From: Candidatus Planktophila versatilis
GTDB taxonomy: Bacteria > Actinomycetota > Actinomycetes > Nanopelagicales > Nanopelagicaceae
Direction of reading: 5' to 3'
Assembly (NCBI RefSeq): GCF_002288105.1
Contig: NZ_CP016774.1
Coordinates: 1,240,001-1,304,000 of the forward strand
DNA: 64,000 bases
In this document: in pieces, positions 1-64,000 of the stretch
Layout of the letters: each line of letters opens with the position of its first letter
Position numbering within the stretch: the stretch's first letter is position 1
Notes under the pieces: model-generated
What the model was told of the DNA's origin: nothing
The model's database searches: none
Seen by the model: only the letters and a program-made list of their open reading frames with translations
Program-made: the position numbers and the translations under genes

Positions 1-1
1 A

Positions 2-865
2 TCGATAGAGATTTTCCGTGAAACGGCTGTGGGTTTCCGTAAACCGGTCATGATGTATTCAATCGGTAAGGATTCGACGGTACTTCTACACCTTGCTCGT
101 AAAGCTTTCTATCCGGCAGCTATTCCATTCCCATTGCTACATATAGATACCACGTGGAAGTTTAAAGAGATGATTGCTTTTAGAGATCGAGTGGTTGCGC
201 AAACCAATTCGAAACTTATTGTGCATACAAATCAAGCTGGCGTGGATGCAAATATCAACCCATTTACTACTGGAATTTCCGAATACACCCGTGTGATGAA
301 GACTGTTGCCCTACGTGAAGCACTTGATTTCCATGGTTTTGATGCTGCCATTGGTGGTTCACGTAGAGATGAAGAGAAGAGCCGGGCGAAAGAGAGAATC
401 TTTAGCGTTCGAGATCCTGGCCATCGTTGGAATCCGCGCGAACAACGCCCTGAACTGTGGAACACATATAACACTCGGCTAGGCCCAGGGCAGACTATGC
501 GCGTCTTTCCAATTTCTGACTGGACCGAAAATGACATTTGGCATTACATCCTGCAGGAGGGCATTGAAGTAAATCCACTGTACTTCGCCAAAGAACGACC
601 AGTAGTCAAACGTGGTGAACAATTAATAATGGTCGATGATGATCGTTACCCCTTGCAAGATGGTGAAACTCCATTTATGAAGCAGGTTCGCTTTCGCACG
701 CTGGGCTGTTATCCACTCACCGCAGCTGTTGAATCCAATGCTCTCACTATTGAGGATGTCGTTGAAGAAGTCTTGCAAGTAAAGCTTAGTGAACGTGCCA
801 CCCGATTAATTGACGGCGATAATGAAGATTCTATGGAGAAGAAGAAGTCCGAGGGGTACTTCTAA
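2..865 (+). CDS. cysD: Sulfate adenylyltransferase subunit 2 (5' partial)
   Basis: CysD is the small ATP-sulfurylase subunit. With CysN it adenylates sulfate to APS in the cytoplasm, the first step of sulfate assimilation. The PP-loop signature SIGKDS follows an in-frame stretch ([18 protein letters not shown]) that runs back to the window edge, so the true start lies outside the window and a GTG at 29 is an internal codon. HLARKAFYP, the CysD core with [15 protein letters not shown], and the C-terminal RxxDxDxxxSMEKKKxEGYF-type tail are all present. The stop overlaps the cysNC start by one base (TAATG), so the two are translationally coupled. The assignment is firm; only the N-terminus is missing. 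Confidence 0.96.
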
Positions 866-2688
866 TGTCCGGTGCAATTGTTCGCCTCTTAACCTGTGGC
901 AGTGTCGATGATGGTAAATCAACTCTCATTGGCCGCCTATTAGTTGAAACAGATAGCATCCCGCACGACACAGTCGGCGCGGCAAGGAAAGTACGTCGCA
1001 CAGGTTCGACTATCCCTGCTGGAGAAATTGACTTCAGCCTTCTGACTGATGGGCTTGAAGCTGAGCGCGAACAAGGAATTACTATCGATGTCGCTTATCG
1101 ATCAATGAATCTTTTGGATGGTAAACGACTAATTATCAGCGATGCTCCAGGCCATGAGCAGTACACACGTAACATGGTGGTTGCAGCATCACGTGCAGAT
1201 ATAGCACTGGTTTTAGTTGATGGAATCAAGGGCGTGCGCACACAGACGTTGCGCCACTTAACAATCTGTTCTTTGATGGGCGTTTCCCGAGTAATTGTTG
1301 CCATCAATAAATTAGATGCTGTCGGTTTTGATAAGAAAGTCTTTGATGACATCTCAGCCGAGATTCAGAAAACTATCGATCGGCTTGAGCTCACAGATGT
1401 TCACATCATCCCGCTGAGTGCGTTGGCGGGCGATAATGTTGTTTTCCGCAGCGAAAATATGAACTGGTATTCAGGAAAAACCCTTATTGAGAGCATCCAA
1501 GACTGGAGCGAACCAGTTGACCATGAAGCACGGGGGTTGATGCGGATTCAGATGATTGCTCGAGCTGAAAATTTTCGCGGGGTTTCAGGAACTGTCCGTC
1601 GTGGAAGTTTCAGTAAAGGTGATGAAGTTACGATTTTTCCGAGCATGCAGAAGGCAAAGATTTCCTCGATAGTTACCTTTAATGAGGAGAGCGAGCACGC
1701 CCCCACTGATTCGGCAGTCACTTTGGTACTAACGCCTGAAGTTGATGCAACCCGTGGAGACATCATTGCCCAGTCAACTGAAGATTTAATACCTTCTGAT
1801 CGCTTAGCTGCCCACATTGTCTGGCTCAATGAAGAACCCCTCATACATAGTCGTTCTTACTTACTGGTGAGTGGCGCAACCACGACCCCGGCAATTGTTA
1901 CAAAAATCCGCCACAAGATTGATGTAAATACGGGTGAACATATCTCTTCAGATGTTCTACAGATGAATGAAATTGGCGATGTTGAAGTAGCCACAGATAT
2001 CCCAGTAGTCATGCGACCTTATACGGATTCGAGAGAATTTGGTAATTTCATTCTTGTCGACCGACTGACCTTAAAAACAGTTGGTGCTGGAATGGTCCGT
2101 CACTCTCTTCGACGCGCCTCGAACGTTACGCACCAGGATTATGAAATAACAAAAGCCCAACGTGGGGTCCAAAAGTCTCAGAAAGCGCGCGTAATTTGGC
2201 TCACCGGTCTTTCAGGTTCAGGTAAGTCAACAATTGCTAATGCGCTAGAGCAACGGCTGTTTGCTTCAGGTGCTCACGCGTATGTTTTAGATGGTGACAA
2301 CTTACGATTAGGCCTAAATATGGATCTCGGATTTACACCAGAAGATCGCGCCGAGAATGTGCGACGAGTATCTGAGGTTGCAAAGCTAATGGTTGATGCT
2401 GGCCTTATTGTCATTACCGCTCTGGTGAGTCCATTTGAGGTCGACCGACAGCGCGCAAAGAGTATCTTTGACGATGGTGAGTTCCTGGAAGTTTTTGTTG
2501 ATACACCAGTTGAAACATGTCGTTCCCGAGATCCAAAAGGTTTATATAAGAAATCTGCTGCTGGACAGATTCCAAACTTCACTGGTGTGGGACAAGACTA
2601 TGAAAGACCTCTCGCTCCAGATTTGCACCTTGATGGAACCGCGTCAGTTGCAGACAATGTGGAGAAAATAATTAAGATTCTGTTATGA
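865..2688 (+). CDS. cysNC: Bifunctional sulfate adenylyltransferase subunit 1 / adenylylsulfate kinase
   Basis: This is a fusion of CysN (GTPase subunit of ATP sulfurylase) and CysC (APS kinase, APS + ATP to PAPS). The GTPase part has the P-loop GSVDDGKST at residues 12-20, the G3 motif DAPGH at 93-97 and NKLD at 148-151, followed by EF-Tu-like beta-barrel domains to about 430. The kinase part starts near 441 with its own P-loop GLSGSGKS at 448-455. At 607 aa it matches the usual length of actinobacterial CysNC. It overlaps cysD by 1 nt and the downstream permease by 4 nt (ATGA), so all three form one operon that delivers PAPS or APS for cysteine synthesis. Confidence 0.96.
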   Translation: MSGAIVRLLTCGSVDDGKSTLIGRLLVETDSIPHDTVGAARKVRRTGSTIPAGEIDFSLLTDGLEAEREQGITIDVAYRSMNLLDGKRLIISDAPGHEQYTRNMVVAASRADIALVLVDGIKGVRTQTLRHLTICSLMGVSRVIVAINKLDAVGFDKKVFDDISAEIQKTIDRLELTDVHIIPLSALAGDNVVFRSENMNWYSGKTLIESIQDWSEPVDHEARGLMRIQMIARAENFRGVSGTVRRGSFSKGDEVTIFPSMQKAKISSIVTFNEESEHAPTDSAVTLVLTPEVDATRGDIIAQSTEDLIPSDRLAAHIVWLNEEPLIHSRSYLLVSGATTTPAIVTKIRHKIDVNTGEHISSDVLQMNEIGDVEVATDIPVVMRPYTDSREFGNFILVDRLTLKTVGAGMVRHSLRRASNVTHQDYEITKAQRGVQKSQKARVIWLTGLSGSGKSTIANALEQRLFASGAHAYVLDGDNLRLGLNMDLGFTPEDRAENVRRVSEVAKLMVDAGLIVITALVSPFEVDRQRAKSIFDDGEFLEVFVDTPVETCRSRDPKGLYKKSAAGQIPNFTGVGQDYERPLAPDLHLDGTASVADNVEKIIKILL

Positions 2689-3440
2689 ATTGGCTTCTCT
2701 TTGCCCTCGTAGGGTCAGCAGCTCAGTTAATTGATGGCTCTCTGGGAATGGGTTTTGGACTCACAAGTTCGACTCTCTTGGTCACGCTAGGGGCATCTGC
2801 AGTGGTTGCCTCTACCGCTGTTCATATCGCTGAAATTGGTACGACTCTCGCATCCGGTGCTTCTCACTGGCATGCTGAGAATATAGATAAGAAGATTCTT
2901 CTCAGGTTGGCTATTCCAGGAGGAATTGGCGCGTTCTTAGGGGCCACATTCCTTACATTTATTGATCTATCTAGTTCAAAGATATTCATTTCCACCCTCT
3001 TACTTTTCTTGGGTTTCTTACTTCTCTATCGCAATGTATTTAAGACCGAACCACAAACTAATTTGTTGGAGATAAAAAATCCGCGTTTTCTCACCTACCT
3101 TGGTTTCACTGGTGGATTTGTTGATGCATCAGGTGGTGGAGGTTGGGGCCCAATTGTTACGCCAACTCTGATGACAACGACAACGACTGAACCTCGTAAA
3201 GTTATCGGAACAGTGAGTGCAGCAGAATTTGTCGTTGCACTTTCTGCTTCTGCCGGATTCTTGGCACAGATTGGGCGCATTGATATTAATTGGTCAACAG
3301 TTGGCGGATTGGCACTTGGTGGAGTCATTGCCGCCCCAGTTGCAGCGCGCCTAGTTGGCCGTTTACCCGCAAAGTATCTTGGAATTATCGTGGCGGTAGG
3401 AATTATTGTTTTGAATGCAATCCAGATAATTCGTGCGTAA
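2685..3440 (+). CDS. TauE/SafE-family membrane permease, sulfur operon
   Basis: This is a 251-aa hydrophobic protein with about eight membrane segments in two repeated halves. Its glycine-rich motifs (DGSLGMGFG near residue 20; GGFVDASGGGGWGP near 145) are typical of the TauE/SafE (DUF81) anion permease family. Members move sulfite, sulfoacetate, sulfonates or possibly sulfate. The start ATG overlaps the cysNC stop by 4 nt, so it is co-translated with the sulfate-activation enzymes. It is therefore probably the sulfate or sulfite transporter of this pathway. Direction and substrate cannot be read from the sequence. No other sulfate transporter is visible in the window. Confidence 0.85.
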   Translation: MNWLLFALVGSAAQLIDGSLGMGFGLTSSTLLVTLGASAVVASTAVHIAEIGTTLASGASHWHAENIDKKILLRLAIPGGIGAFLGATFLTFIDLSSSKIFISTLLLFLGFLLLYRNVFKTEPQTNLLEIKNPRFLTYLGFTGGFVDASGGGGWGPIVTPTLMTTTTTEPRKVIGTVSAAEFVVALSASAGFLAQIGRIDINWSTVGGLALGGVIAAPVAARLVGRLPAKYLGIIVAVGIIVLNAIQIIRA

Positions 3441-3574
3441 AACTCGCTGAAACACGCATTAGTTGCAAGTTTTCACCACTTCATAGATAATTGGGTTGCG
3501 TTCATTCGCAAAACCAAAGGAGAGTACTTCTCAAACGGTTTCTAAATCAGAAACATTTGCCGTACAGCTTTACA

Positions 3575-4981
3575 ATGACTACACAAGCAGCGATCCAATC
3601 GCAACATGCAGCAACACACCGATACGTACCGTCCACATCAACTCCAGTTTCGCCAGAAAAAGTAGCTTCTGTACTTAAGGCTGAATGGGAATTATTCACA
3701 CAAGGCACCAAAGCATCTGAGACTGAGAGCAAGCGGGCATTTAACTCACTGCCACTTGGCGTCACCTCTAGCTTCCAGCACTGGGATCCCTACCCAATCT
3801 CCATCTCATCGGCCAAGGGCGCATATATGACCGATGTCGACGGTCGCCAATTACTCGACCTCTCTATGGGCTTTGGCGCAATGCTCGCCGGCCACCTGAA
3901 CCCAATTGTGATTGAAGAGATTGAAGCCTCCCTGAAACAAGGCATGCTCTTTGTGACTCCCTCCCCAACCTCAACTGATGCAGCAGAGCGAATCTGTAAG
4001 CGCTTTGGAATCGACCAAGTTCGATTTACCAATTCAGGCACCGAATCAACGATGTATGCCGTCCGAGTTGCCCGCTCTGCGACCCAGAAGATGGGCATTC
4101 TAAAAATTGAGGGTGGCTACCACGGTAGCTATGACCCATTTGTAGTTTCTTCCAAGCCACCGGTTGCAGAAGCTGGAGACGCTGAAGAGCCAACTCCTTA
4201 TATTGATTCAAATCTGGTGCCCGGAGATATCTATGTCGTTCCATTTAATAACATTGAAGCCCTCGAGCGTATGTTTGCAAGCAACGCAAATAAAATTGCC
4301 TGCTTCATCGTCGAGCCTGTTCTAGAGAACATTGCAATTGTTCTTCCTGATGCAGGTTATCTCGAGCGAGTTCGTGAACTCTGCGATCAATACAACGTCA
4401 TCCTGATCTTTGATGAAGTGAAAACTGGACTCACAGCGGGTGCACACGGTGCATCTGCTCGACTCGGCGTAAAGCCAGATCTCATCACTCTTGCAAAATC
4501 TATAGGTGGCGGACTTCCACTTGCCGCCTTCGGTGGCAAGAAGAAATACATGGACTTTGTCAGCAACGGAAAAATGGCACACTTTGGAACATTTAACGGT
4601 AACCCGCTTGCAATGGCGGGTGTCCGTGCCATAGATCGTATTTGTACCGATGAGGCACTCGCAGCAGCTGAAGAGTTGAACCTGCAAGCACTAACTCGCA
4701 TCGGTCAGATTATCGATGAATACCAACTTCCAGCACATACTGTCGGTTTTGGTGTGAAGGGCTGCGTTACCTGGTCAACAACACCAGTTCGCAACTATCG
4801 TGACTACAAAGCAACTGACTTTGGTATCGCAGAAGCACATTGGTTATTCGCCCTCAACCGCGGAATCATCACTCCGCCAGGACTTGATGAGCAATGGTTA
4901 ATTTCACTGGCACATGGCCAGGCTGAAATTGATTTACTTGTTGAAGATTTCCGAGAGTTTGCTAAAGCAATAAGAGCGTAA
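3575..4981 (+). CDS. Class III aminotransferase, glutamate-1-semialdehyde aminomutase-like
   Basis: This PLP enzyme of fold type I has the family core NSGTESTMYAVRVAR, a DEVKTG motif (Asp binding the PLP ring nitrogen) and the Schiff-base lysine in TLAKSIGGGLPLAAFGG. The whole resembles HemL-type aminomutases and related ethanolamine- or beta-amino-acid-type transaminases. I chose ATG 3575 (468 aa). The longer frame from TTG 3491 adds 28 residues with no family character. There is no good Shine-Dalgarno before 3575, so it may be leaderless. A true heme-pathway HemL normally sits with other hem genes, which are absent here, so the substrate is uncertain. Its last 23 codons are partly duplicated at 7933-8004 across the tRNA-Arg insert. 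Confidence 0.8.
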   Translation: MTTQAAIQSQHAATHRYVPSTSTPVSPEKVASVLKAEWELFTQGTKASETESKRAFNSLPLGVTSSFQHWDPYPISISSAKGAYMTDVDGRQLLDLSMGFGAMLAGHLNPIVIEEIEASLKQGMLFVTPSPTSTDAAERICKRFGIDQVRFTNSGTESTMYAVRVARSATQKMGILKIEGGYHGSYDPFVVSSKPPVAEAGDAEEPTPYIDSNLVPGDIYVVPFNNIEALERMFASNANKIACFIVEPVLENIAIVLPDAGYLERVRELCDQYNVILIFDEVKTGLTAGAHGASARLGVKPDLITLAKSIGGGLPLAAFGGKKKYMDFVSNGKMAHFGTFNGNPLAMAGVRAIDRICTDEALAAAEELNLQALTRIGQIIDEYQLPAHTVGFGVKGCVTWSTTPVRNYRDYKATDFGIAEAHWLFALNRGIITPPGLDEQWLISLAHGQAEIDLLVEDFREFAKAIRA

Positions 4982-4988
4982 AGAAGAA

Positions 4989-5019
4989 AAGCCCCAAGTG
5001 TGAAAGGCACTCGAGGCTT
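4989..5019 (-). terminator. Hairpin terminator left behind at the left island end
   Basis: The hairpin has stem AAGCC/GGCTT with an inner AGTG/CACT stem and loop TGAAAGG. Read on the minus strand it is followed by CTTTTCTTCTTT, so it is a Rho-independent terminator facing left. It would have ended the tRNA-Arg transcript before the insert separated them. A second copy with compensating stem changes lies at 8012-8042. It may also terminate the aminotransferase mRNA from the other side. Confidence 0.65.
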
Positions 5020-5068
5020 AACTTGTGCGCGCGAAGGGATTCGAACCCCTAACCTTCTGATCCGTAGT
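5016..5068. repeat. Left attachment repeat (attL-like), 3' half of tRNA-Arg(ACG)
   Basis: These 53 bases are identical to 8039-8091. Bases 5026-5068 equal the last 43 nt of tRNA-Arg(ACG) on the minus strand, from the discriminator through the T-arm to the anticodon. The similarity stops abruptly after CCGTAGT in the anticodon loop, where the intact gene continues with CAGATG. This copy is a truncated, non-functional tRNA. Such a repeat of a tRNA 3' end is the classical scar of integration by a tyrosine recombinase. Confidence 0.85.
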
Positions 5069-5393
5069 TTCTCTTCACGCTGGTCTCAGCGTATCTCTAA
5101 GTATCTAGTTCTTCGTTCTTTTGCCGCAATTAAGCGTGGAGACGCTCTCACTGGTTCTCCAAGTTTCAGGCTTAATCTGTGTGATTGAAAGCAATTTGAA
5201 AGCAAAGATTTAAACAAAGTTTTTTGCTATCTGAGTGGAGAAGTATCTCCACCCCAATGAGTAGAAACATGAATGCAACATAGCAGGTGCATTCTCAACC
5301 ATCGGACCAGAGTTCGATTTGTTGCTCACAGGACACGACGACAAATACCTCAACAGGCTTGGATGAATATCCAACTTTTCCAGATGCAACAGG
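5069..5393. other. Non-coding stretch inside the island, left end
   Basis: I see no convincing gene in these 325 bases. Just inside the repeat lies the perfect inverted repeat ACGCTG-GTCT-CAGCGT (5077-5092). There is a tandem direct repeat at 5185-5205 and another hairpin GTGGAGA-AGTA-TCTCCAC (5235-5252). The density of small repeats next to the junction would fit recombinase or accessory-protein binding sites, but this is speculative. Confidence 0.4.
5185..5205. repeat. Tandem direct repeat TTGAAAGCAA x2
   Basis: TTGAAAGCAA occurs at 5185-5194 and again at 5196-5205, an 11-bp period, about 120 bp inside the left attachment repeat. Short direct repeats at this distance are typical of integrase arm-type sites, but no integrase is encoded here. 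Function is unknown. Confidence 0.45.
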
Positions 5394-6776
5394 GTGGAAT
5401 ACAATCATTGCATGATACAAAACCTAGTTTTAGGCGCTGGGCCCGTAGGGATAGTAGTTACAGAGCGACTCGCGGCAGCAGGCTGCGAAGTAGTAACTGT
5501 CGATTCGGGGCAAGGATTGCCAGCGCTTCGCGCGTCAACGGTTGTAAATTCAAATGTCGACTTCAAAAATGTACGTGAAATGCCAAGCCTTTTTGGTGGG
5601 TCAAAATTTCATTGGGGTGGTGCGTGCATGGGATTTCCATTGAAAGACCTCAGTCGTCCCTCACCCGATTCTCTAATGTGGTCAAATATGGAGCCTGGCT
5701 ACAAAATTGTTTCCGAGATGCTTGAAATCAATGGATTCGATTTCATAAAGAATGTCCCGGTTGAGAATAATCCATCTAGCGATTCAAATTTTGATTCCCA
5801 AGTATTCGAACTTTGCTACGCATACGTTGTAAAAGATTCAAAAATGAAGAAAAATTCTAAAAACTTAAAGTCAAGCCCAGGTGTCAAATTTATAAAGAAC
5901 GCAATTGCGCTGAGTTTAGAGGATTCAGGCGAATTTGTAACTGTGCGCATGATTCGATTCGGCGAAACAGATGAGTTTGAAGTTCGCGCCAAACGTGTCT
6001 TCGTGTGCTTAGGAACCATTGAGACTACAAGACTTCTAATGAATTCCGTGAAATCGACGGAAAATGGGGATTTAGCAGCCCTTGGTAGAAATCTGTCAGA
6101 TCACCTCACTATTAAATTAGGATCTGTTAAATTCTCGGGATTGTTTCAATGGGCGCCACTAATTGATTATTCGGAAAATCAGGATGGCTCGCGCCTTTGG
6201 CCTAGATGGTCTATTTCAAATCAGCCCAAAGAATTTGACTCTCTTCGAGGTTTTATTTATTTTACTAATATAAACCACGGTGGGCCTCGAGTATCCTTCC
6301 GAAATCCACGTGGTGACTCTGAATTTTATGGGATGAAGAGTAACGGTGACTCAAGTAAAGGGTCTGTCGAAGCTGACATAAACCTATTTATTGAATCGCC
6401 AAACAGTCCGGAGAGAGGTATCAGTCTGGAAACGGACGAAGGCTTCACTCCTAGAATTCCAGGAATTAGAATCGATTTTGACATCTCATCTGATGAATGG
6501 AATTTAATTATTCGATACGGAAAGTGGTTACTCTCTTGTATTGATGCTATGCCGGGAGTGGAAAACGTTGTTCAAAGGCAAGGCCTGAATATTGAAGATC
6601 TGCAGACAAGTAATCACCCCAGTGGCACCCACCCGGCAGAAATTTCTTCATTGCCAAACGTGTATCCAATCAGTGCTGGGATCTTACCTCGGGCTTCTGC
6701 GACCCACCCCACCATGGCGACGCTTGCTATAGCGGTTGTTACCGTAGATAAGCTGCTCGGTCGGAAGCACTTATAA
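5394..6776 (+). CDS. GMC-like FAD-dependent oxidoreductase (island cargo)
   Basis: The N-terminal FAD-binding Rossmann motif LGAGPVGIVVTERLAAAG is followed by the conserved GGSKFHWGGACMGFP stretch. The C-terminal block HPSGTHPAE...YPISAGILPRASATHPTM corresponds to the GMC_oxred_C region, with its active-site histidine and FAD-contacting tail. This is a cytoplasmic-type oxidoreductase of about 460 aa without a signal peptide. GMC relatives oxidise alcohol or sugar hydroxyls, and family members of this size also occur in surface polysaccharide loci. The GTG at 5394 and the ATG at 5412 are both possible starts; GGGTGG at 5392-5397 suits the ATG better. It converges on the next gene with 27 bp between them. 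Substrate is unknown. Confidence 0.75.
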   Translation: MEYNHCMIQNLVLGAGPVGIVVTERLAAAGCEVVTVDSGQGLPALRASTVVNSNVDFKNVREMPSLFGGSKFHWGGACMGFPLKDLSRPSPDSLMWSNMEPGYKIVSEMLEINGFDFIKNVPVENNPSSDSNFDSQVFELCYAYVVKDSKMKKNSKNLKSSPGVKFIKNAIALSLEDSGEFVTVRMIRFGETDEFEVRAKRVFVCLGTIETTRLLMNSVKSTENGDLAALGRNLSDHLTIKLGSVKFSGLFQWAPLIDYSENQDGSRLWPRWSISNQPKEFDSLRGFIYFTNINHGGPRVSFRNPRGDSEFYGMKSNGDSSKGSVEADINLFIESPNSPERGISLETDEGFTPRIPGIRIDFDISSDEWNLIIRYGKWLLSCIDAMPGVENVVQRQGLNIEDLQTSNHPSGTHPAEISSLPNVYPISAGILPRASATHPTMATLAIAVVTVDKLLGRKHL

Positions 6777-6803
6777 GATTTTGGACCTGACCCTAGTTTT
6801 GAG

Positions 6804-7778
6804 TTAATTCTTAAAGTTGCGTATGAATCGAATACCTTTTATGAGCATTTTTCCCCCTGGTACGGAAACAATTAGCTTTCGAGCTTTTCGAAAAATCCGC
6901 GGGATAATCAAATGAGATTGATCCCAGCAGGAAAGTTGTTCGAAAACAATTGCTTCATCAATTGAAGGAAATGCCATTTCCTTGGAAAAAATCAACTTGC
7001 GGAGGCCAAGCATTAAGCCAATTCGTTTCCACTCATCCATGCTGCTCAGTGGCGAGCTCCGAGTAAGGGAGCCATCTGATCCAATTGATTCAAAAGATTC
7101 CCCTAGCACGCCTTTTGCGTAGTCTACTGTACGTGTAGAAACAAAATTGGAATCGCGCACGAGCCTACCAAAAGTTGAAAGCACAAAACCACCAGCCTTA
7201 TTTGGATTCTTACTTCCCCAAATAATATACGCACGTAACCGAGAATCAAGAAAAATCCAGGGGAAGGAGTCCGAAAGCGACCATGGGGAAATGCGAAACA
7301 ATTTTCGGTTAGCGACATAAGACATCAAGGCAGTCCCGTGGTAGTAGTAAAGCCCGTGTTTAATGAATACAACCGCCGGTTTAAGGTCTTTTATGTCGTC
7401 AAGCCAGGGAATTAACACAGAGTCCTCGAGGACATTAAATTGAATCTGATAAAGCCATTCGAGTGATTTTAACTCGGATTGAATCATTGAAATGGGAGTG
7501 TCAACAAGAATCGAGGCTGGCTTACCTTTAGTTAGAATTGTGGACAACATTTGAAAAACTTCTCCTGTTGGGAGACTGCAGAGCAGTATGGAATCGGAAA
7601 TAAAATCTTGGGGTAATTCCGAAATGTTCGAGAAACATTCAATCGCTTCATGTCCCGGGACGCTACTTGGTTTTCTCCTCACAATAGCAATGTCTTCAGG
7701 GCTTACTCCACAACCAATGAGTGCTGGAAGTACGTCATTTTGAACTCGCCAACCAGCGCCCAGCACGAGTATTTTCAT
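6804..7778 (-). CDS. Rossmann-fold protein, divergent Gfo/Idh/MocA-like (island cargo)
   Basis: This 324-aa protein starts with a dinucleotide-binding motif VLGAGWRVQNDVLPAL, close to the GxGxxxxxxLPAL opening of Gfo/Idh/MocA dehydrogenases. The usual EKP motif is replaced by VDTPIS, which keeps an acidic residue and the proline but not the lysine. The C-terminal half has no pattern I recognise and ends in a basic tail (RFIRNFKN). It faces the GMC-like oxidoreductase tail to tail inside the tRNA-Arg insert, so the two were probably gained together. A redox or sugar-nucleotide role is a guess; lack of the lysine may mean a non-catalytic or altered enzyme. Confidence 0.55.
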   Translation of the reverse strand: MKILVLGAGWRVQNDVLPALIGCGVSPEDIAIVRRKPSSVPGHEAIECFSNISELPQDFISDSILLCSLPTGEVFQMLSTILTKGKPASILVDTPISMIQSELKSLEWLYQIQFNVLEDSVLIPWLDDIKDLKPAVVFIKHGLYYYHGTALMSYVANRKLFRISPWSLSDSFPWIFLDSRLRAYIIWGSKNPNKAGGFVLSTFGRLVRDSNFVSTRTVDYAKGVLGESFESIGSDGSLTRSSPLSSMDEWKRIGLMLGLRKLIFSKEMAFPSIDEAIVFEQLSCWDQSHLIIPRIFRKARKLIVSVPGGKMLIKGIRFIRNFKN

Positions 7779-7932
7779 TACGCTACACCCACTAACCTTA
7801 AAAGTATTTCGTAGAGTAACTGCATAATTTGTCTCCCGAGATTTGATTTATTTTGCGTCACACCAGATAGTTAGAGTTTCACAGATGAGCGAAGTCTCAT
7901 ATGCTCAGCATAGTCATTTCAGAATACCTAAG

Positions 7933-8004
7933 GCACATCGCTTGCCTGAAATTGATTTACTTGTTGAGAATTTCCACAAGTTTGCGAATGCATTCAGAGG
8001 TTGA
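7933..8004 (+). pseudogene. Relic of an aminotransferase C-terminus
   Basis: Read in frame to the TGA at 8002, these 24 codons give AHRLPEIDLLVENFHKFANA followed by FRG. The aminotransferase ending at 4981 closes with AHGQAEIDLLVEDFREFAKA and IRA. Fourteen of 23 residues match and the position relative to the tRNA is the same. Upstream of 7933 the similarity disappears. It is a stranded gene tail from a related but diverged genome, brought with or left by the tRNA-Arg insert. Confidence 0.75.
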
Positions 8005-8011
8005 AAAAGAA

Positions 8012-8042
8012 AAGCCCCCGGTGTGAAAGGCACCGATAGCTT
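8012..8042 (-). terminator. Terminator of tRNA-Arg(ACG)
   Basis: Stem AAGC/GCTT with inner CGGTG/CACCG and loop TGAAAGG is followed on the minus strand by CTTTTCTTTTT. It lies 7 nt beyond the tRNA 3' end, so it ends the tRNA-Arg transcript. Compared with the copy at 4989-5019 the inner stem changed from AGTG/CACT to GGTG/CACC on both sides, a covariation that supports a working RNA hairpin. Confidence 0.75.
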
Positions 8043-8091
8043 AACTTGTGCGCGCGAAGGGATTCGAACCCCTAACCTTCTGATCCGTAGT
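8039..8091. repeat. Right attachment repeat (attR-like)
   Basis: This is a 53-bp perfect copy of 5016-5068. It contains the 3' 43 nt of the intact tRNA-Arg and 10 nt of flanking sequence up to the terminator stem. Identity ends at the same anticodon-loop base as in the left copy. The intact tRNA is therefore rebuilt at this junction. Confidence 0.85.
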
Positions 8092-8121
8092 CAGATGCTC
8101 TATCCGTTGAGCTACGCACGC
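8049..8121 (-). tRNA. tRNA-Arg(ACG)
   Basis: The 73-nt cloverleaf has acceptor GCGTGCG/CGCGCGC, T-arm AGGGG-TTCGAAT-CCCTT and anticodon loop CTACGGA, giving anticodon ACG (reads CGN arginine codons after A34 deamination). Discriminator is A and CCA is not encoded. It is the integration target of the 3-kb insert on its 3' side. A possible -10 (TAGTAT on the minus strand, 8149-8154) lies upstream. Confidence 0.95.
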
Positions 8122-8204
8122 CTATTAAATTGTGTATTGCGAAAACGAATACTACAGGCTTTTCTCGCTACTGAAAAACGCTTAAAACGAGCAGAAATTA
8201 ATGC

Positions 8205-9644
<1,440 letters not shown>

Positions 9645-10919
9645 CTACAGCCTACCGAGTCTTAAGAGCTCCTCGCGATCAACGGCCTTGCGACGCGGTT
9701 TACCCAGCGGTTCACCTGCTGCTACTTCAGCCTGATTTATTACCTGCCAATGAGCTTGGGTGACAACTCTGTTATGTGTAATTACATCGGTGATATCACC
9801 CGCGCTCTTGGGAGTAGTTAAATCATCGACTAGTAATTTCATGACATCTGCTGCATCTGATTTATTGGTACCAATCACACCTGACGGACCACGCTTAGCC
9901 CAACCAACAACATAGACGTTCTCATGTACTCGACCATCAGTATTTACTACCTTGCCCTTCTCATAGGGCACACCCGCTAGCGCTGTTGCTTCATAACCAA
10001 TGGCGGTAATCACGAGGCCGCACTTGATGCTAAATATCTCATCACTGCCCGTCTTCTGAAATACAACCTCTTCAACGCGGCCAGCGCCTTTAATCTCAAT
10101 AGGGGTGGCTAGAAATTGGAAGGTAATCGTGCGCTCGTGGTTGGTCGCTTCTTTTTCAGCAATCAACAACATGGCATCAAGATTGCTCTTCACATCTTTT
10201 GCAGGTTCATCTCCTGCACGCGAAATAGCATCAGAAATATCTGACTTATTCATTATCACATTGGTATGTTCAAGTTTTGGCAGATCACGTAGCTCAGGTG
10301 ATGTGAAGGCGGCATGCTCAGCTCCGCGGCGAGCGCTGATGACTACCTTGCGCACGGCGCTTGCTTTAAATGAATCAATTGCGTGATCTGCAGTATCAGT
10401 TGGATCAAGTTCACTGGGTTCAAGCGCCAAGATGCGCGCCACATCCATGGCCACATTGCCAGCGCCGATGACAACGGCTGTATCGCAACTCAAATCAATA
10501 GTGTGATCTTTGAAATCTGGGTGGGAGTTATACCAAGGCACGAAGGTGGCCGCAGACATGGAGCCTGGTAGATCTTCTCCAGGAATGCCAAGCTTCTTGC
10601 CAACTGCAGACCCGGTAGCGATTATGACCGCGTCGTACTTCTCTTTGAGTTGTTCAATCGTCAGATCTGAGCCGAGTTCAACATTTGCAAATAGCCTAAA
10701 GCCTGGTTCCACAGCAATTTTCTCAAATACTTTCGATACGGTCTTAATTTTTGGATGATCCGGGGCCACACCACTACGCACTAAACCCCAAGGCGTTGGT
10801 AAACGTTCAATCATGTCAATAGAAAATTGAAGTTCATCGCTCTGCAAGTTTTGCAGAGCTTGGGCTGCAAAGTAGCCAGCAGGACCCGCGCCGACGATTG
10901 CTACCTTAAATCTTGACAT
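9645..10919 (-). CDS. fprA: Ferredoxin/adrenodoxin-type NADP reductase
   Basis: This FAD/NADP flavoprotein is of the adrenodoxin-reductase family that moves electrons between NADPH and ferredoxin. The FAD motif VGAGPAGYFAAQAL is at residues 9-22, the family block PTPWGLVRSGVAPDHPKIK at 42-60, and the NADP motif IGAGNVAMDVARILA near 152. The C-terminal GWAKRGPSGVIGTNKSDA is the hallmark GWxxxGPxGxIGxN sequence. At 424 aa it is slightly shorter than the mycobacterial FprA. It is probably the first gene of a two-gene operon with guaB1, perhaps feeding reducing power to Fe-S or P450-type partners elsewhere. Confidence 0.92.
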   Translation of the reverse strand: MSRFKVAIVGAGPAGYFAAQALQNLQSDELQFSIDMIERLPTPWGLVRSGVAPDHPKIKTVSKVFEKIAVEPGFRLFANVELGSDLTIEQLKEKYDAVIIATGSAVGKKLGIPGEDLPGSMSAATFVPWYNSHPDFKDHTIDLSCDTAVVIGAGNVAMDVARILALEPSELDPTDTADHAIDSFKASAVRKVVISARRGAEHAAFTSPELRDLPKLEHTNVIMNKSDISDAISRAGDEPAKDVKSNLDAMLLIAEKEATNHERTITFQFLATPIEIKGAGRVEEVVFQKTGSDEIFSIKCGLVITAIGYEATALAGVPYEKGKVVNTDGRVHENVYVVGWAKRGPSGVIGTNKSDAADVMKLLVDDLTTPKSAGDITDVITHNRVVTQAHWQVINQAEVAAGEPLGKPRRKAVDREELLRLGRL

Positions 10920-10941
10920 CGATGCCCAGTTTCTTACTCAG

Positions 10942-11979
10942 TTAGGAAATTCGCAAATTTGCACGGTGGGATTTAGTAGGGGCGGTAGAAGAACGAACTA
11001 CTAAACGTGGCTGGAATTCAATGCGTTGATGAACATGGCGCTCGGGGTTTTCGCACTCTGAAATAATCAATTCAGCCGCTGCAAAACCGAGTTCATAAGC
11101 GGGTTGTGATATTGAAGTGAGGGGAACGTTGGCGCTGCCCGCAAAATCTATATCGTCATATCCGATAACAGAGACATCTTCTGGAACCGCAATATTTTTT
11201 TCGCGCAAGGCGCGGATGGCACCGAGTGCGATCAAGTCATTGCCACAGATGATTCCTGTGAAATCAACACCTGATTCAATCTTCTTCATCATCGCATCGT
11301 ATGCATTTGAAGCGCTCATAGAATCCAGGCGAAGTTCCATAATCTGAGGGAGTTGGTTAGCCGGGATTTCTTTCATAGAATCTCTAATTCCGGTGTTGCG
11401 ATCGGCAACTTGTGGAATATCTTCACTTCCGGTGAGCAATAAAATTTTGCGGTGCCCTAGTTCGTGTAGGTGAGTGAGCGCCAGCGAACCACCATATGAA
11501 TCGTTTACTGCAACGCTACATGCTTGCAAACCGAGCGCAGGACGATCAACTAGAGCCAAGCGAATTCCCTTTTCGGCAACTTTTGCCAGAGCCCTAATAG
11601 TCTCTCTGGCTGGTGTAATCAAAATTCCCTCTACATTTTGAGCGCTGAGTACCTCTAAATACTGGCTCTCTTTATCAGTGCTCTCATCTGTATTACATAA
11701 AATCACAACATACTTTGCGGCAAAGGCAGCATCGTTTACACCCATGGCTAGCGCGGTGAAGAATGGATTAGAAATGTCAGGGACAATTAATCCAATGACG
11801 CGATTTCGTCCAGCGCGCAGATTGCGGGCGGATGCATTCGGAACAAAGCCCATTTCTTCAATAACTTTTTGCACTTTACGCAGAGTCAGTGGTGCCAATA
11901 CCTCTGGGCGATTAATCGCATTAGAGACGGTGCCCAAAGAGACGCCGGCGGCTTTGGCCACATCTCTGATACTTGCCAC
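10942..11979 (-). CDS. LacI-family regulator, probably of the rhamnose operon
   Basis: The N-terminal helix-turn-helix is ASIRDVAKAAGVSLGTVSNAINRPEVL, followed by a periplasmic-binding-protein-like sensor domain (GLIVPDISNPFFTAL; VIGYDDIDFA). I placed the start at GTG 11979, six bases after AGGGAG, rather than at 12003. The product is 345 aa. It is divergent from rhaM, and the gap contains two CTTnAAnCGnTTnAAG-type palindromes, the shape expected for LacI-family sites. The obvious inference is repression of the rha genes and of itself, released by rhamnose or a catabolite. The effector is not provable from sequence. Confidence 0.85.
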   Translation of the reverse strand: MASIRDVAKAAGVSLGTVSNAINRPEVLAPLTLRKVQKVIEEMGFVPNASARNLRAGRNRVIGLIVPDISNPFFTALAMGVNDAAFAAKYVVILCNTDESTDKESQYLEVLSAQNVEGILITPARETIRALAKVAEKGIRLALVDRPALGLQACSVAVNDSYGGSLALTHLHELGHRKILLLTGSEDIPQVADRNTGIRDSMKEIPANQLPQIMELRLDSMSASNAYDAMMKKIESGVDFTGIICGNDLIALGAIRALREKNIAVPEDVSVIGYDDIDFAGSANVPLTSISQPAYELGFAAAELIISECENPERHVHQRIEFQPRLVVRSSTAPTKSHRANLRIS

Positions 11980-12016
11980 AAAGATCTCCCTAGAATTGAA
12001 CAAAATCTATTGAACA

Positions 12017-12032
12017 CTTGAAACGATACAGG
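12017..12032. promoter_or_regulatory. Candidate rha operator 1 (imperfect)
   Basis: CTTGAAACGATACAGG has the left half CTTnAA and central CG of operator 2 but a degenerate right half. It lies 37 bp from the regulator start, where it could mediate autoregulation. Confidence 0.45.
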
Positions 12033-12088
12033 ATTTAGAGCGAGTCTGGCTACTTTGCCTTTTGAACAGATTCTCTTTTCGCGCTCAA

Positions 12089-12117
12089 TTGACGCCCTTA
12101 AACTCAATGAATAGCCT
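12089..12117 (+). promoter_or_regulatory. Probable promoter of the rha operon
   Basis: A -35 box TTGACG (12089-12094) and a -10 box TAGCCT (12112-12117) are separated by 17 bp. Transcription would start near 12124, just before operator 2. Confidence 0.6.
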
Positions 12118-12127
12118 TAGCTAACTG

Positions 12128-12143
12128 CTTAAAACGGTTCAAG
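12128..12143. promoter_or_regulatory. rha operator 2, overlapping the rhaM ribosome-binding site
   Basis: CTTAAAACGGTTCAAG is a palindrome of the form CTTnAAnCGnTTnAAG, with all non-n positions symmetric. It begins a few bases after the predicted transcription start, and its last bases form part of the AAGGAG ribosome-binding site of rhaM (12141-12146). A bound LacI-type protein here would block transcription start directly. Confidence 0.65.
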
Positions 12144-12152
12144 GAGAATTCT

Positions 12153-12476
12153 ATGGAGAGAGTCGCATTTCGTCTCAAAGTACGTAAAGAGATGATGAAT
12201 GAGTATGTGCGCAGACATACAGAAGTCTGGCCCGAGATGCTCGACGCTCTTCGCTCTACTGGTTGGACCAACTACTCCATCTTCCTCGATCGTGCTGATG
12301 GCTCACTTTTTGGATATTTCGAAACACTTAATTTAGAGGCGGCGCTAGCAGGGATGGGAAAGACTGAGATTAACGAGAAATGGCAGAAAGATATGGCACC
12401 ATTCTTTGAAAATCTTGAAGGCGTTAATGCAGATCAGGGATTTATCAAGCTTGAGCAAGTCTTTTTTCTTCAATAA
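12153..12476 (+). CDS. rhaM: L-rhamnose mutarotase
   Basis: This 107-aa alpha+beta barrel protein of the RhaM/RhaU family interconverts alpha- and beta-L-rhamnose for the isomerase. The N-terminal RVAFRLKVRKEMMNEYVRRH, the family motif HTEVWPEML, and the NYSIFLD and FGYFE strands are present. AAGGAG sits 6 nt before the ATG. It is first in the rha operon, 33 bp ahead of rhaI. Confidence 0.92.
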   Translation: MERVAFRLKVRKEMMNEYVRRHTEVWPEMLDALRSTGWTNYSIFLDRADGSLFGYFETLNLEAALAGMGKTEINEKWQKDMAPFFENLEGVNADQGFIKLEQVFFLQ

Positions 12477-12509
12477 ATTCTATTACATCCACTACTAGAG
12501 GAGCACGGC

Positions 12510-13676
12510 ATGGCATCAAAGGCGGACGTTAAGAAAGTTCTTGACCGACTACAAATCGAAACTCCATCATGGGCATACGGAAATTCTGGAACACGATTTA
12601 AAGTTTTTGGTCAACCGGGTGTTCCTCGTGACCCTTTTGAAAAAGTAGAAGATGCCGCCCAGGTACATAAGTACACCGGTGCTGCTCACAGCGTTGCCCT
12701 ACACATTCCTTGGGACAAGGTTGAGGATTACGCAAAATTTGCCAAGCACGCAAAAGATCTAGGTGTGGTGCTTGGAACAATTAACTCCAATACCTTCCAA
12801 GACGATGATTACAAGCTGGGGTCAGTCTGTCATCCCGATAAGAAGATTCGCGAGAAAGCAGTCCGCCACCTTCTAGAGTGCATTGAAATCATGGATATCA
12901 CTGGGTCACAAGATTTGAAGTTGTGGTTTGCAGATGGCACCAACTATCCGGGCCAAGACAACATCAGCTCTCGTCAAGATCGTTTATCTGAATCACTTCA
13001 CGAAACTTATAGTCACCTCAAAGGCAATCAGAGAATGCTTGTTGAATACAAGTTCTTTGAGCCTTCTTTCTACACCACTGATATTCCTGACTGGGGAACT
13101 TCCTACGCTCACTGTCTACAACTTGGCGAGCGCGCAATGGTCTGCGTTGATACTGGACACCATGCTCCTGGAACAAATATTGAATTCATCGTGGCCTTCT
13201 TACTTCGAGCAAAGAAGCTTGGTGCATTCGATTTCAATTCACGTTTCTACGCTGATGATGATTTGATTGTTGGAGCCGCAGATCCATTCCAGTTATTCCG
13301 CATTCTGCACGAAGTCAACATCAACGGCGGATTCGATGTCGGAACGCCCGTTTCATTTGTGCTAGATCAATGCCACAACATCGAGGCGAAAATTCCTGGG
13401 CAAATTCGCTCAATTCTCAATGTTCAAGAGGCTGCTGCAAAGGCGCTATTAGTTGACCAGGGTGCACTTGAAGCTGCGCAAGCTGCAGGTGATGTGCTTG
13501 AGGCAAACGGTGTCCTGATGGATGCCTATAACACTGATGTCCGTCCACTTCTTGAAGAGTGGCGCAGCGATAAGGGAATTGATCCCAATCCTATGAAGGC
13601 ATTTAAAGCCTCTGGTTATCTAAAGAAAATTGCTGATTCACGAGTCGGCGGCAATCAAGCTGGGTGGGGTGCATAA
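12510..13676 (+). CDS. rhaI: L-rhamnose isomerase
   Basis: RhaI converts L-rhamnose to L-rhamnulose using divalent metals in a TIM barrel. The protein (388 aa) is of the RhaI class found in Rhizobium and Pseudomonas stutzeri, not the E. coli RhaA class. It includes the metal-site pieces VEYKFFEPSFY, CVDTGHHAPGTNIEF, NSRFYADDDL and VLDQCHNIEAK. GAGG precedes the ATG. The end overlaps the next gene by 13 nt. It acts between rhaM and rhaB in the pathway encoded by this operon. Confidence 0.92.
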   Translation: MASKADVKKVLDRLQIETPSWAYGNSGTRFKVFGQPGVPRDPFEKVEDAAQVHKYTGAAHSVALHIPWDKVEDYAKFAKHAKDLGVVLGTINSNTFQDDDYKLGSVCHPDKKIREKAVRHLLECIEIMDITGSQDLKLWFADGTNYPGQDNISSRQDRLSESLHETYSHLKGNQRMLVEYKFFEPSFYTTDIPDWGTSYAHCLQLGERAMVCVDTGHHAPGTNIEFIVAFLLRAKKLGAFDFNSRFYADDDLIVGAADPFQLFRILHEVNINGGFDVGTPVSFVLDQCHNIEAKIPGQIRSILNVQEAAAKALLVDQGALEAAQAAGDVLEANGVLMDAYNTDVRPLLEEWRSDKGIDPNPMKAFKASGYLKKIADSRVGGNQAGWGA

Positions 13677-15727
13677 TTAAAAAGCTATCTGAGTTAACTC
13701 CTGCAGTTAACGAACTGATTTCTCGTTCTAATCGTTTAGGTGCCGACCCAAAAGTAACTAACTATGCCGGTGGCAATACCTCTGCGAAGGCAACGATTAC
13801 TGATCCAATTTCCGGTAAGCCAACCTCGCTTATCTTTGTCAAGGGTTCCGGTGGTGATCTCGGTACTCTCAAAGAAGAAGGAATAGCAGTTTTATATACC
13901 GATAAAGTTCATGAGCTTAAAAATGTTTATCCTGGTGAGCAACGCGAGGATGAAATGGTTGCACTATTTGACTACTGCCTCTTTGGTAAAGGTGGAGCAG
14001 CGCCGAGCATTGATACCTCGATGCACGGTTTGGTTGATAAGTTACATGTTGATCATTTACATCCAGATTCAATCATTGCCTTTGCCACCTCCGCCGATGG
14101 TCCTGCTATCACCAAAAAATGTTTTGGGGATGAAATTCTCTGGGTGGATTGGCGCCGACCTGGGTTTCAACTTGGATTGGATATCGCAAAGATTGCCGCA
14201 GAGAACCCGAACGCTAAAGGGTGCATTCTTGGTGGCCATGGCTTAACAACATGGGCTGATACTTCTGATGAGTGCGAGAAGCGCTCACTTGATGCCATAA
14301 AGAAGGCAGAAGATTTCATTAAGGCAAATGGCAAATCAGAACCATTTGGTGCAAGTATCGCTAAGTACAAGGCGCTTGCGGAAGCAGAACGTAGGGCACG
14401 CGCCGCACAACTCTCTCCAATACTGCGAGGCGTGGCTTCACAGGATGCACGCATGGTTGGTCACTTCACCGACTCAGATGTAGTTTTAGATTTCATCGCC
14501 AGCCAGTCACTGCAAAAACTCGCTGCCTTAGGCACATCATGTCCTGATCACTTCTTACGTACCAAGGTCTCCCCTATGGTCCTTGATACAGAGCCAGGTG
14601 CTGATCTTGAGCAAGTAACCGCTCGTATTCGCACTTTGCATGAGGAGTATCGCGCGAGTTACTCGGCTTACTACAACCGTCATGCAACCAAGGAATCTCC
14701 GGCAATACGTGGGGCAGATCCACTAATTATTCTGGTTCCAGGAATCGGCATGTTTTCTTACGGCAAAGATAAGCAGACAGCTCGTGTTGCAGGAGAGTTT
14801 TATGTCAACGCCATCAATGTGATGCGTGGAGCTGAAGCTCTCTCAACATATGCACCAATCTCAGAACTCGAAAAGTTTCGCATCGAATACTGGGATCTTG
14901 AAGAAGCAAAGCTTCGTCGCATGCCTAAGCCAAAGGCACTTGCCGGACAAATCGCAATTGTGACAGGTGGTGCATCAGGAATCGGACGCGCAATTGTTCA
15001 GCGCTACTTTGATGAGGGTGCTTGTGTTGCAATTGCAGACCGCGATCTAGAAGGTGCAAAGAAGCTCATAGCTGAAATGGGTAATTCTGAGCGATTACTC
15101 GCCGTGGGTGTCGATGTCACACTTGAAGATCAAGTTGCTGCTGCAGTAAATGCCACAACACTGGCATTCGGTGGAATAGATATCTTGGTCAACAATGCCG
15201 GGCTCTCACTCTCTAAATCTTTAGTTGATACAACTGTTAGTGACTGGGATCTTCAACATAATGTGATGGCTCGTGGTTCATTCTTATTCTCACGCGAAGT
15301 TGCAAAGGCAATGATTGTGCAGAAGATGGCTGGAAATATTCTCTACATTGCTTCAAAGAATGCCGTCTTTGCCGGTCCTAACAATGTTGCATACGGCGCG
15401 ACCAAGGCAGATCAAGCTCATCAAGTGAGACTGCTAGCTGCTGAGCTCGGTGAGTATGGAATTCGGGTTAATGGAATTAACCCAGACGGTGTTGTGCAAG
15501 GTTCTGGAATTTTCGCTAGTGGATGGGGCGCAAATCGCGCTGCCGTCTATGGCGTTGAAGAAGAGAAGCTTGGTGCGTTCTATGCCCAGCGCAGCATCTT
15601 AAAACTTGAGGTCCTTCCATCACACATTGCTGCAGCGGCATTTGCATTTGTTGCAGGAGATTTACCACTGACAACAGGGTCACATATCCCGGTTGATAGC
15701 GGTGTAGCGAGTGCATTCCTGCGCTAA
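13664..15727 (+). CDS. rhaE: Bifunctional rhamnulose-1-phosphate aldolase / lactaldehyde dehydrogenase
   Basis: This is a two-domain protein of 687 aa. Residues 1-430 form a class II aldolase/adducin-type domain (NYAGGNTSAKA, FVKGSGGDLGTL, GHGLTTWADT) that would split L-rhamnulose-1-phosphate into DHAP and L-lactaldehyde. Residues 430-687 are a short-chain dehydrogenase (VTGGASGIGRAI, NNAG, YGATKADQ) that would oxidise or reduce lactaldehyde. The same fusion is known in rha operons of alpha-proteobacteria, Bacillus and Streptomyces. The start GTG 13664 lies inside rhaI, and no better start codon exists close by, so coupling is likely. The symbol is used loosely, since names differ among organisms. 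Confidence 0.9.
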   Translation: MGCIIKKLSELTPAVNELISRSNRLGADPKVTNYAGGNTSAKATITDPISGKPTSLIFVKGSGGDLGTLKEEGIAVLYTDKVHELKNVYPGEQREDEMVALFDYCLFGKGGAAPSIDTSMHGLVDKLHVDHLHPDSIIAFATSADGPAITKKCFGDEILWVDWRRPGFQLGLDIAKIAAENPNAKGCILGGHGLTTWADTSDECEKRSLDAIKKAEDFIKANGKSEPFGASIAKYKALAEAERRARAAQLSPILRGVASQDARMVGHFTDSDVVLDFIASQSLQKLAALGTSCPDHFLRTKVSPMVLDTEPGADLEQVTARIRTLHEEYRASYSAYYNRHATKESPAIRGADPLIILVPGIGMFSYGKDKQTARVAGEFYVNAINVMRGAEALSTYAPISELEKFRIEYWDLEEAKLRRMPKPKALAGQIAIVTGGASGIGRAIVQRYFDEGACVAIADRDLEGAKKLIAEMGNSERLLAVGVDVTLEDQVAAAVNATTLAFGGIDILVNNAGLSLSKSLVDTTVSDWDLQHNVMARGSFLFSREVAKAMIVQKMAGNILYIASKNAVFAGPNNVAYGATKADQAHQVRLLAAELGEYGIRVNGINPDGVVQGSGIFASGWGANRAAVYGVEEEKLGAFYAQRSILKLEVLPSHIAAAAFAFVAGDLPLTTGSHIPVDSGVASAFLR

Positions 15728-15729
15728 CT

Positions 15730-17130
15730 ATGGCTTCTTACGCAGCGATTGATTTAGGTGCAACCAGCGGCCGTGTGGCAGTTGGGACTATTTCGGATGG
15801 AAAAATCTCCTTCGAAGTTATTCACCGTTTTACCAATGACCCTATTGATGATCCTGTAGATGGTCTTCTTTGGAACTGGTCCAAGCTTCAAGAAGAAGTT
15901 CTTGTAGGGCTGAATATGGCGGCGAAGAAATATCCCTTAACATCAGTGGCCGTTGATTCTTGGGGTGTGGATTACCAACTTCTTAATAGCGATGGATCGC
16001 TTAACAAAAGAGTTTTTTCCTATCGAAATTTACGACTCGAAGGAGTTATGGAAGATACGACCAAGCTAGTTGGCAAAGAGCGAATCTATAAAAGTACTGG
16101 AATCCAATTTCTCACCTTTAACACAATTTATCAATTAATCGCTGGGCTCTCAATTGATGAATTTGATGGTGCTTTTCAATTTCTAATGCTTCCCGATGCA
16201 CTTAATTATTTCCTCTGCGGAAGTGCGACGCAGGAGGTAACTAATGCATCTACTACTCAATTACTTAATCCTATAACGCGCGATTGGGATTGGGATTTGA
16301 TTGCAGAATTAGATCTCCCCAAGAGAATTTTTCCCGCACTCCATGAAGCGGGAGCATTTTTAAGCAAGATTAAGGGCCATGGAGAACTCGACGGGATTCA
16401 AGTGGTGGCAGTGGGTTCACACGACACCGCATCGGCCGTTGCAGCCGTACCCATGACTCATCCGGAGAAATCCATTTACATCTCAAGTGGAACATGGTCT
16501 CTGGTTGGTTACGAGAAATCGCAAGCAAATACTTCCAATGAAGCATTTGAAATCGATTTAACAAATGAATTAGGTGTGCAGGCAACTGTGCGGTCCTTGC
16601 GTAATGTGGCTGGAATGTGGTTGCTATCAGAATGTCAGCGAGACTGGGCTGCCCAAGGATTAGATATCAAAGTCGAAGAACTCGTTGCCGCGGCGCAGAA
16701 GGTGCCTGCCAATTCCTTTCTTATCAATCCTAACGATCATATCTTTTTGGCTGCCGGAAACATGGTCGGCCGTATTGCCGAGTATTGCATTGCAAATAAC
16801 GCACCAGTTCCCAATACTCCGGCGGAGTATGCACGTTGTATTTTTGACAGTTTGGCTGCTGCTTATGATCAGGTAATTTCTGATTTTGAAGAGGTGGAAG
16901 GCCATTCATTTGATCTCATTTATGTAGTGGGTGGAGGCAGCGCCAATGATTTCCTCAATCAATTGACCGCTGATGTCACCAGAAAGAAAGTTATTACTGG
17001 CGCAGTAGAAGCTACTCTCCTAGGAAATATAGGTATGCAGGCTATTGCTGCTGGAGAAGTCTCGGGCTTAGCGCAACTACGTGAAATGATTTCGGCATCG
17101 ATTACTCAGAAGATTTTCCTTCCTTCGTAA
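15730..17130 (+). CDS. rhaB: L-rhamnulokinase (FGGY family)
   Basis: RhaB phosphorylates L-rhamnulose to L-rhamnulose-1-phosphate. The FGGY-kinase features are the N-terminal AIDLGATSGRVAVG phosphate loop, SVAVDSWGVDYQLL with the catalytic Asp, GSHDTASAVAAVP, YISSGTWSLVG and the C-terminal VGGGSANDFLNQL. It is 466 aa and starts 2 nt after the aldolase stop. It completes a phosphorylative L-rhamnose pathway; only a dedicated transporter is missing from the operon. Confidence 0.93.
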   Translation: MASYAAIDLGATSGRVAVGTISDGKISFEVIHRFTNDPIDDPVDGLLWNWSKLQEEVLVGLNMAAKKYPLTSVAVDSWGVDYQLLNSDGSLNKRVFSYRNLRLEGVMEDTTKLVGKERIYKSTGIQFLTFNTIYQLIAGLSIDEFDGAFQFLMLPDALNYFLCGSATQEVTNASTTQLLNPITRDWDWDLIAELDLPKRIFPALHEAGAFLSKIKGHGELDGIQVVAVGSHDTASAVAAVPMTHPEKSIYISSGTWSLVGYEKSQANTSNEAFEIDLTNELGVQATVRSLRNVAGMWLLSECQRDWAAQGLDIKVEELVAAAQKVPANSFLINPNDHIFLAAGNMVGRIAEYCIANNAPVPNTPAEYARCIFDSLAAAYDQVISDFEEVEGHSFDLIYVVGGGSANDFLNQLTADVTRKKVITGAVEATLLGNIGMQAIAAGEVSGLAQLREMISASITQKIFLPS

Positions 17131-17142
17131 GCCCGCTGCCTC

Positions 17143-17148
17143 TAGACT
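17143..17148 (+). promoter_or_regulatory. Extended -10 box for a leaderless start
   Basis: TAGACT is followed by 7 nt and then the ATG at 17156, with no Shine-Dalgarno. Transcription would begin at or next to the A of the start codon. The same TAnnnT-N6-8-ATG layout recurs at 41963, 51670 (minus), 51686, 54662, 56202 and 36007. Confidence 0.5.
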
Positions 17149-17155
17149 AAGCAAC

Positions 17156-17998
17156 ATGCGTTCATTGCTCTGCGTGCCTGCTAGCCAGCCAAAGATGGTG
17201 GAAAAGGCTCTGACGCTCGATTGCGATCAGATAATTCTTGACCTGGAAGATTCTGTTACGCCCGCAGATAAAGTAGCGGCTCGCGCATACCTTAAGGATT
17301 TTCTGAGCAAAGTTGAGAGTAAAAAGAAAATTTCACTCCGTGTTAATGAACTCTCAAGCACCTTTGCCAAAGCCGATATTGATCTCATCTGTGGTTTTAA
17401 TCCACAACCTCTTAGTTCAGTTATTCTTCCTAAAATACATAGCCTGGAGGACGTAAAGAGCTGGGCGGCTAAACTTCCGGCCAATATGCAACTTGAAGTA
17501 CAAATTGAAAGTGCGATGGGGCTCATCAATGCGCCACAGATTGCATCTCATCCGCAAGTGATCTCCCTTGCCTTTGGGCCAGCAGATTTCATGGCTTCAG
17601 CAGGAATGCCAAGTAGTAATCCTGGAACTCCTTGGGCGGAAGCAGCGAACGCACTGCAATGGCCACTCATGCAAGTTGTGATTGCAGCGCATGCGCACGC
17701 AAAGACTGCCTACGATGGGCCTTACTTTCAAATCACCGATGATGCCGGCCTTTCGAGCTCTGCCCGTACGGCCCGCGCTTTAGGTGTTGATGGAAAATGG
17801 GTGATTCATCCAAATCAAATCGCGCTGGTCAATGAAGCTTTTACACCGAGTCCGGCAGAGATTGCACATGCAAAAGAAATTATTGACGCATTTAAGGCAT
17901 CATCAGGTGCTACTAATCTTGACGGCCTCATGATTGATGAAGCATCTAAGAAAGTTGCAGAGCGTTTATTAGAAAGAGTTGCTCAGATTCACAACTAG
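17156..17998 (+). CDS. CitE-like HpcH/HpaI-family lyase
   Basis: This is a 280-aa TIM barrel of the citrate lyase beta / malyl-CoA lyase family. It opens with RSLLCVPASQPKMVEKAL and has the metal-binding stretch DQIILDLEDSV, VQIESAMGLINA, the AFGPADFMASAGM block and the GKWVIHPNQI motif near the end. Relatives cleave malyl-CoA, citramalyl-CoA or methylmalyl-CoA to acetyl- or propionyl-CoA plus a 2-oxo acid. It follows rhaB by 25 bp but has its own promoter-like element and probably a leaderless mRNA. The natural substrate is unknown; a citramalyl- or malyl-CoA thioester is most likely. Confidence 0.8.
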   Translation: MRSLLCVPASQPKMVEKALTLDCDQIILDLEDSVTPADKVAARAYLKDFLSKVESKKKISLRVNELSSTFAKADIDLICGFNPQPLSSVILPKIHSLEDVKSWAAKLPANMQLEVQIESAMGLINAPQIASHPQVISLAFGPADFMASAGMPSSNPGTPWAEAANALQWPLMQVVIAAHAHAKTAYDGPYFQITDDAGLSSSARTARALGVDGKWVIHPNQIALVNEAFTPSPAEIAHAKEIIDAFKASSGATNLDGLMIDEASKKVAERLLERVAQIHN

Positions 17999-18040
17999 CC
18001 ATTCTTCGACCAGTAAAACCGATGCGCTTTCTAGAAAAAC

Positions 18041-19168
18041 TTACTTCTTCTGGCGATACTTATTAACTACATCCTCGTTGATTTCGATACCTAGTCCTGG
18101 CCCGGATGGTGGGTAGACCCAGCCATCTGTATGGGTTAGCGGGGTCTTAACGAGATCATTTTGCATCGGGTTAGCAAGTGGCTTAAATTCAAAGAGCTTA
18201 AAGGCCAAGCTACTAAAGCTGACCGCAATACTTGCCGCCGAGACGATTGCAGATGACCAAGCGTGAGCGTTGGCCTGTCGCTTTGCTGATTCAATGCGAG
18301 AGACAATCTTTGTAAAGCCTGTGACACCTTCTACGCGGCCAGGATCAATACCAAATACATCGCATGTGCCAGTCGCAATAATTGCCTCATAACCAGCAAC
18401 ATTCCATTCGCGCTCTCCGTAAGCGATGAGAGTTTTAGTCTTATCGCGAAGTGTTCGATAACCCTCAGGGTCCCAAGCACCGAGTGGTTCCTCAATCCAA
18501 TCAATGTTGTACTCATCAAATGCTTGCACGCGCTTTACCGCAGTTGCAACATCCCATTTAATTGCATAGCCAAGATCAATAATGAGCTTCTTATCTGGAC
18601 CAAGTGCTTCACGCATCTGCTTTACATACTCAACATCGCGATCGTGTTCGTATCCAAGATGTGCATTCCCGCGCTTACCAAATCCGACTTTCACTCCTTG
18701 CATTCCAGTTGCAAGCCATCCCTTAGCTTGTTCAGCCATTGCCGGAATTGATGAGTCGTGAGCATGACCAGAAGCAATAGCCGGGAGTTTCTCGTGCACA
18801 GGTCCGCCGAGTAAATCAAGCAAACTTGCATTCAGAGCCTTACCTTTAAGATCCCAGAGTGCGATATCAATTGCAGAAAGTGCATATGCTGCTAAGCCGC
18901 CACGGTATCCATACCACCAATAGCGTTCGCGAATTGAAGTCCAGATTGCCTGATTATCAATCGGAGACTTTCCGATAACGAACTCGGAGAGTCCCTCTAT
19001 GAGAGCTGCAACTGCAAAATTTGCTTCTTTAAATTGTGTGATGGATTCACCCCAGCCAACGAGACCATCATCGGTAGTGATTTTTACCAGGCAGAGGTAT
19101 CGCTCAGCATTAAAGTCGTTGGGTTCAGGATATGCGACGGGGATTGGCTCAACTTTTACAATTTTCAT
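18041..19168 (-). CDS. Enolase-superfamily sugar-acid dehydratase, atypical KxK site
   Basis: This mandelate racemase/muconate lactonizing enzyme-type protein has capping and barrel domains (375 aa). Metal ligands are seen as IIDLGYAIKWD, WIEEPLGAWD and YGEREW, and a candidate catalytic His in ANAHAW. The usual KxK acid/base motif at the end of the second barrel strand reads KVG, so the second lysine is missing. I set the start at ATG 19168 after AAAGGG; the longer frame adds 45 residues that look like translated promoter DNA. It probably dehydrates a sugar acid to a 2-keto-3-deoxy acid. Its promoter carries a LacI-type palindrome (19214-19229). Confidence 0.75.
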   Translation of the reverse strand: MKIVKVEPIPVAYPEPNDFNAERYLCLVKITTDDGLVGWGESITQFKEANFAVAALIEGLSEFVIGKSPIDNQAIWTSIRERYWWYGYRGGLAAYALSAIDIALWDLKGKALNASLLDLLGGPVHEKLPAIASGHAHDSSIPAMAEQAKGWLATGMQGVKVGFGKRGNAHLGYEHDRDVEYVKQMREALGPDKKLIIDLGYAIKWDVATAVKRVQAFDEYNIDWIEEPLGAWDPEGYRTLRDKTKTLIAYGEREWNVAGYEAIIATGTCDVFGIDPGRVEGVTGFTKIVSRIESAKRQANAHAWSSAIVSAASIAVSFSSLAFKLFEFKPLANPMQNDLVKTPLTHTDGWVYPPSGPGLGIEINEDVVNKYRQKK

Positions 19169-19213
19169 AGGAACCCTTTTCGTTGTTGGAAAATATTTCT
19201 GCCATATTCCCCG

Positions 19214-19235
19214 TTGGTATCGTTTCCAAATAGTA
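19214..19235 (-). promoter_or_regulatory. Promoter -10 and LacI-type operator of the dehydratase gene
   Basis: On the minus strand the -10 box TACTAT (19235-19230) is followed directly by TTGGAAACGATACCAA (19229-19214). Its core TGGnAnCGnTnCCA is palindromic and identical to the one at 24822-24835. The operator covers the expected transcription start 50 bp before the ATG. Confidence 0.65.
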
Positions 19236-19303
19236 CTCCCAGCATAGAAAAATGGGAAGAGATATATGGATAGTGGATAAAAAATTAGAGATCTCAGGGC
19301 CAA

Positions 19304-19320
19304 TGTCCACTACTTGGACA
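19304..19320. promoter_or_regulatory. Nested inverted repeats between SDR gene and dehydratase promoter
   Basis: TGTCCA-CTACT-TGGACA (19304-19320) has perfect 6-bp arms. It overlaps a second inverted repeat, CACTA...TAGTG (19308-19325), so two alternative hairpins or a GntR-like binding site are possible. It lies 23 bp after the SDR stop. There is no U-tract, so simple termination is unlikely. Confidence 0.35.
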
Positions 19321-19342
19321 TAGTGAGAATCGTTAACCTTCT

Positions 19343-20125
19343 TTATCGTGCGGTATGTCCACCATCTACGGCTAAGACTATTCCGGTGACCATACTTGAT
19401 GCGGCCGAAGACAAGTAGACGATTGTCCCGACCAGTTCTTCTGGTTGACCCAGTCGCCCTAATGGAATATTTCTTGTGAAATATTCAGCGCCTTCTGGAT
19501 TTAATGAAATTGCCTTCTCCAACATTGGGGTTCGAAAATGAGTCGGCGCAATTGCGTTGACTCGGATTCCCAAGGTTGCCCACTCCATCGCCAAGGTGCG
19601 CGTAAGAGAGTTAATGCCACCTTTGCTGGCAGAGTAATTCGCAATCCCGGTTGTGATTCCTACCAGGCTTGCAACTGAGGAGATGAAAATCATCGAACCT
19701 TGCACTTTAGCCTTGATCATCTCTGCCGCTGCCAGCCGCACAAGATTCCATGATCCGGTTAAATTGACATCAATAACATCTTGCCAATCCTTATCGAGCA
19801 TTTCTACGGCAGTACCACGCCGATTTATTCCAGCCGCCGCAATAACAATTTCTGGAACTCCAAATTTCTCGATTAACTTTTCTAAACAACTTGCGAGCGC
19901 AGCTGTATCTCTCACATCGGCAACAAGCGGAGTTGCGATTCCACCCTGAGAAATAATTTCATCACAGACTTCTTGTACTTGATCTGAAGCAAAATCGAGG
20001 GCGCCTACTTTTGCGCCGCGAGCAGCTAAACCAATGGCGATTGCTCTTCCCAGTCCGTTTCCAGCACCTGAAATCAGCACGATTTTGCCTTGTACAGAGA
20101 ACATTGGGTCAAAGGAATCGCTCAT
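19343..20125 (-). CDS. Short-chain dehydrogenase/reductase
   Basis: This is a classical SDR of 260 aa with cofactor motif SGAGNGLGRAIA, DVRD, the AAAGIN (NNAG-type) motif, catalytic Ser in ISSVAS, YSASKGG with Tyr and Lys, and a C-terminal VDGGHTA. The family oxidises or reduces sugar alcohols, aldonic acids and 2-keto-3-deoxy acids. Its ATG overlaps the lactonase stop by 4 nt, so the two are coupled, suggesting consecutive steps such as sugar to lactone to acid, or later oxidation of a 3-deoxy acid. Confidence 0.85.
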   Translation of the reverse strand: MSDSFDPMFSVQGKIVLISGAGNGLGRAIAIGLAARGAKVGALDFASDQVQEVCDEIISQGGIATPLVADVRDTAALASCLEKLIEKFGVPEIVIAAAGINRRGTAVEMLDKDWQDVIDVNLTGSWNLVRLAAAEMIKAKVQGSMIFISSVASLVGITTGIANYSASKGGINSLTRTLAMEWATLGIRVNAIAPTHFRTPMLEKAISLNPEGAEYFTRNIPLGRLGQPEELVGTIVYLSSAASSMVTGIVLAVDGGHTAR

Positions 20126-21000
20126 GCTATTGCACCTCGAAAGAGTTCCATCCCTCTGACTCCGACCGGAATCCTCCAGAGTCTTCCTTCCATGGGTTCA
20201 GCAACTGAAATAGTGTCAATATCGCCAAAATCGGTGATGATTAAGTTTTCTCCTTCAAAGACGCAATTGAGGGGGACGCCCCCAGTTTTAAGAAAATCAA
20301 TATAAGTTCCATCTGGCTTAATGATGTCTACACCTCCACCTGTATAAGTAGTAATCCATAGATTTTCATTTACATCAATTTTCAGACCATCAGGGACGTG
20401 ACCTTCAGGTAACTGCGCAATCTTCTCTGATTTCCCACCTGGACGCAATCGATATACACCGCCTTCATATGAATCTACCCAAACAATGGTGCCACCCGCT
20501 TCTGCAACAATGCCATTGGGGAACGCTGCGGGAATCTCATCTAAAAGTTCGCCAGTGCCATCAGGATTTACCGCAAATATGCGACCCAGTCCTCTATCTT
20601 CTGGGTCGTAATCTGCTGGATCTGTAAAGTAAAGTCGTCCATCAGGTCCAAAGCTCAAATCATTTGGGGCTTGTAATTTATATCCATCAATTTGCTCAAC
20701 AATGATTTCGACGCTGCCATCTGGCCAAGCCTTCTGGATAGAAGGTACTGACATAACTTTCGCTCTCCATGTACCAGCCGTGCCACCATTTTGCGTTATA
20801 TATACAGCTCCATCTGAACCTAGTCTGCAAGCATTCGGTCCACCACCACAGTTCGCGTAATCATGAATTCCTCGTGTCGGTGACCAAGCAATAATTCTAC
20901 TTGTAAATGTTTCTACCATCACGATACGGCCATCAGGCAAAATGTCAGGACCTTCTGGATGACCTAGCCCTGTTGCGAGTGTTTCAATATCTGCTTTCAC
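20122..21000 (-). CDS. SMP-30/gluconolactonase-family lactonase
   Basis: This is a six-bladed beta-propeller of the SMP-30/gluconolactonase family. GLGHPEGPDILPDGRIV near the N-terminus supplies the metal-binding Glu, APNDLSFGPDGRLYFTDP the conserved Asn, and WVDSYEGGVYRL the Asp. Such enzymes hydrolyse aldonolactones to aldonic acids. I chose GTG 21000 (GAGAGAG five bases upstream), giving 292 aa, because the frame up to 21072 has no family similarity. A leader-like short ORF overlaps this start in another frame. It lies first in a coupled pair with the SDR at 19343 and fits a non-phosphorylative sugar oxidation route. Confidence 0.82.
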   Translation of the reverse strand: MKADIETLATGLGHPEGPDILPDGRIVMVETFTSRIIAWSPTRGIHDYANCGGGPNACRLGSDGAVYITQNGGTAGTWRAKVMSVPSIQKAWPDGSVEIIVEQIDGYKLQAPNDLSFGPDGRLYFTDPADYDPEDRGLGRIFAVNPDGTGELLDEIPAAFPNGIVAEAGGTIVWVDSYEGGVYRLRPGGKSEKIAQLPEGHVPDGLKIDVNENLWITTYTGGGVDIIKPDGTYIDFLKTGGVPLNCVFEGENLIITDFGDIDTISVAEPMEGRLWRIPVGVRGMELFRGAIA

Positions 21001-21131
21001 GTTTTCTCTCTCATTAGAAACCTGCTCATAGAAACCTTTCCATAAGCATAGACTGTGCAGGAATGGCGTCAATAGAGCAGATGGGAATTCCTCCCTCTTT
21101 TAAACTCTTCTTAAGTCAATTAACATGAAAA

Positions 21132-22010
21132 TTAGGTATTTAGTTCACGGGCTAGGTAGGCAACTGCCTGCGCTGCAACTTCTTTCACCTCTAGATCAGT
21201 AAATAGATTTGATATCTCTGCAACTACAGGAGAGCTAAAGTTCTTTTCTTTCAACACCTTCATGCAATTCATTAAACCAACATCTCCAGATCCAAAGAAT
21301 TGACTTGGCCACCATCCAGTGGGGTGTTCATGACCTTCAATTTTCCTGACATCTTTTGCCTGAATCATAAATACCTTATCAAGATTGAAATCTCTCAAAA
21401 GTTGCTCTGGATTTTCTCCCACTCGAAAGACATTTGCTAAATCCAAACACATCCCTAGATAGGGAGAATTGAACTCTTTGATAAATCCCATGAGTTGAAC
21501 GGCTAGAAAGTCTGCATGATTTTCAATAGATATCTTGATCCCAAAATTTTCAGCTGCTACCAGCATTGACTTCACAAGGGGTCGAAGCGTCTCTAGCCGT
21601 TCTTGCACCGGCATATCAAAATTCCAATGATTACCCAGCACAATCCGCATCTGCGGAAGTCCTAATTCATGGGATACCTGCAGGAAATACAAGGCATCAA
21701 ATAACATCTCTGGTTTGCGCCCGCCATCGAATCCGTTTGGATGGCCCCAGGTGAAGACCACGGTGCGGTTGGGTTTTGCCAACCAGTTCTTGATATCTGC
21801 TTTGAAGGTATCAATCTCGTTTTTTAAGTAGACGGTCTGCAGCGAGACGAAAGAGACTCCTTGTTGATCTGCAAAGTCAAAGAAATCCTTTAGCTTCCAC
21901 TGTTCCTGAGAAGGCTCTTCCCACTTAGTGATCTCACCAAAGAATCGATGGAAGGTGTAGCTATCGATACCAACGTTGGTAGCGACTTCGTCTTTCACCG
22001 AGAGAGCCAT
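21132..22010 (-). CDS. Sugar phosphate isomerase/epimerase-like TIM barrel
   Basis: This is a 292-aa protein of the AP-endonuclease-2/xylose-isomerase-like TIM barrel family. Metal-site pieces are ISIENHADF (Glu), LGMCLDLANVFR (Asp), MIQAKDVRK and VVAEISNLF (Glu). I chose the ATG at 22010, which overlaps the preceding SDR by 16 nt; the frame continues to 22232 only because it reads the SDR gene out of frame. Family members isomerise or epimerise keto-sugars, dehydrate inosose, or act as 3-keto-sugar hydro-lyases. It probably works with the coupled SDR. The substrate is unknown. Confidence 0.72.
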   Translation of the reverse strand: MALSVKDEVATNVGIDSYTFHRFFGEITKWEEPSQEQWKLKDFFDFADQQGVSFVSLQTVYLKNEIDTFKADIKNWLAKPNRTVVFTWGHPNGFDGGRKPEMLFDALYFLQVSHELGLPQMRIVLGNHWNFDMPVQERLETLRPLVKSMLVAAENFGIKISIENHADFLAVQLMGFIKEFNSPYLGMCLDLANVFRVGENPEQLLRDFNLDKVFMIQAKDVRKIEGHEHPTGWWPSQFFGSGDVGLMNCMKVLKEKNFSSPVVAEISNLFTDLEVKEVAAQAVAYLARELNT

Positions 22011-22756
22011 CCGCCATCCACGGGAAGAATTACTCCATGTAGGTAATCTGCTGCGTGGGAAGCTAAAAACAGGGTCGGTCCAACGAGGTCTTCTGGGTTG
22101 CCCCATCGCCCACTTGTTAAGCGAGCTAATACACTCTTTTCTCTCTCCGGATCCTTCCACACATGTTGATTGAGTTTGGTTTTGATGTATCCAGGAGCAA
22201 TCGAGTTCACATTCACTCCGTGGGGCGCCCATTCATTGGATAAGGCTTTGGTGAGTTGACCAACCCCACCTTTGCTCGCGGCATATCCAGCAACATTTAA
22301 TCCACCTTGGAATGTCAGCATGCTCGCATAAGTAATAATCTTTCCAGATTTTCGCTTAATCATCTCTGGCGCAACTGCCTGTGCTAAACGGAAGGTCGCA
22401 GTTAAGTTCACTTGAATCTGCGCCGACCATACATCAAGGGTCAGGTCGATGGCAGGTCCTGGCATGGCGTTGCCATGTGCCAACACCAAAGTGTCAATCT
22501 GACCTAGCGCTTTTGTTGCCTGCGCGACTGCGCTTAGGCATGAATCATCTGATAGGAAATCAGCAATCACATAAGTTAAGTTCCCACCAAATTCAGAGTA
22601 TTTCTGCTGTGAAATTTTCACCGCATCCTCATCGCGGGCCAGCATGCACACATGAGCTCCGGCTCGAAGAAAACCTCCGACTAGTGCAGAACCTATTCCA
22701 CCTGTACCGCCAGTGAGTAAAACTTTAGATCCAGTGATACCGAATAGTGATTCCAT
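21995..22756 (-). CDS. Short-chain dehydrogenase (KduD/gluconate dehydrogenase-like)
   Basis: This is a 253-aa SDR with TGGTGGIGSAL cofactor loop, LAHGNA in place of NNAG, ITYASMLTFQGG, YAASKGGVGQL and VDGGWLS. The layout resembles 2-deoxy-D-gluconate-3-dehydrogenases and gluconate 5-dehydrogenases. AAGGTGG stands before the ATG. It is first in a two-gene unit with the TIM-barrel protein and divergent from another SDR at 22893, with 136 bp between them. Confidence 0.82.
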   Translation of the reverse strand: MESLFGITGSKVLLTGGTGGIGSALVGGFLRAGAHVCMLARDEDAVKISQQKYSEFGGNLTYVIADFLSDDSCLSAVAQATKALGQIDTLVLAHGNAMPGPAIDLTLDVWSAQIQVNLTATFRLAQAVAPEMIKRKSGKIITYASMLTFQGGLNVAGYAASKGGVGQLTKALSNEWAPHGVNVNSIAPGYIKTKLNQHVWKDPEREKSVLARLTSGRWGNPEDLVGPTLFLASHAADYLHGVILPVDGGWLSR

Positions 22757-22892
22757 TAAATTTCCACCTTAAACATATTGACTTTTCTATGAGTGTACTG
22801 TGAAATAGACTGTAGCGGTTTATGTAACAATATTAAATAGGTGTTTTGGTAATTTTTCGAAAGAACTAACTAACTCGGGGAGTGGGGCGTCC

Positions 22893-23654
22893 ATGTGGCG
22901 AAGTGATTCAGGATTAACGGGTAAAAGTGTTGTTGTTACTGGAGCCGCAGGTGGAATTGGCAAGGCAGTTGTCCAAGGATTGGCAGAAGCTGGGGCTCAC
23001 GTTCTTCTCGTTGATATCCCCGGATCTCCAGTCGAGGAGATAATTTCTGGCCTGGCAGGCACGGGGCATAAGTCCCTTCAACTGGATTTATCGCAACTAG
23101 CTAATCACAAAGGTATTTTTGAGCTCGCGCAAGAGATGGCGCCCATGGCTGCTTTTGTTCACTGTGCAGCAGTTTTGCGCCGGCGCTCAACTGTGGATGA
23201 GATAACAGAAGACGATTGGGATTTCCAAATTGATACCAATTTAAAAGCAACCTTCTTCTTAAACCGCACCGCCCGAGATTCATTCCGCAAGGCCGGCACC
23301 AAGGGTTCTATCGTCAACTTCTCCTCTCAAGGTTGGTGGACCGGTGGCTTCGGTGGCTCGGTTGTATACGCCGCCAGTAAAGGTGGAGTTGTCACAATGA
23401 CTAAAGGTCTCGCTCGCTCATTCGCTCCGGATGGGGTGCGCGTCAATTCGGTCTCTCCTGGTGGAGTCGATACACAGATGATGGTGGGCAATCAAACTCC
23501 AGAAGCTTTAGCAGGATTCGTTTCAATGATTCCACTTGGCCGCCTTGCTACGCCAGAAGAGCTAGCGGGTCCAGTGATATTCCTAGCTTCAGATGCATCT
23601 TCTTACATCACCGGGGCTGTGCTTAACGTCTCCGGTGGTCAATTAATGTATTAA
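22893..23654 (+). CDS. Short-chain dehydrogenase
   Basis: This is a 253-aa SDR with cofactor loop TGAAGGIGKAV, HCAAVL in the NNAG position, VNFSSQGWW with the catalytic serine, YAASKGG and VSGGQLMY. GGGGAGTGGGG precedes the ATG. It is the third SDR in 4.5 kb and is not a recent copy of the other two. It converges on the CoA-transferase gene with a 4-nt overlap. The substrate is unknown; a sugar-acid or 3-hydroxyacid role is inferred from context. Confidence 0.8.
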   Translation: MWRSDSGLTGKSVVVTGAAGGIGKAVVQGLAEAGAHVLLVDIPGSPVEEIISGLAGTGHKSLQLDLSQLANHKGIFELAQEMAPMAAFVHCAAVLRRRSTVDEITEDDWDFQIDTNLKATFFLNRTARDSFRKAGTKGSIVNFSSQGWWTGGFGGSVVYAASKGGVVTMTKGLARSFAPDGVRVNSVSPGGVDTQMMVGNQTPEALAGFVSMIPLGRLATPEELAGPVIFLASDASSYITGAVLNVSGGQLMY

Positions 23655-24778
23655 TTGGGTCTGTGTGGGGCCGCGCTTCTAATAGGTGGTCTTTCTCCAT
23701 TAAATCGGATTGGGACCCCTGGGATCTTCTTTACCTTACTTGTCTCATCAGGGTAAGGCAGCAGTATCTCCACTGCTTGCGCCTGTAGATCATTTAACAA
23801 ATCTTCGGGCTTGGAAACGCGATCTACGGGAACTCCCTGTCTACCAAGATGTTCGGCCCAATGCTTAGCGCCCTGGGTTACCAAGACCTTTTCTAGCTCA
23901 ATTCGAAGTAGAGCTGCATTCGCAACTCGGCTGGTATTGGTCACAAATTGTGGGTTGGTAATCAAATCTTCGCGATGGAGTAAGACACACAACTTAGAAA
24001 AAATATTATCGTTGCCCACTCCAATGCAGATGTCTCCATCAAGTGTTTGATAGAGACCATAAGGACCAAAAGCTGGGTGACTTGCACCAAATCTTTCAGA
24101 AGGCTTCCCACTCAGTTGGAACGCGGAAAGGTGATAACTCACCCACGACGCGCCTGTCTCATAGAGCGAAGTTTCTACTACCGAACCTAGCCCGGTTTCA
24201 GCGCGTTTAACTAAGGCAGCCAAAACTCCAATAGCTAGCCACATCCCGGCGCCCATATCGAGTACTGAGACACCGGCTCGAACAGGTTTTCCGTTAGGTT
24301 CGCCGGTAACATGCATGATTCCGGTTCGCCCCTGCAAGGTGGCGTCATATCCAGGCACAGATGAATCTGGTCCGCTGCTGCCATAAGAAGATAAATTGCC
24401 AAATATTAAGCCTGGTTTAATTCTCATCAGTTCATCTGGGGTCAGATGCATCGCCGTTAAACGCTCCGGAAGAAAATTAGTCAGAAAGACATCGGTATCA
24501 GCCAAAAGCTTTTTCAGCTCTGCTTGACCTTCTGCCGATTTTAGATCGATACTGATTGCAGATTTGTTCCGATTCACAATATGAAAATAGGCGGATCTAT
24601 CTCCATCTTGCGGTGTCATAGTTCTCGAGGCATCACCTGCCGGAGTCTCCACTTTAATTACCTCTGCGCCCAAATCAGCCAGAATTGCCCCACCAAAAGG
24701 ACCGGCAATGTTAGAGGTTGCATCTAGGACCTTTAAGCCCGAGAGCGGCAAGTGCTCAAATAGTGATTTGTTGTACAT
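23651..24778 (-). CDS. Class III (CaiB/BaiF) CoA-transferase
   Basis: This is a 375-aa formyl-CoA-transferase-family protein. LDATSNIAGPFGGAILADLGAEVIKVE is the typical N-terminus, followed by NRNKSAISIDLKS, GYDATLQGRTGIM and GVSVLDMGAGMW, which carries the catalytic aspartate. These enzymes move CoA between carboxylic acids as thioesters. It is divergent from the E1beta-E1alpha-lipoyl operon and shares its 119-bp control region, including the LacI-type operator at 24821. It may therefore be co-regulated and activate an acid for the CitE-like lyase or a similar step. Confidence 0.85.
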   Translation of the reverse strand: MYNKSLFEHLPLSGLKVLDATSNIAGPFGGAILADLGAEVIKVETPAGDASRTMTPQDGDRSAYFHIVNRNKSAISIDLKSAEGQAELKKLLADTDVFLTNFLPERLTAMHLTPDELMRIKPGLIFGNLSSYGSSGPDSSVPGYDATLQGRTGIMHVTGEPNGKPVRAGVSVLDMGAGMWLAIGVLAALVKRAETGLGSVVETSLYETGASWVSYHLSAFQLSGKPSERFGASHPAFGPYGLYQTLDGDICIGVGNDNIFSKLCVLLHREDLITNPQFVTNTSRVANAALLRIELEKVLVTQGAKHWAEHLGRQGVPVDRVSKPEDLLNDLQAQAVEILLPYPDETSKVKKIPGVPIRFNGERPPIRSAAPHRPN

Positions 24779-24787
24779 GTGAAGCTA

Positions 24788-24836
24788 TTGACTCCTATGG
24801 TGGGAAAGTTATATTCTGACATGGTATCGTTTCCAT
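24788..24836 (+). promoter_or_regulatory. Promoter and operator of the E1-lipoyl operon
   Basis: The -35 TTGACT (24788-24793), 16-bp spacer and -10 TATATT (24810-24815) are followed by ATGGTATCGTTTCCAT (24821-24836), a palindrome centred on CG that sits on the expected transcription start. The core is identical to the one upstream of the dehydratase at 18041. The site is also upstream of the divergent CoA-transferase. Confidence 0.72.
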
Positions 24837-24897
24837 AGGCTTGAGTAAAGCAAAATGTAAACAAAATAGGATTTATCCTTGTGAAGGGTTATAAGAA

Positions 24898-25935
24898 ATG
24901 ACTGAACAGGTCCTTGAGAGCGGCACAAAGGAAATCCGTTTTCGCCAAGCAATAGCAACGGCGCTGGCAGATGAGATGAGAGCCGATAAGTCAGTAATGA
25001 TTTTCGGCGAAGATGTGGCAGTAGCTGAAGGGCCATTTAAAACTTCAGAAGGTCTGCTTCAGGAATTTGGACCCCTTCGCGTTCGAGATACTCCCATCTC
25101 TGAGATGGCATTCACGGGCGCCGCAGTCGGAGCAGCAATCATGGGAATGCGCCCGGTTGTTGAAATTATGTTTATGGAATTTTTAGGGGTCGCACTCGAT
25201 CAGCTCGTTACTGAAGCGGCAAAGATGCGTTACCTCAGTAATGGCATGTTATCCGTACCGATGGTCGTACGTGCTTCTTGTGGTTCTGGTTTAGGTTTTG
25301 GTAGCCAGCATTCGCAAACTCTTGAAAACTGGGTAAGTGCAACCCCAGGATTAAAAGTAATCACTCCTAGCGATGCTCAGTCAGCATACAGTTTGCTTCG
25401 AGCAGCAATTCAAGATCCAGACCCAGTAATGTTTCTTGAAACAAGAGTTCTATACGCCGATCGTGGACCAGTTGATACCTCATTAAAAATGGAGATCGGT
25501 AAGGCGCGAGTTCTGCGTACAGGAAAAGACATTACTTTGGTATCGATGGGACAAATGGTAAAGGTGTGTCACGAGGCTATTAAGATTTCTGGAATTGATG
25601 CCGAACTTATTGACCTTGCGACCATCGTTCCTTGGGACCGCCAAACTGTCCTTGAATCAGTGAAAAAGACTGGCCGTTTGGTCGTGGTTGAAGAAGCTCC
25701 ATTCAGTGGTGGCTGGGGCTCTGAGATACTTGCTGCAACTACTTCAAAGCTCTTCTCATCTCTTAAAGCTGCGCCATTTAGAATCACTACACCTGATGTT
25801 CCAGTTCCTTATAGTGGAACTTTGGAAGCAAGATACATTCCAACAGCGCAAGATATAGCTCGCCAACTTACAGAATCATTGAAAAACGGATTAACTCCGA
25901 AACAGTGGTGGGAGATTGAAGGTCTAAGCTCATGA
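24898..25935 (+). CDS. 2-oxoacid dehydrogenase-type E1 component, beta subunit
   Basis: This 345-aa transketolase-like protein matches pyruvate/acetoin/branched-chain dehydrogenase E1 beta. FRQAIATALADEM is followed by FGEDVAVAEGPFKTSEGL, RDTPISEMAFTGAAVGAAIMGMRPVVE with the conserved Glu that activates thiamine diphosphate, and a transketolase C-terminal domain (VSMGQMVKVCHEA...). GAAGGG lies 9 nt before the ATG. It precedes the alpha subunit, the reverse of the usual order, and overlaps it by 4 nt. The oxoacid is unknown. Confidence 0.87.
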   Translation: MTEQVLESGTKEIRFRQAIATALADEMRADKSVMIFGEDVAVAEGPFKTSEGLLQEFGPLRVRDTPISEMAFTGAAVGAAIMGMRPVVEIMFMEFLGVALDQLVTEAAKMRYLSNGMLSVPMVVRASCGSGLGFGSQHSQTLENWVSATPGLKVITPSDAQSAYSLLRAAIQDPDPVMFLETRVLYADRGPVDTSLKMEIGKARVLRTGKDITLVSMGQMVKVCHEAIKISGIDAELIDLATIVPWDRQTVLESVKKTGRLVVVEEAPFSGGWGSEILAATTSKLFSSLKAAPFRITTPDVPVPYSGTLEARYIPTAQDIARQLTESLKNGLTPKQWWEIEGLSS

Positions 25936-26927
25936 GTGCTGAACTAAAACGTCGATCTGCCTTAGCCGGCAATAAAGTTGCTCAGTATGAACGTATGATT
26001 GAAATACGTACTTTAGAAGAACAGATAAATGCGCTCTTTGCCTCAGGTGAGATTAGAGGCACAACACATTTGTGTATCGGGCAAGAAGCACTTGCAGTTG
26101 GTATGGCATCAGTGCTTCGACCTACAGATATTGTTTCAGCAACGTATCGCGGTCACGGAATTGCACTCGCACTTGGACTTAGCCCGGAATCAGTCTTGGG
26201 TGAAATCATGGGTAAGACAGTTGGCTGTTGTGGTGGCGTAGGCGGCTCTATGCACTTAAGCAACATGGAATTAGGACTTCTTCCTACTTCGGCAATTATC
26301 GGAGGCGGTATGCCAGTTGCTGCAGGCGCCGCGCTCTCATTCCAAACCCGAGGAACAGATGATGTAGCAGTTGCTGTTTTCGGTGATGGTGCCACAAATA
26401 TTGGAGCTTTCCATGAAACCCTGAATTTAGCGGCTATCTGGAACCTGCCTATTGTCTTCATTTGTGACAACAATGTTTACGGCGAATACAGCCGTATCGA
26501 TATCACGACACCGCTGGAAGATTTGCACCTGCGAGGCGAGAGTTATCGCATGCCGCACTATGCAATTGATGGCATGGATATTGCAGCCGTGCAAGAAGGT
26601 ATTCAAAAGGCTGTAGATCATGCAAGAAGCGGTAAGGGACCAACTTTTATCGAAGCAAAGACTTACCGATTCTCCGGCCACTCTAGAGCCGATTTAGCGC
26701 TCTATCGCCCAGAAGGAGAGTTAGAAAAATGGCAAGCACGCGATCCAATTAAATTGACTGAAGAAAAACTAGTCAAAGAGAAGTTAATTGATGCTGCTCA
26801 AATTAATAAGATTAAAGAGGAGACTCTTAAGGTAATCGAGGGTGTTGTTGAAGTGTGCAAGAGCGCTCCAAATCCTACTTTGGCTTCGATGTTCCAAAAT
26901 ATCTATACCGATAAGAAAGGTAAATAA
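25932..26927 (+). CDS. 2-oxoacid dehydrogenase-type E1 component, alpha subunit
   Basis: This 331-aa protein has the thiamine diphosphate motif GDGATNIGAFHETLNLAAIWNLP followed by CDNNVYGEYS (the GDG...N motif). THLCIGQEALAVG, STYRGHG-type SATYRGHGIALALG, the GGVGGSMHLS loop and the RFSGHSRAD region are all E1-alpha signatures. It resembles acetoin dehydrogenase AcoA and PDH E1 alpha. Its stop shares one base with the start of the lipoyl-domain gene. With E1 beta it should form an alpha2beta2 ThDP enzyme that decarboxylates a 2-oxo acid or cleaves an acyloin and loads the acyl group on a lipoyl arm. Confidence 0.87.
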   Translation: MSAELKRRSALAGNKVAQYERMIEIRTLEEQINALFASGEIRGTTHLCIGQEALAVGMASVLRPTDIVSATYRGHGIALALGLSPESVLGEIMGKTVGCCGGVGGSMHLSNMELGLLPTSAIIGGGMPVAAGAALSFQTRGTDDVAVAVFGDGATNIGAFHETLNLAAIWNLPIVFICDNNVYGEYSRIDITTPLEDLHLRGESYRMPHYAIDGMDIAAVQEGIQKAVDHARSGKGPTFIEAKTYRFSGHSRADLALYRPEGELEKWQARDPIKLTEEKLVKEKLIDAAQINKIKEETLKVIEGVVEVCKSAPNPTLASMFQNIYTDKKGK

Positions 26928-27166
26928 TGAAAACCAGCGTAAAACTTCCACGACTTGGTGACACAGTGGATGAGGTTTTCCTTTTAAACTGGAAGAAATC
27001 AGTCGGTGACCAGGTTGAAGCTGGTGAGATGGTCCTTGAGGTAGAAACTGATAAAGCTTCGGTTGAAGTTCCATCTCCCGTGAGTGGGAAAATTACTGAA
27101 CTCCTATTTAAGGAGAACGACGCAATAAAAACGGGCGACGTCATTTTTACCTGCGAAACCAATTAA
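26927..27166 (+). CDS. Free-standing lipoyl-domain protein
   Basis: The 79-aa protein is a single lipoyl/biotinyl domain and nothing else: VKLPRLGDTVDEVFLLNWKKSVGDQVEAGE, then the lipoylation site ETDKASVEVPSPVSG (Lys in DKA), then ELLFKENDAIKTGDVIF. A normal E2 would continue with a peripheral-subunit-binding domain and an acyltransferase of more than 250 aa. Here a stop and the next gene's ribosome-binding site follow at once, with no downstream E2-like reading frame. It must act as a mobile acyl carrier for the E1 encoded upstream, with an E2/E3 encoded elsewhere or a different acceptor. Confidence 0.85.
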   Translation: MKTSVKLPRLGDTVDEVFLLNWKKSVGDQVEAGEMVLEVETDKASVEVPSPVSGKITELLFKENDAIKTGDVIFTCETN

Positions 27167-27176
27167 GGGAGATAAA

Positions 27177-28295
27177 GTGCCAATTATAGAAAAAATCGAG
27201 ACGATTCCGATAAAGGTACCTCTTAAACACCTCTACAAAGGTTCGTACTACAAGATGCGTAACCGCTGCACAATCATTACCAGAATTACCACATCTGATG
27301 GAATAGTCGGCCAAAGCTATAACGCTGACACAGATGAAGAGCAGCACGAAGTCTTAGGCATTATCCATGACGAGATTGTTCCTGCGATTATCGGCATGGA
27401 CTCGCGCCAGATTGAAAAAGTGTGGCACGCAATGCTTCCCGTTACCTTCGATCAATTGCGCGATCGCGCAATTCCGATGCAATCTATTGCATGTATCGAT
27501 AGTGCGCTCTGGGATGCATTTGGAAAGCGCGTTAACCAGCCTTTATGGCGCCTATGGGGTGGATTCCGAGATCGGATTCCAATGATTGGAATTGGTGGTT
27601 ACTACGGTTCCAGTGAAGCTGACTTAGAACGTGAACTTCAATTTTTCAAGGAAGAAACTGGCACAGTTGGTATGAAATTTAAGATTGGGGCAAAACCGCC
27701 TGAGGAAGATGCCGCCAGATTAAAGCTAGCTAAGAAAATTGTTGGTGATGATTTTCTATTCGTAGTTGATGCCAATCAGGGATATACCGTTCCGGAAGCA
27801 CTGGCATTCTTGGCATGCATTGAGGATTCGATTGAGTTGCGTTGGTTTGAAGAGCCAACTCGTTGGCATTCAGATTGGCGCGGGCTTCGTGACATTCGAA
27901 CTCGTGGAAATGTCAATGTTGCCGCTGGACAAAGTGAGTTCACCAAACTTGGTATGCGCGAGCTAATGGTCAATGATGCAATCGATGTATGTAACTACGA
28001 TGCTTCATGGGGCGGAGGCCCGACTGAATGGCGCCGCGTTGCTGCTCTTGCCGCCACTTTTGATGTGCAACTAGGTCACCATGAAGAGGCTCAAGTGTCA
28101 TCGCATTTATTGGCATCGGTGCCTCACGGAACCTATACCGAATGCTTCTCCCCAACCCGAGATCCTATTTTCTGGGAGATGCTTGCAAATAAGAAGCCGC
28201 TCGATAATGGCAACTTCCTGCTCTCAGAAGAGCCTGGATTTGGCTGGGAGCTAGACGAGGACTTCATTGCAAAATACAGGATTGATAAGAATTAA
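27177..28295 (+). CDS. Enolase-superfamily dehydratase, paralogue 1
   Basis: This is a 372-aa mandelate-racemase-type enzyme. The acid/base motif KFK is seen in GMKFKIG, metal ligands in VVDANQGYT, WFEEPTRW and AAGQSEFTK, and a histidine in LGHHEEAQVSSH. It is closely related to the gene at 34744 (shared VPL.H.YKGS.YKM, LWGG(F/Y)R, IGGYYGS, HGTY). GTG start with AAGGGAG upstream, 10 nt after the lipoyl gene, so it belongs to the E1 operon. It would dehydrate a sugar acid whose 2-keto-3-deoxy product could feed the E1 enzyme. Substrate is unknown. Confidence 0.8.
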   Translation: MPIIEKIETIPIKVPLKHLYKGSYYKMRNRCTIITRITTSDGIVGQSYNADTDEEQHEVLGIIHDEIVPAIIGMDSRQIEKVWHAMLPVTFDQLRDRAIPMQSIACIDSALWDAFGKRVNQPLWRLWGGFRDRIPMIGIGGYYGSSEADLERELQFFKEETGTVGMKFKIGAKPPEEDAARLKLAKKIVGDDFLFVVDANQGYTVPEALAFLACIEDSIELRWFEEPTRWHSDWRGLRDIRTRGNVNVAAGQSEFTKLGMRELMVNDAIDVCNYDASWGGGPTEWRRVAALAATFDVQLGHHEEAQVSSHLLASVPHGTYTECFSPTRDPIFWEMLANKKPLDNGNFLLSEEPGFGWELDEDFIAKYRIDKN

Positions 28296-28309
28296 CTCCC
28301 TGTAATTTC

Positions 28310-28350
28310 TTGCAAGCAAGGTAATTCTCCTATAATGCGGTGAACGCATT
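28310..28350 (+). promoter_or_regulatory. Promoter and inverted repeat before the LacI gene at 28409
   Basis: TTGCAA (28310-28315), a short 15-bp spacer and a perfect -10 TATAAT (28331-28336) are followed by AATGCG-GTGAA-CGCATT (28334-28350), a perfect 6-bp-arm inverted repeat overlapping the -10. This could be an autoregulatory site of a kind different from the CG-centred operators nearby. Confidence 0.5.
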
Positions 28351-28408
28351 TACTCCTTTGTAGACTCCACACACCGCAAAAGAAGATAGCCCTGCGAAAG
28401 GCAAAGTT

Positions 28409-29455
28409 TTGAAATCAAAGAAAGTAGCTAGGGTCCGAATCGAGGATGTTGCTGCCCAAGCGGGTGTGGCTATCTCTAGTGTTTCTCGTGTTCTCTCCGG
28501 ACATAAGTCGGTCTCGGAAACAATGAAAATAAGGGTTGAGAAGGCTGTAAATAACCTTGGATATAGACCTGATCATCTAGCGCAATCTTTGCGTCGCGGA
28601 ACAACACACACCATCGGATTTATGATCCGAGACATCATGAACCCGTTTTTCTCAACTATCGCGCAAAGTTGTGAAGCAGAGCTACGCAAATCTCATTACT
28701 CCATGATTCTAATCAATTCATCAGGCACAGAAGATACCGAAAAATTAAACTTTGCTATTTTAAAGAGCAGGCGTGTGGACGGCGTCATCGCATCGCTGGT
28801 CTCTGAGACATCTGATAGCGTCAAAGAAGACCTCGAATTATTCGGTGCACCAACGGTTCTCCTAGATCGTAAGTTGCCCGGAGTCACCAGTAGCGCCGTA
28901 CTCAGCGATCATGCATTGGGTGTTAAAAAGGCAGTTGCACACCTTCTTTCACAGGGCCACACCCGCATTGCCTTCATCTCAGGGCCAAAAGATATGTATG
29001 TAACAAAGAACCGCTTAGAAGGTTTTAGATCCGCTTATAAAGATGCTGATGAGAAGATCTACCCTGAGCTCATCCGACTTAAGGACTTTACTGAAAAATA
29101 TGCCAAGGAAGAAACTTTAAAATTGTTTAAGCTCCCAAAGCCGCCTACAGCTATTTTAACTGGTGGAATTGGAGCTTCCGGTGGCACGTTGCATGCCCTT
29201 AAAGAGATCGGAAAAGTGCCAGAGAAGGATGTCACCATCGTTGCCCTAGATGAATGGCCTTTATTTGACTTGTTAAACCCACCTATTTCTTCGGTCTATC
29301 GAAATCCTGAATTAATCGGTAGATATGCTGCTGAGCTGATTCTGGAGTTAATCCGTGGCGAGGCTCCAAGAACTATCTTGATTCCGACGACTTTCCATAA
29401 CGTTGCAGAGACGAAGGCTAGAACAAATAGCAATAAAGGAAAGAAGTCCTACTAA
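28409..29455 (+). CDS. LacI-family regulator, paralogue 1
   Basis: The helix-turn-helix VRIEDVAAQAGVAISSVSRVLSGHKSVSE is followed by hinge YRPDHLAQSLRRG and a sugar-sensing domain (TIGFMIRDIMNPFFSTIAQ; GGIGASGGTLHALKEIG). It has a TTG start with AAAGG about 9 nt upstream and is 348 aa. It is strongly similar over its full length to the regulator at 36021, including identical recognition helix residues (VAISSVSRVLSGH). It sits directly after a paralogous dehydratase, and is a candidate binder of the GGnAnCGnTnCC operators at 19214, 24821 and 35898. Confidence 0.87.
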   Translation: MKSKKVARVRIEDVAAQAGVAISSVSRVLSGHKSVSETMKIRVEKAVNNLGYRPDHLAQSLRRGTTHTIGFMIRDIMNPFFSTIAQSCEAELRKSHYSMILINSSGTEDTEKLNFAILKSRRVDGVIASLVSETSDSVKEDLELFGAPTVLLDRKLPGVTSSAVLSDHALGVKKAVAHLLSQGHTRIAFISGPKDMYVTKNRLEGFRSAYKDADEKIYPELIRLKDFTEKYAKEETLKLFKLPKPPTAILTGGIGASGGTLHALKEIGKVPEKDVTIVALDEWPLFDLLNPPISSVYRNPELIGRYAAELILELIRGEAPRTILIPTTFHNVAETKARTNSNKGKKSY

Positions 29456-29486
29456 ATTTCTTTGATTCTTAACAGTCTAAGAGCTA

Positions 29487-30929
29487 CTAGATAACAACCA
29501 TCTCAATATCAAGAAGTTCTGCAATTGAACGCAGTTCTGCCACGCGGTGGCCGGTTCCTAGCGCCCAGTGGTGAGGCACTCCAGTAGCACTCCAAGCATC
29601 ACACCATTCACCTGGATTCATTCCAAAATCAATCAGTGATGTTGTATTTCCAAGCAGAAGACGCGGTCCAGCAACAACTTCGCCTTCGGAGGCAACGAAT
29701 TGATAGCTGCCGTTCTTGCGTTGATTAACTCCAAAGGTAGTGACCGGTCCATGTTTGACACCGATTTCAACCGAAACTCCATAACCACGCTTACCGTGGA
29801 AAACACCGAGGCCACGAAGAATCGGACGGTCATTGGTAATAGATAGGTGAGCAGGGCCATCGTGGCCCATTTCAACAACACCAGAATTAAAGTTAAGTCC
29901 CTGGAACTCAGTGAAAGATCCACCTGCGCCAATTCGATCAAACATCAACATTCCGATGGATGTGCGCAATTCATACTCACCCACAGCAGGAACACCTTCT
30001 GCAGTAAGAAGTGAACAACCAAGAATCATTCCAGCACCGAGGCGCTCGTGAATTTCTCCATCGAGACCACGGTGGTAGTAAGCAAGACTTGAAATATCGA
30101 AATCATCAATGAGGCGGCGAAGTCCAACTGCTACTTGTCCTGCCCAACGCAAATCATCATCGTTAACTGTTGAATCTAAATCAAAGATTGAACGAGTTTC
30201 ATCAAGGACTGCGTTAATCTCTTTTTCAGTTGCCTTTTCAACGCGCACGCGTAAGTCATCAAATTCAAGCACTTCCATATGACCACCAAAGTGTGTAGTT
30301 ACCATAGTCATATCGGTGGATACATCTAACATTCCAGGGTAAAGGTGGCCCATAATGCCATGACGTGAGTTACGAAGCATTGCGCGAATTCCAGCAGCTT
30401 GAATCCAACCATGAATCTTTGTCCATGCGCGTTCTTCGCGTAGGAATCCTGATACTGATCGGAATGGAACTCCGGCCCGCTCAAATGCGTTAGCTACTTC
30501 TGGCAGTGGACAAGCTCCACAGTATGCCAGCCAATCACCGGTGTCGAAATTTGCGTGATCCATCTGTTCAGTTGGTTGCAAGTTAATTACGAGCACAGGC
30601 GAATTAGAACGCTGGGCAATAGGAATAACCATTGATGATGTCATGTAGGTAGTTAAGAACATTACGATCATGTCACAGCCTGCAGCACGTAACTTCTCAG
30701 CAGCTATTGCACCTTCTTGTGGATCAGAGATAAATCCAGCATCAACTAGTTCAACATCCATCGCCCCGATACGTTGTGAGACATACTTTGCTGATGCTTG
30801 TAGTTGCGGCAAGAGATGTGGAAATTGCGGCCAGTATGTGCCGAGTCCGCCGGCAACTAAACCAACCTTGATAGTCCTCTTAGGTCGACGAGCAGGAATG
30901 ATTCTCTGTGTAGAAACATTGACCGTCAT
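29487..30929 (-). CDS. L-arabinose/L-fucose isomerase-family protein (AraA-like)
   Basis: This 480-aa protein has the AraA/FucI fold. The N-terminal Rossmann-like domain is KVGLVAGGLGTYWPQFP, followed by MIVMFLTTYMTSS and a long substrate domain with AEGVPAVGEYELRT and EMGHDGPAH. The tail VPHHWALGTGHRVAELRSIAELLDIEMVV closely follows the C-terminus of AraA, including a His at the position of the AraA catalytic histidine. It is the last gene of the ABC transporter operon (3 nt after the permease; GGAG before the ATG). It likely isomerises the imported aldose. Which sugar is unknown; similarity to true L-arabinose isomerases appears moderate. Confidence 0.75.
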   Translation of the reverse strand: MTVNVSTQRIIPARRPKRTIKVGLVAGGLGTYWPQFPHLLPQLQASAKYVSQRIGAMDVELVDAGFISDPQEGAIAAEKLRAAGCDMIVMFLTTYMTSSMVIPIAQRSNSPVLVINLQPTEQMDHANFDTGDWLAYCGACPLPEVANAFERAGVPFRSVSGFLREERAWTKIHGWIQAAGIRAMLRNSRHGIMGHLYPGMLDVSTDMTMVTTHFGGHMEVLEFDDLRVRVEKATEKEINAVLDETRSIFDLDSTVNDDDLRWAGQVAVGLRRLIDDFDISSLAYYHRGLDGEIHERLGAGMILGCSLLTAEGVPAVGEYELRTSIGMLMFDRIGAGGSFTEFQGLNFNSGVVEMGHDGPAHLSITNDRPILRGLGVFHGKRGYGVSVEIGVKHGPVTTFGVNQRKNGSYQFVASEGEVVAGPRLLLGNTTSLIDFGMNPGEWCDAWSATGVPHHWALGTGHRVAELRSIAELLDIEMVVI

Positions 30930-30932
30930 GCG

Positions 30933-31919
30933 TTAACTCCTAGTGCTATTGAGTTTGGCTCGAATAGAGTCGAAGGAAACAGCAAGAATAAGCATCAAGC
31001 CTTGAGCAATACGCTGCCAGAAGGTTGGTACATCCATCAGAATCAGACCGTTGTTCAAGATACCCACGATGAGTAGTCCTAGAACTGTTCCTAAGATTGA
31101 ACCTCGGCCACCAGCAAGGCTGGCGCCACCAAGAACGATTGCTGTGATCACCTGAAGTTCAAGTCCTAGACCTGAGTTTGGAGAACCTGCAGAAAGTTGT
31201 GAGGTAAGGACAGCACCTGCAAGAGCCGATGCAACTGCAGAGAGAATAAATGTCTGGAAGATAATTCGATTAGAGCGAATACCTACAACACGGGCTGCAT
31301 TGGGATTTGAACCAATTGCATAAATTGAGCGACCAAACTTTGTATATCGAAGCGTGATCGCTCCAAGAAGAGCAATCACCGCGAAAATGATGATTGGGAG
31401 TGGAATCTTGAGCGGTTGAGCGGTTCCTAGCCATTCAAAGTCGTTCATGCCCACTGTCTGGCCGTTACCAATTAGAAGGGCTACTCCATAGAGGAATCCA
31501 AGGCCGCCAAGGGTGGTAATCAGCGAGTTAACACCAACGACGGTCACAAGGAATCCATTAAAACATCCAAAGACCAATCCAAAGGCGAGAACTGCAAGCA
31601 TTCCAACTGCCACCCCTTGGGAGTTCACAACTTGAGCAAGCATCATTCCAGATACTGCAGCAGCTGATCCAACGGATAGATCGATATGACCTGCGATAAT
31701 TAAAAATGTAGATGGGATACAGACAATTCCAGTTACTGCAGCGTTGGCAAGAATATTTCTGAAGTTTTCGACTTGGAAGAAGTATTCGCTGGCGACACTG
31801 AAATACATCATCATCAAAACAAGCACAGCAATAAGCGGAGCGGTGTCAGGAATCTTGCGAGACTTCTTTGCACCATCTTCGGTGCCTGCTGTCACTGATT
31901 TAGCTCTATTCTTAATCAT
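30933..31919 (-). CDS. CUT2-family sugar ABC transporter permease (RbsC-like)
   Basis: This 328-aa membrane protein has about 8-10 hydrophobic segments. GHIDLSVGSAAAVSGM is the canonical motif near the first third of CUT2 permeases, and the coupling-helix region RYTKFGRSIYAIGSNPNAARVVGI, the VLGGASLAGGRGSILGT motif and a GILNNGL segment follow. It partners the ATPase (14 bp upstream) and substrate-binding protein in a monosaccharide importer. AGGAG precedes the ATG. Confidence 0.92.
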   Translation of the reverse strand: MIKNRAKSVTAGTEDGAKKSRKIPDTAPLIAVLVLMMMYFSVASEYFFQVENFRNILANAAVTGIVCIPSTFLIIAGHIDLSVGSAAAVSGMMLAQVVNSQGVAVGMLAVLAFGLVFGCFNGFLVTVVGVNSLITTLGGLGFLYGVALLIGNGQTVGMNDFEWLGTAQPLKIPLPIIIFAVIALLGAITLRYTKFGRSIYAIGSNPNAARVVGIRSNRIIFQTFILSAVASALAGAVLTSQLSAGSPNSGLGLELQVITAIVLGGASLAGGRGSILGTVLGLLIVGILNNGLILMDVPTFWQRIAQGLMLILAVSFDSIRAKLNSTRS

Positions 31920-31933
31920 TTTGCTATGTGCTC

Positions 31934-33424
31934 CTAACTTGACGCTTCTATTAGATTGCTGGCTTGAACAAGATCATCGGTAAATTCTGCAGATATTGCA
32001 CCCCGGGAAATGACGAGTGCACGGTCTGCGAGAAGAACTACTTCTTCATAATCAGATGTGGCAACAAGAACAGCCATGTTGCTCTCTTTCGCTTGTTTAC
32101 GAATAATTTCATAGATATCACGACGCGCTCCAACATCCACACCTCGTGTAGGTTCAACAAGGAGAAGCACATTTACCTTTGCCTCAAACCAACGGCCAAG
32201 AAGAACTTTCTGCTGATTTCCACCCGAGAGAGTTGAAATCTCTTGTGATGGCCCGCGGCGCGAGCTGATAGAGAGCGCTTCTTGCCATGTTCCATAAGCC
32301 TTTTCTTCATCTGCGTTCTTCACAAAACCAAACTTAGCCATCCGATCCCATGAACTAACAGCGAGATTTTCGGCCACAGAGCGAATCGCAAAGGAGCCAA
32401 GTCGTTGGCGGTCTGCAGGCAGGTAGCCAATCTTCTTAGAGGTAGAGTCTTGCGGAGACTTAGGAGTGAATTTCTCTCCGTACATGCTTATCTCGCCAGA
32501 CTTAAGTGGGCGCAAACCAAAAATACTCTCGAGAATTTCAGAGGTGCCAGAACCAATTTTTCCAAATAAACAGAGAACCTCACCTTGATGAACATCAAAT
32601 GAAATGTCATTAAAAACATGTCCGTCGGAGAGGTTATTCACAACTAGGGCGCGAGTATCTCCTTTAGAAACTACTGGACGTACGTTTTGTACAGTTGCGT
32701 GGCCAAGCATCGCAGTTACCAATTCTTCACGTGAGACTTCTTGAGCCACTTCATTGAGTACAGAGTCGCCATCACGGAGCACCTGTACGCGGTCTGCAAC
32801 GCGGTTGACTTCATCAAGGCGATGGGTGATGTAGACCATTCCTACACCTTGGGCTTTTAGTTGATCCATTACTTTAAAAAGGCGCTCAACTTCAATGTTT
32901 GAAAGAGCTGCCGATGGTTCATCCAGAACAAGAATTTTTGCATTTTGAATAAGAGCTCGTGCAATCTCAAGCAACTGCCGCTCTCCCACGCGCAGTGAGC
33001 CTGCTTCTGCATCGAGTGGAATATCTACTTCGAGCCGATTAAGGACTTCTTTTGCCTTTGCCTTCAGCTCTTTCCACGCAATCTTTCCACCGGATGTCGG
33101 CCATTGGCCAAGAGAAATATTTTCAGCAACGGTGAGTGCGGGAGCATCGTTAAGTTCTTGAAAAATCATACGAATACCGAGTTCTCTCGCTTTAAATACA
33201 TCAAGCTGAGAGAACTCGGCACCGTTAACTTTAATAACGCCCTCTGTTGGAGGAATATCCCCCGCCAGAACCTTCACGAGAGTGGATTTACCTGCTCCGT
33301 TCTCCCCGAGAAGTGCAATGACTTCCCCGGCGTTTACAGATAAATCCACTCCGTGCAGAACTTCCACACTGTTATAAGACTTCTTAATGCCTTCCAAACG
33401 AATCAATTCCGTCTTATTCGACAT
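31934..33424 (-). CDS. CUT2-family sugar ABC transporter ATP-binding protein (RbsA-like)
   Basis: This is a 496-aa tandem ATPase. The first half has a normal Walker A GENGAGKST, signature LRVGERQLLEIARAL and Walker B ILVLDEPSAAL. The second half has a degenerate Walker A (GKIGSGTSE), a signature LSGGNQQKVLLGRW and VLLLVEPTRGVD, where the usual Asp before Glu is Val-Glu. Such asymmetry is normal for RbsA/MglA proteins. AAAGGG precedes the ATG. It energises the importer encoded by its neighbours. Confidence 0.93.
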   Translation of the reverse strand: MSNKTELIRLEGIKKSYNSVEVLHGVDLSVNAGEVIALLGENGAGKSTLVKVLAGDIPPTEGVIKVNGAEFSQLDVFKARELGIRMIFQELNDAPALTVAENISLGQWPTSGGKIAWKELKAKAKEVLNRLEVDIPLDAEAGSLRVGERQLLEIARALIQNAKILVLDEPSAALSNIEVERLFKVMDQLKAQGVGMVYITHRLDEVNRVADRVQVLRDGDSVLNEVAQEVSREELVTAMLGHATVQNVRPVVSKGDTRALVVNNLSDGHVFNDISFDVHQGEVLCLFGKIGSGTSEILESIFGLRPLKSGEISMYGEKFTPKSPQDSTSKKIGYLPADRQRLGSFAIRSVAENLAVSSWDRMAKFGFVKNADEEKAYGTWQEALSISSRRGPSQEISTLSGGNQQKVLLGRWFEAKVNVLLLVEPTRGVDVGARRDIYEIIRKQAKESNMAVLVATSDYEEVVLLADRALVISRGAISAEFTDDLVQASNLIEASS

Positions 33425-33479
33425 TTATAGAAACCCTTTCTAGCAGTTGGTTGTGAAGCGTTTTCCTACCTATGCAGTA

Positions 33480-34493
33480 TTACGCGCACTTCGCCTTTGA
33501 AGCTGGGAACAACTTAAATACGTTGTCCCCAGTTACTGCGACGTGCTTGATCTTCAATTGGAAAGGAACTTTCTTTCCCTTGATGAGATCAATAAGGTAA
33601 GGAACACCAATCTCGCCGTAACGCTCTGGGAAGTAAGCAGTTGCTCCGATCCAGTTAGGGTTCTTAGCGATATCGCAGTGAGCTGAAGCAGCTGCACCTT
33701 GTGAACCTGCATAAATATCCTGGTCGCGACCGATTGCTCTTGCAGCAGCAAATGCGCCTTGGATACCTTCATCGTTAATTGCTACAACAGCAATCTTCTT
33801 TGCGTTAGGAAGGGTTGTAAGTGCATCCTTCATCTTTGCAAGAGCTGGCTCAAGACGACCAGCATCAATCTGGATCAACTTGTCACCAATCTTGCCGCAA
33901 ACTGATTCGAAGCCTGTGCGGTATCCGCCCATACGTGCAGCGTTTACAACTCCAACTCCGTAATCTTCTAGTGAGATGAATGAATCAAACTCACAGTTGA
34001 ATGTCTTCTTGAAGTGTTCGCCGAGTGCTTTTCCGGTTACTTCACCGGCGTAGCTGTTGTCAGCTCCCATGAATGCGTCTTGACATGGATCTTGCTCAAT
34101 ATCAATTGCAATAACTGGAACTTGTGGGCCTGCCTTACAGATTGATGCAGAGGCTGATGCCACAGGCTGAAAATTCAAGATACCGTCAACTTTCTTTAAC
34201 TTGAATGTCTTTGCACAGTTTAGTGCCTTTGCAGCATCAAGTTTAGAGTCACAGTAAATTACCTTTGCTCCTGCTTTCTTAGCTTCACGCTTGATGGAAT
34301 CGCCAACATCCTTACCGAATCCGATTGCATCATCGAGTCCGATATATCCGATTGTGATTCCCTTACCACTGCCTTTGACCGCTGGACGGAACTCATACTG
34401 TCCTGCTGTAGCAGGAACTAGCGTTGAACCAACTAGTGCAGCAATTGCTAAAGCCGAAACAATACCTACTCGAGCTTTGGATAAAGTTTTCAT
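33480..34493 (-). CDS. Sugar ABC transporter substrate-binding protein
   Basis: This is a 337-aa secreted binding protein of the RbsB/type I periplasmic-binding family. A signal peptide (KARVGIVSALAIAALVGSTLVPATAG) is followed by TIGYIGLDDAIGFGKDVGDSIKREAKKAGAKVIYCDSK, VPVIAIDIEQDPC and FMGADNSYAGEVTGKALGEH. No lipobox cysteine is seen, so release or non-lipid anchoring is possible. It is the first gene of the four-gene importer/isomerase operon. Cysteines in the mature domain (CDS, NCAKTF, SICKAG, DPCQD) are unusually many. Confidence 0.88.
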   Translation of the reverse strand: MKTLSKARVGIVSALAIAALVGSTLVPATAGQYEFRPAVKGSGKGITIGYIGLDDAIGFGKDVGDSIKREAKKAGAKVIYCDSKLDAAKALNCAKTFKLKKVDGILNFQPVASASASICKAGPQVPVIAIDIEQDPCQDAFMGADNSYAGEVTGKALGEHFKKTFNCEFDSFISLEDYGVGVVNAARMGGYRTGFESVCGKIGDKLIQIDAGRLEPALAKMKDALTTLPNAKKIAVVAINDEGIQGAFAAARAIGRDQDIYAGSQGAAASAHCDIAKNPNWIGATAYFPERYGEIGVPYLIDLIKGKKVPFQLKIKHVAVTGDNVFKLFPASKAKCA

Positions 34494-34575
34494 CGTTCAC
34501 CGTTACCTTTCACTAACTTCGTTTTTTGATGAGGGATCCGTGTCGAATTCCCCATAAGCATTTCTTGCCTTAACT

Positions 34576-34587
34576 GGAATCCTTTCC
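34576..34587 (-). promoter_or_regulatory. Operator-like site upstream of the importer operon
   Basis: GGAATCCTTTCC matches the GGAAnCGnTTCC pattern of 35898 except for one base of the central CG. It lies 83 bp upstream of the binding-protein gene, 3' to a TTGACA on the minus strand (34607-34602). It may be a weak site for the paralogous LacI regulators. Confidence 0.35.
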
Positions 34588-34743
34588 TGCCAGGTGATGT
34601 GTGTCAATAGAAAACTCACCAATTACTCAAGATAAACTTATGTTATAAATTGAACAATGCATTGAAATACCCAGATTTTTTGAACAGACGCACGTATTCG
34701 TGCGCAGTATCTCTACTTACCAATTCACCTGGTCAGGGACGAA

Positions 34744-35871
34744 TTACTTTAGCTCTGATACCCGTTCAGCAATCCGATACTTCTTGATGTAATCACGGTC
34801 GAGTTCCCAACCGAGCCCAGGGGTGTCGTTGAGCTGCATATACCCATCTTTCAGCTTTGGACGGTTGGCGATCATGTTGTGCCAGATGGGATCTCGCATT
34901 GGGTGGAAGAACTCAAGGTAGGTACCGTGAGGAATGGATGCAAGTAGATGTGAAGCTACTTGCGGCTCTTCATGGTGTGCCATCTTTACGTCATAAACAG
35001 TTGCGATAGCCGCCGCCCGGCGCCATTCAGTGGGTCCACCCGACCACGATGAATCGAAGTTGCAGTAATCGATAGATCCGGTCTCCATCAGATCGCGGCA
35101 GCCTGCTGCTGAAAATTCAGTCTGTCCGGCAGTAACAGCGACGTTGCCGATATAGCGAACATCGCGCATCGCTTTTTTGTCGTTCTGCCAAATGCATGGC
35201 TCTTCAAACCATAAGAGATTATCGTCGGCAACTAAGTGTGAGAATTTGATTGCTTGCGGAACCGTGTAACCCTGATTGGCATCTACTGCAATGCGGAACT
35301 TATCCCCGCCCACGCGTCGAGCTTCTTTGAAGCGCTTGGCATCCTCTTCTGGCTCAAGACCGCCAATCTTAAATTTCATTCCGGCAAATTCCTCTTTGAG
35401 CAGATATTCAACTTCTTCTTGAATCGTTAAATCACTGCCGTAGTAGCCGCCGATTGTGATGACCGGAATCTTGGAGCGATAGCCACCCCATAGCTTCCAG
35501 AGTGGTGCGTTATATGCCTTGCCAAGTAGATCCCACAAAGTCACATCGATAGAGGCAGTTGCCACTAATCCAAGGCGACGATCACGAAGAATGTCCCATG
35601 TTGCAGGGCGGCAGAGCTCCCACAGCTTTTCAATTTCAAATGCATCCTTGCCCAAAATCAATGGGGCAAGCTCTTCATGAATAATGTTGTCAATTTCAAG
35701 TAGCCCCGCATCTTCATCGCCTGCATAGGCTTCACCGACGAGGCCAGATTTAGTGAAGATACGAGTGATGGTTGTCGAGCGGTGAGTCATCTTGTAGTGA
35801 CTGCCCTTATAAACCCGCTCTAAGGGAACACGGACTGACTCAGTTTCAACACGAGTGATGGTTAGGTCCAC
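34744..35871 (-). CDS. Enolase-superfamily dehydratase, paralogue 2
   Basis: This is a 375-aa enzyme with the KFK acid/base motif in GMKFKIGG, metal ligands in AVDANQGYT, WFEEPCIW and TAGQTEFSA, and a histidine in MAHHEEPQVASH. It is full-length similar to the gene at 27177. GTG start after AGGAGG. Its control region has a strong promoter and a perfect GGAAnCGnTTCC operator, and on the other side lies a LacI gene. It probably acts on the same kind of sugar acid as paralogue 1, possibly a different stereoisomer. Confidence 0.8.
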   Translation of the reverse strand: MDLTITRVETESVRVPLERVYKGSHYKMTHRSTTITRIFTKSGLVGEAYAGDEDAGLLEIDNIIHEELAPLILGKDAFEIEKLWELCRPATWDILRDRRLGLVATASIDVTLWDLLGKAYNAPLWKLWGGYRSKIPVITIGGYYGSDLTIQEEVEYLLKEEFAGMKFKIGGLEPEEDAKRFKEARRVGGDKFRIAVDANQGYTVPQAIKFSHLVADDNLLWFEEPCIWQNDKKAMRDVRYIGNVAVTAGQTEFSAAGCRDLMETGSIDYCNFDSSWSGGPTEWRRAAAIATVYDVKMAHHEEPQVASHLLASIPHGTYLEFFHPMRDPIWHNMIANRPKLKDGYMQLNDTPGLGWELDRDYIKKYRIAERVSELK

Positions 35872-35897
35872 GTTGCACCTCCTGGGATAGTAAAACT

Positions 35898-35939
35898 GGA
35901 AACGATTCCTAATTCTAAGCAGGAATCTGCCTTTGTCAA
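35898..35939 (-). promoter_or_regulatory. Promoter and operator of dehydratase paralogue 2
   Basis: On the minus strand the -35 TTGACA (35939-35934), 16-bp spacer and -10 TAGAAT (35917-35912) are followed 2 nt later by GGAATCGTTTCC (35909-35898), a perfect palindrome GGAAnCGnTTCC over the transcription start. The layout is the same as at 24788. Confidence 0.72.
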
Positions 35940-35960
35940 TATTTACCCCGGAAATCTTTT

Positions 35961-35977
35961 CTGGGAATAATTTCCAG
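35961..35977. promoter_or_regulatory. Second palindrome between dehydratase 2 and its LacI gene
   Basis: CTGGGAATAATTTCCAG is an inverted repeat (CTGGnAA...TTnCCAG) located 44 bp before the regulator start. It keeps the GGnAA/TTnCC arms of the other sites but with odd spacing and no central CG. It may be an autoregulatory site. Confidence 0.4.
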
Positions 35978-36020
35978 GATTCATTCTCATTCCCTCGTGC
36001 CAGGACTACCCTGGCTGACC

Positions 36021-37037
36021 ATGGGAAAGAATCGAATCACGATTCATGATGTTGCCGCCAAAGCTGGCGTCGCAATTTCTAGTGTTTCTAGAGTTCTCTC
36101 CGGCCATCGCGATGTCTCAGAGAAAATGCGCGAAAAAGTCGAGGCAGCAGTTGCCCAGCTTGGATACGAACCAGATCACTTGGCGCAATCACTGCGCAAA
36201 GGAGCTACCAACACGATTGGGTTCATGATTCGAGATATCACCAATCCCCTCTTTTCAATTGTTGCGCAAAGCGCTGAGCATGAATTACGTAAAGCTGGCT
36301 ATTCAATCATCTTGATTAATTCACATGGAGATTTAGATGCCGAGAAAGAGAATTTTGCACTCTTTAAGCGTCGCCGAATCGATGGTGTTATCGCTTCCCT
36401 TGTTTCCGAAGACTCTCCATATGTTCGCAACACGATTAATGAATTAGGTGCCCCAGTAGTGCTTTTAGATCGGGAAGTGACCGGACTCAACGCGAGCGCT
36501 GTAATCTGCGATCATGCGCAAGGCGTAAGAGAAGCCACAGCAGACCTCATTAAGAATGGCTACAAGCGAATTGCTTTTGTGTCAGGGCGAAAAGATGTCT
36601 TTATCTCGCGCAACAGAATTAAAGGTTATGAGCAAGCCTTATCGAATGCAAAAATAAAAATTGATGAGGATTTAATTCGACTTGGTAAATTTGGGGAACA
36701 ATTTGCATACGAGCAAACCAAAGATTTGTTCTCAGGTAAAAAATTACCAAATGCGCTGATTACAGGTGGCATTGGTGCTTCAACCGGAGCACTTCACGCA
36801 CTAAAAGAGTTAAAAATTAAGCCCGGGGCCGATATTGCCTTCGTCGCACTAGATGAATGGCCCATGTTTGATCTTCTCTCTTCCGATTTATCCTCGGTCT
36901 ATCGAGATCCGGAAGAGATGGGGCGGCAATCGGCGCGCTTGATGTTAGATCTCATTGCAGAAAAGGCCCCGTCGCAAGCAGTTGTTCCTACAATCTACCG
37001 ACCACGATCTAGTAGTAAGGCTCTCTCTCATGCATGA
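36021..37037 (+). CDS. LacI-family regulator, paralogue 2
   Basis: Helix-turn-helix ITIHDVAAKAGVAISSVSRVLSGHRDVSEK, hinge YEPDHLAQSLRKG and sensor domain (TIGFMIRDITNPLFSIVAQ; VALDEWPMFDLLSS). It is collinear with the regulator at 28409; near-identical recognition helices predict overlapping binding sites. I chose ATG 36021 (338 aa), not GTG 35997. TACCCT (36007-36012) stands 8 nt before the ATG without a Shine-Dalgarno, so the mRNA is likely leaderless. It overlaps the MmgE/PrpD gene by 8 nt. Confidence 0.86.
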   Translation: MGKNRITIHDVAAKAGVAISSVSRVLSGHRDVSEKMREKVEAAVAQLGYEPDHLAQSLRKGATNTIGFMIRDITNPLFSIVAQSAEHELRKAGYSIILINSHGDLDAEKENFALFKRRRIDGVIASLVSEDSPYVRNTINELGAPVVLLDREVTGLNASAVICDHAQGVREATADLIKNGYKRIAFVSGRKDVFISRNRIKGYEQALSNAKIKIDEDLIRLGKFGEQFAYEQTKDLFSGKKLPNALITGGIGASTGALHALKELKIKPGADIAFVALDEWPMFDLLSSDLSSVYRDPEEMGRQSARLMLDLIAEKAPSQAVVPTIYRPRSSSKALSHA

Positions 37038-38178
37038 TCCCAAACTTGGAAAGTTGATGATCGAAGCACTGACGCAAAACAATCTTGAAATCAAAGAAAA
37101 CCGCCTTGAAATACTCTTCCAAGACTTTGTGGCCTCTGCTGTTTTAGGTGAAAAGCACTATGGGGTGAGCGCACCTGCGCTCTCCTCGGGCATCACCGAA
37201 AGAGCCGTGACTTTAGGTCTCTATACCAGTGCACTCGATATGGATGATGTGAATTGGAAAGTACTCACTCATCCAGGTTCAATCATCTGGCCTATCGCAA
37301 CATCGATTGGAATCGAGCGCGGTCTATCGCTCAAGCAAGTCTATGAAGCTGCTGCCTACGGGTATCGAACTGGTGCAACGATTGCTAATTTCTTTGGACC
37401 ACTGCATAGATCTAAATGGCATGTCACAGCAACCAGTGGAGCATTCGCTGCAACAACAACTGCTGCAATCGCACTTGGGCTATCAAGAGAGCAACACGTA
37501 AAAGCACTACATATTTGCGCTATGAACATTGGTGGCTCTTCACAAGCCGTTCTCGAACGCAAGGGCGCCGCCCAAACAAATCGTGCTTCAGCTATTTCAC
37601 TTGGAATTACAAGCGCTCATGCCGCCCTTGTTGGCGCTCCACACGCAGAAGAAATATGGAGCGGGCCCCGCGGGCTCTTTGAATTGTTCCTTGTTGAAGG
37701 ATCAACATCAGAGATTCTCAATGGTATTGATGGTGTGGCAATTCGTTTAATGGACGCAAATGGATTTGTTCATGCCGCCCTCGCTGCTGCATTGAAATTA
37801 CGTGAAGTGCATAAAGAAAAAATAGAATTCATCACAGTCGTGCTCTCAACTTCAGTTGCCTCAATACTTGATGCCTCTCAAGGCGGGCCGTGGTGGAACC
37901 CAGCCTATGCAGTTGCAGCGCTCTGGGAATCAGGAGATCCAACTAACTTGCAAAGCGCCTCTGAATTTCTTGCTGTGACACACGTTGAATTTGAAGAGAT
38001 GCCGATAGGTGCCGGAAAGGTGCGAATTAAAACAGCGGGTGGCGAGCATGAGGAGTACGTAAAACTAGCACCCGAAGAGAAAACTTGGCGCGATGTTAAA
38101 TGGGGCAATGCAGGAATCAGCAGTGCAGAAGATTCTTACAGACGGTGCTCAAGCTTTCCACTTGCCGCACTTCGATAA
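37030..38178 (+). CDS. MmgE/PrpD-family protein
   Basis: This 382-aa protein is of the MmgE/PrpD family, which includes 2-methylcitrate dehydratase and cis-aconitate decarboxylase. Visible are the helical N-terminal domain, LGLYTSALDMDDVNW (family D/H-rich active-site helix), HPGSIIWPIATSIG, GPLHRSKWHVTATSGAFAATTTAA (the H..GT..A motif in variant form) and RLMDANGFVHAAL. At 382 aa it is shorter than PrpD (about 480). The start ATG 37030 overlaps the LacI stop. Its 3' end overlaps the opposite-strand oxidoreductase by 43 bp. Function in this cluster is unknown. Confidence 0.75.
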   Translation: MHDPKLGKLMIEALTQNNLEIKENRLEILFQDFVASAVLGEKHYGVSAPALSSGITERAVTLGLYTSALDMDDVNWKVLTHPGSIIWPIATSIGIERGLSLKQVYEAAAYGYRTGATIANFFGPLHRSKWHVTATSGAFAATTTAAIALGLSREQHVKALHICAMNIGGSSQAVLERKGAAQTNRASAISLGITSAHAALVGAPHAEEIWSGPRGLFELFLVEGSTSEILNGIDGVAIRLMDANGFVHAALAAALKLREVHKEKIEFITVVLSTSVASILDASQGGPWWNPAYAVAALWESGDPTNLQSASEFLAVTHVEFEEMPIGAGKVRIKTAGGEHEEYVKLAPEEKTWRDVKWGNAGISSAEDSYRRCSSFPLAALR

Positions 38179-39188
38179 GCAATATCCAAAGCTTCTACCG
38201 AGCGAGCGCCGAGTTCTCCTGGTGAGTAGTTCCTAAACTTCTCACCCTTACCCGCTGCAACGAGTGCATCAATGGGTCCCTGACAGTTGTAATAACCGGC
38301 ATCATCATCAAGATCTAATCTGATGTTTTCGCCTTTGTAATACAACCAGACTGCTGCCCGCTCAAGGTCCAAAAGGATTTGGCCATCAGAGCCAATAGCT
38401 CTTAATTCAAGTGCGTGGTAAGTCTTATGGGCTTTCGCGTGAGCAGAGCCGCCAGAGACGGAACCGATTGCTCCACCTTCAAATCGATAACTAATTGCAT
38501 CGTGCATTTCAACAGGAGCATTCATTGGATAAGACATCAAGGCGAAACCAGACTCAGCTCTAGCACCAGTTGCCCACAAACCCATACCTAGTGCGTGAGA
38601 AAGCTGTGCCTGACCATATCCGCCGCCAGAAAGTGTTGGATCGGTCCAAGTTTTCTCATCAGGCAAGGATTCTGGTGTCGCATCCGGATAAGCACCTGTG
38701 TTGGAGAGAAGTTCTCTTGTCATAGAAGACATATGAATAGTCAGATGTTCTAAATCACCAATTCCATACTTTTCCATTAAAGCTTTCGCCTCTTGCATCA
38801 TTGGCATGTAATTCCAACCAAAAGCAATGATGAGCTCTTTACCTACGCGCTTTGCAGTTGCATCAAGATCCCATGCATCTGTCGGGTTGATGGTTACTGG
38901 CTTTTCGCACATGACATGTGCACCAGCCTCCAGCGCAGCCTTTGCATGCTCATGATGTAATCCTGTTGGGCTACCAATCACGCAAATATCCACACCAGCA
39001 TTTAGTACATCTCGATAATCCTCAGAGGCGACTTTAAATCCATAACGATCTGCAATCTTTTTTAGGATTTCTGGACCTTTACGTGAGATTCCCACAAATT
39101 CGAGGTCGTCATGATTTGCAAGATGCGGGAGGTGTGAAGCGATTGCCCAGCTTCCAGCACCGATGACGCCGACACGTACTTTTGCCAT
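38136..39188 (-). CDS. Gfo/Idh/MocA-family oxidoreductase
   Basis: This is a 350-aa NAD(P)-dependent sugar dehydrogenase-type enzyme. VGVIGAGSWAIASHLPHLAN is the cofactor motif, VMCEKPVTINP carries the EKP lysine, and a C-terminal beta-sheet domain follows with FEGGAIGSVSGG. Members oxidise or epimerise sugars, inositols or UDP-sugars. It converges on MmgE/PrpD with the longest overlap in this region (43 bp). It likely belongs to the sugar catabolic region by position only. Confidence 0.83.
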   Translation of the reverse strand: MAKVRVGVIGAGSWAIASHLPHLANHDDLEFVGISRKGPEILKKIADRYGFKVASEDYRDVLNAGVDICVIGSPTGLHHEHAKAALEAGAHVMCEKPVTINPTDAWDLDATAKRVGKELIIAFGWNYMPMMQEAKALMEKYGIGDLEHLTIHMSSMTRELLSNTGAYPDATPESLPDEKTWTDPTLSGGGYGQAQLSHALGMGLWATGARAESGFALMSYPMNAPVEMHDAISYRFEGGAIGSVSGGSAHAKAHKTYHALELRAIGSDGQILLDLERAAVWLYYKGENIRLDLDDDAGYYNCQGPIDALVAAGKGEKFRNYSPGELGARSVEALDIAYRSAASGKLEHRL

Positions 39189-39288
39189 TTTTATTATTCT
39201 TTCCCTTTGGGTGTGCCCAAGTATCTAATATTCCTATCAAAGGTCAAGAGTGCATTTCATATTTTTGCGTGGGAGAGGAAAGATTGAG

Positions 39289-39377
39289 CGGAGACGAGGA
39301 GATTTGAACTCCTGAAGGCTTTTACACCTTACCTCGTTAGCAGTGAGGCGCACTCGACCGGGCTATGCGACGTCTCC
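39289..39377 (-). tRNA. tRNA-Ser(GCT)
   Basis: This is an 89-nt class II tRNA with acceptor GGAGACG/CGTCTCC, anticodon loop CTGCTAA (anticodon GCT), long variable arm and T-loop TTCAAAT. Discriminator is G; CCA is not encoded. Confidence 0.94.
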
Positions 39378-39437
39378 GAGTTGCAGGGCAAGTTTAGCGC
39401 CTTCGCCCAGGCATACCTAACCCTTGTATAAATGGCG

Positions 39438-39471
39438 AGAGAGCGGCCCGCTGTGTAGCGAACCGCTCTCT
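39438..39471 (-). terminator. Hairpin after the PhoX-like gene
   Basis: AGAGAGCGG/CCGCTCTCT is a 9-bp GC-rich stem with a 16-nt loop, 33 bp beyond the stop of the minus-strand PhoX-like gene. The U-tract on that strand is poor (CGCCATTTAT), so efficiency is uncertain. Confidence 0.55.
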
Positions 39472-39503
39472 GCCTTATTCAGTTGTAATTCTTCATTTAC
39501 TTA

Positions 39504-41126
39504 TTAAGCAAATGTGACCTTTGTCCAGTCAACTGCAAGGTGGTAGTACTGACCGCCTTCAATTGCCTTGCTATCAAGTGCCATCACTTCAGTTGTTCCA
39601 AGGCCAGCAACCAAATCTGGGCGTGCCACTGAAAGCTTTGAGTGAACCTGTGCGTTCAAGAAGAAGTGTGACTTTGTGTCGCCACTTGCCTTCAAGAACT
39701 TGTTGACGTTGATGATTCCTGATGATTCTTCATCTTGGGTGATGAACTTTGCCGCACCTGTGATGAAGTACTGCTCGTCAAACTTTGCAATCTCGGCGAG
39801 CTTGCCATCAGAGATACGGTATGCAACTAGGCGAGCAATGTGAGCATTGTTGCCTGGATCTTCCTGAATCAGGATGTAGTCACCATCAATGGTTAGGTTA
39901 TCTGGCTTAGTAAGGTACGGAACTTCGGTACCGTTAAGTAGCATCTCAATTGTTGCACCCTTGAATGGATCCTTTGCATCAGCAAAAGTCATTTTCCAAA
40001 GTGCGCCACCATCACGTGAGTATGTAGCACCTGGACGTGGTGTTGTTGCTAGCGGATCCTTATTTGATTCTGTTGTAACGAAGTAGAAGACGTTTGGATT
40101 CTTTGAATCAAACTCGCCATCTTCGATACGTGAGAATGTCGTTCCGTTAGCTTGTGACATTGTTGCAAGCTTTCCGAACTTAGGGTTTGTGTTAACTTCA
40201 TTGAAGCCAACCTTAATCTTTGTGCCCTTTGCAACTGCACGTACGGCGTTATCTGTGCGGTAGTTCTCTAGCGCAATTGTGTAGAGCTTGCCGTTTGTGA
40301 GGCCAGCCTTCTCAGCAAAGTTAGCTCCTGTTGTCTGCTTTGTACCGACATACATGTAAAGCTGGCTATCTGTTGCGTTGCCATCTTCATTTCCCATAAC
40401 AATCGTTGTCTTACCTGTACCTGGCTTTGTAAGAAGGTTCTCCCATGGAGCAAGACCCATCTTTGGAAGCTGGATTCCGTTACCGTCGACGTCGAATGCG
40501 AAAGCACGTGACTGGTCATCAGAGCCTTCTTCACCTGTGAGGTAGACAGCATCCTTGTAACCGTAGGTAACTGTCTTTTTTGTCTTTGCATCTTTCTCGC
40601 TATACGCAAATCCACCTGCAGCGACCAAGTCACCTGAACATAGGCGGTTAATTCCGTTGGTGCCGATGATTGATCCATAAGCATCAGTGGCTGAAGTGCC
40701 TACTGGAAGTGACTGCTCCCATGTTGAACCCCACTTCTCAGTGGCGTAGTTGTAGTAGGACATGCTCTTCATCCAGCTTTCCATCTTTGTGATCTTCTTT
40801 GTTGCCGGATCGAATGTCATCTTTGAAATTGATGATCCCCATGTTCCGGTGTCTTTCTTATTTGCGATATCTGCACCAGTTGAGATTTCATGGTTTGAAA
40901 GCAGGGTCAGTGTTCCATCTGCGTTTTTCATCGCGCCCATTCCATCTGGAACTCCACGAAGTACTTCGTTTGAAATTTTGTCGCCTGTTGTTGCGATAAC
41001 AGCAAGTGAAGCGGCATCTGTTGCGGGAATTAAGTAGACCGGCGCTTCTGCTGCAGATGCACTCTGAAGAACGAGTGATGATGCAATCACACCCGTAGAT
41101 ACAGCTGCGAAGAGTTTCTTCTTCAT
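39504..41126 (-). CDS. Secreted PhoX-like phosphatase (DUF839)
   Basis: This is a 540-aa exported protein with a Sec-type signal peptide (KKKLFAAVSTGVIASSLVLQSASAAEA). TLLSNHEISTGADI, SRIEDGEFDSKNPNVFYFVTT and KPDNLTIDGDYILIQEDPGNNAHIAR are PhoX-type beta-propeller motifs with acidic metal-binding residues. PhoX enzymes are calcium/iron alkaline phosphatases that release phosphate from organic esters outside the cell. Classical PhoX has a Tat signal, whereas this one looks Sec-type. AAGGAG precedes the ATG. Two overlapping palindromes lie just upstream. Alternatively it could be a lactonase-like propeller of the same superfamily. Confidence 0.75.
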   Translation of the reverse strand: MKKKLFAAVSTGVIASSLVLQSASAAEAPVYLIPATDAASLAVIATTGDKISNEVLRGVPDGMGAMKNADGTLTLLSNHEISTGADIANKKDTGTWGSSISKMTFDPATKKITKMESWMKSMSYYNYATEKWGSTWEQSLPVGTSATDAYGSIIGTNGINRLCSGDLVAAGGFAYSEKDAKTKKTVTYGYKDAVYLTGEEGSDDQSRAFAFDVDGNGIQLPKMGLAPWENLLTKPGTGKTTIVMGNEDGNATDSQLYMYVGTKQTTGANFAEKAGLTNGKLYTIALENYRTDNAVRAVAKGTKIKVGFNEVNTNPKFGKLATMSQANGTTFSRIEDGEFDSKNPNVFYFVTTESNKDPLATTPRPGATYSRDGGALWKMTFADAKDPFKGATIEMLLNGTEVPYLTKPDNLTIDGDYILIQEDPGNNAHIARLVAYRISDGKLAEIAKFDEQYFITGAAKFITQDEESSGIINVNKFLKASGDTKSHFFLNAQVHSKLSVARPDLVAGLGTTEVMALDSKAIEGGQYYHLAVDWTKVTFA

Positions 41127-41138
41127 TTATTACTCCTT

Positions 41139-41160
41139 AGGTAATACCTCACGGTGAGGT
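41139..41160. promoter_or_regulatory. Overlapping palindromes upstream of the PhoX-like gene
   Basis: AGGTAATACCT (41139-41149) and ACCTCACGGTGAGGT (41146-41160) are both perfect odd-length palindromes that share ACCT. They lie 13-34 bp before the start codon. A further GGTGAG copy occurs at 41173. They could bind a phosphate or redox regulator or fold in the 5' leader. Confidence 0.45.
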
Positions 41161-41318
41161 TTGCGCGAAGTCTTTAGGTGAGAGTTATATTTCCAGTAAC
41201 AACCAAGCAAATTGTTATCACTTTTTATATGAATGCATGGTGTTGCTTTTTGTCTCTATTAATACTGCGTTATCCTGGTGTTTACTTTCATCACCTAATT
41301 CCAGGGAATAATCGTTAC

Positions 41319-41930
41319 ATGTCACACTTCTCACGCAGACAGATTCTTCAGATTCTCACCGGAGTTGCACTTCTTGCCAACCCATTTATTGCTGAGGCTG
41401 CTCAAGTTCCGACTCTGAAGTGCACACGGGTGGGGCAAACAATTATTTGGCGGGATAAGAAATACACATGTGTGAAATCTGGTAACAAGCTAGTGTGGAA
41501 TAAAGGTGTCCCGGTCACACCAGCCAAGCCAACTCCTTCGGCTACAACTCAACCTTCCACGCAGCCAACTCCCACCACTTCAACTGCACCGCGCCCTGCC
41601 TACACGCCTCCACCAGATGAGTTTGCGGTGGCAAAGAGTGCGAATCTAAAACTTAACCAGCCAATCTCGGTGAGTAACCCCTCACTTAATTACCCAGCGC
41701 GGGGTTACATCCTCATTCGCCGCGAAGATGGCGTGATTGCATTTAGCAATCGGTGCACCCACTTGGGGCGTGATGTCGAGATCTCTGGTTCTCAATTAGT
41801 CTGCTTTGCACATGGTTCATATTTTGAAGCGACGACCGGTAAGCCAACTGGGGGTCCGGCGACAAGAAACCTCATCCTGCTACCCACGATAGAAAGGGAT
41901 GGCACCATCTTCGTCGTTGATGCGCCTTGA
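41319..41930 (+). CDS. Tat-exported Rieske [2Fe-2S] protein
   Basis: This is a 203-aa protein with an N-terminal twin-arginine signal (SRRQILQ at 5-11, then a hydrophobic run to AEAAQ). Residues 30-63 hold a small KCTRVG...KKYTCVKSGNKLVWNKG domain with two Cys. Residues 64-100 are a Pro/Thr-rich linker, and 101-203 a Rieske domain with CTHLG (C146, H148) and CFAHG (C162, H165). I chose ATG 41319; the frame from 41178 lacks any coding character. Tat export of a prefolded Fe-S protein is expected. It faces the PhoX-like gene. An electron-transfer role at the cell surface is inferred. Confidence 0.82.
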   Translation: MSHFSRRQILQILTGVALLANPFIAEAAQVPTLKCTRVGQTIIWRDKKYTCVKSGNKLVWNKGVPVTPAKPTPSATTQPSTQPTPTTSTAPRPAYTPPPDEFAVAKSANLKLNQPISVSNPSLNYPARGYILIRREDGVIAFSNRCTHLGRDVEISGSQLVCFAHGSYFEATTGKPTGGPATRNLILLPTIERDGTIFVVDAP

Positions 41931-41962
41931 TACATCCATCTTGAACTTACTGCGGTAAGTCC

Positions 41963-41968
41963 TAGGAT
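41963..41968 (+). promoter_or_regulatory. -10 box for leaderless pepP
   Basis: TAGGAT followed by 6 nt and the ATG at 41975; no Shine-Dalgarno. Confidence 0.5.
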
Positions 41969-41974
41969 TGCACA

Positions 41975-43384
41975 ATGAGTAGCGAGAGTACCCAAGCACC
42001 GCAAGAGCAAACCGCACGGGTCCATGATCAAGGACCTTCACTGATCTTCTCTGAATTTATGAAAAGTGGCTGGGACGAAAGTGAACTCACTGAATTAGAG
42101 CCGCTGGAAGTTGTTACCTACGCATACTCCCGCAGGCAAGTTCTCTCTGCGGCATACCAAGGAATGCGACTAGTAATTCCTGCAGGTGAACTGAAGGTGC
42201 GCGCAGGTGATACCGATTACAACTACCGCCCTGATAGTGCTTTCGCTTATTACAGTGGCGTGCAAGGACCTGATGCAACAGCTGATGCGGTACTCATACT
42301 TGAACCGAGTGGAGATTCACACATTACCTATCTCTATATGAACCCACGTTCAACTAGAGATACTGAAGCTTTCTATCGCGATGCAAGATATGGCGAACTC
42401 TGGGTAGGTCGCAGATTCACATTGTCAGAGGCTAAGGCGCGCTACCAAATTGAAACCAGGAATTTGAGTGAGCTCAAAGAGTTACTAGCTGATGGCAAGA
42501 AATCACTCTCGCCTGCTGATAAGGATTTTGCAACGTTCATCTCAGAACAGCGCTTATGCAAAGATGAATATGAGGTGAGTGAACTGCAGCGCGCAGTTCA
42601 CGCAACAACACTTGGGTTTAATGATGTCATTAGCTCCATTCCGGCCGCTGTTCAAACCTCGCGCGGTGAACGAGTACTAGATGCCGCTTTCTATGGCCGT
42701 GCCCGCATATTAGGTAACGACCTTGGTTACAACACCATCGTGGGCGCAGGTTCACACGCGTGCGTACTGCACTGGACCCGTAACGATGGCGATCTGCATC
42801 CAGGTGAACTTGTCTTAATCGATGCTGGTGTTGAAATGGAATCTTTCTACACCGCCGACATCACTCGCACTTTTCCAATAAATGGCAGGTTTTCTCCGGC
42901 ACAACGTGCGCTCTACCTGCTTGTTTATGAAGCTCAGCTCGCTGGTTTTGCCGCCGTTAAACCTGGAGCGCTATTTTCTGATGTAAATAAGGCATGCCAA
43001 GAAGTATTGGCACGTGGTTTAGCCGATATGGGAGTTCTCACCATCTCGGTCGAAGAATCAATGAAGCCTGAGGTGGGTCTACATCGTCGCTGGACTTTGC
43101 ATGGATCAAGTCATCACTTAGGTATTGATGTGCATGATTGCGCCCAAGCCCGCAAAGAGATGTACTCCGATGCACCATTGCGTGAGGGCATGGTATTAAC
43201 TGTGGAACCCGGTCTATACATCCAACCTGATGATGAACTCTTCGCACCTGAATATCGCGGCATTGGTATTCGTATTGAAGATGATGTTCTTGTAACAAGT
43301 GATGGATATAGAAATCTTTCTGAAAACATCCCGCGCCATCCTAATGATATTGAAATGTGGATGAAGCGAGTCTTAGAGCGATAA
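41975..43384 (+). CDS. pepP: Xaa-Pro aminopeptidase (M24B)
   Basis: This 469-aa metallopeptidase removes N-terminal residues before proline. It has an aminopeptidase-P N-terminal domain (RRQVLSAAYQGMRLVIPAGE) and a pita-bread catalytic domain with the metal ligands in LVLIDAGVEMESFYTADITRTFP (two Asp), HGSSHHLGIDVHD (His), LTVEPGLYI (Glu) and IGIRIEDDVLV (Glu). Length and motif order are normal. It probably starts leaderless from the TAGGAT box upstream and is closed by the terminator at 43393. Confidence 0.92.
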   Translation: MSSESTQAPQEQTARVHDQGPSLIFSEFMKSGWDESELTELEPLEVVTYAYSRRQVLSAAYQGMRLVIPAGELKVRAGDTDYNYRPDSAFAYYSGVQGPDATADAVLILEPSGDSHITYLYMNPRSTRDTEAFYRDARYGELWVGRRFTLSEAKARYQIETRNLSELKELLADGKKSLSPADKDFATFISEQRLCKDEYEVSELQRAVHATTLGFNDVISSIPAAVQTSRGERVLDAAFYGRARILGNDLGYNTIVGAGSHACVLHWTRNDGDLHPGELVLIDAGVEMESFYTADITRTFPINGRFSPAQRALYLLVYEAQLAGFAAVKPGALFSDVNKACQEVLARGLADMGVLTISVEESMKPEVGLHRRWTLHGSSHHLGIDVHDCAQARKEMYSDAPLREGMVLTVEPGLYIQPDDELFAPEYRGIGIRIEDDVLVTSDGYRNLSENIPRHPNDIEMWMKRVLER

Positions 43385-43392
43385 ATAGAAAG

Positions 43393-43435
43393 CAAAAAGT
43401 GGACGACTCCCTCGAAAAACATCGCCCACTTTTTG
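43393..43435 (+). terminator. Terminator of pepP, possibly bidirectional
   Basis: CAAAAAGTGG/CCACTTTTTG forms a 10-bp stem with an inner CGA/TCG pair. The stem itself supplies A- and T-runs on both strands. It lies 9 bp after the pepP stop and faces the crcB genes from the other side. Confidence 0.75.
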
Positions 43436-43553
43436 TGTCCCGTTACCGGCAATACACGCCATAACGGCAGAAAAATAGAGGGTCTTGGGGTCTAGAAAGT
43501 TAATGAAAAGTGAACTTCTGCCAGCCTACCCCTGAATTAATGAGTGATTTTGC

Positions 43554-43892
43554 TTAACTAACCAGGTTATAGCCCAGATAAGCGGCCAGTAAGCCAAAAG
43601 TAATTGAAGCTAATAGGTTAATTGCAACAACTTTATAGTGCTTGAGTTCATAGCCAAGATAGAGATCAACGATAAATGTGGACCACGTTGTGAAGGAGCC
43701 GGCGAAGCCAACGGCCAGAAAATCGTGCCAGTGCTCCGTTGTGGCAAAAGTTAGTCCAATGAGAAATGAGCCGAGGATATTTACAATGAAAGTTCCGGCA
43801 GGTTTATCTGTAAATTTCTTGAAATATTGATCAACTAAGAATCGGGCAGGGGATCCGATAGCTGCTCCGACAATGACCATGAACACATTCAT
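43554..43892 (-). CDS. crcB: Fluoride channel protein CrcB (second of a pair)
   Basis: This is a 112-aa four-helix membrane protein of the Fluc/CrcB family that exports fluoride as a dual-topology dimer. GAAIGSPARFLVDQYF, the TFIVNILGSFLIG motif (conserved Asn) and GFAGSFTTWSTF are diagnostic. Its ATG overlaps the stop of the other crcB gene by 4 nt. Paired crcB genes usually encode a heterodimer with opposite topologies. Confidence 0.9.
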   Translation of the reverse strand: MNVFMVIVGAAIGSPARFLVDQYFKKFTDKPAGTFIVNILGSFLIGLTFATTEHWHDFLAVGFAGSFTTWSTFIVDLYLGYELKHYKVVAINLLASITFGLLAAYLGYNLVS

Positions 43893-44242
43893 ATTCGAGC
43901 CTTCACAACTTTTCGGGCGACTTTAAGTGAAAGGTAAGCGACTATCAATGAGGCAACTACGTTGATAAGCAAATATGAGAATCCAGCTTCATCAGGTGCC
44001 ACAGCCTCATATGTCACAGCAGAGAATGTGGAAAGTCCGCCGCAGAAACCTGGAAGTAAGAAATAACGTAGCTCTGTAATTCCGCGACGCTCCATCAACA
44101 CTAGGAAGAAGATTGCTAAAGCTACTGCAAGTAGATTGGCGGCAAGTGTTCCGTTACCACTGTGTGGAATTATTAAAGAAAGTATCCAGCGGGTAAGAGA
44201 GCCGAGAACTCCCCCAAGTGAGACTAGCCAGACCGCCTTCAG
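43889..44242 (-). CDS. crcB: Fluoride channel protein CrcB (first of a pair), CTG start
   Basis: The 117-aa reading frame covers a complete CrcB: GGVLGSLTRWILSL, GNGTLAANLLAVALAIFF (the conserved GT-xAAN-L region) and PGFCGGLSTFSAV. No ATG, GTG or TTG occurs in frame before residue 48, which lies in the second membrane helix. The CTG at 44242, 2 nt after the sdhB stop, gives exactly the expected N-terminus (LKAVWLVSLGG). I infer a CTG start coupled to sdhB termination. A start at the later GTG (44101) would give a 70-aa protein lacking the first half, which is unlikely to work. Confidence 0.78.
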   Translation of the reverse strand: MKAVWLVSLGGVLGSLTRWILSLIIPHSGNGTLAANLLAVALAIFFLVLMERRGITELRYFLLPGFCGGLSTFSAVTYEAVAPDEAGFSYLLINVVASLIVAYLSLKVARKVVKARI

Positions 44243-44244
44243 TG

Positions 44245-45003
44245 TTAGCTGCGCTTTTCTCGCTTGAGAAGACCGGCAAACATGCGAGCTGGATCGTACT
44301 TAATATCAACAACGCGCTCCTTCATTGGAATGATTGCGTTGTCAGTGATCTTGATGTGTTCTGGGCAGACCTCAGTACAGCACTTTGTGATGTTACACAT
44401 TCCAAGACCATGCTCTTCTTGAGCAGTGCGTTTACGGTTTTTCAAGATATCTAGTGGGTGCATATCGAGTTCTGCGATACGGATAAAAAATCGTGGCCCA
44501 GCAAAAGATGGCTTGTTCTCTTCGTGGTCGCGAATTACGTGACAAGTGTCTTGGCATAAGAAGCACTCGATGCACTTGCGGAACTCTTGGCTGCGCTCGA
44601 CATCGACTTGTTGCATGCGTGCTTCACCTGGTGCTAAATCCTTAGGTGGCTCATAGGCTGGAATTTCCATTGCTTTCTTATAATTAAATGATACGTCGGT
44701 AACGAGATCTTTAATGACAGGAAATGCACGAAGTGGTGTAACAGTAATAGTTTCATTCTCATCAAATGAAGCAACCTGAGTCATGCAGGCAAGGCGTGGT
44801 TTGCCGTTAATCTCCATCGAACAAGATCCACATTTTCCTGCCTTGCAGTTCCAGCGGACAGCGAGGTCACCCATCTGCGTTGCTTGAACACGGTGAATAA
44901 CATCGAGAACTACTTCGCCCTCGTTGACATCAACTTGTACATCTTTGAGACCACCATCTTTTGCGTCTCCTCGCCAGATGCGAAGATTAAGTGTGCGTGC
45001 CAT
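44245..45003 (-). CDS. sdhB: Succinate dehydrogenase iron-sulfur subunit (Sdh1 type)
   Basis: This is a 252-aa subunit with a [2Fe-2S] ferredoxin domain (CKAGKCGSC, then ...RLAC) and a C-terminal domain with CIECFLCQDTC and CNITKCCTEVCPE for the [4Fe-4S] and [3Fe-4S] clusters. It shuttles electrons from SdhA to the membrane subunit. It starts at the last base of the sdhA stop and ends 2 nt before the crcB CTG start. The gene order C-A-B and protein sizes match mycobacterial Sdh1 (Rv0249c-Rv0247c). Confidence 0.93.
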   Translation of the reverse strand: MARTLNLRIWRGDAKDGGLKDVQVDVNEGEVVLDVIHRVQATQMGDLAVRWNCKAGKCGSCSMEINGKPRLACMTQVASFDENETITVTPLRAFPVIKDLVTDVSFNYKKAMEIPAYEPPKDLAPGEARMQQVDVERSQEFRKCIECFLCQDTCHVIRDHEENKPSFAGPRFFIRIAELDMHPLDILKNRKRTAQEEHGLGMCNITKCCTEVCPEHIKITDNAIIPMKERVVDIKYDPARMFAGLLKREKRS

Positions 45004-46910
45004 TAGTTGGAACCGCCTTTCGCAATTTCTTCCGGTGTCATGTACTTCTCAAGTTCGTGCACATCAAAGAGATCAAAGAGCTCTTTAGGCAATACTGGCA
45101 AAGCTTGTTCTTTAATGTTGACTTGATTGCCGTCAAAGCTGGCGATGTTATTGATCTGGCGCCATTTGTTATTCATGCCAGGGAAATCATCTCGAGTGTG
45201 TCCACCACGCGATTCTTCCCGCAAAAGCGCCGACTTTGCTGTTGATTCAGCAACCAGGAGCATGTTGTCTAGATCAAAGGCTAGGTGGAATCCTGGGTTG
45301 AATAAACGCCCCCCGGAAACGGCAACGTTCTTACTGCGAGCGCGAATGTCGGCAATCTTGATGATTGCTTCTTCAATCTCGGTGCGCGTGCGAATAATTC
45401 CAATTAAGTTATGTGTGACTTCCTGCAGCTCCGCGTGAAGTGAGTATGAGTTCTCTCCACCTGCGCGACTAAATGGTGCTTCGATGCGATCGGCGGCGGC
45501 CTTAACTGATGCAGCCGAGACAGGATTAGCACCCGCGCTCTTCACATAATTTACGGCGCCAGCACCTGCCCGGCGACCAAAGACAAGAAGGTCTGTGAGT
45601 GAGTTTCCGCCAAGACGGTTTGAGCCGTGCATTCCACCAGCAACTTCACCGGCAGCGAAGAGTCCTGGAACTCCTATTGCTGCTGCAGTATCTGGTTCAA
45701 CTTCCACTCCGCCCATCACATAGTGACAAGTTGGGCCAACTTCCATCGCCTCTTTTGTAATGTCAACGCCAGCAAGTTCATAGAATTGATGCCACATCGA
45801 AGGAAGACGCTTCTTGATCACTTCAGCAGGGATGCGCTTTGAAACATCGAGGTAGACACCACCATGTTCAGTACCGCGTCCTGATTTCACTTCGGTATTA
45901 ATCGCGCGAGCAACTTCATCGCGTGGCAGGAGCTCTGGCGGACGTCGGTTGTTATCTTGATCTAGATACCAGCGGTCTGCTTCTTCTTCATTATCGGCAT
46001 ACTTATCTTTGAATACATCTGGGATGTACTTAAACATAAAGCGCTCACCGAGTGAGTTAGTCAAAATTCCGCCCTCACCACGAACTGATTCAGTAACAAG
46101 GATTCCACGTACTGAAGGTGGCCAGACCATTCCGGTTGGGTGGAACTGTAAGAACTCCATATCAACCAGGTTCGCGCCTGCTTTGAGCGCAAGTGCATGT
46201 CCGTCTCCGGTGCCTTCCCAAGAGTTCGATGTAATCTTAAAAGTTTTTCCAACACCGCCGGTAGCAATAACTACTGCAGGTGCTTCAAAGAGAACTTCTT
46301 CTCCGCTCTCACGCCAGTAACCGTAAGCACCAGAGATTTTGCCATTCTCTTTAAGAATTTCAGTGATGGTGCACTCTGCGAATACTTTTATTTTGGCTTC
46401 CATATCGCCAAACTCACGACCATCTTTCTGCTGCAACTGAACAATCTTCTGTTGCATTGTGCGAATAATTTCCAGGCCGGTGCGATCTCCTACGTGAGCA
46501 AGGCGTGGATATTCATGTCCACCAAAGTTACGTTGTGAAATCTTTCCTGCTTTTGTGCGATCAAAGAGCGCACCCCACATTTCAAGTTCCCAGATGCGAT
46601 CTGGTGCTTCTTTGGCATGTAGTTCTGCCATCCGGAAATGGTTAAGGAATTTACCGCCGCGCATAGTGTCGCGAAAGTGGACCATCCAATTATCTTTATC
46701 ATTCACATTTCCCATAGATGCAGCAGCGCCGCCTTCGGCCATCACCGTATGAGCTTTACCAAAGAGTGACTTACAGATGATTGCAACGCTCAAGCCTGCT
46801 TCGCGAGCCTCCACAGCTGCACGTAAACCAGCGCCGCCAGCACCAATAATAAGGACGTCGTACTTCTCTCTTTGTAGAGTTGATTCGTTGGCAGTCATAT
46901 CTGTCGGCAT
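45003..46910 (-). CDS. sdhA: Succinate dehydrogenase flavoprotein subunit (Sdh1 type)
   Basis: This flavoprotein of about 635 aa oxidises succinate to fumarate. FAD motif IIGAGGAGLRAAVEAREAGL, the HTVMAEGG flavinylation region with His, LQFHPTGM, the active-site stretch TESVRGEGGILTN, and NRLGGNSLTDLLVFGRRAG are present. The ATG at 46910 directly abuts AAAGG; the ATG four codons later (46898) has an 11-nt spacing and may be the real start. Middle gene of the sdhCAB operon. Confidence 0.94.
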   Translation of the reverse strand: MPTDMTANESTLQREKYDVLIIGAGGAGLRAAVEAREAGLSVAIICKSLFGKAHTVMAEGGAAASMGNVNDKDNWMVHFRDTMRGGKFLNHFRMAELHAKEAPDRIWELEMWGALFDRTKAGKISQRNFGGHEYPRLAHVGDRTGLEIIRTMQQKIVQLQQKDGREFGDMEAKIKVFAECTITEILKENGKISGAYGYWRESGEEVLFEAPAVVIATGGVGKTFKITSNSWEGTGDGHALALKAGANLVDMEFLQFHPTGMVWPPSVRGILVTESVRGEGGILTNSLGERFMFKYIPDVFKDKYADNEEEADRWYLDQDNNRRPPELLPRDEVARAINTEVKSGRGTEHGGVYLDVSKRIPAEVIKKRLPSMWHQFYELAGVDITKEAMEVGPTCHYVMGGVEVEPDTAAAIGVPGLFAAGEVAGGMHGSNRLGGNSLTDLLVFGRRAGAGAVNYVKSAGANPVSAASVKAAADRIEAPFSRAGGENSYSLHAELQEVTHNLIGIIRTRTEIEEAIIKIADIRARSKNVAVSGGRLFNPGFHLAFDLDNMLLVAESTAKSALLREESRGGHTRDDFPGMNNKWRQINNIASFDGNQVNIKEQALPVLPKELFDLFDVHELEKYMTPEEIAKGGSN

Positions 46911-46913
46911 CCT

Positions 46914-47714
46914 TTAGAAGAAGTAGAAGTTTGTCCAGGCGCCAGTTGCAACTTGGCGAACGTAGATATCGGCAAATGCAACGCCAGCAAGTGAGTACCA
47001 GGCAAATTGTTGATGCTTGTGATTAAGCGCTGATACCCAAGTCCATGCCTTATATCGAACTGGGTGCTTTGAGAAATGTTTCAAACGTCCGCCAACTGTG
47101 TGGCGACATGAGTGGCATGAAAGTGAATAGAACCAGAGAAGTGTTGAACTCACGAGCAGTACGAGGGAACCAACACTCATATGTCCCCACTCACCTTCAA
47201 CGCTCTTAAACGAAATAATCGCGTCATAGGTAAGAAAGACGTTAAAGACCAAACCTGCATAGAAGAACCAACGGTGTGAGTTCTGCAAGATAAGAGGTGC
47301 ACGTGTTTCACCTGTGTACTTGGTGTGTGGTTCGGCAACAGCGCACGCTGGTGGTGAAAGCCAGAAAGCGCGGTAATAAGCCTTGCGGTAGTAATAACAA
47401 GTCATACGGAAACCAAGTGGGAAGATCAAAATAATAAGTGCTGGTGAAAGTGCGAAGTTAAAAATTTGAGCACTGACCGGGGTAAAGCCAAGAAATGTTG
47501 CTTCCGGCACGCAGGCTTCTGATAAACACGGTGAATAGAAAGGTGAGATCAGATGATCTTTGTAGTAATTGGCACCCTCGAAAGCTCTAAAGGTTGCATA
47601 GATAATGAATGAGAAAAGAACTCCGAAGGTAATTGCGGGTTCTAACCACCATTTATCTGTGCGTAGCGTGCGCTCTTTAATCTTCGCGCGCGTTGGAGAA
47701 AAAACTCCGGACAT
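46914..47714 (-). CDS. sdhC: Succinate dehydrogenase membrane anchor (Sdh1 type, fused C/D-like)
   Basis: This is a 266-aa membrane protein with about five helices. It resembles the large single anchor of actinobacterial Sdh1 (mycobacterial Rv0249c) rather than separate SdhC and SdhD. Histidines for heme lie in HRWFFYAG, SCHSCRH and NHKHQQF. GGGGAG precedes the ATG. It is first in the operon with sdhA and sdhB and passes electrons to menaquinone. Confidence 0.85.
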   Translation of the reverse strand: MSGVFSPTRAKIKERTLRTDKWWLEPAITFGVLFSFIIYATFRAFEGANYYKDHLISPFYSPCLSEACVPEATFLGFTPVSAQIFNFALSPALIILIFPLGFRMTCYYYRKAYYRAFWLSPPACAVAEPHTKYTGETRAPLILQNSHRWFFYAGLVFNVFLTYDAIISFKSVEGEWGHMSVGSLVLLVSSTLLWFYSLSCHSCRHTVGGRLKHFSKHPVRYKAWTWVSALNHKHQQFAWYSLAGVAFADIYVRQVATGAWTNFYFF

Positions 47715-47845
47715 GTCTGCTCCCCTAGTTTTCCCGAGTGACGGGATTCTCTAATGAGAGAAGTGTGCGCTTACTGGGGCAAAGTCGCTAGGCGGTGAGC
47801 CGCATATAGCTTATGAAGTCAGCCACAACTGGCGCATGAAATGCA

Positions 47846-47874
47846 AAACCCGCCCCAGTGCATGAGGCGGGTTT
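47846..47874. terminator. Strong hairpin terminator downstream of tRNA-Ser(TGA)
   Basis: AAACCCGCC/GGCGGGTTT is a perfect 9-bp stem with an 11-nt loop and A/T flanks on both strands. It ends the tRNA-Ser transcript (minus). Confidence 0.75.
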
Positions 47875-47885
47875 GGCATTAAGCG

Positions 47886-47968
47886 CGGAGGACGTGGGAT
47901 TTGAACCCACGAGGCTTTCACCTGCCGGTTTTCAAGACCGGTGCACTCGGCCGCTATGCGAGTCCTCC
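47886..47968 (-). tRNA. tRNA-Ser(TGA)
   Basis: Class II tRNA with acceptor GGAGGAC/GTCCTCC, anticodon loop CTTGAAA (TGA), long variable arm and T-loop TTCAAAT; discriminator G, no encoded CCA. Confidence 0.93.
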
Positions 47969-48028
47969 GTGGGAGAGATTACCCGAAAGTGGCCATCTTG
48001 AATAATTCAGCGAAAAATTAGTGAGTAA

Positions 48029-48859
48029 TTAGGCAGGAAGTTCGAGCAGCTGCTCGATGATGATTGCAACACCATCTTCTTCGCATGGACCAGCAACTCC
48101 TTTTGCATACTTCACTCCCTCGGGATGTCCATCAGACATCGCAAATGATCGTCCGCACCATTCAAGCATTGAGAAGTCATTTGGATTATCTCCAAATGAA
48201 ACACAATCGGCTGCATCGATTCCAAGTCGAGCCGCCATCTTTGCAAGTGTCATTCCCTTTGAAACACCAATAGCTGAAATTTCAAGAAGTGAGTCATGCG
48301 GATTTGAATGTGTAACAGTTGCTAGGCCTTCTAATTCAACTGATGCGATAGCTAACATTTCATCCGATGTTAGCTCCTGCTGAGAGCAGCGAGCGAGCAG
48401 CTTCAGTGATGGAGAAGTAATCACTTCTTCAATGCGATCTACTCCGATGTTATCTAAACCAACATCCCAGCGCGGAATATAAATCTTTTCTCGGTGAAAG
48501 TAATTATGTGATTCCACTGCAAATGAAATCTGGGGAATCGCTGCACGCAATCGCTTGACAGATTCCAGGATATCTTCAGCATCCATCAGCCATTGTTCTA
48601 GGACTTTATCGTTCTGCAGGTCATACAACATGGCGCCATTGCCGCATATTGCGTTACCAATTCCAAATGCCTCTTTGATCTCTGGCATCCAACGCGGTGG
48701 GCGACCTGTAACAAAGAAGATTTCAATTCCCATGGAATGCGCTTTACGAAAAGCGTCGATGGTGCGCTGAGTTACATTGCCATAGTGGGCGACGATGGTG
48801 CCGTCGAGATCTGATGCAATGAGCTTTGGACGGCGCTGCGATACTTGAGGAAGACTCAC
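48029..48859 (-). CDS. HAD-superfamily hydrolase, Cof type
   Basis: This is a 276-aa phosphatase of HAD subfamily IIB. Motif I is ASDLDGTIV, motif II FVTGRPP, and motifs III/IV the Lys in [10 protein letters not shown] and [16 protein letters not shown]2B cap domain lies between. These enzymes dephosphorylate sugar phosphates or nucleotides. Its start overlaps the serS stop by 4 nt, so it is the last gene of the gdpD-pheA-serS unit. Substrate unknown. Confidence 0.87.
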
Positions 48860-50124
48860 ACAACCTCAAATTTCTTCATGCCAAGAAATGGTTGCAGCGC
48901 TGCCGGAACATTGACTGTGCCATCTGCATTTTGATGATTCTCTAAAATTGCAACAATCATGCGAGGAATAGCAACTAGGGTGCCATTGAGAGTGGCAATT
49001 GCTTTGACTCCTTCAGAGTCTTTATAACGAATATTCAAGCGTCGCCCTTGAAACTCCGTGCAGTTCGATGTACTGGTTACTTCACGATAGGCATCTTGCG
49101 TAGGAATCCATGCTTCAATATCAAATTTACGTGTGGCAGATGAACCCAGATCACCTGATGCAACATCGATTACGCGGAATGGGATCTCCATTGCGCTCAG
49201 GAAATCTTTCTCCCACTGCAACAACCGCAGATGCTCTGCTTGTGCATCTTCAGGTTTGCAGAAGGTAAACATTTCTACTTTATCGAATTGATGCACCCGA
49301 ATAATTCCGCGAGTATCTTTCCCATATGTTCCAGCTTCGCGGCGGAAACATGATGAATATCCGGCGTAGCGAAGTGGCAATTTATCAACCGGCAGAGTTT
49401 CATCCATATGCATCGCTGCAAGTGGGACTTCAGATGTTCCTACTAAATAGACATCATCTTTTTCAATGCGATATACATTCTCTGCTGCTTGGCCAAGAAA
49501 TCCTGTTCCCTCCATTGCCGCAGGGTTTACCAACACTGGTGGAATAACAGGTGTGAAACCATTCTTTACCGCGCTCTGGATTGCGTAATTAACGAGTGCA
49601 AATTCCAGGAGCGCACCAACACCGGTCAGGTAATAAGAACGTGAGCCAGCAACTTTTGCACCGCGCTCGGTATCAATGGCACCTAGTAACTTACCGAGTT
49701 CAACGTGATCCTTCGGCTCAAAACCATCTTTGCCAAAATCGCGCGGGGTTCCAACATGTTCAATGATGAGGAAGTCTTCTTCGCCACCTATAGGTGCTTG
49801 AGTGTCTAATAGGTTGGAGAGTTGCAAAATTAACGCTTTGGTTTGCTCTTCTACCTGGGCGCGCTTTGTATCGGCCGCTTTTACTTTATCTGCCAAGGCC
49901 TTCGCGTTCTCAAGCAGTGCTGCTTTCTCATCACCTTTAGCTGCGCCAACGCTCTTGGAAAGGGTGTTCTGTTCTTGGCGTAGCGTTTCAAACTCTGTTA
50001 CCGCAGCGCGTTTCTTCTCATCAATTGCAAGGATTTGATCTACGAGTTCAACACTTTCACCGCGCCCCTTTTGTGATGCACGGACAACATCTGGGTGCTC
50101 ACGTAAGAATTTGATATCAATCAT
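48856..50124 (-). CDS. serS: Seryl-tRNA synthetase
   Basis: This 422-aa class II synthetase charges tRNA-Ser. It starts [17 protein letters not shown] with a long coiled-coil tRNA-binding arm (about 30-105). Motif 2 is [21 protein letters not shown], and motif 3 is the [19 protein letters not shown] region. It overlaps pheA and the HAD gene by 4 nt on each side. Two tRNA-Ser genes lie in the same window. Confidence 0.96.
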
Positions 50125-50963
50125 GCGCGCACCTCCCGTGGATAAGATCCTAAGAATCTAATGTCGTCGCAGATTTCGCGGAGCTCTTCCACGGATTTAC
50201 CGACTGGCGCATCTTTAATATGACCTTCGACATCAATGATGAAATGGTAGTGACCAAGTTCGCGACCCGTTGGACGTGACTGGATGAATGTCAGGTTTAC
50301 ATCGTGTTGGGCAAAGACTTGCAGAATTTCAAGGAGCGCTCCCGCATGGTCGATACCGATAAAGACGGCAATCGAGGTGCGATCGTGTCCGGTCGGCTCT
50401 GGCATCCATCCCGGCTTCTGGGCAGCGATAAATCGGGTGACGGCGCCACCATTATCTCCAATATTTTCAGCAATTACTTCTAGGTTGAAATGTTGGGCAG
50501 CCGCACTTGATGCAATAGCTGCATCTATTTCACCCTTACTCACTGCCTCCGCTGCGGCAGAAGTTGATGCAGTAGAAACTATTTCTGCATGCGGATAGTT
50601 CTTTGCAATATAGGCCCGGCATTGTGATTCGGCATGTGGATGTGTGCCAATACGCTTAATTTCTTTCGTACCTGGCTTAACCATTAAGGCAAAGGTCACA
50701 GCCAGTGTTACTTCTCTAGCGATTGTCAGTGGTTCTCCAGTTGCAAGTTCATCAAGGGTGCGCGCAACAACGCCTTCTACCGAATTCTCAATCGGAACGA
50801 GTGCGTAGTCAGCTTTCCCAGAACGCACTGCATCGAGTGCGGCGGTGACATTGGCAAAAGGAATGGAGATATCAGCTTCACTGGTAATTGTTTTTAGTGC
50901 AGCTTCCGTAAAAGTTCCAACCGGCCCCAAATAGGCATATGTATGGCTGTCTTGGGTGCTCAC
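50121..50963 (-). CDS. pheA: Prephenate dehydratase
   Basis: This is a 280-aa monofunctional enzyme converting prephenate to phenylpyruvate. [13 protein letters not shown] opens the catalytic domain, with the conserved [11 protein letters not shown] and the TRF motif in [10 protein letters not shown]-terminal ACT domain ([22 protein letters not shown]; the ESRP-type loop is QSRPTG) is the phenylalanine-binding regulatory part. It lies in the gdpD-pheA-serS-HAD operon. Confidence 0.94.
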
Positions 50964-50966
50964 TGG

Positions 50967-51662
50967 TTAAGGATACCCGAGTACCTCACGTGCATGTGCC
51001 GGCTTATTGGTGATGAGAATGTCTACGCCTAATTTTTGGCACAAGTGAATGTCCGCATCCTTATCGACGGTCCACACATTGAGCGAGCGCCCCAGCGACT
51101 GGATCTTTTTCGCAATCATTGGCTCAGCACGTAATTCGTTCATTCCTGGTCCAATTGCAGCACTAGATGAAAAACGTGCCTGAAACCATGGCGTATTTTT
51201 ATGCATGAGAAATGTTGTGTTGATTGTTGAATCTAATCTGCGCATCTTCTCCACCGCCAGCCAACTAAATGACATGACAGAGACTGCAATTTTTGCGAGT
51301 GCTTTCTTTTCATGAAGTGCCGTCACTAATAACTCTTCAACGCGGTTGCCGGAAAAGACGGGATGCTTAGTTTCTAAAAGCACACCTTTCTTATTGGCGA
51401 TTGCATAATCTAAGAAAGTATCAAGGGTGAGAACCTGTGGGTATGCCCGAGATACCTCTTTATATGTCATCTCAGCAATGAGGCCTCGGTTGCCAGCCCG
51501 TTCGAGCATCGAAGCGTTATGCCACAAGATAGGTACTTCATCTTTGGTGATGCGCAGATCGCACTCGAAGCCGTCGGCGCCTTGTTCAACTGCGCCTTCG
51601 TAGGCGGCCATGGTGAGTTCTGGAAAATCGGCACTCGCACCGCGATGCGCGTAGATGAGCAT
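50967..51662 (-). CDS. Glycerophosphodiester phosphodiesterase
   Basis: This is a 231-aa cytoplasmic GDPD TIM barrel. YAHRGASADFPELTMAAYEGAVEQGADGFECDLRITKDEVPILWHN contains the HRG, ExD and catalytic His motifs, and VWTVD is near the end. It hydrolyses glycerophosphodiesters to glycerol-3-phosphate. It is first in the operon; TACTCT (51675-51670) lies 7 nt before the ATG, suggesting a leaderless mRNA. It is divergent from the PP2C phosphatase gene with only 36 bp between starts. Confidence 0.92.
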   Translation of the reverse strand: MLIYAHRGASADFPELTMAAYEGAVEQGADGFECDLRITKDEVPILWHNASMLERAGNRGLIAEMTYKEVSRAYPQVLTLDTFLDYAIANKKGVLLETKHPVFSGNRVEELLVTALHEKKALAKIAVSVMSFSWLAVEKMRRLDSTINTTFLMHKNTPWFQARFSSSAAIGPGMNELRAEPMIAKKIQSLGRSLNVWTVDKDADIHLCQKLGVDILITNKPAHAREVLGYP

Positions 51663-51669
51663 GAGACCG

Positions 51670-51691
51670 AGAGTAGCAAAGAGATTAGTCT
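51670..51691. promoter_or_regulatory. Back-to-back leaderless -10 boxes for gdpD and ppp
   Basis: On the minus strand TACTCT (51675-51670) is followed by 7 nt and the gdpD ATG. On the plus strand TAGTCT (51686-51691) is followed by 7 nt and the ppp ATG. Only 10 bp separate the two boxes, so the polymerases would exclude each other. Confidence 0.6.
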
Positions 51692-51698
51692 TACCCCC

Positions 51699-52475
51699 AT
51701 GGGCCAGCTCTACTTCGCAACTGCCGCGCGTTCTGCGGTGGGTCTTGTCCGCAAGGGCAATGAAGATAGCGCTCTTACTTCACTGCACGTTATTGCTGTT
51801 GCCGATGGAATGGGCGGGCATGCAGCAGGAGAAGTTGCATCAAAGATTGCAATCAATTCACTTGCCGAACTCACCTCAGTTATTACTCACCCAGATATTG
51901 ATTCTGATTCTGCTGACGATCTCTTTGGCCAATCACTTCACACTATTGATACTCAGATAAAGAGTGCGGCAGATGAAAACCCAGAGCTTTCGGGCATGGG
52001 AACTACGTTGACATCTCTCTTTCTCTCACAGGAAAAGATTGCCTTGCTCCACATTGGAGATTCCCGGGCATATCGGTTGCGGGCAAACTCATTTGAGCAA
52101 CTCTCCCTCGACCACACCGTGATTCAAGAGCTACTTAGCCAAGGTGCAATTTCGGAGGCAGATATTGCAACGCATCCTCAGCGCTCGGTGCTCACTCAAG
52201 TCCTCATGGGCGATGGCATCACACACGCACCTCTACTGATTCTCGAAGGAAAAGTTAAAGATCGCTATCTAGTATGCAGCGACGGATTGAGCTCTGTCTT
52301 AACCGAGAAAGAGATTAAGTCATTGATTAAAGGTAAGAATCGCAAAGAAGCTGTTGATGCTTTAGTTGATGCCACCTATATCAATGGCGCTCCCGATAAC
52401 GTCACGGTAATCATCGCTGATCTGGTGGAGATAAGTGAAGATAGTTCGATTCTCACCTTAGGTGCCGCACAATGA
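51699..52475 (+). CDS. ppp: PP2C-family Ser/Thr protein phosphatase
   Basis: This is a 258-aa PstP-like phosphatase that reverses PknB phosphorylation. VRKGNEDSAL, VADGMGGHAAGE (metal Asp), GMGTTLTSLF, HIGDSRAYRL, LVCSDGLSSVLT and GAPDNVTVII are the PP2C motifs in order. Unlike mycobacterial PstP there is no C-terminal membrane segment, so it is cytosolic. The start ATG 51699 is chosen because it directly precedes the conserved domain and follows a leaderless promoter box. Overlaps pknB by 4 nt. Confidence 0.9.
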   Translation: MGQLYFATAARSAVGLVRKGNEDSALTSLHVIAVADGMGGHAAGEVASKIAINSLAELTSVITHPDIDSDSADDLFGQSLHTIDTQIKSAADENPELSGMGTTLTSLFLSQEKIALLHIGDSRAYRLRANSFEQLSLDHTVIQELLSQGAISEADIATHPQRSVLTQVLMGDGITHAPLLILEGKVKDRYLVCSDGLSSVLTEKEIKSLIKGKNRKEAVDALVDATYINGAPDNVTVIIADLVEISEDSSILTLGAAQ

Positions 52476-54019
52476 TGAATTCATTATTGGGTGCTCGCTA
52501 CCTGCTTGGGGAAATGATTGGCACAGGTGGCATGGCCGATGTGTATATTGCACAAGACCAACGTTTGTCACGACAAGTTGCTATCAAAATCTTGCGTAGT
52601 GATTTAGCAAAAGATCCACTCTTCGTAGCTCGATTTAGAAAAGAAGCAAAAGCCGCCGCTGGCCTTAATCACCCAGCAATTGTTGCTGTCTATGACTCTG
52701 GTGAAGAACCTGCGCCGTATATCGTGATGGAACTTGTCTCTGGCCACACCTTGCGTGATCTGATTCATGATGGTGAAAGACTTCCGCTGCAGCGCGCACT
52801 AGAAATTGCCGAGGGCGTTCTTGCAGGCCTTGAGTATTCACATGCGCGAGCGATTGTTCACCGCGATATCAAGCCGGCGAATGTAATGATCACCGACAAG
52901 GGCGATGTAAAAGTAATGGACTTTGGAATCGCGCGTGCCATGGATGATCTTGGTGCCACTCTTACCAGCACCTGGAACGTTGTGGGAACTGCGCAATATC
53001 TTTCACCTGAACAAGCTGTGGGTGAGCCCGCAGATTCACGAAGTGATATTTACTCAGCTGGATGCTTACTCTTTGAACTACTTTCGGGGCAACCACCATT
53101 TACTGGAGAAACTCCGGTATCAATTGCCTACCAACATGCATCAAGTACCGCTCCACTTATTCGCACCATACAACCAAATCTTCCAGAAGGAATTGAAACT
53201 ATTCTTGCGGTTGCACTAGCCAAGAAACCTGCAGATCGTTACCAAAGTGCACAAGAGATGCTCGATGATATTGCGCGAGTACGCGCAGGTGAGAAAGTAT
53301 TAGCCAAGGTAGTTAGTCCACCTGTGTTTACGCGCAAGTCCGCACTTATCTACGGTGGTGCCTTCTTTGCCGCGATTGCGCTAGCTATTGGCGGTTATTT
53401 ATATAGTGGCAGCTCAAATAAGAATCTGGCGCAAATCCCTAATGTTGTGGGCTTGAGTGAGGCACAAGCACGCGCGCTCTTGAGCCAATACACAATCACG
53501 ATTAGACGAGCGAATGACGGCGTTATTCCACGTGATCGAGTCGCAAGCCAAATACCACTAGCAACAATGAGCGCCCAACCTGGCTCATCGATCGTACTTA
53601 CGATTTCAAAGGGTCCGGGAGAGGCAATTGTTCCTGATGATCTAATTGGCATGTCACTAATCGATGCACGCGCAGCCCTTACCGCTGTTGGTCTACTTGT
53701 TTCACAGACCATTGCTGCTCCATCAGATGAACCACAGGGAACAGTGCTCGAAGTGACACCTGCAGTGGGCTCAGTTACCGATGCTGGCAGTGGAGTAATT
53801 CTCACAATTGCAAGTGGTGAAATCACTGTTCCAGACTTGGTTGGTGTGGAAGCAATTCAAGCTAAGACTTCGCTGATTCAAGCGGGTTTTCTTATCAACG
53901 AATTCTTTGATTTCGATCCGGAGCAACCACTCGGTGTTGTTATTCGCCAAGCACCTGATGCGGAGTCAACTCAAACAATTGGTAAATCAGTGACAATTAC
54001 AATTAATAGAGAACCTTAA
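52472..54019 (+). CDS. pknB: PASTA-domain Ser/Thr protein kinase
   Basis: This is a 515-aa PknB-type kinase. Kinase domain 10-275: GTGGMADVY loop, K39, HRDIKPAN with D132, DFG at 150-152, and the VGTAQYLSPEQA activation/P+1 segment. A single membrane helix (about 295-312) is followed by three extracellular PASTA domains (about 324-387, 390-454, 456-514), one fewer than mycobacterial PknB. PASTA domains sense muropeptides or lipid II, so this kinase should control cell-wall growth. Upstream partner is ppp; the usual rodA, pbpA and pknA are not between them. Confidence 0.93.
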   Translation: MMNSLLGARYLLGEMIGTGGMADVYIAQDQRLSRQVAIKILRSDLAKDPLFVARFRKEAKAAAGLNHPAIVAVYDSGEEPAPYIVMELVSGHTLRDLIHDGERLPLQRALEIAEGVLAGLEYSHARAIVHRDIKPANVMITDKGDVKVMDFGIARAMDDLGATLTSTWNVVGTAQYLSPEQAVGEPADSRSDIYSAGCLLFELLSGQPPFTGETPVSIAYQHASSTAPLIRTIQPNLPEGIETILAVALAKKPADRYQSAQEMLDDIARVRAGEKVLAKVVSPPVFTRKSALIYGGAFFAAIALAIGGYLYSGSSNKNLAQIPNVVGLSEAQARALLSQYTITIRRANDGVIPRDRVASQIPLATMSAQPGSSIVLTISKGPGEAIVPDDLIGMSLIDARAALTAVGLLVSQTIAAPSDEPQGTVLEVTPAVGSVTDAGSGVILTIASGEITVPDLVGVEAIQAKTSLIQAGFLINEFFDFDPEQPLGVVIRQAPDAESTQTIGKSVTITINREP

Positions 54020-54645
54020 TTAGCTCTACCAACTACTGGCGATAATCCAACTGCTCGCTTAGGTGCAGCTAGATCACCACATGTCACCAACCAATTAGCC
54101 AACATCTGATGTCCGTGTTCGGTTAAGACTGATTCTGGGTGGAATTGCACGCCTTCGATTGGCAAGGTTTTATGTTTAAGTGACATGACCACACCAGATT
54201 CAGTTGACCCGGTAATTTCTAAGACATCTGGAACGGTATCTCGTTCTACTGCAAGTGAGTGATAGCGAGTTGCAGTAAATGGTGAAGGCAGATTAGTCAG
54301 TACTCCCGTTGCATTGTGCAGAACTTCTGAAGTCTTTCCATGTAAAAGCTCTGGAGCGCGAGAGACAGTGGCGCCAAATGCTTCACCGATTGCTTGATGG
54401 CCAAGACAGACGCCAAATAACGGAATTGAATTCTCTGCGCAGTATTTGATCATCGCGATGCTGACCCCAGCCTTATCTGGAGTGCCCGGTCCTGGGGAGA
54501 TTAAAACCCCGTCATAGCGCGCAGCTTCATCGGCTGTGACTTCATCGTTTCGAACAACGGTGCATTCTGCCCCCAATTGTGCGAGGTATTGAACGAGGTT
54601 AAAGACGAACGAGTCGTAGTTATCGATGACGAGGATTCGAGCCAT
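54016..54645 (-). CDS. trpG: Glutamine amidotransferase, anthranilate/aminodeoxychorismate synthase component II
   Basis: This is a 209-aa class I glutaminase: ILVIDNYDSFVFNLVQYL, SPGPGTPDKAG oxyanion loop, catalytic Cys in FGVCLGHQAIGE, and EGVQFHPESVLT with His and Glu. It supplies ammonia for anthranilate or 4-amino-4-deoxychorismate. In this location in actinobacteria the gene is annotated trpG/pabA and may serve both tryptophan and folate. It overlaps pknB by 4 nt tail to tail. Confidence 0.9.
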   Translation of the reverse strand: MARILVIDNYDSFVFNLVQYLAQLGAECTVVRNDEVTADEAARYDGVLISPGPGTPDKAGVSIAMIKYCAENSIPLFGVCLGHQAIGEAFGATVSRAPELLHGKTSEVLHNATGVLTNLPSPFTATRYHSLAVERDTVPDVLEITGSTESGVVMSLKHKTLPIEGVQFHPESVLTEHGHQMLANWLVTCGDLAAPKRAVGLSPVVGRAN

Positions 54646-54661
54646 GGTCCTAATTGTGCTG

Positions 54662-54667
54662 TAACCT
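54662..54667 (+). promoter_or_regulatory. -10 box for leaderless crgA
   Basis: TAACCT followed by 7 nt and the ATG at 54675; no Shine-Dalgarno. Confidence 0.5.
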
Positions 54668-54674
54668 TGCCCTC

Positions 54675-54941
54675 ATGCCAAAGTCGAAGTTGCGTAAGAA
54701 GGTCGCCGAGCAGCACGCTCACGAAGAACAGCATCACATCGAAGAAGAGTCACCGCTGCTCGAGAGCCCATCGTGGCTTGCCCCTGTGATGATTGCCAAC
54801 TTCCTAATCGGCCTCTTCTGGATTGTCATCTTCTATGTCAGCGAAACTCGCTACCCAATTCCGGGTATCGGGGCTTGGAACATGATTATTGGCTTTAGCT
54901 TTATCGCTGTGGGATTCTCGCTCGCAACTAAGTGGCGCTAA
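54675..54941 (+). CDS. crgA: Cell division protein CrgA
   Basis: This 88-aa protein has a basic/acidic cytosolic start (MPKSKLRKKVAEQHAHEEQ) and two membrane helices (APVMIANFLIGLFWIVIFYV and MIIGFSFIAVGFSLA) separated by SETRYPIPGIGAWN. This is the CrgA signature. CrgA links FtsZ with penicillin-binding proteins in Actinobacteria. The chosen ATG gives a typical length. Its place between trpG and gyrA/gyrB is the conserved actinobacterial one. Confidence 0.92.
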   Translation: MPKSKLRKKVAEQHAHEEQHHIEEESPLLESPSWLAPVMIANFLIGLFWIVIFYVSETRYPIPGIGAWNMIIGFSFIAVGFSLATKWR

Positions 54942-54967
54942 GTAAGAAACTTTAGAACACTTCTTCC

Positions 54968-56197
54968 ATGGGCAAGAATGTTAAGCGTCAATTTCCCAAG
55001 CCTTCGGAGCTAGCCCCACTTCTTAAGTTCTCACTTCCTACTCTGCGCCGCAAGAAGCGTCGCTTAGAGAAGGCATACACAATCTGGGATCTACGCGATA
55101 TTGCAAAGAAGCGCACTCCTAAAGGTCCGTTTGATTACACCGACGGGTCAGCAGAGAGTGAAGTAAGTCTAGAACGCGCTCGTCAAGCATTTGCTGATCT
55201 TGAATTTATCCCAAGTATTTTAAAAGATGTATCTACTGCAGATTTAACTCGCACCTCACTCGGAGAAAAATTCTCAATGCCACTTGGTATTGCTCCAACC
55301 GGATTTACCCGCATGATGCAGACTGAAGGTGAAATTGCGGGAGCACGGGCTGCTGAAAAATTTGGAATTCCATTTACGCTCTCAACCCTTGGCACAACAA
55401 CTATTGAAGATGTTGTCACCGCAGCACCTAATGGTCGCAATTGGTTCCAGTTATATATGTGGAAAGATCGCGAAGGAAGCATGGCGCTGGTCGAGCGTGC
55501 ACAACGTGCTGGTGTGAAAAACCTAATGCTCACAGTTGATGTGCCTGCCGCCGGACAAAGAATTCGTGATTACCGAAATGGCCTCACCGTTCCACCGCGC
55601 CTGACGGCTGGAACAGTGATTAACGCTATTCCTCGACCTGCTTGGTGGATTAACTTTCTAACAACTCCCTCAATCGAATTTGCATCGATGAAGAATTGGG
55701 AGGGCACTGTAGGAGAACTCCTTGACTACATGTTCGACCCAACAATGACATGGGAAGATCTGAAGTGGATTAGAGAACAGTGGAATGGAACGCTGACGGT
55801 CAAGGGAATTCAAAATCTTGAAGATGCAAAAAAGGCGGCAGAGCTTGGAGCCGATGCGGTTCTACTCTCCAATCACGGAGGACGGCAGCTCGATCGCGCC
55901 CCGGTAATGCTCCATTTACTGAGTGATATTAAGAAGGAATTTAAGAAAGATTACGAGATTCATATTGATACCGGAATTATGCATGGGGCTGATGTTTTAG
56001 CCGCCATCGCACTCGGTGCTCAATTTACTTATGTGGGCAGAGCTTATTTATATGGCCTGATGGCTGGTGGCCAAGATGGCGTCGAGCGCGCACTTGAAAT
56101 CATGCGCACACAAATGGTTCGAAATATGAAGTTGTTGGGTGTGAATTCATTAGATGAATTGACTCCTAAGCATGTGCGCTTCCTAAATCGCCAGTAA
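54968..56197 (+). CDS. lldD: FMN-dependent L-lactate dehydrogenase-like enzyme
   Basis: This is a 409-aa (S)-2-hydroxy-acid dehydrogenase of the LldD family. DYTDGSAESEVSLERAR, MPLGIAPTGFTRMM, FQLYMWKDREG, KGIQNLEDA (Lys), LSNHGGRQLDRAP (active-site His and Arg) and DTGIMHGADVLAAIALGA (FMN phosphate site) are present. It oxidises L-lactate or a related hydroxy acid. It is followed 16 bp later by a membrane Fe-S oxidoreductase that could take the electrons. L-lactate is a product expected from rhamnose or fucose breakdown, which may link it to the other half of the window. 2-Hydroxyglutarate or mycofactocin-type substrates are alternatives. Confidence 0.85.
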   Translation: MGKNVKRQFPKPSELAPLLKFSLPTLRRKKRRLEKAYTIWDLRDIAKKRTPKGPFDYTDGSAESEVSLERARQAFADLEFIPSILKDVSTADLTRTSLGEKFSMPLGIAPTGFTRMMQTEGEIAGARAAEKFGIPFTLSTLGTTTIEDVVTAAPNGRNWFQLYMWKDREGSMALVERAQRAGVKNLMLTVDVPAAGQRIRDYRNGLTVPPRLTAGTVINAIPRPAWWINFLTTPSIEFASMKNWEGTVGELLDYMFDPTMTWEDLKWIREQWNGTLTVKGIQNLEDAKKAAELGADAVLLSNHGGRQLDRAPVMLHLLSDIKKEFKKDYEIHIDTGIMHGADVLAAIALGAQFTYVGRAYLYGLMAGGQDGVERALEIMRTQMVRNMKLLGVNSLDELTPKHVRFLNRQ

Positions 56198-56201
56198 CGA
56201 T

Positions 56202-56207
56202 TACCCT
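56202..56207 (+). promoter_or_regulatory. -10 box for a leaderless Fe-S oxidoreductase gene
   Basis: TACCCT followed by 6 nt and the ATG at 56214; no Shine-Dalgarno. Confidence 0.45.
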
Positions 56208-56213
56208 ACGCTT

Positions 56214-58259
56214 ATGAAGTTTGCGCTGGCAGGACTCTCTTATCTCATTACTGCCTTCGCACTCATTTTTCTTACTGTGCGAGTACGCCAATTAATTGCT
56301 CTGTATAAGAAGCAGCAACCAGATCCCACTCGCAGCAATAATCAATCTGCGCGGTTTAAGAACATGCTCACAGAAGTTCTTGGACATACCAAGATGCTCA
56401 ACTTCACAGCCACGGGAATCGCTCACTGGTTTGTGATGATTGGTTTTGGCGCGCTATTCGGAACTCTCATCACCGCATATGGACAAGTAGTTAACCCAGA
56501 CTTTGCACTGCCCCTTATTGGACATTTTGTTGGATATGAACTCTTTGCTGAACTCATCGCCGCCCTCACCGGCGTTGGCATAGTTACCTTGATTGGCATT
56601 CGCCAAGTGACTCGTTTACGTAAACGCAATCGTTTTAGTGGATCGAATATGGGTAAGGCCTATTACATCGAGGCGACAATTCTTGGCATTGTTTTCTGTG
56701 TCATTGCACTTCGTGGTTTGGAAGGCGCACTCGCTAATGAAGAATCATGGAATTGGCATTATGCGATTTCATGGCCGGCAGTTCTTGCCTTTAACTCCAT
56801 GTCGGTTGCGTCCCTTGAAAGTGCAATAGTTATCGTCGCAACGCTCAAGATTGTTATTTCAATGGCCTGGTTCATTGTGATTGCATCTGATTTCACCATG
56901 GGTATCGCCTGGCACAGATTCCTTGCCTTCTTTAATATTTACTACAAACGTAATATCGATCAACCAGCACTCGGTGCGCTGCCAGAGATGCTCTCAAAAG
57001 GTAAGCCTGTTAACTTCGAAGATCCGGCTGAAGATGATGTCTTTGGCCTTGGAACGCGCGGAGATATCTCCTGGAAGGGCTTGCTGGATATGACCAGCTG
57101 CACCGAATGTGGTCGTTGCCAATCGCAATGTCCGGCCTGGCATACCGATAAACCACTTTCACCTAAGTTATTGATTATGGCGATGCGCGATCACGCGATG
57201 TCAAAGGTTGTCGAGACCGAAAACATAGTGGGTGAGAACGCTCCTATCTCACTTGATGTCTTATGGTCTTGCACATCGTGTGGTGCTTGTGTTGAAGAGT
57301 GTCCAGTTGATATCGAACACGTTGATCACATCGTTAATATGCGCCGCTTCCAAGTACTCGTTGAATCTGAATTTCCAACAGAGCTTGGTGGCACTTTCCG
57401 CAATCTTGAGAAGGCCGGAAACCCATGGGGTGCTAATAAGGCTGACCGCGAGAGCTGGATTGCAGAGTGTGATTTCCCAGTACGCGTTGTTAGCGGTGAA
57501 CTTCCAGAAGAAGTTGAATATCTCTTCTGGGTTGGCTGCGCTGGTGCATACGAAGATCGAGCAAAGAAGACAACAAAGGCTGTCGCTGAGTTACTACATA
57601 TGGCGGGAGTTAACTTTGCCGTTCTAGGAAAGCGTGAGACCTGCACTGGAGATCCGGCACGTCGCTCCGGTAATGAATTTCTCTACCAAATTCTTTCCCA
57701 AGAAAACATTGCGACTTTTAACGAAACTTTTGGCGATAGATCAAAAGGTAAGAAGAAGGTTGTTGTTACCTGCCCGCATTGCTTCACAACTATTGGACGA
57801 GATTATGCACAGAGTGGTTTTGAGCTCGAGATGTTGCACCACACGCAATTACTTAATAATTTGATTAAAGAAGGACGCCTGAAGCCAAGTCCGCATAAAT
57901 CAGATAAGAAGCTGACTTATCACGACCCTTGTTACCTCGGTCGACACAACCAAATTTACGCACCACCTCGTGAGCTGCTGGAGGCTAGTGGTTGCGATGT
58001 GGAAGAGATGCCACGTAATAAGGAACGATCATTCTGCTGCGGTGGTGGCGGTGGCCGCATGTGGATGGAAGAAAAACTTGGAACTCGCATCAACTTAAAT
58101 CGTGTTGATGAAGCAATTGATACCGGGGCGCAAGAAGTCGCTGTTGCCTGTCCATTCTGCCGAATCATGGTCGGTGATGGAATGGTTGCGCGTCAATCAG
58201 ATGTTGAAGTACTCGATGTTGCCCAGATATTACTTAGAAGCGTGAAGGCTTCAGAGTAA
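56214..58259 (+). CDS. Membrane-bound Fe-S oxidoreductase (HdrD/GlpC-like, EtfD-type)
   Basis: This is a 681-aa protein. Residues 1-240 hold about five to six membrane helices of the nitrate-reductase-gamma/cytochrome b type. About 285-370 holds two [4Fe-4S] motifs (CTECGRCQSQCP and CTSCGACVEECP). The C-terminal part has two CCG domains (CVGCAGAY-like WVGCAGAYED...CTGDPARRSGNE; HDPCYLGRH...SFCCGGGGGRMW). It resembles mycobacterial Rv0338c/EtfD, which passes electrons from ETF to menaquinone, and shares logic with GlpC and lactate-oxidising systems. Placed directly behind lldD, it may carry lactate electrons to the quinone pool. Confidence 0.87.
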   Translation: MKFALAGLSYLITAFALIFLTVRVRQLIALYKKQQPDPTRSNNQSARFKNMLTEVLGHTKMLNFTATGIAHWFVMIGFGALFGTLITAYGQVVNPDFALPLIGHFVGYELFAELIAALTGVGIVTLIGIRQVTRLRKRNRFSGSNMGKAYYIEATILGIVFCVIALRGLEGALANEESWNWHYAISWPAVLAFNSMSVASLESAIVIVATLKIVISMAWFIVIASDFTMGIAWHRFLAFFNIYYKRNIDQPALGALPEMLSKGKPVNFEDPAEDDVFGLGTRGDISWKGLLDMTSCTECGRCQSQCPAWHTDKPLSPKLLIMAMRDHAMSKVVETENIVGENAPISLDVLWSCTSCGACVEECPVDIEHVDHIVNMRRFQVLVESEFPTELGGTFRNLEKAGNPWGANKADRESWIAECDFPVRVVSGELPEEVEYLFWVGCAGAYEDRAKKTTKAVAELLHMAGVNFAVLGKRETCTGDPARRSGNEFLYQILSQENIATFNETFGDRSKGKKKVVVTCPHCFTTIGRDYAQSGFELEMLHHTQLLNNLIKEGRLKPSPHKSDKKLTYHDPCYLGRHNQIYAPPRELLEASGCDVEEMPRNKERSFCCGGGGGRMWMEEKLGTRINLNRVDEAIDTGAQEVAVACPFCRIMVGDGMVARQSDVEVLDVAQILLRSVKASE

Positions 58260-58791
58260 GCAATAACTTAGTCACTACAGCCCCTGCGATAAGACCACCA
58301 AGGTGAGCGTGCCAATCTACGCCGCCAATAGTAAAACCCAGTGCAAAGTTCAGGGCGATGACAACGATGATGCTTTTAATGTCACCGCCCATTCGCTTGC
58401 CAATAATTACAAATGCGCCGAATAAACCAAAGACCGCACCTGATACTCCCACTGAATATCCGTTGTAACCAAGACTGTATGCCGAAAATAGAGAGCCACC
58501 GATGAGTGAGATGAAGAAGATAATGAGAAATTTGCTGCGCCCCATAAAGCGCTCGATCGGTGTTCCGAGTGAGTGCAGGGCAAGCATGTTAAATGCTAGG
58601 TGAATTGGAATTGTATTTGAGTTATCGTGCACGAGAGCCACAGTGACAAGTCGATACCACTCGTTTGTTGATTTAAGTAATTCGATTCCATAGAGGCCAA
58701 AGGTGCCAATGATTCCGGAATCAAGGAGTTCGTATAGGTAAAAGCCGCAGATAATGGTGATTAGCGATATGACTGTTGAACGCGATTTCAT
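58234..58791 (-). CDS. Rhomboid-family intramembrane serine protease
   Basis: This is a 185-aa protein with about six membrane helices. GVSGAVFGLFGA contains the catalytic Ser (GxSG), and VDWHAHLGGLIAG the catalytic His. HLAFNMLALHSLGTPIERFMG is the conserved helix 2 motif. It converges on the Fe-S oxidoreductase with a 26-bp overlap. Substrates are unknown. Confidence 0.9.
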   Translation of the reverse strand: MKSRSTVISLITIICGFYLYELLDSGIIGTFGLYGIELLKSTNEWYRLVTVALVHDNSNTIPIHLAFNMLALHSLGTPIERFMGRSKFLIIFFISLIGGSLFSAYSLGYNGYSVGVSGAVFGLFGAFVIIGKRMGGDIKSIIVVIALNFALGFTIGGVDWHAHLGGLIAGAVVTKLLLTLKPSRF

Positions 58792-58803
58792 GCGCTTAAA
58801 GAA

Positions 58804-59316
58804 TTAAGCGATAGTGACGCTATTAATGACAACTGGTGTCACAGGCTTATCTTGGGCACCTGTTGGTGTTGCGCCAATTTTGTCTACAACGGCCTGTGAA
58901 GCGACATCTTTTACTTCACCGAAAATTGTGTGCTTGCGGTTAAGCCATGTTGTTGGAGCAACTGTAATAAAGAACTGTGAACCATTTGTTCCTGGTCCAG
59001 AGTTAGCCATGGCAAGAATGTATGGGCGATCAAATTGAAGCTCGCCATGGAATTCGTCAGCGAACTGGTATCCAGGTCCGCCAAAGCCTTGACCTAGTGG
59101 GTCTCCACCTTGCAACATGAAACCGGCGATGACACGGTGGAAAATAGTTCCGTCATATAAATTCTCATTTGATTTCTTACCTGTACGAGGATCCGTCCAC
59201 TCTTTGGCACCAGTTGCAAGACCTACAAAATTTTCAACAGTCTTAGGTGCGTGATTAGGAAATAGCTCGATGACAATGTCGCCGAGTGAGGTGTGAAGGG
59301 TTGCAGTGTTTGACAT
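58804..59316 (-). CDS. ppiA: Cyclophilin-type peptidyl-prolyl isomerase
   Basis: This is a 170-aa cytosolic cyclophilin: TSLGDIVIELFPNHAPKTVENFVGLA, FHRVIAGFMLQGGDPLGQGFGGPGYQFADEF (active-site Arg, Phe, Gln) and ANSGPGTNGSQFFIT. It catalyses proline cis-trans isomerisation. The ATG begins one base after the tRNA-Ala discriminator, so there is no room for a ribosome-binding site outside the tRNA. Translation probably uses a leaderless mRNA made by tRNA 3' processing. Confidence 0.94.
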   Translation of the reverse strand: MSNTATLHTSLGDIVIELFPNHAPKTVENFVGLATGAKEWTDPRTGKKSNENLYDGTIFHRVIAGFMLQGGDPLGQGFGGPGYQFADEFHGELQFDRPYILAMANSGPGTNGSQFFITVAPTTWLNRKHTIFGEVKDVASQAVVDKIGATPTGAQDKPVTPVVINSVTIA

Positions 59317-59317
59317 G

Positions 59318-59390
59318 TGGAGACCAGGGGAATCGAACCCCTAACCCCCGCCTTGCAAAGGCGGTGCTCTACCAATTGAGCTAGGTCCCC
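59318..59390 (-). tRNA. tRNA-Ala(TGC)
   Basis: 73 nt, acceptor GGGGACC/GGTCTCC, anticodon loop TTTGCAA (TGC), discriminator A, no encoded CCA. It is directly upstream of ppiA (one-base gap) and 13 nt after tRNA-Ile. Confidence 0.95.
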
Positions 59391-59403
59391 GTATTAGAAC
59401 GGG

Positions 59404-59478
59404 TGGGCCCAGGTGGACTTGAACCACCGACCTCTTCCTTATCAGGGAAGCGCTCTAACCAGGCTGAGCTATGGGCCC
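59404..59478 (-). tRNA. tRNA-Ile(GAT)
   Basis: 75 nt, acceptor GGGCCCA/TGGGCCC, anticodon loop CTGATAA (GAT), discriminator A. Together with tRNA-Ala it occupies the conserved actinobacterial spot after gyrA. Confidence 0.95.
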
Positions 59479-59574
59479 GCTAGACGTACTTTCGTGCGTT
59501 TCGCAGAAGCGCAAGGTTACTTGAATATCATCAAGTAGCCAAAACGGCCCCCATTACTACAGGCGTGAACCCTA

Positions 59575-62072
59575 CTACTTTTGCTCCGAAATCTCATCTT
59601 CGCTGTTGCGGGTCACAGATAACAGGGTCACACCAACATCTAAGTTGACCAGACGAACTCCCATTGAATCGCGGCCTGTTTGGCGCACTTCAGCTGCAGG
59701 GGTTCGCATGACAGTTCCAGCAGATGTAATCGCGAGGATTTCATCTTTATCTTCTAATACAAGTGCGGATACAAGTGTTCCGCGAGAATCTTCATCGATC
59801 TTTGCCGCCTTTATGCCAATGCCACCACGACCTTGTAGTCGATACTCATCGATTGGAGTTTTCTTTCCATAGCCACCATCGGTTGCGGTAAAGACAAATG
59901 CACCCTGCGTAGATTGAGAATCAACGCGCGCCATTGTTAAGAGTTCATCACCCACGCGAAATTTCATTCCGATCACACCAGATGTGGAACGTCCCATCGG
60001 ACGAAGTGAATCATCATCGGTGGTAAAGCGCAGTGACATCGCCTTCTTAGAAACAAGCAAGAGTTCATCGGCATTACGGACAAGAGAAGCTGAAACAACT
60101 TCATCCCCAGGCTTTAATGAGATTGCAATGAGGCCACCGGTGCGCGGTGAATCGTATTCAGTCAGTGGGGTCTTCTTCACTAGCCCACCTTTTGTGGCAA
60201 GTACTAGGTAAGGAGCTGCGTTGTAATCTTTAAATGAAAGCACTTGTGCAATTTGTTCTTCTGGCTTAAATGCCATCAGATTTGCCACATGTTGTCCGCG
60301 GGCATCGCGGCCAGCATCAGGAAGCTCGTGCACCTTCGCCCGATAAACGCGGCCCTGGTTGGTGAAGAACAAGAGCCAATCGTGGGTAGAGGCAACAAAG
60401 AAATGATCAACCACATCATCTTGCTTCAGCGCCGCGCCTTTAACGCCGCGACCACCTCTGCGCTGTGATTTATAGAGATCAGCGGTAGTGCGCTTGGAAT
60501 ATCCACCGCGGGTAATAGTTACTACGACATTGTTATCAGGAATGAGATCTTCAGCCGAGAAATCACCTTCACTTGCCACAATTTGAGTACGGCGCTCATC
60601 ACCGTATTTAGTAATCACTTCAGTGAGCTCGCTCTTAATGATTTCGCGCTGCTTACTTTCCGATGCCAAGATTGCGTTGAGCTCGATGATGTCAGCCATC
60701 AGGCCTTCGTATTCATCATTAATCTTCTGACGCTCAAGTGCTGCAATTCGGCGCAACTGCATATCAAGAATTGCATTTGCTTGGATCTCATCGACATCGA
60801 GTAACTTCATCAAACCTGTACGCGCTTCTTCGGGAGTCTTTGAGGCACGAATGAGTGCAATCACGGCATCGAGGGCGTCGAGGGCTTTGAGGTATCCCTT
60901 AAGAATATGTGCGCGTTTCTCTTTTTCAACCAAGCGGAATTTAGTACGGCGAACAATGACTTCAACTTGATGCTCGATGTAATACTTAATGAATTCATCT
61001 AAGCGCAAGGTACGTGGAACACCGTCGACAAGTGCCAACATATTGGCACCGAAAGTATCTTGTAGTTGAGTCTGCTTATATAAATTGTTAAGAATAACCT
61101 TTGGAATTGCCGAGCTCTGCAAGACAATAACCAGGCGTTGACCTAGACGTTCGTTTCCTTCATCGCGCACATCTGCGATTCCCTTGATCTTTCCATCTTT
61201 AACAAGTTCAGCAATTTTAAGCGCTAAGTTATCTGGGTTCACTTGATAGGGAAGTTCAGTGACAACTAAGCATGTGCGCTTATTAATCTCTTCTACATTT
61301 ACTACTGCCCGCATAGTCACTGAGCCACGGCCAGTGCGATAGGCATCTTCAATGCCGCCACGGCCAACAATCAGTGCCTTGGTTGGAAAATCTGGGCCTT
61401 TCACAACAGTAAGCAAATGATTAAGTAGATCTGGGGCCGGCATATCTGGATGTTCAAGTGCGTAAATGACCGCCTCACCGATTTCGCGAAGATTATGCGG
61501 AGGAATATTTGTCGCCATACCCACTGCAATACCGGCAGAGCCGTTAACAAGTAAGTTGGGAAAACGTGCAGGTAATACATCAGGCTCTTGTGATCGTCCG
61601 TCGTAGTTGGGTGAGAAGTTGACGGTATCTTCATCGATATCACGCATCATCTCCATGGCAAGAGGTGCCAAGCGAGCTTCGGTGTAACGCATCGCAGCTG
61701 CTGGATCGTTACCGGGTGAACCGAAGTTTCCGTTGCCATCTACCAATGGATAACGAAGTGACCATGACTGAGCTAAACGAACAACGGTGTCATAGATAGC
61801 GGTGTCACCATGAGGATGGTAATTACCCATGACATCACCGACGATGCGAGAAGATTTGTAATAGCCCTTATCGGGGCGATAACCAGCATCGAACATGGCA
61901 TAGAGAACGCGGCGGTGAACTGGCTTTAGGCCATCTCGCACATCAGGAAGTGCGCGCCCAACAATGACAGACATGGCGTAGTCGAGATAGCTGCGCGCCA
62001 TTTCAACTTGTAGGTCTACTTTTTCGATGCGATCGAAAGTTACCTCTTCCGGTGCCATGTCATCAGTTGTCA

Positions 62073-62073
<1 letters not shown>
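59575..62073 (-). CDS. gyrA: DNA gyrase subunit A
   Basis: This is an 832-aa topoisomerase II subunit that cuts and rejoins [30 protein letters not shown], the quinolone-resistance region [17 protein letters not shown], the catalytic Tyr in [10 protein letters not shown], a GyrA-box QRRGGRG and six beta-pinwheel repeats in the C-terminal third are present. A threonine sits at the position of E. coli Ser83. The ATG shares one base with the gyrB stop (TAATG). Confidence 0.98.

Positions 62074-64000
<1,927 letters not shown>

What the first reader, a model, noticed from the sequence alone, without database searches (positions are those of the whole stretch)
5016..8091. tRNA-Arg mini-island with 53-bp att-like repeats and no recombinase
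A 53-bp perfect repeat of the tRNA-Arg(ACG) 3' half flanks 3 kb holding only two cargo genes. Integration at tRNA 3' ends is the rule for tyrosine-recombinase elements, yet no integrase is present. It may be a satellite mobilised in trans or a decayed or hypervariable site used repeatedly for cargo exchange.
Basis: partly seen in the sequence, partly recalled or inferred. Interest (0 to 1): 0.7.

Follow-up and report, generated by a model that had tools for sequence, protein, structure and literature searches.

The report
Integrase-less DNA insert at tRNA-Arg
A small piece of foreign DNA carrying two genes sits in an arginine tRNA gene of a small-genome actinobacterium; it looks like a crippled relative of mobile elements that repeatedly insert at this same spot in related bacteria, which is a known kind of thing in a new place.

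Summary
A perfect 53-bp repeat (5016-5068 = 8039-8091), the end of a 160-bp repeat at about 86%, brackets a 3,023-bp insert in tRNA-Arg(ACG). Two relatives, G088 (same species) and G151 (about 94% identical), have the empty site. The left junction lies in the anticodon loop, as with tyrosine-integrase insertion. No integrase or recognisable relic is inside.

In the genus the site is a recurrent hotspot: at least 15 modules in 14 genomes, 0.65-7.6 kb, mostly different cargo; 5 carry a tyrosine integrase (one truncated), 10 do not. Some integrase-less modules share both ends with integrase-bearing ones. The window insert keeps one authentic end of 'family II': its left arm has only two clear matches elsewhere in 135 genomes, both beside a displaced tRNA-Arg copy, and its paired arm repeat occurs five times in those genomes, only at these three modules. 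One of them (G156) encodes an arm-binding integrase. The insert's other end is replaced by aminotransferase 3' end plus terminator from another genome of the genus. Best reading: a decayed, hybrid cis-mobilisable element at an additive tRNA hotspot. Whether its last step was site-specific or homologous recombination is open; interspecies homologous exchange beside this tRNA is also seen. Known kind, new locus and lineage.

The parts
3491..4981 (+). class-III aminotransferase, native left neighbour
   Evidence: PF00202, E 1.4e-60; lies in a stretch 97.7% identical to G088
4909..5024 (+). native 3' end of the aminotransferase gene and its terminator region (outer flank, copy 1 of the 160-bp repeat)
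   Evidence: mostly agrees with the empty site of G088 where copy 2 differs
5016..5068 (.). exact 53-bp repeat, left copy; 5025-5068 is the displaced tRNA-Arg 3' half (attachment core)
5069..5221 (+). end A arm of the insert, family II
   Evidence: 70-77% identical to G026 and G156 at the same place, depending on the stretch
5186..5205 (+). paired arm repeat TGAAAGCAA-NN-TGAAAGCAA
   Evidence: same offset from the core in G156 and G026b; 5 occurrences in 135 genomes
5394..6776 (+). cargo 1: GMC-like oxidoreductase, 460 aa
   Evidence: PF00732 E 8.9e-5, 22.8 bits, just under the cut-off of 23; weak matches to MftG models
6804..7778 (-). cargo 2: 324-aa protein, perhaps a Rossmann-fold oxidoreductase (my reading of an N-terminal glycine-rich motif; no database match)
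   Evidence: no Pfam, NCBIfam or PDB-sequence match
7932..8047 (+). imported second copy of aminotransferase 3' end plus terminator, 81% to native; the terminator part is 98% identical to that of several other genomes of the genus
8039..8091 (.). exact 53-bp repeat, right copy; 8048-8091 is the core inside the intact tRNA
8048..8121 (-). intact tRNA-Arg(ACG)
   Evidence: ARAGORN
8092..8391 (.). tract right of the core that is 98-100% identical to G128, a genome otherwise about 80% identical here; shared with G088
8205..9641 (-). IMP dehydrogenase-like gene, native right neighbour
   Evidence: PF00478, E 6.9e-100

Best explanation
The 3,023-bp insert is an integrative element without its own integrase (a decayed, hybrid cis-mobilisable element) that entered tRNA-Arg(ACG) by recombination at the 44-nt tRNA 3' half. 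Shown: precise insertion against empty sites in two relatives; junction at the anticodon loop; repeated use of this site by integrase-bearing and integrase-less modules in the genus; one authentic arm with its paired repeat shared with an integrase-encoding element. Inferred: a tyrosine integrase of the G156 type (379 aa, with arm-binding domain), supplied by another element, joined the cores of circle and chromosome, restoring the tRNA with the incoming 3' half and pushing the old 3' half and terminator outward. Inferred: before arrival, in another species of the genus, the integrase and right end had been lost and replaced by that species' aminotransferase 3' end and terminator, probably by homologous or illegitimate recombination with an empty-site chromosome. 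The insert now has one arm only and is probably stuck unless another element integrates beside it.
For: Empty sites in G088 and G151, with copy 1 native-like and copy 2 foreign. Modules with an integrase between displaced core and the same tRNA: G018, G110, G103 (truncated), G060, G156. End A of the window has two clear matches elsewhere in 135 genomes, G026 (9.5e-12) and G156 (1.5e-9), each beside a displaced tRNA-Arg core. The paired repeat occurs 5 times in 135 genomes: both ends of G156, both ends of G026b, one end of the window insert; the backwards control gives 0. Offsets 162 and 173 from the core start are identical in all three. G026b (655 bp) keeps both ends and the last codons of the G156 integrase, so internal deletion does occur. 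Insert GC is 0.430 against a mean of 0.468, sd 0.010; 1 of 1,221 same-size windows in 50-bp steps is as low. The tRNA-Arg 3' half also matches phage records, e.g. Corynebacterium phage Poushou, 91.8% over about 51 bp.
Against: The right end is not of family II, so this insert is not a clean member of that family. End A is only 70-77% identical to its relatives. No such integrase was found in the window's own genome: it has three PF00589 hits, two about 304-309 aa (taken as Xer by size, not tested) and one of about 400 aa beside tRNA-Leu. An integrase of the G156 type was seen in one module only. Homologous exchange between species beside this tRNA is real: window 8092-8391 is 98-100% identical to G128, which is about 80% identical elsewhere, and this tract is shared with G088 and runs further there; several 100-bp stretches of the right neighbour are only 88-94% identical to G088. 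So homologous import of the insert cannot be excluded. No excision or transfer was observed.
Confidence: 0.62

Rival explanations
1. The insert came by plain homologous recombination: DNA of another species, already holding an island at its tRNA-Arg, was taken up and crossed over in the terminator/tRNA on the left and the tRNA or its right flank on the right. Site-specific insertion happened only in the donor lineage.
For: The right end carries 116 bp like another genome's chromosome. A tract right of the tRNA matches G128 at 98-100%, so interspecies crossing-over does happen at this very place. Diverged patches lie further right.
Against: The G128-like tract is shared with G088, which has no insert, so it need not have come with the insert. 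G128 is not a good match for copy 2 (only 92% over about 38 bp of terminator). Left of 5025 the flank is native-like.
Confidence: 0.28
2. A functional satellite mobilised in trans today by a resident integrase.
For: Integrase-less modules with both ends exist at this site (G105, G026a, G155, G026b), and two genomes with integrase-less modules, G073 and G155, hold family I integrase homologues elsewhere.
Against: The window insert lacks the second arm; its own genome has no family I integrase at E 1e-20 and its only other integrase-sized hit sits at tRNA-Leu.
Confidence: 0.08
3. A chance repeat or local tandem duplication of the aminotransferase end and tRNA, with the two genes arising in between.
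For: The 160-bp repeat includes chromosomal sequence, as a duplication would.
Against: Copy 2 is 81% to native where same-species identity is about 98%; the GMC-like cargo is absent from 134 other genus genomes; GC is unusually low; the arm matches modules elsewhere.
Confidence: 0.02

Closest known systems
CIMEs (cis-mobilisable elements) of streptococci, derived from ICEs/IMEs by deletion (PMC7563491, passages seen)
   Same: att sites kept, integration genes lost; sits at a gene end where integrase-bearing relatives also insert; tandem modules seen in G026
   Different: I did not search the relatives for conjugation genes; the window insert has one hybrid end; the host is an actinobacterium with a 1.33-Mb genome
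Dehalococcoides ssrA genomic islands (PMC3146451, passages seen)
   Same: tandem islands bounded by direct repeats of an RNA-gene 3' end; 15 islands there lack an integration module
   Different: serine recombinases at the tmRNA gene there; tyrosine integrases at tRNA-Arg here
Additive flexible genomic islands with tRNA-Lys 3' repeats in Ca. Methylopumilus (PMC10872708, passages seen)
   Same: small-genome bacterium; recurring tRNA 3'-end repeats with variable cargo, 330 bp to 42 kb
   Different: another tRNA and phylum; arms matched to integrases were not in the passages seen
Tycheposons of Prochlorococcus (original paper not held; known from PMC10872708 passages and recall)
   Same: tRNA sites, tyrosine recombinase, cargo
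   Different: 4-200 kb in the passage seen; this insert is 3 kb and has no recombinase

Membership tests
tRNA-targeted integrative element (tyrosine integrase type) | direct repeat of tRNA 3' part at both ends, intact tRNA restored | tested here: met
tRNA-targeted integrative element (tyrosine integrase type) | empty site in a close relative | tested here: met
   G088; G151
tRNA-targeted integrative element (tyrosine integrase type) | integrase gene inside | tested here: not met
   best tblastn E 0.31
CIME | flanked by att sites, without recombination or transfer genes | tested here: met
   repeats; only two long genes, neither matching a recombinase, relaxase or transfer family in Pfam or NCBIfam
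CIME | derived by deletion from an element with an integrase | tested here: inconclusive
   one end shared with G156; the other end is chromosomal
CIME | can be mobilised by accretion with a related element | not testable with these tools
   tandem modules of two end families seen in G026; no excision data
Family II module (G156 type) defined here | both ends with the paired TGAAAGCAA repeat | tested here: not met
   end A has it, end B does not
Tycheposon | tyrosine recombinase with cargo at a tRNA, 4-200 kb | tested here: not met
   no recombinase, 3 kb

The most novel reading that the evidence does not exclude
In this genus tRNA-Arg(ACG) works as a cassette platform: small units with conserved ends (roughly 100 bp and 70 bp within a subgroup of family I) and freely swapped cargo, many without an integrase, are exchanged between species by recombinases encoded on other elements, giving an ordered array rather like an integron with a tRNA as the entry site. 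The window insert would be one spent cassette of a second such family.
Probability: 0.2. Interest if true: 0.7.

Novelty: new member of a known kind. Interest (0 to 1): 0.42.

Why it matters
Bacteria with genomes this small have little spare DNA, so where they keep variable genes matters. This locus is one such entry site, with arms and integrases that can be named and tested. It suggests two ways in which integrase-less cargo units arise: internal deletion (G026b) and replacement of one end by chromosomal DNA (this insert). Cargo found in modules at the site elsewhere in the genus includes a GmrSD-type nuclease domain (G105), a NucS-like nuclease domain (G018), an HSP20 (G073) and an MscS-type channel (G139).

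Tried and rejected
Exact core in viruses: the 43-bp core has 0 exact hits in IMG/VR; less exact matches exist in 31 phage records, 8 of them listed. Origin of the cargo: the GMC-like protein finds no relative in genome contigs (close relatives only), in 393 other genomes of a class sample at 1e-8 or in 134 other genus genomes; in plasmids only two Rhizobium records at 25% identity. The second cargo protein gives nothing in IMG/VR and was not searched in genomes. Integrase relic inside the insert: none. Family II right end inside the insert: only short matches, the best being the arm repeats of end A. Source of copy 2 of the aminotransferase end: best matches G151 82%, G088 81%, own copy 81%, so the donor is not identified. 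Integrases I and II in IMG/VR: only distant relatives, three loci each. Paired repeat in IMG/VR: 4 contigs, about chance level by my rough estimate, not followed. tRNAs within about 1.5 kb of family I integrase homologues elsewhere: 1 of 10 loci scanned has any (L189, tRNA-Lys and tRNA-His; L177 among the ten has longer flanks). Papers on tRNA islands in Planktophila or Nanopelagicales: three searches listed none on this locus, but only 8-12 titles of many were shown and I opened no acI genome paper (one asked for is not held), so absence from print is not claimed.

Limits. The 100 fetched loci were picked because a tRNA-Arg copy or second copy was seen, so counts are not a random sample. The module count is a lower bound: searches also list partial copies (for example in G114, G152, G030, G079, G142, G143) that I did not fetch or that lie at contig ends, and weak short ones in G060, G099 and G010 that fell outside the core scan. 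The integrase scan of all modules used five integrases of the genus; Pfam was run only on main reading frames of most modules, not on the 245-aa frame of G009. Three modules (G009, G069, G139) have the core repeat but ends of neither family, apart from short end A matches of G009 to G145, G110 and G026a. Fourteen of 73 loci with at least 3 kb have neither a displaced core nor the usual terminator next to the tRNA and are unexplained.
Full report
What is in the window. The window is bases 1,240,001-1,304,000 of a single-contig 1.33-Mb genome. One intact tRNA-Arg(acg) lies at 8048-8121, minus strand. A perfect 53-bp repeat, 5016-5068 and 8039-8091, brackets two long genes. It is the end of a 160-bp repeat at 85-86% that also covers the 3' end of the left neighbour, a class-III aminotransferase (PF00202), and its terminator region. 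The right neighbour is an IMP dehydrogenase-like gene. The genome tool names no genus. One member, G018, has a contig of the same length (133,802) and the same integrase position as record AQUA01000002.1, actinobacterium SCGC AAA278-O22. That this is the freshwater acI/Planktophila group is my recall; the taxonomy tool gives only unclassified Actinomycetes.

The empty sites. G088, labelled same species, aligns with window 1-5068 at 97.7% and with 7932-18548 at 97.8% and holds a single copy of the 160 bp. In a three-way alignment the left copy mostly agrees with G088 where the two copies differ, and the right copy mostly does not, over 7932-8047. G151 shows the same: window 4258-5068 (94.6%) and 7932-10907 (93.7%) overlap on one copy. 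The left border of the insert is in the anticodon loop, the crossover place that I recall for one class of tRNA-specific tyrosine integrases. Insert GC is 0.430; 1 of 1,221 same-size windows is as low (mean 0.468, sd 0.010).

The cargo. The 460-aa protein is GMC-like, just under the Pfam cut-off, with weak MftG matches. The 324-aa protein has no match in Pfam, NCBIfam or PDB sequences. The first is found in 1 of 135 genus genomes and 1 of 394 class genomes, in both cases the window's own, and has no relative found in genome contigs.

The site is a hotspot. The tRNA-Arg query was run on 101 genomes and the other 34 of the genus. I fetched 100 loci around hits (not a random choice) and scanned them with the window for the core. 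At least fifteen modules in 14 genomes have a displaced tRNA 3' half on one side and the intact tRNA, or in G026a the next core, on the other: the window 3,023 bp, G018 5,676, G073 1,852, G105 5,006, G103 5,176, G060 7,449, G026a 1,322, G026b 655, G009 991, G110 6,320, G069 748, G155 2,593, G145 1,051, G139 1,004, G156 7,606. Of loci with at least 6 kb on the 3' side of the tRNA, 12 of 60 have a displaced core; with at least 8 kb, 11 of 55. In G026 two modules of different end families stand in tandem.

Integrases. Five of 15 modules encode a tyrosine integrase: G018 (251 aa), G110 (248 aa), G103 (200 aa, truncated), G060 (405 aa), G156 (379 aa); in ten none was found. Pfam supports G018 and G156, the latter with integrase, SAM-like and arm-binding domains beside a DUF3631 protein and an HTH_17 protein; NCBIfam recombinase models match G060 below their cut-offs. 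G110 and G103 are 82% and 86% identical to G018. That family is in 11 of 135 genomes at E 1e-20, not in the window's genome.

Two families of ends. Family I, end A (right of the displaced core): G018/G105/G103, G073/G155/G145 and G026a/G110 are each alike over roughly 100 bp or more, and the three subgroups share about 37-51 bp at 74-84% or better. Family I, end B (left of the tRNA): G018, G103, G105 and G155 share 66-70 bp, G026a and G110 share 72 bp, and across them 27-32 bp. So integrase-less G105 has both ends of integrase-bearing G018, and integrase-less G026a both ends of integrase-bearing G110; G155 shares end B with G018 closely and end A over 37 bp. Family II: end A is shared by the window, G026b and G156; end B by G026b and G156 only. 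G026b keeps the final codons of the G156 integrase, so it looks like an internal-deletion derivative.

The window's place. Searching 135 genomes with window 5069-5400 gives, besides itself, two clear hits, G026 (9.5e-12) and G156 (1.5e-9), and three short ones at E 0.002-0.009 in G061, G062 and G140 (no tRNA found near these three). Both clear hits lie next to a displaced tRNA-Arg core. A pair of TGAAAGCAA repeats 11 bp apart begins 162 and 173 bases from the core start in all three. As a pattern it occurs five times in 135 genomes: twice in G026, twice in G156, once in the window genome; the backwards control gives none. G026b and G156 have a second pair near the tRNA; the window does not. 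There it has the aminotransferase 3' end (81% to native) and a terminator 98% identical to that of several other genomes. Of the 13 loci with a displaced core tested, it alone has the usual terminator next to the tRNA.

Homologous exchange beside the tRNA. Window 8092-8391 is 98-100% identical to G128, which is about 80% identical over the wider region; G088 shares this tract and in it the likeness runs on to about 8571. Several 100-bp stretches further right are only 88-94% identical to G088. So DNA of other species has crossed over here. Because G088 has the tract but no insert, the tract need not have come with the insert.

How it most likely works. Shown: precise insertion at a core used repeatedly by integrase elements, one authentic arm, no integrase. 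Inferred: an integrase of the G156 type, from elsewhere, joined the circle to the tRNA; the circle was itself a hybrid whose right end had been overwritten by chromosomal DNA of another species. Whether the last step into this genome was site-specific or homologous is open; I favour site-specific (0.62 against 0.28).

Known or new. The pattern matches CIMEs (PMC7563491, passages), Dehalococcoides ssrA islands, 15 of which lack an integration module (PMC3146451, passages), and additive islands with tRNA-Lys repeats in Methylopumilus (PMC10872708, passages). I therefore call it a new member of a known kind. The most novel reading left open is a cassette platform with conserved ends and integrases acting in trans.

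Noticed in passing
L086 9484-10817 (window genome, C1 about 135,480-136,820): A second island candidate: a 401-aa tyrosine integrase beside tRNA-Leu(TAA), with a zinc-finger-repeat protein and a small HTH-looking protein nearby (by eye, like those of the G110 module); G088 has only two PF00589 hits against three here.
   Followed up: partly
window 8092-8391 and L164 (G128): A tract beside the tRNA is 98-100% identical to a genome that is about 80% identical elsewhere: recent exchange between species, shared with G088.
   Followed up: partly
L066 (G105 module), also G103, G155, G026a, G110: Several family I modules share short repeated segments inside the cargo; some of the secreted-looking proteins end in a similar lysine-rich motif (by eye).
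   Followed up: partly
L189 (G014) 1501-2408: A family I integrase homologue sits beside tRNA-Lys(ctt), suggesting a change of target tRNA within the family.
   Followed up: no
L097/L169 (G087), L099/L170 (G066), L102/L137 (G096), L103/L138 (G116): These draft genomes break at this tRNA-Arg, with a full copy near the end of each of two contigs, which could mean mixed insert states in the population.
   Followed up: no
window 58713-59409: ARAGORN reports a tmRNA overlapping tRNA-Ala and tRNA-Ile; probably a false call.
   Followed up: no
Corynebacterium phage Poushou MF197383.2 27157-27207 and other phage records: The tRNA-Arg 3' half region matches 31 phage records (8 listed) and may be an attP core in some of them.
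   Followed up: no
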